From an uncultured Verrucomicrobia subdivision 3 bacterium (lineage in GTDB: Bacteria > Verrucomicrobiota > Verrucomicrobiia > Limisphaerales > UBA11358), in NCBI GenBank assembly GCA_903888765.1, contig CAISVF010000339.1:1-32879 (forward strand): DNA of 32,879 bases, in the 5' to 3' direction. The notes beneath the pieces are model-generated. The model did not search any database, was not told the origin of the DNA, and was given only the letters and a program-made list of their open reading frames with translations. The position numbers were made by a program, and so were the translations under genes. Numbering within the stretch: position 1 is the first letter of the stretch; each line of letters opens with the position of its first letter. This document shows positions 1-32,879 of the stretch, in pieces.

Positions 1-1009
1 AACTCGCGGAGCCGGAGACTTTAACCGCGCCGGCGAGGGTGAGATTGCCTGCCCCACCGAAATTCCAATTCCGGTCATTGGTTTGGGAGCCGCTATTCGC
101 ATAGAGCAGATTGGTCAAGGTCAGCGTTTGTCCGGCGGTGGCGACTTTGATGGTGTTGGCCCCACTGTTGCGGCAATCAAAAGTAAACGATTTGGGTGTA
201 GCGGCAGTGTTACCCTTATAAATGAGCGTGCCGGAAGTGTTATTGCCTCCTAATGTGATGGTGCCCGCGCTGCCCGTGCCGAAATGGCTGGTTGTGCCAG
301 CCGCAGAACTCGCGGGGAAACTGGAACCCTCCACAATGCCCTGGTTGACCAGCAAATTCGTGAACCCATTTGCACCGCCCAAAATGATATCTGCGGTAGA
401 GCTATTGACGGTGACCTGACTGCAGTTGAGGGTCACATTCGGGCCGTAGGTAGTTGCTCCTGGTGTATTATTAAGATCAATGCGCCCGGTGCCGTTGACT
501 GAGAGCGTGTAGCCATTGTCGGTAAAGCTAGGTCCGCTCAATTGCAATTGGCTGGTCGAGGCTCCCGGAATGGTCCAAACCTGGTTCGTTCCCAAGGCAA
601 GGGCGCAACCGAGGAGCAAACTGGTGCCCGCTGCGCTTCTCGTGATGCCGCCGGCACCGATGGTCAGAGTCTTCCCGGTCGTGGCGCTAATGGTAAGCGC
701 AAACGCGTTTGAGTTCACCCCCGGCGTGCCGGTTTGACTGATGGCATAGACTGTAAGGTTGTCCCCCAAAGGCGCGCTCTGTGCAGCAAGCAGCGTGTTA
801 TCCACCTGGATGGTATCCGCAAAAGTGGGAACCGCGTTATTGGTGTAACTGCCCGCTAGGTTAAGCGCCGTGGCGTTATTGGTCTTGACAAAGATATTCG
901 CATTGACCGTAGCCACGAGGCCAGCGAAGGCCAACACGCCGATAACGAGCTTGAATTGAAATAAAACGGTTCGGCGCTTTTGTTGTTGACGTTCCCCGAG
1001 AGGATGCAT
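1..1009 (-). CDS. Secreted autotransporter-type beta-strand repeat protein, partial (C-terminus beyond window start)
   Basis: Reading the minus strand from the ATG at 1009 gives 336 codons without a stop before the sequence ends, so this is the N-terminal part of a larger protein. The first ~40 residues form a signal peptide: basic start (GERQQQKRRT), hydrophobic core (LVIGVLAFAGLVATV), likely cleavage after VNA. The rest is low in charge and rich in Gly, Asn, Thr and Ser, with short alternating hydrophobic strands such as LTIGAGGITRS, IILGGANGFTNLLV and NLTLAGAVKVSG. That pattern is typical of passenger-domain or autotransporter-associated beta-strand repeats, which fold as a right-handed beta-helix on the cell surface or outside. 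Such proteins are common and large in Verrucomicrobiota. No enzymatic motif is visible and the anchor end is missing, so function is unknown. No convincing Shine-Dalgarno precedes the start. Confidence 0.8.
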   Translation of the reverse strand, partial: MHPLGERQQQKRRTVLFQFKLVIGVLAFAGLVATVNANIFVKTNNATALNLAGSYTNNAVPTFADTIQVDNTLLAAQSAPLGDNLTVYAISQTGTPGVNSNAFALTISATTGKTLTIGAGGITRSAAGTSLLLGCALALGTNQVWTIPGASTSQLQLSGPSFTDNGYTLSVNGTGRIDLNNTPGATTYGPNVTLNCSQVTVNSSTADIILGGANGFTNLLVNQGIVEGSSFPASSAAGTTSHFGTGSAGTITLGGNNTSGTLIYKGNTAATPKSFTFDCRNSGANTIKVATAGQTLTLTNLLYANSGSQTNDRNWNFGGAGNLTLAGAVKVSGSAS

Positions 1010-1050
1010 CGTGCAGGTATTCATATTATTTTGATTTGGTTTTGTGTTTG

Positions 1051-1090
1051 GTTTCTGGTTATATGTTTCTTGTTCAACGTGTTTCTGGTT
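1051..1090. repeat. 10-bp direct repeat upstream of the beta-strand repeat gene
   Basis: The ten bases GTTTCTGGTT occur at 1051-1060 and again at 1081-1090, exactly 30 bp (about three helical turns) apart, 40-80 bp upstream of the start at 1009. The spacing would suit a tandem protein-binding site, but the copy number is two and the local sequence is T-rich, so chance is possible. Confidence 0.3.
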
Positions 1091-1293
1091 CTGTCACTTC
1101 AAAGCAGGTTTCTCAGTTGGCCTGTATCCAAAGCGCCGCCCTATCAATCAACAACTCGTTGCTGCCGGGCGGCAGCGTGCCGGTGCTGAACTTGTGTGTG
1201 GGCAAGGAGGACCACCCGTTGCGACTTGCTCGGCCAAACGAGTGCGGCCTTGTTTTTGATTCGGAGGACACAAGAAATAGGAATTTACGCCTG

Positions 1294-2145
1294 TCACGGC
1301 TGCAAGAGATTGAGAATGGCGATCCAATTGGCCGGGTTCTGGGCAGGAGCGGGGGTCCATAGCGTGGGGTCAAAGGCAGCTTTTGAATTGGAGGCTTTCA
1401 CATGCATATCACCCCACAAAACATTTAATGACCCAGGGTCACTGCCAAGCCGGTGGGGCAATCCTGAAAGAGATCCCATATAATCCACCATGACCACCCC
1501 CATAGCGTCCACCTCTTGTTCTTTGGTTGCCAACTGGGCAGTGTAAGTGCCGGTCGCCTGATTAAAAATTTTGTTCTTGGACATCGGATAATAACAGTAA
1601 GTGGAACGGCAATAAGGGTTCGCCGCCGCGTTGTTGTCGAATGCCGGCCACTGCCCCGCAGTGGTCAGGTATTTGCTATAGTTTTCATCGGCGTTCTGAG
1701 AGATTGCCGGGCAGTAGAAACTCTTGGGTGATGGCAGGTATTTCAGGCGATAGAACAAGCCGTGATCCAAACCCGGAGCCGTGTCCGGCACGGCCTGTCC
1801 CGTCGTCCCCAGAAGCGGTATGGTGGGGTTTGCCGGATCGGCAAAGAGATACATCCCGTTCTGCGGATAGCTCTGCACGTTATAGGTTATTGTGGGCAAT
1901 TTCCCACCGAACTCCCCGGCATACATCGCGAACGAGACGCCCATCTGCTTCAGATCGTTGATGCAGTTCATGCGACCGGCTCGTAATTTCGCCTTGGATA
2001 GGGCTGGCAGCAACATGGCCGCCAGAATGGCAATGATGGCGATGACCACCAGAAGTTCAATCAGGGTAAAACCCCGCCGGAGAATGGGGCGGCGGCTTGG
2101 CCGGTTCACGCCGGCGTCGCGACCGACTGAAAACAAATTTTGCAT
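1294..2145 (-). CDS. Prepilin-like pseudopilin with N-terminal cleavage/methylation motif
   Basis: This 283-residue protein carries a basic leader (RRPILRRG) directly before the type IV prepilin cleavage site: [17 protein letters not shown], with the conserved Glu at +5, followed by [12 protein letters not shown]. The leader would be cut and methylated by prepilin peptidase and the hydrophobic helix would anchor the protein or let it enter a pilus or type II secretion pseudopilus. The C-terminal part has the planctomycete/verrucomicrobial H-x9-DG pattern in variant form: [19 protein letters not shown], with Met where Gly is usual. These proteins occur in many paralogs per genome; their role is poorly known. 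I chose the start at 2145 because AGGAC lies seven bases upstream; the same frame extends eleven codons further to 2178 without such a signal. It stands alone, with no pilus or secretion genes nearby. Confidence 0.88.
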
Positions 2146-2242
2146 TGATTTTGTCCTGTAATATTTTTTAAAAATCATCTCGCTTGAATTTCAGCCGCTC
2201 AAGGGGGCGGAAAGGGAAATTGAGATGCTAAAATTTAACCGA

Positions 2243-2248
2243 ATTATA
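2243..2248 (-). promoter_or_regulatory. Possible -10 element for the prepilin-like gene
   Basis: Read on the minus strand this is a perfect TATAAT, about 100 bases before the prepilin-like start at 2145. The matching -35 region at 17-bp spacing is poor (AGAATT), so the call rests on the -10 alone. Confidence 0.3.
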
Positions 2249-2283
2249 AAATGTGGCTACCCTGCAATTCTACTGGTGAAACT

Positions 2284-2293
2284 TCACGCGTGA
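2284..2293. promoter_or_regulatory. Perfect 10-bp palindrome TCACGCGTGA, possible operator
   Basis: TCACGCGTGA is a perfect dyad, with TGAAA on its left (after two extra bases) and TTTCA on its right, which extends the symmetry imperfectly. It lies between the response-regulator stop (2340) and the candidate -10 of the prepilin-like gene. The position fits an operator. No T-run follows on either strand, so it is not an intrinsic terminator. Confidence 0.3.
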
Positions 2294-2339
2294 TTTCAAG
2301 CACCGGGTCGGCTCGGATAGAAAAGCAAGAATTTGGAAT

Positions 2340-2981
2340 TCAGGAACCGCTTCTCGACTTGGATGCCAGATATTTGCTGACAGCTTGCGTGCGACTGTGA
2401 ACGTGCAATTTGCGATAGATGGCGTAGAGATACCAGTCCACCGTCCGTGTCGTCAGGGAGAGTTTGTCAGCAATTTCCTTGTTGGCAAATCCTTTGGCCA
2501 CCAGTTCCAATATTTCCTTCTCGCGGGCCGCCAGCGGTTCGCCTTGATCTTTGCTGGGGCGCGGTTCGGCAAACGCCGCCAGCACCTTGCGTGCTATCTC
2601 GCCGGTCATCGGCGCATCGCCTCGATTTGCTTCCCGAACCGCATTGATGATTTGGTCGGCCTTTGCCTGCTTGAGCAAATACCCGCACGCCCCAGCTCGC
2701 AGCGCTTCGAAGATATGATCTGCGTCATTATAAACGGTCAGGACAACCACGTTAAGTTCCGGCAGGACGGCTTTGACGCGTGCCGCAACTTCGGCTCCCG
2801 AAATGTCCGGCAGATTCAAGTCCATCAGCACCACGTCCGGGCGGACCGTCGGCAGGCCGGCTACGGCCGCCTCACCCGTGGCATATTCGGCCACGCACTT
2901 GATTCCGTCAGCAGCTTGTAAAACCCACGTCAGGCTTTTACGAAAGCGGGAATCGTCTTCCACCACGGCAACTTTAATCAT
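2340..2981 (-). CDS. NarL/FixJ-family response regulator
   Basis: A 213-residue cytoplasmic response regulator. Residues 1-120 are a receiver domain: acidic pair D9-D10, phospho-acceptor D54 in VVLMDLNLP, Thr in VVLTVYND and Lys in GYLLKQAK. Residues ~145-205 are a LuxR-type helix-turn-helix (LAAREKEILELVAKGFANKEIADKL). The second half of that helix-turn-helix is unusual: TVDWYLYAIYRKL replaces the common TVK-x-H-x-x-x-IYRKL. The reading frame is open for 64 more codons upstream, but that part overlaps the kinase gene; ATG at 2981 gives a normal receiver start (MIKVAVVEDD). The kinase stop lies only two bases upstream, so the pair is surely co-transcribed and this protein should be phosphorylated by that kinase. 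Targets are unknown; the adjacent secreted glycan-related genes are reasonable candidates. Confidence 0.93.
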   Translation of the reverse strand: MIKVAVVEDDSRFRKSLTWVLQAADGIKCVAEYATGEAAVAGLPTVRPDVVLMDLNLPDISGAEVAARVKAVLPELNVVVLTVYNDADHIFEALRAGACGYLLKQAKADQIINAVREANRGDAPMTGEIARKVLAAFAEPRPSKDQGEPLAAREKEILELVAKGFANKEIADKLSLTTRTVDWYLYAIYRKLHVHSRTQAVSKYLASKSRSGS

Positions 2982-2983
2982 GA

Positions 2984-5900
2984 TCAATTTTGAGATTTGA
3001 ATTTGACCGGCAGTAAAAAGGTGACACAGGTGCCTTGGTTGGGCGTGCTCTTTATCTCGCATCGGCCGCCAAGTTTCGCCAAACGTTCGCGCATTCCGAC
3101 CAGACCATCGGGGGAACCTTGCGTCACCGGATTGTCGAAGCCGCAGCCATTGTCTTCCACGGAGATCAGCCATTGCTCGTCTTCGATCCCCATGCGAATG
3201 CGAACTTCCGAGGCGTGCGCATGGGTGATTACGTTGTTCAACGCTTCCTTGAAAGCCAGAAACAGTTGGTGGCGAACATTCGCGTCAAAAAATCCAACTA
3301 CATGATCCGAGCCGGTCTCCAACCGGCAGCGCAAGCCAGCATTGCCTAAGAGATTTTGTGAGTAGCGAATAAAATAGTCGGTCAAGGCGGCTGAGGTGTC
3401 CTTGGTGGGGTTAATGGCCCAAACAATCTCATCCAACGAACCGACCAGGTCACGCGCGCGGGCACTGATCTCTTCAGAGAATTTTTTATCCGGACCGGGG
3501 TCCTTGCGACTGACCAGATCGCCCAGCAATCCGATTTCGGTCAAGCCCACTCCCAAATCATCATGCAGGTCGCGGCAAATGCGCGTGCGCTCCAGTTCCA
3601 AGGCTCGTTGCTGGGCGGCTGTTTGCAGGCTCTGCCGATAACGGCGCCGCACGGCCAATGTGACGCCGCCACCCGTGATTCCAGCCAATGCAATCATAAC
3701 GGCGGGCAGGAACCATTTGGTCTGCCAGAAGTGAGGTAGCACGGTGATCGCCAATGATCCCACGTTATTACTCGGCACGCCATCGCGGTTGACCGCATCG
3801 GCTTCAAAAATATAGCTGCCGGGCGGCAGGGCATGGTAAACCACCCTGCGCTGAAGTCCGGCGGACGTCCAGTTGTCTTCCAGACCGCGAAGCCGGTAGC
3901 GCATTCTGGTGGCTTCAGGTGCTACCATGGTCGGTGCGGCGAATCGGATCTCAAGCTCATGCCGGCCGGGGGGCAGCGTCAGCACTACGGGAGCGGCATC
4001 GCTCGACCATGAGGATTGCGGGGCAACAGTGCCATCCAACTGCACTTCCTCCACCACCACCATCGGCGGAACCAAGTTGGCGCGAACATCCCTGGGATTC
4101 ACATAAGCCACCCCGTTCGCCATGCCAAACCATAGCCGGCCATCGCGCCCTTTCCAACAGCGCGGCTGGAATTCGACACTGGTTCCAATGGTGAGCAAGC
4201 CGTCGCTGCGGCCATAGCTGCGACGTTGCGCGGGCTGATCTTTCCACGGCTCCCAATTGCCAAGCGCCGCTTTGGCCACCCGCTCAATGCCCGACCGTGT
4301 CCCGAGCCACAAGTTGCCTTCATCATCTGTGAGTCCCTCGGTCACACGGCTCCAGCGTGAACCGGGGTGCCGGAGATACTGCTCAAATTTGTCACCGTTC
4401 ACTTTGAGCAATCCACTGGCATAGGTGCCCATCCAAAGCCCGTTTCCTTCCGCCGGCCAGAGCGTCCATAGGCGCGAAACCGGAATGGTCGCAGGCAGCT
4501 TAACCGTTTTGAACTCCTTGCCATCATAGCGCAGCAAGTATCCTCCATCGACTCCCACCCATAACGTGCCGTCCGCCGTTTCGGCCATGCCGGCTAGAAA
4601 ATCGGACCACTCGCTGCCCTGTGAACGCGCGAGGGTCCATTTGCCATTTTCCAGAAAATACAGGGAATCCTTGGTGCCAATCCAGATGCGTCCTTCGTGG
4701 TCCTCAAAAATCATTCTGACCGTCCCGATTCCGAGGTCTAAGGGAATCCGCTGGAATTCACCGCGCTCGTAAGTGAAAACGCCATTCCCTTCGGTGCCAA
4801 CCCAAAGTCGGCCATCCCGATCCGGATAGACCACCGCGTTGTGGCAATAGCGACCTAGCTTTGGCAAAGTCAGGTTGGTACAGTAGCCGTTTTGCCAGTG
4901 CCCCAGGGTTCCGCCCACCGTGCCTATCCAAACGACACCTTCCGCATCTTCACAAACGGAGGACACGACCGTATCCGCCAAACCCTCCGCCTTGGAGATC
5001 GTGTGAAATAACCGCTTGCGAATACCCACCAAGCCGCCCCGGTCATGTCCCGTCCACAAATTCCCTTCGCGATCGCGGAACAAGAACCTCAACAAATTGC
5101 TGGGTAAACCCTCACTGGTGGATATTCGCTCCACTTGTCCCTGCTGATCAACATGCAAAAGACCCATCTGTGAGGAATTGATCCAAAGCCCATCCCCCCC
5201 ATCTGACGTGGCTGAATCTATGGAAATGTTCCAGCCCGGGTTTTCTCGCAGATTCTGGGCTTCGGCGACCCACTGTCGGCCGGACAACCGGCGCAGCTTC
5301 GAGTCACCGGCCACCCACAGCGATTCCTTGCCTTCCCCATAAAACCTCCACACGGAAATTCGAGCCGGTCCATTGGTTGGAAGCATGGAAACAAAATGGT
5401 TCGTCTCCCAAACCGCCAGTCCGCCGTCTGATCCCACCCAAAGCCTCCCGCGCTGATCCAGCGCCAGCACGGTCAATCGCCCGCCCGGCAAGCCGGTTTC
5501 AGATCCTACTATTTCGAGACGGCCATCTTTCAAACGCCCCAATTGATTGTCCCCTCTCAAATACCAAATTGATTTCTCTTGATCCACCCGGCAGTAATTG
5601 TTGGTGGCTGCGCCGGGCAACGCGACAAATTCCCATTCCCATGTCCCGTTTGTGCCCAGCGAACCGCGAAGCAAATTCATCTGGAGGGTGCTGAACCATA
5701 CTTCATTCCGGGTTGAAAAGGCCAGATTGTTGAGCCTTAATTCCCGGCTCATTTCCTTCGGCAATTCGGAGACAAAGCGCCCCGCATCATAACGCCACAA
5801 ACCAAAAAACGTATTGACCCACAGGCGGCCCGCAGCGTCCGTAAACAAATGGTTGACTTGCGTCGGTCCCTGCCCCTTGGTTTCCTCCAGGTCAAAATTC

Positions 5901-6280
5901 ACAAAGCGCAGGCCATCAAACCGCGAAACGCCACCCATGAGGGTTCCAATCCAGAGATAGCCATCGGGCGTCTGAGTGACACCCATGACAGAACTTTGCG
6001 GAAGTCCCTCGTCAGCACCAAACGTGCTGACGAGGTATTGCCCGCCTAGAGCAGAAAACGACCAACCTACGAGACAAAACCAAGCCAAACACTGCCGAAG
6101 AATTTCCCCTAGCGGCGCGCGATATATATTTTGGAAAATTTGGATTATTGCTCCCCAGAATACCACATCACCTGATCCGCTTTCCACCCTGAAGAATTGC
6201 AGGGTGTGACGACCGTCGCCCATGACCAACCACATTGCCCGCAAAGTTGTGCAGGCATTTCGCACTCCAACCACGCGCAA
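2984..6280 (-). CDS. Propeller-sensor histidine kinase (Reg_prop / Y_Y_Y / HisKA_3)
   Basis: Up to 1098 residues. A hydrophobic segment at ~64-79 is a signal peptide or membrane anchor. Residues ~85-760 hold a dozen or so two-component-regulator propeller repeats, seen as recurring G-x-LW-(I/V)-GT motifs (GYLWIGT, GRLWVGS, GRIWIGT, GTLWVGV, GNLWLGT), which build beta-propellers outside the cytoplasm. A Y_Y_Y-type domain follows (~775-850, RYRLRGLEDNW to SYIFEADAVN), then a membrane helix (~856-877). The cytoplasmic part has a HisKA_3 dimerisation domain with phospho-acceptor H906 (RDLHDDLG) and an HATPase_c domain (N box EALNNVITHAHA, G1 DNGCGF, G2 GLVGMRERL). This layout resembles the glycan-sensing hybrid systems of Bacteroidetes, but here the regulator is a separate gene. 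The start is uncertain: no ATG lies just before the signal segment, and 6280, 6235 or a non-ATG codon near 6090 are all possible. Confidence 0.9.
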   Translation of the reverse strand: MRVVGVRNACTTLRAMWLVMGDGRHTLQFFRVESGSGDVVFWGAIIQIFQNIYRAPLGEILRQCLAWFCLVGWSFSALGGQYLVSTFGADEGLPQSSVMGVTQTPDGYLWIGTLMGGVSRFDGLRFVNFDLEETKGQGPTQVNHLFTDAAGRLWVNTFFGLWRYDAGRFVSELPKEMSRELRLNNLAFSTRNEVWFSTLQMNLLRGSLGTNGTWEWEFVALPGAATNNYCRVDQEKSIWYLRGDNQLGRLKDGRLEIVGSETGLPGGRLTVLALDQRGRLWVGSDGGLAVWETNHFVSMLPTNGPARISVWRFYGEGKESLWVAGDSKLRRLSGRQWVAEAQNLRENPGWNISIDSATSDGGDGLWINSSQMGLLHVDQQGQVERISTSEGLPSNLLRFLFRDREGNLWTGHDRGGLVGIRKRLFHTISKAEGLADTVVSSVCEDAEGVVWIGTVGGTLGHWQNGYCTNLTLPKLGRYCHNAVVYPDRDGRLWVGTEGNGVFTYERGEFQRIPLDLGIGTVRMIFEDHEGRIWIGTKDSLYFLENGKWTLARSQGSEWSDFLAGMAETADGTLWVGVDGGYLLRYDGKEFKTVKLPATIPVSRLWTLWPAEGNGLWMGTYASGLLKVNGDKFEQYLRHPGSRWSRVTEGLTDDEGNLWLGTRSGIERVAKAALGNWEPWKDQPAQRRSYGRSDGLLTIGTSVEFQPRCWKGRDGRLWFGMANGVAYVNPRDVRANLVPPMVVVEEVQLDGTVAPQSSWSSDAAPVVLTLPPGRHELEIRFAAPTMVAPEATRMRYRLRGLEDNWTSAGLQRRVVYHALPPGSYIFEADAVNRDGVPSNNVGSLAITVLPHFWQTKWFLPAVMIALAGITGGGVTLAVRRRYRQSLQTAAQQRALELERTRICRDLHDDLGVGLTEIGLLGDLVSRKDPGPDKKFSEEISARARDLVGSLDEIVWAINPTKDTSAALTDYFIRYSQNLLGNAGLRCRLETGSDHVVGFFDANVRHQLFLAFKEALNNVITHAHASEVRIRMGIEDEQWLISVEDNGCGFDNPVTQGSPDGLVGMRERLAKLGGRCEIKSTPNQGTCVTFLLPVKFKSQN

Positions 6281-6448
6281 AATCAGACCGGAAAACTATT
6301 ACCTTGCGAATTGGAAGCCTTGGGGCTGCTATCGAAATGAAATTCCCGGGTCGCTCGATTTGAGCCACGAAACGGTTCACCATCATTTCCGACACATCAA
6401 TGAAAAACGGGGAGGCCGGTGGCAGGTGGGAGGGATTTTGCTCAGAAT

Positions 6449-7624
6449 TTAAAGGCCGCGTGCGCACCGAAAGCCGGCAAAAGCGTAGGGGTAGTTCGGG
6501 ATGGCGTTGATGCGATTGGCGCACCGTACGCCAGAAGCATTGCCAGCCCAATAGCCGCCACGCAGCACCCGGTAGCTCAGCAGCCCGACCGGGCCGCGGG
6601 GATCGGTCCCCCCGGCGTAGGGCGTGACATACCAGTCCCAACACCACTCATATAAATTTCCGGCCATATCCATCAAACCATAAGCATTTGCTGGAAATGA
6701 CCCCACCGGGCTCGTGCCAACGGAATCTTTCGGGTAGTTACCCACCGGGTTGAAACCGTTGGGTCCGAGATCATAGGCGTAACTAGCGGTGTCCCCTTTG
6801 TAGTTGGCCAGGCTTCCCGTAATGGTGTTACCCCAGGGAAAGCGCTGTCCGCCCAATCCGCCGCGCGCCGCCTTCTCCCATTCGGCCTCGGTGGGCAGTC
6901 GGTAGCCATTCTTCGCCCAGTTGGCATACACATTGGTGCCCGACTCGCCATTGGTGAGCACCTGCGTAAAACCGGAATCGGAGTAATAAACCGGCGTCAG
7001 GCCCACGGACTGGGAGCGCGCATTGCACCACTTCACACAATCATACCAGTCCACCGTCTCCACCGGGGTGTTCGCCGCCTTGTCGGTTCCTGCATGGACA
7101 AAGCTGTAGCCGTGGGCGGTGGCATAGTTGTAAACCGACTGCCATTGGCTCAGACTCACCAGATTCACATCCAGATAAAAAGCGGATACGTTGACGCTGA
7201 CAGGACTTGCGTCGGTGATATCGGAATCACCAATAGAATTCCCCATCGTAAAAATCCCGGCAGGAATCAACACCATCCCGTTGGTGCCCAGAACGGGTGG
7301 GTTGCTCACATAGGCCAATCCGTGCACCCGGTAAAACATCGGCCCGGCGACTTGTGTCAACACGGGAACCGTGGTCCGGAGCACGCCGTTGGAGGCCACG
7401 GTTATTGCCGCCAGACCCGCATACGCCCCGGACCAATTCGTATGCCACGGCCCGGATAAGGAGGCAGTCCATTCCACCGATGCAAGGCTGCCGGCCGCCA
7501 GATTGGAACACACCAGTTGACCGCTCAGGCTAAAGGAGGTAATCACCGGATTCTGCGCCAGGGCAAAATGAACACCAGCGAACAACACCAGTCCGACCAG
7601 CAATGAATTGAGTTTGGCTTTCAT
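6449..7624 (-). CDS. Secreted SUMF1/FGE-fold domain protein, probably without FGE activity
   Basis: A 391-residue protein from the ATG at 7624, which opens a clean signal peptide (MKAKLNSLLVGLVLFAGVHFALA). The frame continues upstream to 7747 but that part is basic and not signal-like. Residues ~22-105 form a small beta-rich domain (FSLSGQLVCSNLAAGSLASVEWTASLSGPW). From ~125 on the SUMF1/formylglycine-generating-enzyme fold is clear: FTMGNSIGD, VDWYDCVKWCNARS, NGYRLPTEAEWEKAARGG, RFPWGN, NAYGLMDMAGNLYEWCWDWY, YRVLRGGYW, FAGFRCARG. True FGE needs two copper-binding cysteines in the GGSY-x-C-x4-C region; the matching stretch here (GGYWAGNASGVRC) has no Cys at those positions. I infer a non-FGE role such as ligand binding or another SUMF1-family activity. 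No sulfatase gene lies in the window. It sits between the sensor kinase and the fucosidase, same strand. Confidence 0.87.
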   Translation of the reverse strand: MKAKLNSLLVGLVLFAGVHFALAQNPVITSFSLSGQLVCSNLAAGSLASVEWTASLSGPWHTNWSGAYAGLAAITVASNGVLRTTVPVLTQVAGPMFYRVHGLAYVSNPPVLGTNGMVLIPAGIFTMGNSIGDSDITDASPVSVNVSAFYLDVNLVSLSQWQSVYNYATAHGYSFVHAGTDKAANTPVETVDWYDCVKWCNARSQSVGLTPVYYSDSGFTQVLTNGESGTNVYANWAKNGYRLPTEAEWEKAARGGLGGQRFPWGNTITGSLANYKGDTASYAYDLGPNGFNPVGNYPKDSVGTSPVGSFPANAYGLMDMAGNLYEWCWDWYVTPYAGGTDPRGPVGLLSYRVLRGGYWAGNASGVRCANRINAIPNYPYAFAGFRCARGL

Positions 7625-7685
7625 GGTTCCAACTGCCGGATATTTTACCTGAATGGGCGAGGGTGCAAAAGAAATTAAACCCCGG

Positions 7686-7853
7686 CCCAACGGACAAGGG
7701 TTCTCAATGGCCAATTGGCGCGGCGCGCGGCGTTTACGCCGCTTCACGATCCGCAGTCCCGCAGATCAACTGATCCGCCTTCGCCTGTTGGGACAATGAA
7801 GCGACCTAAATGCGCTCCAAGAACACTGTCAAGCTGCACCCACCGGACAAGGG
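7686..7853. repeat. Pair of 15-bp direct repeats, one mismatch, 153 bp apart
   Basis: CCCAACGGACAAGGG (7686-7700) and CCCACCGGACAAGGG (7839-7853) match at 14 of 15 positions. The 138 bp between them hold most of the palindromes of this intergenic region. This could be a small non-autonomous element with flanking repeats or a fragment of a genome-wide intergenic repeat; the sequence alone does not decide. Confidence 0.45.
7727..7742. repeat. REP-like GC-rich hairpin
   Basis: GCGGCGTTTACGCCGC pairs over seven bases (GCGGCGT with ACGCCGC) around a two-base centre, or six around a TTTA loop. No T-run follows on either strand, so it is not a typical intrinsic terminator. Short GC hairpins of this form are often members of dispersed intergenic repeat families; membership is inferred, not shown. 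Confidence 0.45.
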
Positions 7854-8006
7854 CCCCCAAAAGTCCGGGCTTGCGGGGCGGGCTGAGACCATCGGTTTCA
7901 CCCAGCACAGCATCGGGAAAATCGGCGCGCACGGAAAGACGCGCCCAACTCCCCGGCGACAAATAAATAGGGCAACACGCCCCCCAAACGCGAGATCAGT
8001 TCGGAA

Positions 8007-9944
8007 TTATTGCAAGGCGAGCTTGAGATTATTCAGGTTGATGGCTTTCCAACCGGCGGCATTCGCCGCCCGGACCTTCACCTCATAGATGCCGGCCGTC
8101 TTGAAATTCAGGACTCCAAAATCGGTACTGGCAAAATTCTCCCACGCCCCGGTACGAGGAATGGCTGCGGTCAGTGGCTGACTGGCGGCCTCCAGAACAC
8201 AGCTTGCCCCCTCAAAAACCGTAGCAGCATTGCCGCTGACCCGATAGTTGCCGGGCTGATTGATTTGGACCTGCCAGGCAACCCATTCCGCAGGATTGTC
8301 CCAATAGCCGATACACGAAACCCCGCCCTGCTCTTCCAACTTGAGTTGCGTGCCATGCAACACGGCATCCTCTGCGCCAAGGCTCAGGCGGTTTTTGTTA
8401 TCCGGCGTCACGACCGCAGCCTTGGGGACAACCGGCGCGGGCTTAAAATTTTTACCCGTTATCCGGAGCGAACAAGTGAGATCGCTCAGCTTTTGAGGAG
8501 GCAAGGCCACGATCAGCCCTTCCGCCGTCTGCTCAAATTTCAAGCCACCGCGATAGCCCAGCAACTCAACCCGCCGGATCTGGTTCTGGGTATGGTCAGC
8601 CGTTCTGCCCAGGGAGCGGATAACCAATTTATTTTCCCCGGGCCAGCCCAAAGCCGTGGCGTAGAGGGTTTTACCCTTGGTCGTAAAGCGGATGTCCCGG
8701 GCGCTGTATTTGAAATTTTCCTTGAAGGCACCGCCCTTGGCCTGAACTTCGCCTTCGCCATAAACCAGCCAGGGACGCGTGCCGAAAATGGCTTCCCCAT
8801 TAACCGCATTCCACTCCGCCAACTGTTGCAGCATGGTTTCCACTTCGGGATCCAGCGTGCCATCGGGCCGCAATACCACGTTAAGCAACAAATTGCCGTT
8901 CTTGCTGGTGATGTCCACGAGCATGTGAACCGTCCAGCTTAAGGGCTGGTATTTCCAGTGGCGGTTGTAGAACCAGTCGCCGATCGAAGTATCCGTCTGC
9001 CAGGGATGCGGATTGATACCGCCATTGACCCCGCGCTCGTAGTCCTGAACCCAGCGGCCCTCGGAAGGCTGTTTGCAATTATAAACCGCCGTGATCTTGC
9101 CGTGATGCTGCCGCAGACTGTCATTGTATAAATTCGCAATCTGGCTCAAGCCCACTTCATTGCCAAAAGCGACGCCGCCATCACTGTAAAGCAGGTCGGG
9201 GTGGTAATCATCCACCAACTGCTTGATTTCATCATACCATTGCTGCTGCCAGCGGGGATTATTGGAATACCATTGGGTATCGCCTTTTTCCGCAGGAAAA
9301 TGGTAGAGATCCCAATTGTTGGAATTGGCACCGTCATAGGGAATGCCCGCCCACGGACCGGTTCTATCTGCCTTATGGGCATCTTGGAACCAGGTAAAAC
9401 TTGCGCCGAGATGTTCCGAAACGCCGAAGGGCAGGCCGTTTTTGCGGGCGGCTTTTTGCCAATCTGCCACGACATCGCGGTGCGGTCCGTAATGCAAGGC
9501 ATTCCAGGAATGCAGTGGTGAATTCCAAAGGAAGAAATCATCATGGTGCGTGCCCATGCTGACGAAGTATTTCGCGCCAGCTTTTTTGTAAAGCTTCATC
9601 AATTTTTCCGGATCCCAGTTTTCGGCCCGCCAGAGCGGAATGATGTCCTTCCAGCCATTGGTGGAAGGATGTCCGTACCGCTGGAGGTGATCGCGATAAT
9701 CCGCCGAGCCCTGCTGATACATTTTGCGCGCATACCAGTCACCTTCCATCGGGACGGCTTGCGGCCCCCAATGCGCCCAGATGCCGAATTTGGCATCGCG
9801 AAACCACTCGGGGCAGACATAATTGGTGAGAGACTCCATGGTGCCGGTATATTTGCCCGGGGTAATGGCAAGGTTGGCCGCAGTAGCGGCCGCCACCGGC
9901 AAGGCAGCGGCCAGGATCAGAACTCGAACAAGCGATGTTTTCAT
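8007..9944 (-). CDS. Secreted GH29 alpha-L-fucosidase with C-terminal carbohydrate-binding-like domain
   Basis: A 645-residue protein. Residues 1-23 are a signal peptide (VRVLILAAALPVAAATAA). The GH29 catalytic TIM barrel spans ~35-400: WFRDAKFGIWAHWG, WDPEKLMKLYKKAGAKYFVSMGTHHDDFFLW, FGVSEHLG, and DLLYSDGG, where D255 matches the GH29 nucleophile position. THHDDF has Asp where most family members have Gly (KHHDGF). A beta-sandwich tail follows (~400-510), then a C-terminal domain (~540-645: EWVAWQVQINQPGNYRVSGNAATVFEG...AAGWKAINLNNLKLAL) that resembles CBM6-like or related sugar-binding modules. It should release terminal alpha-L-fucose from an external or periplasmic glycan. It lies upstream of the SUMF1-domain gene on the same strand and diverges from the second two-component pair, so shared control from the 9945-10148 region is plausible. 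The leader before ATG is very AT-rich without a Shine-Dalgarno. Confidence 0.93.
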   Translation of the reverse strand: MKTSLVRVLILAAALPVAAATAANLAITPGKYTGTMESLTNYVCPEWFRDAKFGIWAHWGPQAVPMEGDWYARKMYQQGSADYRDHLQRYGHPSTNGWKDIIPLWRAENWDPEKLMKLYKKAGAKYFVSMGTHHDDFFLWNSPLHSWNALHYGPHRDVVADWQKAARKNGLPFGVSEHLGASFTWFQDAHKADRTGPWAGIPYDGANSNNWDLYHFPAEKGDTQWYSNNPRWQQQWYDEIKQLVDDYHPDLLYSDGGVAFGNEVGLSQIANLYNDSLRQHHGKITAVYNCKQPSEGRWVQDYERGVNGGINPHPWQTDTSIGDWFYNRHWKYQPLSWTVHMLVDITSKNGNLLLNVVLRPDGTLDPEVETMLQQLAEWNAVNGEAIFGTRPWLVYGEGEVQAKGGAFKENFKYSARDIRFTTKGKTLYATALGWPGENKLVIRSLGRTADHTQNQIRRVELLGYRGGLKFEQTAEGLIVALPPQKLSDLTCSLRITGKNFKPAPVVPKAAVVTPDNKNRLSLGAEDAVLHGTQLKLEEQGGVSCIGYWDNPAEWVAWQVQINQPGNYRVSGNAATVFEGASCVLEAASQPLTAAIPRTGAWENFASTDFGVLNFKTAGIYEVKVRAANAAGWKAINLNNLKLALQ

Positions 9945-10076
9945 TTATTTAATTATATTTTCAAAAAATTAATGCCCACTGGCGGATACAGAGTTTCCAA
10001 CAATAATGCCAGTTACAAAAAGTTTTGTCGCCTACCCAATAAGGTGGTTTATGGGAAAGTTGGAACATCTCCACAA

Positions 10077-10094
10077 ACTACCCTTTCGGGTAGT
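10077..10094. promoter_or_regulatory. Perfect inverted repeat ACTACCC-TTTC-GGGTAGT, candidate operator
   Basis: Seven-base arms around a four-base centre in the divergent intergenic space between the fucosidase (start 9944) and the sensor kinase (start near 10149). TACCC...GGGTA arms are reminiscent of the TACYYMT heptamers bound by NarL-type regulators, though the centre is two bases shorter than the NarL 7-2-7 layout. A candidate -35 (TTGACT, 10110-10115) lies just downstream on the plus strand. The product of the adjacent NarL-type regulator gene is the obvious candidate binder; this is inference. Confidence 0.4.
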
Positions 10095-10148
10095 CTGGCC
10101 CTGCAAAGATTGACTTATTTCACCCACCAGCGACAAAATCAGGGATTC

Positions 10149-12380
10149 ATGCAACGACGCCGCATAGCATCCCCGGCCGCTGACGATTTTTTCGGGCGGA
10201 GGAGCGATGAATTTAGCGGCTGCCTGGCTGGCAGCCCCAGTCGCGACCAACCGACACAGGCAGCTAGATGGATTGGGCAAAATGGAAATGGCGGCGACGG
10301 GAACAGCGCGCTTCGCCAACCCGGGAGTGCCTTTTCCAACGGCTGGCTCTACCTCGCGCTCCTGTGCTGGACCTTGATTTTACCAGCAGCAGAAACCGCT
10401 CAAGCCGGCAACGCCATGGAACTATTGACCAATGCGGCGCAAGTCAAAGCTTTGAGCGTGGCCCAGGCCGCCGAAAAAATCCCGGTCCGCGTGCAGGGAG
10501 TAGTAACCGGCGAGGGCAAAGACGGCATTGTCATTCAAGACGCCACGATGGGAATTTTCATCTACTCCGGCACCAACAATCTTTCCTGGGTTCATCGGGG
10601 GGATTTGGTGGAAATCATCGGGGTCAGCGATCCGGGAGAATTTGCGCCGGTCATCCTGCAAAATTCCGTGCGTAAAATCGGCACTGCGCCCATTCCCCTG
10701 CCCATGCCACTGGACTATGAGGAACTGACGAGCGGCTCTGCCGATGGACAATGGGTGGAAGCAAGCGGCATTGTGCGCGACTGTAAGCCAGTCGGCAATT
10801 ATGAATTCAAACTGACGCTGGCGTCCGGCGGAATGCGGCTGACGGTGCAATTCTTCGGTGCCACCAACGTCGTGGAATCGCTGGTGGATGCCGAGGTGCG
10901 GCTGCGCGGCATCATCTTTTATCAATTCAACCACAGCCGGCAGATATTAAGCCCGGTGATGATGGTGCCCGATTCGCCGCAATTGACGGTGGAAAAACCG
11001 GCCCCGGCCGAACCCTATTCCGCGCCGCTGCGACAGCCACAAAGCCTCATGCTGTATTCTCCCAAAGATCTCCGGCACCACCGCGTGCGCATGCCAGGCA
11101 TGGTCATCCACCAAATCTCCGGCCAGGCCATCTGGTTGCGGGCAGCTGGGCAAGGTTTGCGGGTGGAAACCCGCCAGGTTTTTCCGCTGCAGCCGGGCGA
11201 TACAATCGAAGCTCTGGGATTTCCGGGCAGCGGCGATTACACCCCTATTTTGGAAGACGCCATTTACCGGAAAACCGCCAGCGCCACCAATTCCCCCGCC
11301 CCGCTGCGAGTCAATAAAAAGGTCGATGCCTTGGCGCATGACGCCGATTTGATCCAATTGGAGGGTGAACTGCAGGAACTCACGCGCACGATCAATGGCT
11401 GGCAGGTAACGCTGAACTGGAACAATCTTTCCCTGCTGGCCACCCTGCAGGACCTGCAACCCTTGCCGGCAAACTGGGAGCCGGGAAGCTTCGTGCAAAT
11501 AACCGGCATTTGTCATGTGACCACAGATAGTCCCAGCACCGCCGGCGGCATCCGCGAGCCGCGGGAATTCCAGCTACTACTGCGCTCCCCCGCCGACTTG
11601 CGGGTGGTGAAAAACAAGCTGTGGTGGACCACGACACGGATTCTGGTTCTGCTGGGACTGGCCACCATTCTGTCACTGCTGGCGGTCGCTTCGGTCGCCT
11701 GGATGGCGCGCCAACGGCTGCGCGAACAAGCGCTGCGGCGAAAAATGGCTGAGGCGGAGTTTTCCGCCATGTTTGCCGAGCGCAACCGCATCGCCCGCGA
11801 AATCCACGACACGCTGGCGCAAGGGCTGGGGGCCATTTCCATGCATCTGGAAATGGTGAAGGAACAATTGAACCGCGAACCCGCCAAGGTATTGAAGCAT
11901 CTTGATATTGCGCACCAGATGGCGCGGCAAAGCCTCGGCGAAGCCCGCAATTCCATCTGGAACATGCGCTCCCAAATCCTCGAAAACACCGATCTAGCGT
12001 CCGCACTGGAAGGCATCCTCCACCAACTCACGGAAGGCACTGACATCAAAAGCCAGTTTACCGTCACCGGCGCAGCCCGGCGACTGGCCTCCGCCATCGA
12101 AAACAATCTGCTACGCGTGGGCCAGGAAGCCATCACCAATGCCGTGAGACATTCACAGGCGCGGAGCCTGGTGGTAACACTTGATTTCAGCCCGTCGGAA
12201 GCCAGCCTGAGCGTGCGAGATGACGGCAGCGGATTTGACCCCGCCCAGCTACCGGCAGGAACCCATTTCGGAATGATTGGCCAGCGGGAACGCACCGCGC
12301 AAATGGGCGGCAAACTGGAAGTGATCAGTTCTCCCGGCCAAGGCACCGAGGTGCAGGTGAGCATCCCGATTTACGAATAA
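10149..12380 (+). CDS. Membrane sensor histidine kinase (HisKA_3 / HATPase_c) with OB-like sensor domains
   Basis: About 743 residues from the ATG at 10149 (AGGGA three bases before it). A hydrophobic signal segment at ~65-80 (GWLYLALLCWTLILPAAETAQA) is preceded by an unusually long polar N-terminus, so the true start may lie further in. Residues ~90-500 form a periplasmic sensor with repeats of a fold found in verrucomicrobial kinases: VKALSVAQAAEKIPVRVQGVVT...GIVIQDATMGIFIYSG, then RHHRVRMPGMVIHQISGQAIWLRAAGQGLRVET. A membrane helix follows (RILVLLGLATILSLLAVASVAWM). The cytoplasmic HisKA_3 domain carries H553 in REIHDTLAQGLGAIS, the NarX/DesK-type motif, and the HATPase_c domain has QEAITNAVRHSQA, DDGSGF and GMIGQRERT. 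The ligand is unknown. Its partner is the response regulator 21 bases downstream. The frame is open upstream to 9543, but that part is antisense to the fucosidase. Confidence 0.9.
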   Translation: MQRRRIASPAADDFFGRRSDEFSGCLAGSPSRDQPTQAARWIGQNGNGGDGNSALRQPGSAFSNGWLYLALLCWTLILPAAETAQAGNAMELLTNAAQVKALSVAQAAEKIPVRVQGVVTGEGKDGIVIQDATMGIFIYSGTNNLSWVHRGDLVEIIGVSDPGEFAPVILQNSVRKIGTAPIPLPMPLDYEELTSGSADGQWVEASGIVRDCKPVGNYEFKLTLASGGMRLTVQFFGATNVVESLVDAEVRLRGIIFYQFNHSRQILSPVMMVPDSPQLTVEKPAPAEPYSAPLRQPQSLMLYSPKDLRHHRVRMPGMVIHQISGQAIWLRAAGQGLRVETRQVFPLQPGDTIEALGFPGSGDYTPILEDAIYRKTASATNSPAPLRVNKKVDALAHDADLIQLEGELQELTRTINGWQVTLNWNNLSLLATLQDLQPLPANWEPGSFVQITGICHVTTDSPSTAGGIREPREFQLLLRSPADLRVVKNKLWWTTTRILVLLGLATILSLLAVASVAWMARQRLREQALRRKMAEAEFSAMFAERNRIAREIHDTLAQGLGAISMHLEMVKEQLNREPAKVLKHLDIAHQMARQSLGEARNSIWNMRSQILENTDLASALEGILHQLTEGTDIKSQFTVTGAARRLASAIENNLLRVGQEAITNAVRHSQARSLVVTLDFSPSEASLSVRDDGSGFDPAQLPAGTHFGMIGQRERTAQMGGKLEVISSPGQGTEVQVSIPIYE

Positions 12381-12401
12381 AAACAAGTTCCATTCCAAAT
12401 A

Positions 12402-13034
12402 GTGAAAACCAAAGAACAAATCAAATTGCTAGTGGTGGACGACCATCCCACGTTCCGCATGGGACTGGTGGCATTGGTGGAAAGCCAGACCGACATGACG
12501 GTGATCGCCGAGGCGGGCGATGGCCAGACTGCCCTGCACCTGTTTCGCCAGAAAAAGCCCGACGTGGTCTTGATGGATTTGCGCATGCCCGGGCAAGGCG
12601 GCGTGGAAACCATTCTGGCGCTACTGAAGGAATTCCCGGCTGCGCGAGTGATCGTGGTCACCACGTATGATCTGGATGAGGATATTTTTCGTGCCATTCA
12701 AGCGGGAGCCAAATCCTACCTGCTGAAGGACATGCCACGCGAACAAGTCATCCAGACCATTCGCGACGTCCATCGCGGCAAGCCCAAACTGCCGCCGGGC
12801 GTCCTGAGCCGACTGGAAGAACGCTCCCGCCGACAGGAGTTGTCCGAGCGGGAAATGGAAATCCTGCAACTGATTGTGAAAGGACGCAGCAATAAGGAAA
12901 TCAGCAGCGAACTTCACATCGCGGAAGATACCGTCAAATACCATTTAAAAACCGTGTTTACCAAACTCGCCGTCCAGGACCGCACCGAAGCCGCTATCAG
13001 TGCGATCCGCCATGGGATAGTGCATCTGGAATAA
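12402..13034 (+). CDS. NarL/FixJ-family response regulator
   Basis: A 210-residue regulator that starts with GTG 21 bases after the kinase stop. The receiver domain (residues ~8-125) has D13-D14, phospho-acceptor D59 (VVLMDLRMP), Thr in VVTTYD and Lys in SYLLKD. The LuxR-type helix-turn-helix (~145-205) is canonical: LSEREMEILQLIVKGRSNKEISSELHIAEDTVKYHLKTVFTKLAVQDRTEA. It should be phosphorylated by the kinase just upstream and bind DNA as a dimer. The canonical TVKYHL recognition helix contrasts with the altered one in the other regulator of this window. The divergent position of the pair to the fucosidase gene suggests, but does not prove, that the fucosidase is a target. Confidence 0.95.
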   Translation: MKTKEQIKLLVVDDHPTFRMGLVALVESQTDMTVIAEAGDGQTALHLFRQKKPDVVLMDLRMPGQGGVETILALLKEFPAARVIVVTTYDLDEDIFRAIQAGAKSYLLKDMPREQVIQTIRDVHRGKPKLPPGVLSRLEERSRRQELSEREMEILQLIVKGRSNKEISSELHIAEDTVKYHLKTVFTKLAVQDRTEAAISAIRHGIVHLE

Positions 13035-13119
13035 ACGCTTTTCCCGGGAATGCAGGTTTCCATATCGCACTAAAGAATTGCCGCCGGGCGGTCATTGCAT
13101 TGTTTATGTTTGTTATCGG

Positions 13120-13134
13120 CCAGCACACGGCTGG
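13120..13134. terminator. Stem-loop between convergent genes, weak terminator candidate
   Basis: CCAGC-ACACG-GCTGG forms a five-base stem, extendable by a G-T pair, between the response regulator (ends 13034) and mfd (ends 13140 on the minus strand). No T-run follows on either strand, so intrinsic termination is doubtful. Confidence 0.25.
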
Positions 13135-13139
13135 TTAGC

Positions 13140-16100
13140 TCAAAGAGCCAATAGCAGTCGCTTGATTTCCCGAATCCGGCCTTTGGCATCCTTTTTGGTA
13201 AGACGCGGAAACTTGCCGCCAAGCTGAACAAAATCCCCGGCGCGAATGAGTTTTAATTTATCGTTCTCAACTTCAATGCTGGTGACCTGCTTCTCGCTGG
13301 CGAGCAGCTTCAACTCCCCGACGCTCAGGAGAAGTTCCACCGGAGGCGGCAAAGTGCCAAACCGGTCGCGCAATTCGGTGCGCAACGATTCGAGGGAAGA
13401 TTTCTCGGTGGCCTGGGCCAATTTGCGGTAAATCTCAATCCGGTGCTGTGGTTCGGTGATATAACTGTGCGGGAGCGAAGCTTGCCGGGCTGAAAGGTCA
13501 GCCAAAATGACCCCTGCTCCGATGTCCGCCGCACCGGGCGGTCGGGCTTCTAGGGCATGGTTCAATTCCAAAAAGTCCAACGACAGCCGGACCTCGACCC
13601 GCGGCTTCACTTTCTCGCCCTTAAGGGCACCCACACTTTGCTTGAGCAACTGGCAGTACAGTTCAAAGCCCACGGCCGTGATATGGCCGCTTTGCTCGGC
13701 ACCGAGCAGGTTGCCCGCGCCGCGAATTTCAAGGTCGCGCATGGCGATCTTGAAGCCGCTGCCCAGCGCGGCGTATTGTTTCATGGCGCTGATGCGTTTG
13801 CGAACATCGGTCAGCAGGCGGGCATGGCGCGGCAATAAAAGATAGGCATAGGCCTGATGCTTGTACCGGCCCACCCGCCCGCGCAACTGGTAAAGCTCGC
13901 TCAGCCCGAAACGATCGGCGCGATCAATGATAATCGTATTGGCATTCGGAATATCCAGCCCGCTTTCGATGATGGTGGTGGAGAGCAAGACATCCGCCTC
14001 GCCATTGATGAACTTCGTCATGACTTCCTCCAGATCGTCGGCATTCATCTGTCCATGACCGACCACGATGCGCGCGGCGGGAACGAGCGCCCGCAACTTT
14101 TCAAGCATGGTATCAATCGTCGTTACGCGGTTGTGCAGGAAGAAAACCTGTCCGCCCCGATTCATTTCGCGCTGAATGGCGTCGCGAATGGTCCGCTCAT
14201 CGTAAGGCGTGGCCACCGTCTCGACCGGCAGGCGGTCATGCGGCGGCGTTTGGATGGTGCTCATGTCACGAGCGCCGGTCAAAGCCAGATAGAGGGTGCG
14301 AGGAATCGGCGTGGCGCTCAAGGTCAGCACATCCACCATCGTCCGCAGCCGCTTGAATTTTTCCTTGTGATGCACACCGAAACGCTGCTCCTCATCAATC
14401 ACCACGAGGCCCAGATCCTTGAAAGCAATGTCTTCCTGAACCAGGCGGTGGGTGCCAATGACAATATCCACCGATCCCGCAGCCAGATCTTTAAGCACAA
14501 TCGACTGCTCGCGCTTGGTGCGAAAACGTGACAGCAACTCAACCCGAATGGGATAATCCGCCACGCGCTCCCGAAAATTGTGGTAATGCTGCTGGGCTAG
14601 CACGGTCGTCGGCACCAGCATGGCCACCTGTTTACCGCCCATGACGCACTTAAATGCCGCGCGGATGGCGACCTCGGTTTTGCCAAACCCAACATCGCCG
14701 CAGATGAGGCGGTCCATCGGCTTGCCCCGCTCCTGATCGGCTTTGGTTTCGGCAATGGCGGTCAATTGATCCCGGGTTTCCTCATAGATAAAGGCGCTTT
14801 CAAATTCACGCTGCCACTGCGTGTCCGGTTTGCAAGGATGGCCGGGCTGCGTTTCCCGCACGGCCTGGATGCGCAACATTTCCGCCGCGATATCGCGCAC
14901 GGCTTTCTCCGTCTGCTCCTTGGCCTTGAGCCAGCGGGTTCCGCCCAATGAATTCAGCGGCGGATTGGCCCGGCCAGCGCCGACATATTTACTGACCAGA
15001 TGTGCTTCGCTGACCGGCACATACAGCTTGGGCGACTCGTTCCCGGGAATGGCAGGCGCGTATTCAATCAGCAGGCACTCCGTGCCCGAGCCGGCCGGTG
15101 GCGGCCCGGAACCGGCCGCACGGCTGGAGGCCGGGAGGTTTTTCAATCCCTGATAACGTCCGATGCCGTGCTGCAAATGCACCACTAAATCACCTTCCGC
15201 CAAATCCGCAAAATCAATATCGAGCGCCGACCGGGCGGCCAATGCGTGGGCCGATTTCTGCCGCCGCGGCCTTTGAATTTTGTAGCGGCCAAATATTTCC
15301 GCATCAGTAATAACCACCAGTTTTGCCGCCTCCCAAAGGAAACCCCGGGCAAGTGAACCCATTTGAATGCGAGGCGCACTCACTGGTGCCAGCGGCTCCG
15401 CGACATCGCCCGGCAAAACATCCGGACCCGCAAGCGTAAACCCCAGGTCCGCCCAGATCTCCTGGAAGCGTTGGCGCTCTCCCTCGTTATTACAAAACAC
15501 CTGAACCGTATAATCCTGCCGCAGCCAGCGACAAATCTGCTGGAAAAAGTCACGCCGCTGCGCCTCCACAATCTGGGGTTCCTGGGCGCGCTCCGCCATC
15601 GGCCGATACGCATCGAGCGATTCCAGCCGGGGATGGGCAGAGACGACCGGGTTTTCCCTGGTTCCCAGCTCAGCATCTTCAGCCAGTTCGATCACCAGGA
15701 TACCCGTGCGCCCCAAGCCCGCCAGAAAATCCGGCCAGGCAATAAAAAACGGATCCTCTGCGGGAATCGGCTGGGCGTAGGCGTCCGCATGCAACGCCAG
15801 GGTGGATGGCTCGCACAAAACAAAAATGGTCTTGCGCGGCAGATAATCCAGCAGCGACGCCAGTCGGGTTTCAGGCCCGGAACTGACTTCCTGCCTCCGG
15901 ACCTGCTGCTTAAGAATCCCCAGTTCGCCAGCGGGAGGCAAAACGATGGTGGAAATTTCCTCCCGCGAAATCTGGGTGAGCGGATCGAAATAGCGGAGGG
16001 ATTCCAATTCGTCGCCAAAAAAGTCCAGGCGCACCGGCCAGGGGCTGGTCGGAGGGAAAATATCCACAATGCCGCCGCGCAAGGCGATTTCGCCCTTCTG

Positions 16101-16748
16101 GGTCACCTGCGCCTCCGGCTCATAGCCTTGCGCCTCCAGAAATTCAATCAAATCGAGCGGGGAAAGGCTATCGCCCCGTTCCAATCGGCGCGTGCGCGCT
16201 TGCAGGGCTCCGGGCGCAAACGTTTTCTGGAGCAGGGCTGACACGCTGGTGACCACCATTTTGGGTCTGACCGAGTGGTCGTTCACCTCGCCAGCGAGCG
16301 TGACGAGCGTTTGCAGCCGATCGCTGATGACATCGGCATGCGGCAGTTTGTCCTCATGCGGCAGGGTTTCCCACGCGGGATAAAAGAGCAACCGGACATC
16401 CGCTGCCGGCGGCGAAGCGGCTGGCGTGCCGGACTTGGGGATTGGCTCCAAAACCAGCAACTTCAGCCAGGTCTCCAGATCCTGCTGAAAACTCTCCTGC
16501 ACTTTCAGATTTTCCGTGACAATGACAATGGACCAGTCCGGAAATGACCGTTGCAGCCATATGGCAAAAAATGGTTGTGCCGCCATCGCCACGCGGGCAA
16601 AAGAAGAGACTCCGCCCGATTCCAACCGCTGCGCGAGGAAAGGCGCGGCGGGAAATTCCCCAAGATTGCCAAATAAAGATCCGGCAGTTGACACTTTTAT
16701 AGGCGGCTGCAAGTCGCGCAATCTGGCACCGAAACGGCACCGACTCAA
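13140..16748 (-). CDS. mfd: Transcription-repair coupling factor Mfd
   Basis: A 1202-residue protein, close to the usual ~1150. It removes RNA polymerase stalled at lesions and recruits UvrA. Domains in order: UvrB-homology region (~60-300, LFYPAWETLPHEDKLPHADVISDRL, RGGIVDIFPPTSPWPVRLDFFGDELESLR), the CarD-like RNA-polymerase-interacting domain (~515-600, LAEGDLVVHLQHGIGRYQGL), then the RecG-like translocase: Walker A GDVGFGKTEVA with K690, VVIDEEQRFG (~782-791), LSATPIPRTL, TTIIESGLDIPNANTIIIDRAD, QLRGRVGRYKHQAYAYLL, and the TRCF domain with LEIRGAGNLLGAEQSGHI. A Gly/Pro/Ala/Ser-rich insert (~541-555) interrupts the polymerase-interacting domain. The ATG at 16748 is used; GTG at 16694 is an alternative. 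It is transcribed away from the antiporter gene, 53 bases apart. Confidence 0.97.
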   Translation of the reverse strand: MSRCRFGARLRDLQPPIKVSTAGSLFGNLGEFPAAPFLAQRLESGGVSSFARVAMAAQPFFAIWLQRSFPDWSIVIVTENLKVQESFQQDLETWLKLLVLEPIPKSGTPAASPPAADVRLLFYPAWETLPHEDKLPHADVISDRLQTLVTLAGEVNDHSVRPKMVVTSVSALLQKTFAPGALQARTRRLERGDSLSPLDLIEFLEAQGYEPEAQVTQKGEIALRGGIVDIFPPTSPWPVRLDFFGDELESLRYFDPLTQISREEISTIVLPPAGELGILKQQVRRQEVSSGPETRLASLLDYLPRKTIFVLCEPSTLALHADAYAQPIPAEDPFFIAWPDFLAGLGRTGILVIELAEDAELGTRENPVVSAHPRLESLDAYRPMAERAQEPQIVEAQRRDFFQQICRWLRQDYTVQVFCNNEGERQRFQEIWADLGFTLAGPDVLPGDVAEPLAPVSAPRIQMGSLARGFLWEAAKLVVITDAEIFGRYKIQRPRRQKSAHALAARSALDIDFADLAEGDLVVHLQHGIGRYQGLKNLPASSRAAGSGPPPAGSGTECLLIEYAPAIPGNESPKLYVPVSEAHLVSKYVGAGRANPPLNSLGGTRWLKAKEQTEKAVRDIAAEMLRIQAVRETQPGHPCKPDTQWQREFESAFIYEETRDQLTAIAETKADQERGKPMDRLICGDVGFGKTEVAIRAAFKCVMGGKQVAMLVPTTVLAQQHYHNFRERVADYPIRVELLSRFRTKREQSIVLKDLAAGSVDIVIGTHRLVQEDIAFKDLGLVVIDEEQRFGVHHKEKFKRLRTMVDVLTLSATPIPRTLYLALTGARDMSTIQTPPHDRLPVETVATPYDERTIRDAIQREMNRGGQVFFLHNRVTTIDTMLEKLRALVPAARIVVGHGQMNADDLEEVMTKFINGEADVLLSTTIIESGLDIPNANTIIIDRADRFGLSELYQLRGRVGRYKHQAYAYLLLPRHARLLTDVRKRISAMKQYAALGSGFKIAMRDLEIRGAGNLLGAEQSGHITAVGFELYCQLLKQSVGALKGEKVKPRVEVRLSLDFLELNHALEARPPGAADIGAGVILADLSARQASLPHSYITEPQHRIEIYRKLAQATEKSSLESLRTELRDRFGTLPPPVELLLSVGELKLLASEKQVTSIEVENDKLKLIRAGDFVQLGGKFPRLTKKDAKGRIREIKRLLLAL

Positions 16749-16801
16749 ATCATTTTGCCGGATTCCATTGACGCCGGGCCGGTAGTCCGCAAAAATTTTC
16801 C

Positions 16802-18058
16802 GTGGCTTCGCCTCACCCCGGATTAATCATACCTTTTGTCCTGCTGCTCAGCACCATGGCGCTCGCGCCCATCGCCGCGCCAAACTGGTGGGGTCGGCAT
16901 TACGCCAAAATCTCGCTCGGGCTCGGAACAGCGACGGCTGTGATTGATCTGATTTGGCGGCACGATGCGACCAGCTTGGGACACGCAGTGCAGGAATATA
17001 TCAGCTTTATCACGCTGATAGGCGCGCTTTTTGTGGTTTCCGGCGGGATCCATTTCCAGGTTTCCGGCACAGCAACGCCGGCAGAAAATGTGGCATTCCT
17101 CCTGATCGGCACCCTTCTGGCCAACCTCCTGGGAACTACCGGCGCAGCGATGGTGCTGATCCGCCCCTGGATGCAACTCAACCAATCGCGCCTGACAGCG
17201 CATCATATCGTCTTTTTCATTTTCCTGATTGCCAATGTCGGCGGTTGCCTTACCCCCATCGGAGATCCACCGCTGTTTCTGGGCTATTTACAAGGGATCC
17301 CGTTCGGATGGGTTCTCCGGAATTGCTGGCCAGTGTGGCTTTTGGGAAACGGCCTGCTCCTGATTATTTTTTACGGCGTGGATAAAATCCACTTTAACCG
17401 TGCCACTCCCAGCATCAGCAAAGTCCATCTTTCCAAAGAAAAACGGAAAATCACGGGACTCACCAATCTATTTTTTCTGGCCCTGATTCTCGGGGCGGTT
17501 TTTATTAAACAGCCTCCGTTTGCGCGCGAAGGATTCGTGCTATTGGCGGCCGCTGGATCCTGGTACACGACCTCGAAAGCGATTCATTCCGCCAATCGGT
17601 TTCATTTCCATCCACTTATAGAAGTTGCGGTCTTATTTGCCGGCATTTTCATTACGATGGTGCCGGCACTAGAGTGGCTGGACTATCGTTCCCGGGATTT
17701 ATTAGGCCCGGATCCGACACCGGGAATCTTCTATTGGAGTACCGGTGCGTTGTCGGCGATTCTGGATAACGCCCCCACATATCTTGGCTTTTTGCAAACT
17801 CTTTTTGGCATCAGCCGGGCACCGGGAATGGCCGAATTGCTTGCGCAAAAGCCTGCCCAAGTGCTGGCCATCAGTATCGGTGCCGTTTTTTTTGGAGCCG
17901 CGACTTATCTCGGAAATGGGCCAAATATGATGATCAAGAGCATTGCGGAGCAGGCCGGCGTGCGCATGCCAACCTTTTTAAATTACCTCTGGAAATTTAC
18001 GCTGCCATTTCTTCTGCCGGTGCTTGTCATGGTATGGCTGGCCTTTTTCCACGGTTGA
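16802..18058 (+). CDS. NhaD-type sodium/proton antiporter (ion transporter superfamily)
   Basis: A 418-residue inner-membrane protein of about eleven hydrophobic helices, starting with GTG. Recognisable pieces are IPFVLLLSTMALAPIAAPNWW near the N-terminus, FVVSGGIHFQVSGTATPAENVAFLLIGTLLANLLGTTGAAMVLIRPW, HHIVFFIFLIANVGGCLTPIGDPPLFLGYL, GALSAILDNAPTYLGFLQTLFG and ATYLGNGPNMMIKSIAEQAG. The paired discontinuous motifs (GGCLTPIGDPP and YLGNGPN) are typical of the NhaD/arsenite-permease-like transporters of the IT superfamily, in which related citrate transporters also fall. Sodium/proton exchange is the likely activity and would help with salt or alkali tolerance. It is divergent from mfd, and 84 bases before waaA on the same strand. 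Substrate is inferred from family only. Confidence 0.87.
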   Translation: MASPHPGLIIPFVLLLSTMALAPIAAPNWWGRHYAKISLGLGTATAVIDLIWRHDATSLGHAVQEYISFITLIGALFVVSGGIHFQVSGTATPAENVAFLLIGTLLANLLGTTGAAMVLIRPWMQLNQSRLTAHHIVFFIFLIANVGGCLTPIGDPPLFLGYLQGIPFGWVLRNCWPVWLLGNGLLLIIFYGVDKIHFNRATPSISKVHLSKEKRKITGLTNLFFLALILGAVFIKQPPFAREGFVLLAAAGSWYTTSKAIHSANRFHFHPLIEVAVLFAGIFITMVPALEWLDYRSRDLLGPDPTPGIFYWSTGALSAILDNAPTYLGFLQTLFGISRAPGMAELLAQKPAQVLAISIGAVFFGAATYLGNGPNMMIKSIAEQAGVRMPTFLNYLWKFTLPFLLPVLVMVWLAFFHG

Positions 18059-18142
18059 AAACCCACCATTATTGTGATATTTTTCGCAGTCTCGGACAAC
18101 ATGGGATGGGCAAGTTAACATAAACGGCTTGGGGTATTTCGA

Positions 18143-19471
18143 GTGCGAACTTTATACAACATTTTATTTCTGATCTTTTTTGTACTGTCGTCGCCATATT
18201 ACTTCTGGCGACTGCGTCGCCGCGGCGACTGGCAGCGGGACTTTGGCCAGCGATTTTCGAAATATGACCCTTCGCTAAAACAGGCCCTGACCAACCGCCA
18301 TGTCATCTGGCTGCACGCGGTGAGCGTGGGGGAAGTCAACCTATGCACTCAGCTTATCAATGCATTGGAGCCGCGCATTCCGAACGCCAAAATCGTAGTT
18401 TCGTGCACCACCACCACCGGCATGGCGGAGTTGCGCCGCCGGTTGCCGAACCGCATCAGCAAAATATATTACCCGCTGGATCGCCGGAAGTACGTCCGAC
18501 GGGCATTAGCCGTCATCAATCCGGAAGCCATCGTGCTGGTGGAAGCCGAAATCTGGCCAAATTTTCTCTGGCGGGCGCGCGACCTGAATATTCCCATTTT
18601 TCTCGCGAACGCGCGCCTGTCTGACCGCTCCTTCCCCCGCTATAAAAGATATGGTTGGCTTTTCCGGTCTCTATTTGGTGGCTTCAGGGGGGTGGGCTGC
18701 CAGAACGAGGAAGACGCCGAACGCCTGCGACAGGTTGGTTGCCGGCCCGAAGCAGTCCAGGTGGTAGGTAACATGAAGTTCGATGCCGCCAAGTTGTCAG
18801 AGCACAGTTCCCTGAACGTTCGCGGCTTGTTACAACAACTCGGCGTCGCCGACGATGCCCCCATCCTGGTGGCGGGTAGCACCCATGACGGCGAAGAAAT
18901 TCTGCTAGCCGATATGGCGGCCCGGCTGCGGCGAAAAATACCGAACCTGTTCCTGATTCTGGTGCCGCGCCATTTTGAGCGGTGTCTGGAACTCGGACAG
19001 AAACTGCGCGCACGCGGCGTGAAGTTATGCCTGCGCAGCGAGATTTTTCCCGCCACCAGAGTGGCGGCCGGCACCTTGGATTGCCTGCTGGTAAACACGA
19101 CCGGCGAGCTGAAGTTTTTCTATGTCCCGGCCAGGGTCGTCTTTGTGGGCAAGAGCATGACCGCCCTCGGAGGACAAAACCCGATTGAACCGGGCGCACA
19201 GGGAAAAGCCATCGTGTTCGGCCCCAACATGCAGAATTTTGCCGATATCACTCGGACGTTTCTCAAGCGGAAGGCTGCGGTACAGACGAACAGTCCAGAG
19301 GAATTGGAGCGCGTGCTTGGTGAATTGCTGGAAAATCCGGCAAAATGCTCAGCGCTGGGGCAGGCGGCGCTGGAAATAGTGGCGGAAAACCTCGGGGCAG
19401 TGCAACGCACCGTAAGCCTGATCCTGCCGGAGCTGCAGCGCCGGGGAATTTACGTGAAACCGCAAAAATAA
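18143..19471 (+). CDS. waaA: 3-deoxy-D-manno-octulosonic acid (Kdo) transferase
   Basis: A 442-residue GT30-family enzyme that adds Kdo from CMP-Kdo to lipid A precursors at the cytoplasmic face of the inner membrane. An N-terminal membrane anchor (YNILFLIFFVLSSPYYFWRL) is followed by the conserved HAVSVGEV, where E64 matches the catalytic acidic residue of WaaA, then SCTTTTGMAEL, YYPLD, VLVEAEIWPN, LANARLSDRS, VVGNMKFD, and in the second Rossmann half FVGKSMTALGGQNPIEPGAQGKAIVFGPNMQNF. The GTG at 18143 is chosen because GGGG lies upstream and the anchor begins immediately. The gene implies that the organism makes LPS. The next gene, rpoD, follows after 78 bases and seems to have its own promoter. 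Confidence 0.95.
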   Translation: MRTLYNILFLIFFVLSSPYYFWRLRRRGDWQRDFGQRFSKYDPSLKQALTNRHVIWLHAVSVGEVNLCTQLINALEPRIPNAKIVVSCTTTTGMAELRRRLPNRISKIYYPLDRRKYVRRALAVINPEAIVLVEAEIWPNFLWRARDLNIPIFLANARLSDRSFPRYKRYGWLFRSLFGGFRGVGCQNEEDAERLRQVGCRPEAVQVVGNMKFDAAKLSEHSSLNVRGLLQQLGVADDAPILVAGSTHDGEEILLADMAARLRRKIPNLFLILVPRHFERCLELGQKLRARGVKLCLRSEIFPATRVAAGTLDCLLVNTTGELKFFYVPARVVFVGKSMTALGGQNPIEPGAQGKAIVFGPNMQNFADITRTFLKRKAAVQTNSPEELERVLGELLENPAKCSALGQAALEIVAENLGAVQRTVSLILPELQRRGIYVKPQK

Positions 19472-19489
19472 AATACGTCTTTTCCCAGC

Positions 19490-19517
19490 TTGACGCAGGG
19501 ATAGCGGGATTTATATT
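19490..19517 (+). promoter_or_regulatory. Sigma-70 type promoter for rpoD
   Basis: TTGACG (19490-19495), 16 bp, then TATATT (19512-19517); each box matches the consensus at five of six bases. Transcription would start near 19524, about 25 bases before the rpoD ATG. It is the best promoter match seen in the window. Confidence 0.6.
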
Positions 19518-19536
19518 GCGCAGCGAACACTTAAAT

Positions 19537-19541
19537 AGGAG
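19537..19541 (+). promoter_or_regulatory. Ribosome binding site of rpoD
   Basis: AGGAG, eight bases before the ATG at 19550. It fixes the rpoD start and is the strongest Shine-Dalgarno signal in the window; most other genes here have none that is clear. Confidence 0.8.
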
Positions 19542-19549
19542 CGCGTTCA

Positions 19550-21253
19550 ATGCCCAAAATAAAAACCCGGAAAACTTCCCAGGCCAACCAGCCGGCTGCG
19601 GCAGTGGTGCCGTTGGACACCTCAACCGCTATTGACGGTAAAATACGGGATCTGATCCGGTTAGCCAAGGAACAGGGGCAGCTAACCTTCGAAGATGTCG
19701 GCGAAGTGTTAACCGAAGAATTTTCCCAACCAGCGAATCTGGATCATGTTTATGCCAAACTACGCGAGTTGGAGATCGAAGTAGTAGATTCCGCCGAGGT
19801 TGACAACATCAAGCCAGCCGGACAAGACGAGGAGGAAGAAAGCGAACGGCGGTTGGATGCCTTGGACGATCCCGTGCGGATGTATCTCAAGCAGATGGGA
19901 GCCGTGCCCCTGCTCACACGCGCGCAGGAGGTGGAAATTTCCCGGCGCATTGAGACGGCGGAATTGGAAATGAACCGGATCCTGGGCAACCTCGGGTTCA
20001 CGGCCAAGGAACATATTGCCCTCGCTGAAAAACTGCTGGCTGATCCACCGCGGGAACGTTTCGACCACGTGGTGCAGGACAAGAAAATTGAAAACCGGGA
20101 AGCCCACCTCCGGGTGCTGAGCCGATTAGTGGAGCGGACGCGGGAGCTGGATGAGGAAGCCGACCGCCATTTTCTGCATTCGCGCGAAGCTCATACCGTC
20201 CCCAAGCACGAGCGAGAACTCACCGAACTACAAAATCTCAACCTCAAATTACAGGCGATTTTTCCCAAGTTTTGCTATAAGCAAAAGGTTAACGAGGGCA
20301 TGATGCTGGTGGCGGAAAACATTCAGGAGAAGCTCATTTACAGCCTGAATGCCCTGACCGAAACCAACAATCAGCGCGAATCCAATGCGCAAAAGCACCT
20401 GATGGAGGCGGAACAACAAAAGATCCGCGCCTTGGAAGAATTCGTGCGGCTGCCTTATGAGGAGTTTTTTAAAGAATTTGACCGACTGCGAGATGCCTCG
20501 GCGGCCGCCCTTCAAGCCAAGACTGAAATGGTGGAGGCTAACTTGCGCCTGGTCATATCCATTGCCAAAAAATACACCAACCGGGGGCTTTCCTTCCTGG
20601 ATCTTATTCAAGAAGGCAACATCGGGTTGATGAAAGCCGTGGAAAAATTTGAATACCGCCGCGGCTATAAATTTTCCACCTATTCGAGCTGGTGGATTCG
20701 GCAGGCCATCACCCGCTGCATTGCTGATCAGGCGCGCACCATCCGCATTCCGGTGCATATGATCGAAATCATCAACAAGCTGTTGCGGGTGCAGAAAAAG
20801 CTGACGCAGGAACTGGACCGGGAGCCGACGCCGGAGGAAGTCGCTGAAGATATGCAAATGCCGGTCGAACGCATCCGTGGCATCCTGAAGATGGCTCAGC
20901 AACCGGTGTCGCTACAGACACCGGTTGGCGATGGCGATGACGCCAGTTTCGGCGATTTCATCGAAGACAAGGCGGCAGAAAACCCGCTCGACATCACCAG
21001 TTTCAGCCTGCTTAAAGATAGACTTGGGGATGTCCTTTGCAGCCTCGAAGAACGTGAAAGGCAGGTTTTGGAATTGCGATTTGGCATTGGCGACGGCAAT
21101 GCCCGGACCCTGGAGGAAGTCGGGCAGCAATTCCGGGTGACGCGCGAGCGCATCCGGCAGATTGAAGCCAAGGCGCTGCGAAAAATGCGCCACCCCACCC
21201 GGTTTAGGCAATTACAAGGTTTTCTCGACCAGGAAAACATGGGAGCGGATTAG
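19550..21253 (+). CDS. rpoD: Primary RNA polymerase sigma factor (sigma-70)
   Basis: A 567-residue primary sigma factor. Region 1.1 is present (~25-85, [23 protein letters not shown]), then region 1.2 (~105-140, [30 protein letters not shown]), a charged non-conserved region (~140-320), region 2 (~325-400, [42 protein letters not shown] in segments, then [17 protein letters not shown], which melts and reads the -10), region 3 (~400-480, [26 protein letters not shown]) and region 4 (~495-560, [29 protein letters not shown], the -35 reader). All parts expected of a group 1 sigma are there. It lies between waaA and an ABC export operon, all on one strand, but with its own promoter. Confidence 0.97.
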
Positions 21254-21325
21254 ATCCCGACCAATCAAGACTAGATAAATTTTACGGTTCAAATGATCCG
21301 TTAAGTGGTATAGCCTCAGAGCATT

Positions 21326-22003
21326 GTGGCCGAACCCATTGTAACCATTCGCGAACTGTCCAAGGTTTATCAGCAGGGCGAAATCCAGGTGATGGCATTG
21401 GACCGCATCACTCTCGACATCGCCGCCGGTGAATTTCTGGCCCTGATGGGTCCTTCCGGCTCCGGCAAATCCACTTTGCTGCACATCATTGCCGGCGTAG
21501 ATCGTCCGACCAGTGGGGTATGCCTGGTCCAAGGCATTGAGGTCACGAAATTAAACGAATCGCAACTCGCCGACTGGCGCAACCATAACGTCGGGTTTAT
21601 TTTTCAAACGTTCAATCTGATCCCGGTGCTGACCGCTGCGGAAAATGTGGAGCTGCCCTTGCTGCTGACGCGATTGAACCGCGCTGAAAGACGCAAGCAG
21701 GTGGAAACGGCGCTGGAGGTGGTTGGCCTGTCCGACCGGGCAAAACATCTTCCCCGCCAGCTATCCGGCGGGCAGGAACAGCGCGTGGCCATCGCCCGGG
21801 CACTGGTGACCGATCCAGCCCTGATTGTCGCGGATGAACCCACCGGCAATCTCGACTCACACAGTGCCCAAGAGGTGCTGGGCGCTCTACAAGCATTGCG
21901 CAAGGATGCCGGCAAAACCATCATCATGGTGACGCATGATCCCAAGGCGGCCGCGTTTGGCACCCGGCAAATTCATCTGGAAAAAGGCGAACTGAGCCCA
22001 TGA
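21326..22003 (+). CDS. ABC transporter ATP-binding protein (MacB/LolD/DevA type)
   Basis: A 225-residue ATPase that starts with GTG 72 bases after rpoD. Walker A is GPSGSGKST (42-50), the Q loop is in [21 protein letters not shown], the signature is LSGGQ (146-150), Walker B is ALIVADE (165-171) followed by PTGNLD, and the switch His is H204 (MVTHD). The sequence type is that of the MacB/LolD group, which drives mechanotransmission rather than classical import or export through the permease. Its last four bases (ATGA) overlap the start of the first permease gene. It should energise both permeases of this operon. Confidence 0.95.
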
Positions 22004-23145
22004 CCACGGCGAGTTTCATCCTCAAGAATGCCTTCCGGAACAAGCGGCGGGCGCTGCTTTCTGTGTCGAGCGTAGCGGTCAGTTTGTTCCTGCTGGTGAC
22101 CTTGCAGGTGGCCTTGCGCGAATTGACGCTGCCTCCGCAAAGTGCCGGAGCAGAGCTGCGCGTGGCGGTGCGGAACAAGATTTCATTGACCAACCCCCTG
22201 CCCGTCCGCCAGCGCAAAATCATTGAAAAGGTGCCTGGCGTCGAAGCCGTAACCCCGTTTACGTGGTTCGGCGGCAAATACAAAAACGAGGAAGGGATGA
22301 GCTTTGCGCAGTTTGCCATGGACGCTGACAAACTGCAGTCGGTTTTCGGCGAAGCCAAAATGAACGTGGATGGCTACGAGAAATTCACCGCAGAAAAAGA
22401 CGCCTGCGTACTCGGCAAAATCACGGCCGACAAATATCACCTGAAAGTGGGCGACCGCATTACTCTGGACAGCACCGTTTATCCGGGATCGCTGTCGTTT
22501 CATATTGCGGGCATTTATGCCGGAACTCCGGATGACCGCAACATGCTGTTCCGGCAGGATTATCTGGATGAATCCATCGGCCTGCCGGGATACGTGGGCA
22601 TGTGGTGGCTTAAAGTACGTTCCGCTGACGACATGGTGCCCGTTATCCAGGCCATCAATGCCGCTTTTCAAAACACCGCCGCCGAGGTGCGGGCCGAAAG
22701 CGAGCGCAATTTTCAACTCGGCTTTATATCCATGCTCGGCAATATAAAAACCCTGATTGCGTCCATCAGCACCGTAGTGGTGTTTACCCTTGTGCTGGTC
22801 ACCGCCAGCACCATGAGCATGGCGGTGCGCGAGCGCTTCCGCGAACTGGCCATTCTCAAGGCGCTGGGCTTCCAGCGCCGCGAATTGTTTGCCTTTATCC
22901 TGGCGGAAAGCTTTGGCCTCGCCGGTGCCGGTGCCATAGCGGGCATTGGCAGCGCTTACCTGCTCTATACCTTCGGCGACATCGGCAAAATGACGGCGGG
23001 CATTTTCGTGGCTTTTGAAGTCACCCCGCGCATCATGGGTTTTGCCGCGCTGGTGGCGGCCTTGCTGGGCATCGCTTCCGCCGTGGCGCCCGCGCTGTCG
23101 GTTGCCCGGATGAGCGTGGTGGGCGGCCTGAAAACTTTGGACTGA
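22000..23145 (+). CDS. ABC transporter permease, FtsX/MacB fold (first of two)
   Basis: A 381-residue membrane protein with the four-helix MacB/FtsX layout: one N-terminal helix after a basic start ([28 protein letters not shown]), a large periplasmic MacB_PCD-like domain (~50-240) and three C-terminal helices ([55 protein letters not shown] in part, [36 protein letters not shown]). The [14 protein letters not shown] motif is the coupling segment to the ATPase. Start overlaps the ATPase stop as ATGA, so translation is coupled. It resembles DevC and LolC/E in size. Substrate unknown. Confidence 0.92.
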
Positions 23146-23146
23146 A

Positions 23147-24310
23147 ATGGCCCTGCCTCTCACCTACAATTTCCGCAATGTGCTGGTGCGCTGGCGCGCG
23201 ACCCTGGCCACCATACTCGGCATTGGATTGGTGGTCGCCGTGTTTGTGCTCGTACAATCGTTGGCGATCGGCCTGGAAAAATCGGCCGGCAACACCGGTG
23301 ATCCGCGCAACCTCATGATCGTCCGCAAAGGCTCAACGGCCGAATCCACGAGCCAGGTTTCCCTCGCCCAATTCCAGATTATCCGCTACTGGGAACTAAT
23401 CGCGCACGATGCTGCCGGCACACCGCTGGTTTCCGCCGACGTCGTCACGCTGATCAGCCAGCCGCGCCGGGACGGACGCGGAGAAGCCAACGTCTCCGTG
23501 CGCGGCCTGACGCCGGTGGGAATGACCTTGCGGCCACAGGTAAAATTACTCACCGGTCGCTGGTTCATACCCGGAAAACGCGAACTCATCGTCAGTCGAA
23601 AAATAGCGCGCCGCTTTGCCGGCTTTCAGGTGGGTGAATCGTTCCGCACCGCCGGTAACACGCTTTCGGTTGTGGGGGAATTCGACGGGAGCAACAGCGC
23701 ATTTGATTCGGAGTTGTGGATGGACGCGGACGAAGCGCGGTCCCTCTTTGACCGGCAGAATTATTCCAGCCTGCTGGTGCGAGCGGCCAACCCGGAGGCG
23801 AGCCGTGAAATCATAAATCGCATTGAATCCGACAAGCGACTGCCGCTGCTGGCTGAGCCAGAAGTGAAATATTACGGCGACCAGACCGCGACTGCCTTGC
23901 CAATTAAAATCCTGGGCAACTTTCTCGCCACGGCGATGTCCATTGGTGCGGTATTTGCCGCCATGAACACGATGTACGCCAGTGTGGGCTCGCGCACCCG
24001 GGAAATCGGCACCCTGCGCGTATTGGGTTTCCGGCGGCGCACGATCCTCGCCGGCTTTATCCTGGAAGGAGCCCTGCTGGCGGCGATTGGCGGCATTCTC
24101 GGCTGCCTGCTGGCGCTGCCGTTGCATGGGGTTTCGACCGGCACCATGAGCTTCAACTCATTTAGCGAAACCGTATTTGAGTTTCGCATCACGCCCTGGC
24201 TCGCTGTTAAAGGGATTACTTTTGCCATCGTGGTGGGCGTTATCGGCAGCCTGATGCCGGCCATTCGCGCTTCCCGACTGCCGGTCATTGCGGCCTTGAA
24301 ATCCCTATGA
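23147..24310 (+). CDS. ABC transporter permease, FtsX/MacB fold (second of two)
   Basis: A 387-residue protein of the same fold as the preceding gene but clearly diverged: N-terminal helix (LVRWRATLATILGIGLVVAVFVLVQSLAIGL), periplasmic domain (~50-265), and three C-terminal helices with the coupling motif GSRTREIGTLRVLGFRRRTILAGFILEGALLAAIGGILGCLLALPL in segments and ITFAIVVGVIGSLMPAIRASRL at the end. One base separates its ATG from the stop of the first permease. The two probably form a heterodimer around the single ATPase, as LolC and LolE do. Substrate unknown. Confidence 0.92.
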   Translation: MALPLTYNFRNVLVRWRATLATILGIGLVVAVFVLVQSLAIGLEKSAGNTGDPRNLMIVRKGSTAESTSQVSLAQFQIIRYWELIAHDAAGTPLVSADVVTLISQPRRDGRGEANVSVRGLTPVGMTLRPQVKLLTGRWFIPGKRELIVSRKIARRFAGFQVGESFRTAGNTLSVVGEFDGSNSAFDSELWMDADEARSLFDRQNYSSLLVRAANPEASREIINRIESDKRLPLLAEPEVKYYGDQTATALPIKILGNFLATAMSIGAVFAAMNTMYASVGSRTREIGTLRVLGFRRRTILAGFILEGALLAAIGGILGCLLALPLHGVSTGTMSFNSFSETVFEFRITPWLAVKGITFAIVVGVIGSLMPAIRASRLPVIAALKSL

Positions 24311-24328
24311 TCTGATTCCCGGATTTTC

Positions 24329-25318
24329 ATGAACACTGACAAACTTAAACGCCTGCACATCAACCCGGAAGAGAAGCGGCGCCCCCGGCTCGTATTTTGG
24401 AGCATCGTGCTGGTGGTAGCTGCGGTGATCTTGAGCACCGTAATCTTCATCAAGCCGTGGGCCAAAGATTTGCGAGAAACGGCCCCCCAATCTACGGACA
24501 ACCCCAATAGCAATATCGCCAATTCCCTCGTTAATCCAACCGCAACCAATGTGACGGCCAAAATGAATCCCCCCAACGCAGACAGCGTGCTGACCGTCAG
24601 CGGCTACATCATTAATCGCGAGCGGATTGAAATTAGCCCGCGTTTTCTCGGCATGGTAAAATGGATTGGCGTAAAAAAAGGCGACGCGGTAACCAACGGC
24701 CAAGTGGTGGTGAAATTGGATGATACGGAATATCGTGCCCGCTTGTTGGAGGCCGCCGGGCAGCTGAACACTGCCTTGGCCGCTGTGGAACGCGACGAAC
24801 TAAACTACCAACGCATCCAAAGTCTGGTCCGCACCGCCGTTGAATCCAAAGAGTCCGGCGACAATGCACGGCTCGCCCTTGCCGCCGACCGCGCCGGCCT
24901 GCAGTCAGCCCAGGGCAATTATGATCTGGCGCAAACCTACGTGGATTGGTGCGTGATCCGCTCCCCCATCAACGGCGTGGTGCTGGAAAAACTCGTAAAC
25001 CCGGATGAACTGGTCATGCCACAAAGTTTTGGTGGCACACGCGGGCCTAGCACAGCGCTGCTTGCTGTTGCCGACCTGACGGATTTGCAGGTGGAAATTG
25101 ATGTCAGCGAAGCGGACCTCTCCAAAATTTCCTTGAACCAGAAATGCCGCGTCAGCCCGGAGGCTTACCTCGAAAAAACCTACGCCGGACGCGTCGCCGA
25201 AATCGCCCCGGAAGCAGACCGGGCCAAAGGCACTTTGCAAATCAAGGTCCAGATTACGAATCCCGATAAATACCTTACCCCCCAATTGAGTGCCAAAGTG
25301 GACTTCTTAAAAGATTAG
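24329..25318 (+). CDS. Periplasmic membrane-fusion (adaptor) protein of ABC exporter
   Basis: A 329-residue HlyD/MacA/DevB-type adaptor. A membrane anchor lies at ~22-45 (LVFWSIVLVVAAVILSTVIF), then a linker, the first lipoyl half-motif (ISPRFLGMVKWIGVKKGDAVTNGQVVVKLDDTEY in part), a short alpha-hairpin (~135-195), the second lipoyl half (WCVIRSPINGVVLEKLVNPDELVMP) and a beta-barrel domain (LQVEIDVSEADLSKISLNQKCRV). It starts 18 bases after the second permease and completes a tripartite-type exporter, though no outer-membrane TolC-like gene is in the window; that partner would have to be encoded elsewhere. The hairpin is short compared with MacA, nearer to DevB-like adaptors. Confidence 0.93.
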   Translation: MNTDKLKRLHINPEEKRRPRLVFWSIVLVVAAVILSTVIFIKPWAKDLRETAPQSTDNPNSNIANSLVNPTATNVTAKMNPPNADSVLTVSGYIINRERIEISPRFLGMVKWIGVKKGDAVTNGQVVVKLDDTEYRARLLEAAGQLNTALAAVERDELNYQRIQSLVRTAVESKESGDNARLALAADRAGLQSAQGNYDLAQTYVDWCVIRSPINGVVLEKLVNPDELVMPQSFGGTRGPSTALLAVADLTDLQVEIDVSEADLSKISLNQKCRVSPEAYLEKTYAGRVAEIAPEADRAKGTLQIKVQITNPDKYLTPQLSAKVDFLKD

Positions 25319-25402
25319 CCGCCAGAAAGGCACAGACAACCGGGAGACGGATAGGAATTGTACGGTTTTAACCAATCGGATCCCGCATGACTCCCGAATG
25401 GG

Positions 25403-26353
25403 TTAATGATATTGCCGAAACCATTCCACGAATAACGGGATTCCCTTTTCCGCCTTCACTTGCGGATGATAACCCAGCAATCGTTCCGCCTTGGAAATAT
25501 CTGCGAAGGTAATGGGCACATCACCCGGCTGCAGGGGCTGTCGGTCAATCACTGCTTTTTGGCCCAGCGCGGTTTCGATGAGGGCAATTAATCTATCCAG
25601 CCGGATGACCTGGGATTCGCCCAAATTAAAAATCTCAAACCCGAATTCCCTTTTCGTGCAGGCCATAATGCCATCCAGAATATCCGTGATAAAGGTGTGA
25701 TCGCGGGCCGTACTCCCGTCCCCGAAAACCGGGATGGGTTTCCCGGCGGCAATCAGTTTGGTAAACTTGTGGATGGCCAGATCCGGCCGCTGGCGCGGAC
25801 CGTAAACGGTAAAAAATCGCAACATGGCCACGTCCATCCGATAAAGATGATGCCACGCATGACCCAGCGCTTCGCAGGCCAATTTGCTGGCGGCATAGGG
25901 GGACACTGCCGAGAAAATCGGGTCGCTCTCCGCAAACGGCGTTTTGGCGTTCACGCCGTAAACCGAGGAAGAAGATGCGATGGTGATTTTTTTTACGCCC
26001 GTTTTGCGGGCGGCTTCCAGAATATTTACCGTGCCCTCCACATTCACTCGCTGGTACAACGCCGGTTGTTCCAGGCTGGGACGAACGCCGGCACGGGCGG
26101 CCAGGTGAATGACCTGGTCAAATCGCACCGAGGCAAACAGCTCGTTCACCCTTGCCGCGTCGGTCAAGTCGCCCGCAACATATTGGAATGATTTGCCGAG
26201 GGCGGTGATTTCTGCAAGGTTTCGCCGCTTGATCTGGGGATCGTAAAAATTATTCAGGTCATCCAGCGCCCACACCCGGTGGTCGTCGCGCAGGAGTTTT
26301 TCGCAAACGTGCGAGCCAATGAAACCCGCACCGCCCGTAACTAGAAAATTCAT
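25403..26353 (-). CDS. NAD-dependent nucleotide-sugar epimerase (UDP-glucuronate 4-epimerase-like)
   Basis: A 316-residue extended short-chain dehydrogenase. The NAD-binding motif is GGAGFIG (7-13), the catalytic residues are in ASSSSVYG (~127-133) and Y153-x3-K157 (SPYAASK), and the substrate part has RFFTVYGPRQRPDLAIHKF and FGDGSTARDHTFITDI. The DDLNNFYDPQIKRRNL stretch and the RFFTVYGP motif are typical of UDP-glucuronate 4-epimerases, which make UDP-galacturonate for surface polysaccharides; related UDP-glucose epimerases and dTDP-glucose dehydratases share the fold. It is divergent from the three-domain secreted protein and convergent with the ABC operon. The exact substrate is a family-level inference. 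Confidence 0.9.
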   Translation of the reverse strand: MNFLVTGGAGFIGSHVCEKLLRDDHRVWALDDLNNFYDPQIKRRNLAEITALGKSFQYVAGDLTDAARVNELFASVRFDQVIHLAARAGVRPSLEQPALYQRVNVEGTVNILEAARKTGVKKITIASSSSVYGVNAKTPFAESDPIFSAVSPYAASKLACEALGHAWHHLYRMDVAMLRFFTVYGPRQRPDLAIHKFTKLIAAGKPIPVFGDGSTARDHTFITDILDGIMACTKREFGFEIFNLGESQVIRLDRLIALIETALGQKAVIDRQPLQPGDVPITFADISKAERLLGYHPQVKAEKGIPLFVEWFRQYH

Positions 26354-26372
26354 ATTTCAAAACTAGTGTGGA

Positions 26373-26386
26373 GCTTTTTAAAAAGC
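26373..26386. promoter_or_regulatory. Perfect 14-bp AT-rich palindrome in a divergent intergenic region
   Basis: GCTTTTTAAAAAGC is symmetric over all 14 bases, 20 bases upstream of the epimerase start and about 185 upstream of the three-domain gene. It could be an operator for the epimerase gene. Low complexity makes a chance origin possible. Confidence 0.3.
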
Positions 26387-26571
26387 CATATTTTAAATCT
26401 ATCCCCGGATTATTAATGGGAGCGCCAACCAGGTTTGATGGGGTTAAACTTTTATCCCTCGCAAGATTAGCTATTCCGCAAGCCACAAGTCTTACAAAAT
26501 CGCGAATCCATTTGCCTTGCACGGTGAATTGGACGATTTTTCCACCTTGGTGAAGCCCGCATGATTTTTTA

Positions 26572-29500
26572 ATGAAGATGTTAACCTCCAGGAAGTCCAT
26601 CTTTTGCTTAACCGCAGGGATGGCCGGATGGCTCGGCTTCATGCCGGTAAATATGTTTGCCTCTGATCAGGCTCTCGGGCATGACACGATGACTAGCCTT
26701 ACCCCGAAGGCCTATGTTTGTGTGCACGCCCTCAGCCCGCCCTTAATTGACGGTGACCTCAACGATCCCGCCTGGCGGTCAGCCGAGTGGACAGATGATT
26801 TCGTGGATATAATGGGGCCCGGCAAACCCAAGCCGCGTTTCCGGACGCGGGCAAAATTGCTGTGGGACGACAAAAATCTCTACCTCGCTGCTGAAATTCA
26901 GGAACCCCACGTTTGGGCCACCCTGACCAACCATGATGCGGTCATTTTCCGCGATCCTGATTTCGAGGTTTTCCTCGATCCCAAGGGCGAAACGCAACCC
27001 TATTACGAGTTTGAGATAAATGCCCTGAACACGACTTGGGATTTGCGTCTTAGCAAGCCTTATCTCGACGGAGGCAAGCCGCACAACGAATGGGAAATCG
27101 CAGGTGCAAAAACGGCTGTAAAGATTCAGGGGACCATCAATAACCCCGGCGATGCTGATCAGGGGTGGACGATCGAGCTGGCGTTTCCCTGGCAAGTACT
27201 GGCTGAACACGCGCGACACTCCGGTCCGCCGGAGGAAGGCGAACAATGGCGCATCAATTTTTCCCGCGTCGAATGGCAGATTACGCAGGCTAACGGAGCA
27301 TACCAAAAACTGCCGGACACACCGGAAGACAACTGGGTATGGTCGCCACAAGGAGTTGTAGATATGCACCGGCCTGAAATGTGGGGGTTGGTACAATTTA
27401 CCAGCGAACCGGCGCAGGGAAATATTTCCGCGAGAAAGATTCCCGGCCCATCTGCGCGTGATTTGGCCTTGAAAATTTATCATGCACAGCAGGATTTCCG
27501 GGCAGCTCATAAACGCTGGGCCACCAACCTGGTGGAATTAGGCTGGAACCGGCAAGATTTTATGCCCGGCACAGACATACCAATACTGGAAAAGACCGCG
27601 GATGGTTTTACCTGCGCCGTCGGATTTAAGGATGGTGACCAGGAGCACTTCTGGCGAATCCGCCAGGACCGGCTCTTGAAACTCGACGAAGCATTGCCCG
27701 TGGAGTCAGAGGCCTTCGTTTCCCAGGCAGCAGCAAAATACGGCGACTTTGGCCGGCGCGCGGCATTTTTTCTCGCCGACAACATGCCGGCTGGCGACCG
27801 CGCTACCTTGGATTGTGAGTTTCTCATGGAAAATCTGGGGTTGGCCCTCGAGGCGCACACGCGGTTTCCGTGGTCGAAAAATGTGCCGGAGCGGATATTT
27901 TTTAATGATGTTTTGCCCTATGCCTCGCTGGATGAGCCTCGGGATCCCTGGCGCGCGGGTTTTTATCGGCTCGCTTCAGAAATGGTGCGCGGGTGCACGA
28001 ACGCCACCGCAGCGGCGCAGACCCTGAATCGCGAATTGTTCAACCGGCTTAAAGTCCATTATAACCTTGCCCGTAAACGCAATAATCAAAGTCCGGCGGA
28101 ATCCATTGAGCAGGGAAAAGCCACCTGTACCGGCTTGGCGATCATTCTGGTGGACGCTTGTCGGGCAGTGGGTGTGCCTGCTCGCATTGCGGGAGTGCCA
28201 CGCTGGGCGCAGAAAGACGGCAACCATACCTGGGTCGAAATCTGGGATGGGGACTGGTTTTTCACGGGTGCGGATGAATATAATAAAAATGGCTTGAATC
28301 GCGGCTGGTTTAATTCCGACGCCGCGATCACGGCACATAGCACTAATACACTCAACCAAGTCTATGCTACCAGTTGGCGACACACGGGAACTTATTTTCC
28401 CTTGGCTTGGGACTGGAATTCCAGCGACGTACCGGCAGTGAATGTTTCCTCGCGTTATGCTGCCTTGGAGGCGGCCCCCGAACCATCCTCCACAAGAGTC
28501 CATCTGCGTTTGCGCGAAAAGGCGGATGCCGAGCGCCTGGTGGCTGAGGTTGAAATGCACGCCGCCACCGGCGAGTTGCTGGGGCGAAGTCAAACGCGCG
28601 CAGGCACCTCCGATTTGAATGATATGCCCGAATTTGCCTTGCCGGAGCACGCCCGCAGTGTGGTTTTCCGGTTTATTCGCAGCGGCGAGGCGAGAGAAAG
28701 CGTCCTGCCCTGTGCCGTGTGTATGAAATCGCCGACGTTGGATTTTGTTTGGGGTGATTTGGCACCGGTTCCGCGATCCATTCTGGCCGCAGAAACCTGG
28801 CTGGCCCGGCCTCTGGCTCAGCGGGGGCCTCCCCCGGAATGGCCATTTTCCCGCGAGGATTCTGCGCGTTTGCTTTCTATGGTATCATCCGTTTTCCAAA
28901 AAGAGCAGGCTTCGTTGGCAACCGAGGAGTTGTCCGCAAAATGCATCCGACTGGGCGATAAAACCTTGAAGTGGATGGAGAAAACCTTTGGTGATGCACC
29001 GGCTGGCAAACACAGTCTATGGATTACCCTGCACGGCGGCGGCGAAGCCACTGGGGCGGAGAATGACCGTAATTGGAGAGGGTATTTCGGCCGGTACGAG
29101 TTTCCGCCTGGCAGCATTAATGTGGCGCCGCGGGCACCCGCCAACACCTGGGATATGTGGCATGTCCCTTGGGTGGACGATCTGTTGGACCGGTTGATCA
29201 CTGATTATGTTTCCCGGCGCGAGGTGGATCCTAACCAGGTTTATCTCATCGGCTATTCTGCCGGAGGCGATGGCGTTTACCAACTGGCCCCACGTTTGGC
29301 CGATCGCTTTGCTGCGGCAGCCATGTGCGCTGGTCATCCCAATGAAGTAACGCCGGAGGGACTGCGTAATCTGCCCTTTTTTCTCTATATGGGCGGCGAG
29401 GACTCAGCCTATCATCGCAATCTCGTGGTCCGCGAATTCAGTGCCAAAATGGACGTGCTGCAAGCTGAAGACCCGCCTGGTTATCCGCACCGCCTCACGG

Positions 29501-29913
29501 TATTTCCCGGCCTGCCGCATAACATGCAAAACCGTGAAGCGGAGATGATCCCACGAATGTCGCCGCTGTTGCGCACACCATGGCCAAAGCGCGTGGTTTG
29601 GAAACAGGACAACGTCACACACGCCCGTTTTTACTGGCTGGAACGGGATCCCGCCGCCGTGAAGCCTGATGAAATTTACGCGGCGCACGTGGAAGGCCAG
29701 ACCATCACCATCGAAAAACCCGCCCGGGGAAATGTGCGCCTGCGCTTGGCCGATTCATTGCTTGATCTGGATCAAGCCATTCGCGTCATGGCCGGCGGAA
29801 AAATCCAGTTTGCAGGTAAAATATCGCGTTCGTTTGCTGTGCTGGTCAACTCGCTACGCGACCGCCCGGACGAAGACACGGTCGCCACGGCATTGCTGCC
29901 GGTCTCGTGGTAA
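26572..29913 (+). CDS. Secreted three-domain protein: CBM9-like, transglutaminase-like, alpha/beta hydrolase
   Basis: A 1113-residue protein. A signal peptide covers ~1-31 (SRKSIFCLTAGMAGWLGFMPVNMFAS). Residues ~45-275 match the CBM9-like sugar-binding fold of surface enzymes: PPLIDGDLNDPAWRSAEWTDDF, AKLLWDDKNLYLAAEI, DPDFEVFLDPKG, YYEFEINALNTTWDLRLSKP, WTIELAFPW. Residues ~495-580 hold a transglutaminase-like domain: QGKATCTGLAIILVDACRAVGVPARI, GNHTWVEIWDGDWFFTGADE, giving a complete C519-H552-D568 triad. Residues ~810-1000 are an alpha/beta hydrolase: LWITLHGGG, nucleophile elbow GYSAGGD (S896), GGED (D944) and LPHNM (H983). The three activities suggest that it binds a glycan and cuts or transfers amide and ester bonds on it, or on peptidoglycan or glycoprotein. 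It stands alone on its strand. The start could also be the second Met, two codons in. Confidence 0.88.
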   Translation: MKMLTSRKSIFCLTAGMAGWLGFMPVNMFASDQALGHDTMTSLTPKAYVCVHALSPPLIDGDLNDPAWRSAEWTDDFVDIMGPGKPKPRFRTRAKLLWDDKNLYLAAEIQEPHVWATLTNHDAVIFRDPDFEVFLDPKGETQPYYEFEINALNTTWDLRLSKPYLDGGKPHNEWEIAGAKTAVKIQGTINNPGDADQGWTIELAFPWQVLAEHARHSGPPEEGEQWRINFSRVEWQITQANGAYQKLPDTPEDNWVWSPQGVVDMHRPEMWGLVQFTSEPAQGNISARKIPGPSARDLALKIYHAQQDFRAAHKRWATNLVELGWNRQDFMPGTDIPILEKTADGFTCAVGFKDGDQEHFWRIRQDRLLKLDEALPVESEAFVSQAAAKYGDFGRRAAFFLADNMPAGDRATLDCEFLMENLGLALEAHTRFPWSKNVPERIFFNDVLPYASLDEPRDPWRAGFYRLASEMVRGCTNATAAAQTLNRELFNRLKVHYNLARKRNNQSPAESIEQGKATCTGLAIILVDACRAVGVPARIAGVPRWAQKDGNHTWVEIWDGDWFFTGADEYNKNGLNRGWFNSDAAITAHSTNTLNQVYATSWRHTGTYFPLAWDWNSSDVPAVNVSSRYAALEAAPEPSSTRVHLRLREKADAERLVAEVEMHAATGELLGRSQTRAGTSDLNDMPEFALPEHARSVVFRFIRSGEARESVLPCAVCMKSPTLDFVWGDLAPVPRSILAAETWLARPLAQRGPPPEWPFSREDSARLLSMVSSVFQKEQASLATEELSAKCIRLGDKTLKWMEKTFGDAPAGKHSLWITLHGGGEATGAENDRNWRGYFGRYEFPPGSINVAPRAPANTWDMWHVPWVDDLLDRLITDYVSRREVDPNQVYLIGYSAGGDGVYQLAPRLADRFAAAAMCAGHPNEVTPEGLRNLPFFLYMGGEDSAYHRNLVVREFSAKMDVLQAEDPPGYPHRLTVFPGLPHNMQNREAEMIPRMSPLLRTPWPKRVVWKQDNVTHARFYWLERDPAAVKPDEIYAAHVEGQTITIEKPARGNVRLRLADSLLDLDQAIRVMAGGKIQFAGKISRSFAVLVNSLRDRPDEDTVATALLPVSW

Positions 29914-30010
29914 ATTTCATGCCCTCGATTGTTTATCCCTTCCGCCCTTGGTATTGTTTCCTGGCTTTACCCGGTTAATCGGCCACCTGCCGTCAACCTG
30001 ATGCCACCTC

Positions 30011-32872
30011 ATGAATTTATTCGTTCCCGGTCAACGTTGGATGAGCGAAACGGAGCCAGAACTCGGATTGGGAACCGTTCTGGAATCTGGCAACGCCCGC
30101 GTGGTCATCGGCTTCAAAGCGGTCGGTGAAACTCGGACCTATGCCGCTGCGCAGGCGCCATTAAAGCGAGTTCGCTTTCGCGCCGGCGAACTCATAAACA
30201 CGTTGTCGGACAGGGAGTTTCTCGTTCAGGAAGTCCGGGAGCGAGATGGTTTGCTGCTGTATGTCAGCGCTAGCGCACAACTGACCGAAGACCAGATAAG
30301 CGACCGGGTCAATTTCCAGGGGCCGCAGGTGCGTTTATTTGCCGGGCGATTTGACGCTCTGGAAACGTTCTCCTTGCGGCGACGCACCTTGGAACTGCTT
30401 TACCAATTGCGCCAGTCACCCGTGCGTGGTTTCGTGGGTGGCCGCATTGATCTGATTCCACATCAACTGTACATCGCCCAAGAAGTTACCAGCCGGCGCG
30501 CTCCCCGGGTGATGCTGTCTGATGAAGTGGGCTTGGGAAAAACCATTGAAGCTGGTTTGATCTTGCATCGCTTGCTGTTGAGTGGCCGGGTGAATCGCAT
30601 CCTGGTGCTGGTGCCTGAGTCGCTGGTGCATCAATGGTTTGTGGAAATGCTTCGCCGGTTCAATGTCCGGTTCCATATATTTGATGCGGAACGTTGCCGC
30701 GCAATCGAAGCGGGCGAGCCGGGAGCCAATCCGTTTCTGGATGACCAACTCATTATGACCAGCGTTGATTTCCTGGCGGGTAATCCGCCCCGCGCAGAAC
30801 AAGCGGCGGCGGCATGCTGGGATATGCTCGTGGTGGATGAGGCTCACCACCTGGCCTGGTCCGAAGCCGCAGTTAGTTCCGAATATCAGGTGGTGGAGCA
30901 ACTCAGTCGCAAGTCAACCGGTCTGTTACTGTTAACTGCCACGCCGGAACAACTGGGGGAGGAAAGCCACTTTGCCCGGTTACGCTTGTTGGATCCCGAC
31001 CGGTATCAGGATTTTGCCACCTTTCAAAGCGATTCCCAGGATTATCAAGCCACGGCAAAAGTTCTGGAGAAACTGATTGTCGGAGCGCGGCTAACGCAAA
31101 AGGACCGTTCCACCTTGTGTCGTTTGCTCGCACCTGACCCTGCGTTAGCCAAACGTTTTTCGGAGTTGAATCCAGCCAACCCGGAGGCGCGGAATAGCTG
31201 GTTGGATCTATTATTGGATTTACACGGGCCCGGCCGCGTATTGTTTCGCAATACGCGATCCGGCATGAAGGGTTTTCCTGAACGAATCCTGCATTTGGCC
31301 CGCTTGGAGCCCGGTGCCGAAACGGAGCACTGGCTGGACCGTGTTTCCATGGAATTTGCCGCCGATGCCGGCGCATCCGGATTGCCTATTGCCCTGGATT
31401 GGGAGCGTGATCCACGTGTTTTATGGCTGGTGGATTTGTTGCGCCAGTTGGATCCAGCCAAGGTGCTGGTCATCAGTCGCACCTTGGATAAAGCCGAAGC
31501 CTTGGATGCGGCCTTGCGTCGGCACCTGACCATAAAAACCGGCATTTTTCATGAAGGACTAACCTTGGTGCAGCGGGATCGCCAAGCCGCCTGGTTTGCG
31601 GATCCGGACGGGGCGAGACTGCTCATTTGTTCGGAGATTGGCAGCGAAGGCCGGAACTTTCAATTCGCACATCATTTGGTTCTGTTTGATCTGCCCGTCA
31701 ATCCTGAACTGCTCGAACAGCGCATTGGACGACTGGATCGAATTGGCCAGGGTGAAGACATCCATATTTACGTGCCGTATCTCGCGCACAGTCCCCAGGA
31801 AGTGTTGGCGCGCTGGTATCACGAGGGGTTGGAGGCTTTCACCATGAATCTCGAGGGCGGCAACGCCTTGCTGCAGCAGTTTGGCCGGGCCATTCATGAC
31901 CTGGCTTTGGAATTTCCGGTGGCCAATCGCCCAGTGGCGGAACAGGAATTGTCTGCCCTCCTCAATCAAACCAAATCCGCCGCCAAGGAAATTCGCCAGC
32001 GCTTGGCAACCGGGCGAGATCGCCTATTAGAACTGAATTCCTTTCGTCCGGCCCCGGCGCAAAAGCTTATTCAGCAGATTCAAAGGCAAGATCACCAGCC
32101 GGATCTGGAAAATTATCTCCTCGAAATATTCGACCATTTTGGGGTCCACGCGGAGGAGTTGGCACCCCATACCTGGCAGCTAAATGCGCAGAGAATCATC
32201 ACGGATGCTTTTCCATCTCTGCCCGCCGAAGGCATGATCGCAACTTGCGATCGCCGCCGCGCACTAAGCCGCGAAGAGGTCGGCTTTCTTACCTGGGATC
32301 ATCCATTGGTAATAGGCGCGATGGATCTTTTGCTGACGGATGAGACCGGTAATTGTGCCTTTGCCGTGTTGTCCACGCCCAACGACCGCACACTGCTTTT
32401 AGAATTGATTTTTATCCTCGAAACCATCGCGGCGCCGGCTCTGCATGCGGATCGCTTTTTGCCGCCAACGCCCATTCGCGTAGTCATTAATCATAAACTG
32501 GTGGAGGTCACCGATGCCTGTGGCGGTCCGGATTGGCATCAAAAGCTGAAAAAAGGCCATCCCTACAAATTAATGGAGAACGAGAATATTGCGCGCAAGA
32601 TTCTGCCGGCGATGTTTCAAGCAGCCGAAAAATTAGCAGAAAACCGGGCGTCGGCCATGCGGCAGGCTGCCTTGCAACAAATGGAACTCCTTCTCACGCA
32701 CGAGGTACAGCGGTTGCAATCGCTCGCGCAAATAAACAAATATATTCGGCCGCAAGAAATCCAAATGGCCCAAAATGAGCAGGCGGAACTAGGACAAAAA
32801 CTGCAAGAATCCCGGCTACGACTCGATTCTCTACGGCTCATTTGGCAAGGGTTGGCCGAAACATTGGTTTGA
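30011..32872 (+). CDS. rapA: RNA polymerase-associated Swi2/Snf2 ATPase RapA
   Basis: A 953-residue protein, near the 968 of E. coli RapA, and complete within the window. The N-terminal Tudor-like region has the RapA signature (PGQRWMSETEPELGLGTV, then RTYAAAQAPLKRVRF). The helicase core has motif I DEVGLGKTIEAG (K177), VLVPESLVHQWFVEM, DEAHH (276-280), LLLTATPEQLG, and in the second lobe VLVISRTLDKAEAL, LLICSEIGSEGRNFQFAHHLVLFDLP and EQRIGRLDRIGQ. The C-terminal ~350 residues hold the spacer and RapA-specific part, ending in a coiled-coil-like charged helix. RapA binds RNA polymerase core and promotes its recycling after termination. No clear ribosome binding site precedes the ATG. The preceding gene ends 97 bases upstream; they do not look functionally linked. 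Confidence 0.94.
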   Translation: MNLFVPGQRWMSETEPELGLGTVLESGNARVVIGFKAVGETRTYAAAQAPLKRVRFRAGELINTLSDREFLVQEVRERDGLLLYVSASAQLTEDQISDRVNFQGPQVRLFAGRFDALETFSLRRRTLELLYQLRQSPVRGFVGGRIDLIPHQLYIAQEVTSRRAPRVMLSDEVGLGKTIEAGLILHRLLLSGRVNRILVLVPESLVHQWFVEMLRRFNVRFHIFDAERCRAIEAGEPGANPFLDDQLIMTSVDFLAGNPPRAEQAAAACWDMLVVDEAHHLAWSEAAVSSEYQVVEQLSRKSTGLLLLTATPEQLGEESHFARLRLLDPDRYQDFATFQSDSQDYQATAKVLEKLIVGARLTQKDRSTLCRLLAPDPALAKRFSELNPANPEARNSWLDLLLDLHGPGRVLFRNTRSGMKGFPERILHLARLEPGAETEHWLDRVSMEFAADAGASGLPIALDWERDPRVLWLVDLLRQLDPAKVLVISRTLDKAEALDAALRRHLTIKTGIFHEGLTLVQRDRQAAWFADPDGARLLICSEIGSEGRNFQFAHHLVLFDLPVNPELLEQRIGRLDRIGQGEDIHIYVPYLAHSPQEVLARWYHEGLEAFTMNLEGGNALLQQFGRAIHDLALEFPVANRPVAEQELSALLNQTKSAAKEIRQRLATGRDRLLELNSFRPAPAQKLIQQIQRQDHQPDLENYLLEIFDHFGVHAEELAPHTWQLNAQRIITDAFPSLPAEGMIATCDRRRALSREEVGFLTWDHPLVIGAMDLLLTDETGNCAFAVLSTPNDRTLLLELIFILETIAAPALHADRFLPPTPIRVVINHKLVEVTDACGGPDWHQKLKKGHPYKLMENENIARKILPAMFQAAEKLAENRASAMRQAALQQMELLLTHEVQRLQSLAQINKYIRPQEIQMAQNEQAELGQKLQESRLRLDSLRLIWQGLAETLV

Positions 32873-32879
32873 AGACTAG

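Follow-up and report, generated by a model that had tools for sequence, protein, structure and literature searches.

The transglutaminase-like superfamily, which includes the Pfam family Transglut_core, the Cytophaga protein 3isr, animal transglutaminases, PNGase and LapG, has a common fold with a catalytic Cys and His; its third residue is usually Asp, four residues past a conserved Trp, and its bacterial members are often hydrolases. CE1-like esterases, such as LC-Est1C (3wyd), the Thermotoga esterase 3doh and feruloyl esterases, combine the alpha/beta-hydrolase fold with a Ser-Asp-His triad and an HGGG motif. CBM9 beta-sandwich domains are represented by CBM9-2 of Thermotoga maritima Xyn10A, CBM9.3 of Caldicellulosiruptor and BACUNI_03838; a Caldicellulosiruptor CBM9 domain that lacks the residues of the classical clamp showed no binding to any natural carbohydrate assayed (PMC8280721). 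CBM9 domains and an alpha/beta-hydrolase esterase are also found on one chain in the multimodular CkXyn10C-GE15A, which is made up of a xylanase, a glucuronoyl esterase, CBM9 and CBM22 (PMC8280721).

Here, we describe a gene on a 32,879-nucleotide stretch of DNA (the window) from an uncultured Verrucomicrobia subdivision 3 bacterium, whose 1,113-residue product joins a CBM9-like domain, a transglutaminase-like domain (TG) and a serine alpha/beta-hydrolase domain (HYD). Compared to the described systems, (i) the CBM9-like domain shares the CBM9_1 match and the beta-sandwich fold but carries a 95-residue extension, has no attached xylanase and has Phe126 in place of the first clamp Trp of the Thermotoga domain; (ii) TG shares the fold, the Cys and His, an HTWVE motif and the conserved Trp of its superfamily, but its likely third residue is Glu in most members of the family, displaced by a three-residue insertion, and the family has its own N-terminal helical part and occurs also as TG-HYD; and (iii) HYD shares the fold, triad and HGGG motif of CE1-like esterases, its best sequence matches, but has its own conserved C-terminal beta domain and is fused to TG and CBM9. 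CkXyn10C-GE15A differs from the present protein in that it has no TG domain, uses another esterase family and includes a glycoside hydrolase. We found no description of the CBM9, TG and HYD combination in the open-access literature, in agreement with an earlier sequence-only reading of the window, which had not recognized it as a described enzyme, and no paper there describing the activity of any family member. The new finding is that TG and HYD are linked time and again and that CBM9 is repeatedly their partner; all of the folds were already known. Since the three domains are of familiar kinds, what is surprising is that they are combined and that the combination is conserved, rather than the chemistry.

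Three folds on one probably exported chain

The sequence-only reading had proposed a single secreted chain with three domains, and Pfam matches, predicted folds and a Sec-like N-terminus bear this out (Table 1). Judged against the curated cut-offs, all three Pfam matches are above threshold: CBM9_1 at residues 59-211 (E 4.7e-13; 49.9 bits against a cut-off of 23.4), Transglut_core at residues 466-565 (E 3e-15; 56.9 bits against 23) and, barely over its cut-off, DLH at residues 866-991 (E 1e-4). For the full chain, AlphaFold gives a model with a mean pLDDT of 88.4 and a pTM of 0.56, so that the domains are reliable and their arrangement relative to each other is not; folded alone, the TG part reaches a pLDDT of 94.3 and a pTM of 0.92. 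Structural comparison separates three folds: residues 43-277 match CBM9 structures (4jpq, Z 21.1; 7nwn, Z 20.2; 1i82, Z 20.1), about residues 788-1002 match esterases (LC-Est1C, Z 21.6; 3doh, Z 21.0), and the TG part has a best Z of 11.5, with the leading rows all from the transglutaminase superfamily. The chain also contains parts that the earlier reading had not listed, namely, the extension at residues 281-375, the linker at residues 641-745 and the beta domain at residues 1006-1113.

Table 1. Features of the three-domain gene, in window coordinates.
Feature	Residues	Position	Strand	Basis or conservation
Whole gene	1-1113	26572..29913	+	ATG start; 1113 aa plus stop; intact ORF
Likely Sec signal sequence	1-31	26572..26664	+	Judged by eye
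CBM9-like beta-sandwich domain	43-280	26698..27411	+	Pfam CBM9_1 and fold match
Extension of CBM9-like part	281-375	27412..27696	+	Common to lone CBM9 proteins
Transglutaminase-like domain (TG)	378-640	27703..28491	+	Pfam Transglut_core and fold
Expected nucleophile	C519	28126..28128	+	31/31 in 58-row alignment; invariant in 50-row TG alignment
Expected base	H552	28225..28227	+	31/32 in 58-row alignment; invariant in 50-row TG alignment
Expected third residue	E569	28276..28278	+	Glu in 31/31 (58-row alignment)
Beta-rich linker region	641-745	28492..28806	+	Secondary structure of model
Serine alpha/beta-hydrolase, esterase-like (HYD)	784-1002	28921..29577	+	Pfam DLH and fold
HGGG oxyanion-hole motif	821-824	29032..29043	+	40/40 in 58-row alignment
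Nucleophile in GYSAGGDG	S896	29257..29259	+	41/41 in 58-row alignment
Triad acid	D944	29401..29403	+	40/40 in 58-row alignment
Triad histidine	H983	29518..29520	+	40/40 in 58-row alignment
C-terminal beta domain	1006-1113	29587..29910	+	Travels with HYD

The protein is likely exported, judging from its sequence: inspected by eye, the N-terminus has a basic start followed by a hydrophobic stretch, with no lipobox cysteine, and most of the orthologs and single-domain relatives examined in the same way have signal-like N-termini. All domains are under purifying selection (dN/dS of 0.08, 0.08 and 0.07 for the three domains relative to the closest relative), and the linker evolves fastest of all parts (about 0.19). 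The lone CBM9 relatives, of about 365 to 385 aa, align along residues 40-375, showing that the 95-residue extension belongs to the CBM9 family. In a Bacteroidota metagenome-assembled genome, a CBM9-like domain of the same family is fused to a GHL10 glycosyl-hydrolase-like domain (L065:7905-10016, + strand).

Most of the catalytic residues named in the sequence-only reading (C519, H552, S896, D944 and H983) are conserved, and only the third TG residue was misplaced, by one position. It had been taken to be D568, a position that is variable in the 58-row alignment (Asp in 23 of 32 rows, with 6 Ala, 2 Ser and 1 Cys) and can be ruled out against the conserved acid that follows it; the acid kept at E569 makes this residue most likely the third of the triad. 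Counting from the conserved Trp, position W+4 in the present protein is Gly566 and E569 is W+7. The fused forms in the 50-row TG alignment have the pattern W-x-x-x-G-A-x-E, compared with W-x-x-x-E in several lone forms, indicating that a three-residue insertion in the fused forms has shifted the acid from W+4 to W+7; in the rows shown, the acid is Glu or Asp.

For HYD, profile searches with the family identify esterases as its nearest kin at the sequence level, with matches to LC-Est1C (1.1e-15), 3doh (3.5e-9) and a feruloyl esterase (8.9e-5). The domain does not reach the cut-offs of two NCBIfam models for esterases, TIGR01840 (30.6 against 107.85 bits) and NF050058 (36.1 against 150 bits).

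Fused, split and permuted forms

Three-domain relatives with about 60 to 73% identity were found in 7 of the 97 related genomes searched, and more are present on named Verrucomicrobia contigs, several of which are contigs already among the 97-genome matches. In total, the TG tree places ten distinct three-domain proteins, all from Verrucomicrobiota, in a single clade (100% support). The CBM9-TG-HYD architecture is a real, conserved family and the fusion is not a one-off; this number of proteins in several genomes, their identity of ∼60 to 73% and a dN/dS of 0.07 to 0.08 exclude chance or an assembly artefact. In the CBM9 tree, the fused CBM9 domains form a group (94%) whose sister is the lone CBM9 protein L034 (94%), and both nest within a larger set of lone verrucomicrobial CBM9 proteins. 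The simplest history suggested by this nesting is that a lone CBM9 gene fused once with a TG-HYD gene; the trees and the unfused forms support a scenario in which a free-standing secreted CBM9-like protein would have been joined to the N-terminus of an older TG-HYD protein.

TG-HYD proteins, mostly of 710 to 870 aa, are widespread in Verrucomicrobiota and Planctomycetota, with 38 in the TG tree set. The order is reversed (HYD-TG) in two genomes (L076 and L077); a TG-HYD gene is followed by a separate CBM9 gene at four loci (L067-L070), and a HYD gene by a CBM9 gene at L071. In one planctomycete (L168), the three parts are consecutive genes on one strand: TG at 7676-8857, HYD at 8829-10151 and CBM9 at 10188-11294, with a 28-bp overlap between the first two and a 37-bp gap between the last two. 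The adjacent 290-residue CBM9 genes of L067-L071 form a deep clade apart from the fused CBM9 domains in the CBM9 tree, which argues that a CBM9-like partner joined the TG/HYD system more than once. Since CBM9, TG and HYD recur in relatives as genes that lie side by side or are joined in other ways, it is very probable that the three parts act jointly on an extracellular substrate.

Co-occurrence points the same way. Among 388 Verrucomicrobiota genomes, HYD is present in 20 and TG in 67 (E <= 1e-40); TG is found in 17 of the 20 HYD genomes, where 3.5 were expected (p = 1.3e-11), and, with the 12 fused cases set aside, in 5 of 8, where 1.2 were expected (p = 0.002). Counted by genus, the unfused co-occurrence gives p = 0.001; the correction for relatedness is incomplete in all of these tests. 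TG is also frequently present without HYD, which suggests that it has a role of its own. Outside Verrucomicrobiota, the TG family occurs in 55 of 246 Planctomycetota genomes (E <= 1e-20) and is rare in Bacteroidota (2 of 296).

Several relatives depart from these layouts. One genus with genomes of 2.2 to 3.5 Mb (G117, G120, G123 and others of g51) conserves a stand-alone TG protein of ∼380 aa; in L135, from the same set, its gene is flanked by a lipid-kinase gene and a dus gene, a setting that speaks against a glycan-related role. Three Planctomycetota relatives of 1,000 residues (L149, L151 and L152) have a weak additional HYD-profile match (37 to 42 bits) ahead of TG, possibly a second, degenerate hydrolase piece. 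In L070 (7455-12095, - strand), L107 and L112, 490 to 780 residues precede the TG domain, and these residues gave no other Pfam match in the two proteins scanned (L070 and L107).

The gene neighbourhoods appear to lean towards glycans, with exceptions. One three-domain gene (L032) has a GH29 alpha-L-fucosidase gene ending 14 bp upstream of it, and a GH109-like gene overlaps the start of another three-domain open reading frame (L029), for which the start chosen may be too early. In Bacteroidota, lone CBM9 genes have GH29 genes next to them (L059 and, by homology, L062-L064), a GH20 gene adjoins the sister CBM9 gene of L034, and sulfatases adjoin TG-HYD in L069 and L080. The 80 genes in apparent operons are diverse: glycan-related genes are a minority, several are housekeeping genes, and no single neighbour defines TG-HYD among them, the most frequent being sulfatases (4), followed by 3-keto-disaccharide hydrolase, GH2 and AstE/AspA-type genes (3 each). 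It also counts against the glycan leaning that genes for sulfatases, GH29 enzymes and MocA-type proteins are common throughout these phyla.

Proposed function and competing readings

Our leading proposal, to which we give slightly less than an even chance, is that the protein is an exported bifunctional hydrolase whose target is a glycoconjugate outside the cell or in the periplasm. Docking to the polymer would fall to the CBM9-like domain; TG, with its transglutaminase fold and C519, H552 and E569, would attack an amide as a peptidase or amidase; and HYD, with its esterase-like fold and S896, D944 and H983, would remove an ester-linked group in a CE1-like manner. A chain that combines both activities with a docking module could remove adjoining substituents together. 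The processing of an acyl- or peptide-substituted glycan, which the sequence-only reading had suggested, is compatible with the data, and we favour it on the basis of neighbour genes and domain kinship. More speculatively, TG and HYD may constitute an undescribed two-enzyme module, widespread in Planctomycetota and Verrucomicrobiota, which removes amide- and ester-linked substituents from one particular extracellular glycoconjugate and for which CBM9-like targeting was recruited repeatedly; we hold this broader proposal with somewhat less confidence. That the parts are found on a single chain, on two chains, in reshuffled order and as genes in tandem is strong comparative evidence for one common substrate. 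If they do share a substrate, two phyla known for complex-polysaccharide turnover harbor an uncharacterised exported enzyme pair, and the fusion offers a single protein with which to seek the substrate.

The CBM9-like domain is a candidate sugar binder. A somewhat unlikely alternative is that this domain binds protein or another ligand and that the chain is a pair of hydrolases for a non-glycan substrate. Trp71 of the Thermotoga CBM9, part of its two-Trp clamp, aligns with an aromatic residue, Phe126, and the second Trp has no position alignable by sequence; the classical clamp is not clearly kept. A natural CBM9 domain without the clamp bound no natural carbohydrate tested (PMC8280721), and for BACUNI_03838, the closest CBM9 by fold, no ligand is stated. 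However, the family has a strongly conserved motif set, NWVWSPQG..DMHRPEMWG, which suggests a genuine binding site, and lone CBM9 relatives stand beside GH29 or GH20 genes or are fused to a glycosyl-hydrolase-like domain.

Unlikely, and less credible again, is that the protein mainly processes peptides or peptidoglycan, with TG as a cysteine endopeptidase, HYD as a serine peptidase or wall O-acyl esterase and the CBM9-like domain holding the wall glycan. TG does have pseudomurein endoisopeptidase, PNGase and LapG among its Foldseek matches, TG-HYD is usually single copy in varied gene neighbourhoods, and an AstE/AspA-type gene with weak similarity to the murein tripeptide amidase MpaA lies beside TG-HYD at three loci; yet these loci belong to one genus, the MpaA similarity is far under the cut-off, and the TG/HYD pair is absent from most genomes sampled in the phylum. 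Likewise, the HYD fold is common to DPP4-like peptidases, at a Z of about 18, the part aligned with DPP4-type chains being only about residues 788-1000; but esterases rank first for HYD by sequence profiles, and Peptidase_S9 is absent among the Pfam matches of the protein at E up to 0.05.

The suggestion that TG is a true transamidase, cross-linking or anchoring the protein to a matrix, gained no support and is very improbable: although animal transglutaminases are the closest solved folds by Z (up to 11.5), bacterial 3isr, annotated as a putative cysteine protease, is close at Z 10.0, ranks first in Foldseek and gives the only good match by sequence profile, most forms have Glu as the third residue, following a three-residue insertion, and bacterial transglutaminase-like domains are often hydrolases. 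Kinship with such bacterial proteins makes a hydrolytic amidase or peptidase, as in our leading proposal, the likelier role for TG than cross-linking.

The window has a GH29 alpha-L-fucosidase gene of its own (8007-9944, - strand), which lies 17 kb from the three-domain gene, beside regulators and in a different operon. Near it are a formylglycine-generating-enzyme-like gene and two sensor kinase/LuxR-type regulator pairs, one of the sensor kinases carrying a two-component-regulator propeller (remaining coordinates of the locus, 6449-7747, 2984-6280 and 2340-3173 on the - strand and 9543-13034 on the + strand); this may be a fucose-glycan sensing locus. Elsewhere in the window, an ABC transporter ATPase, two MacB/FtsX-type permeases and an HlyD-type adaptor are encoded in a row at 21326-25318 (+ strand), and 30011-32872 (+ strand) encodes a full-length RapA-type RNA polymerase recycling ATPase with both Tudor-like domains.
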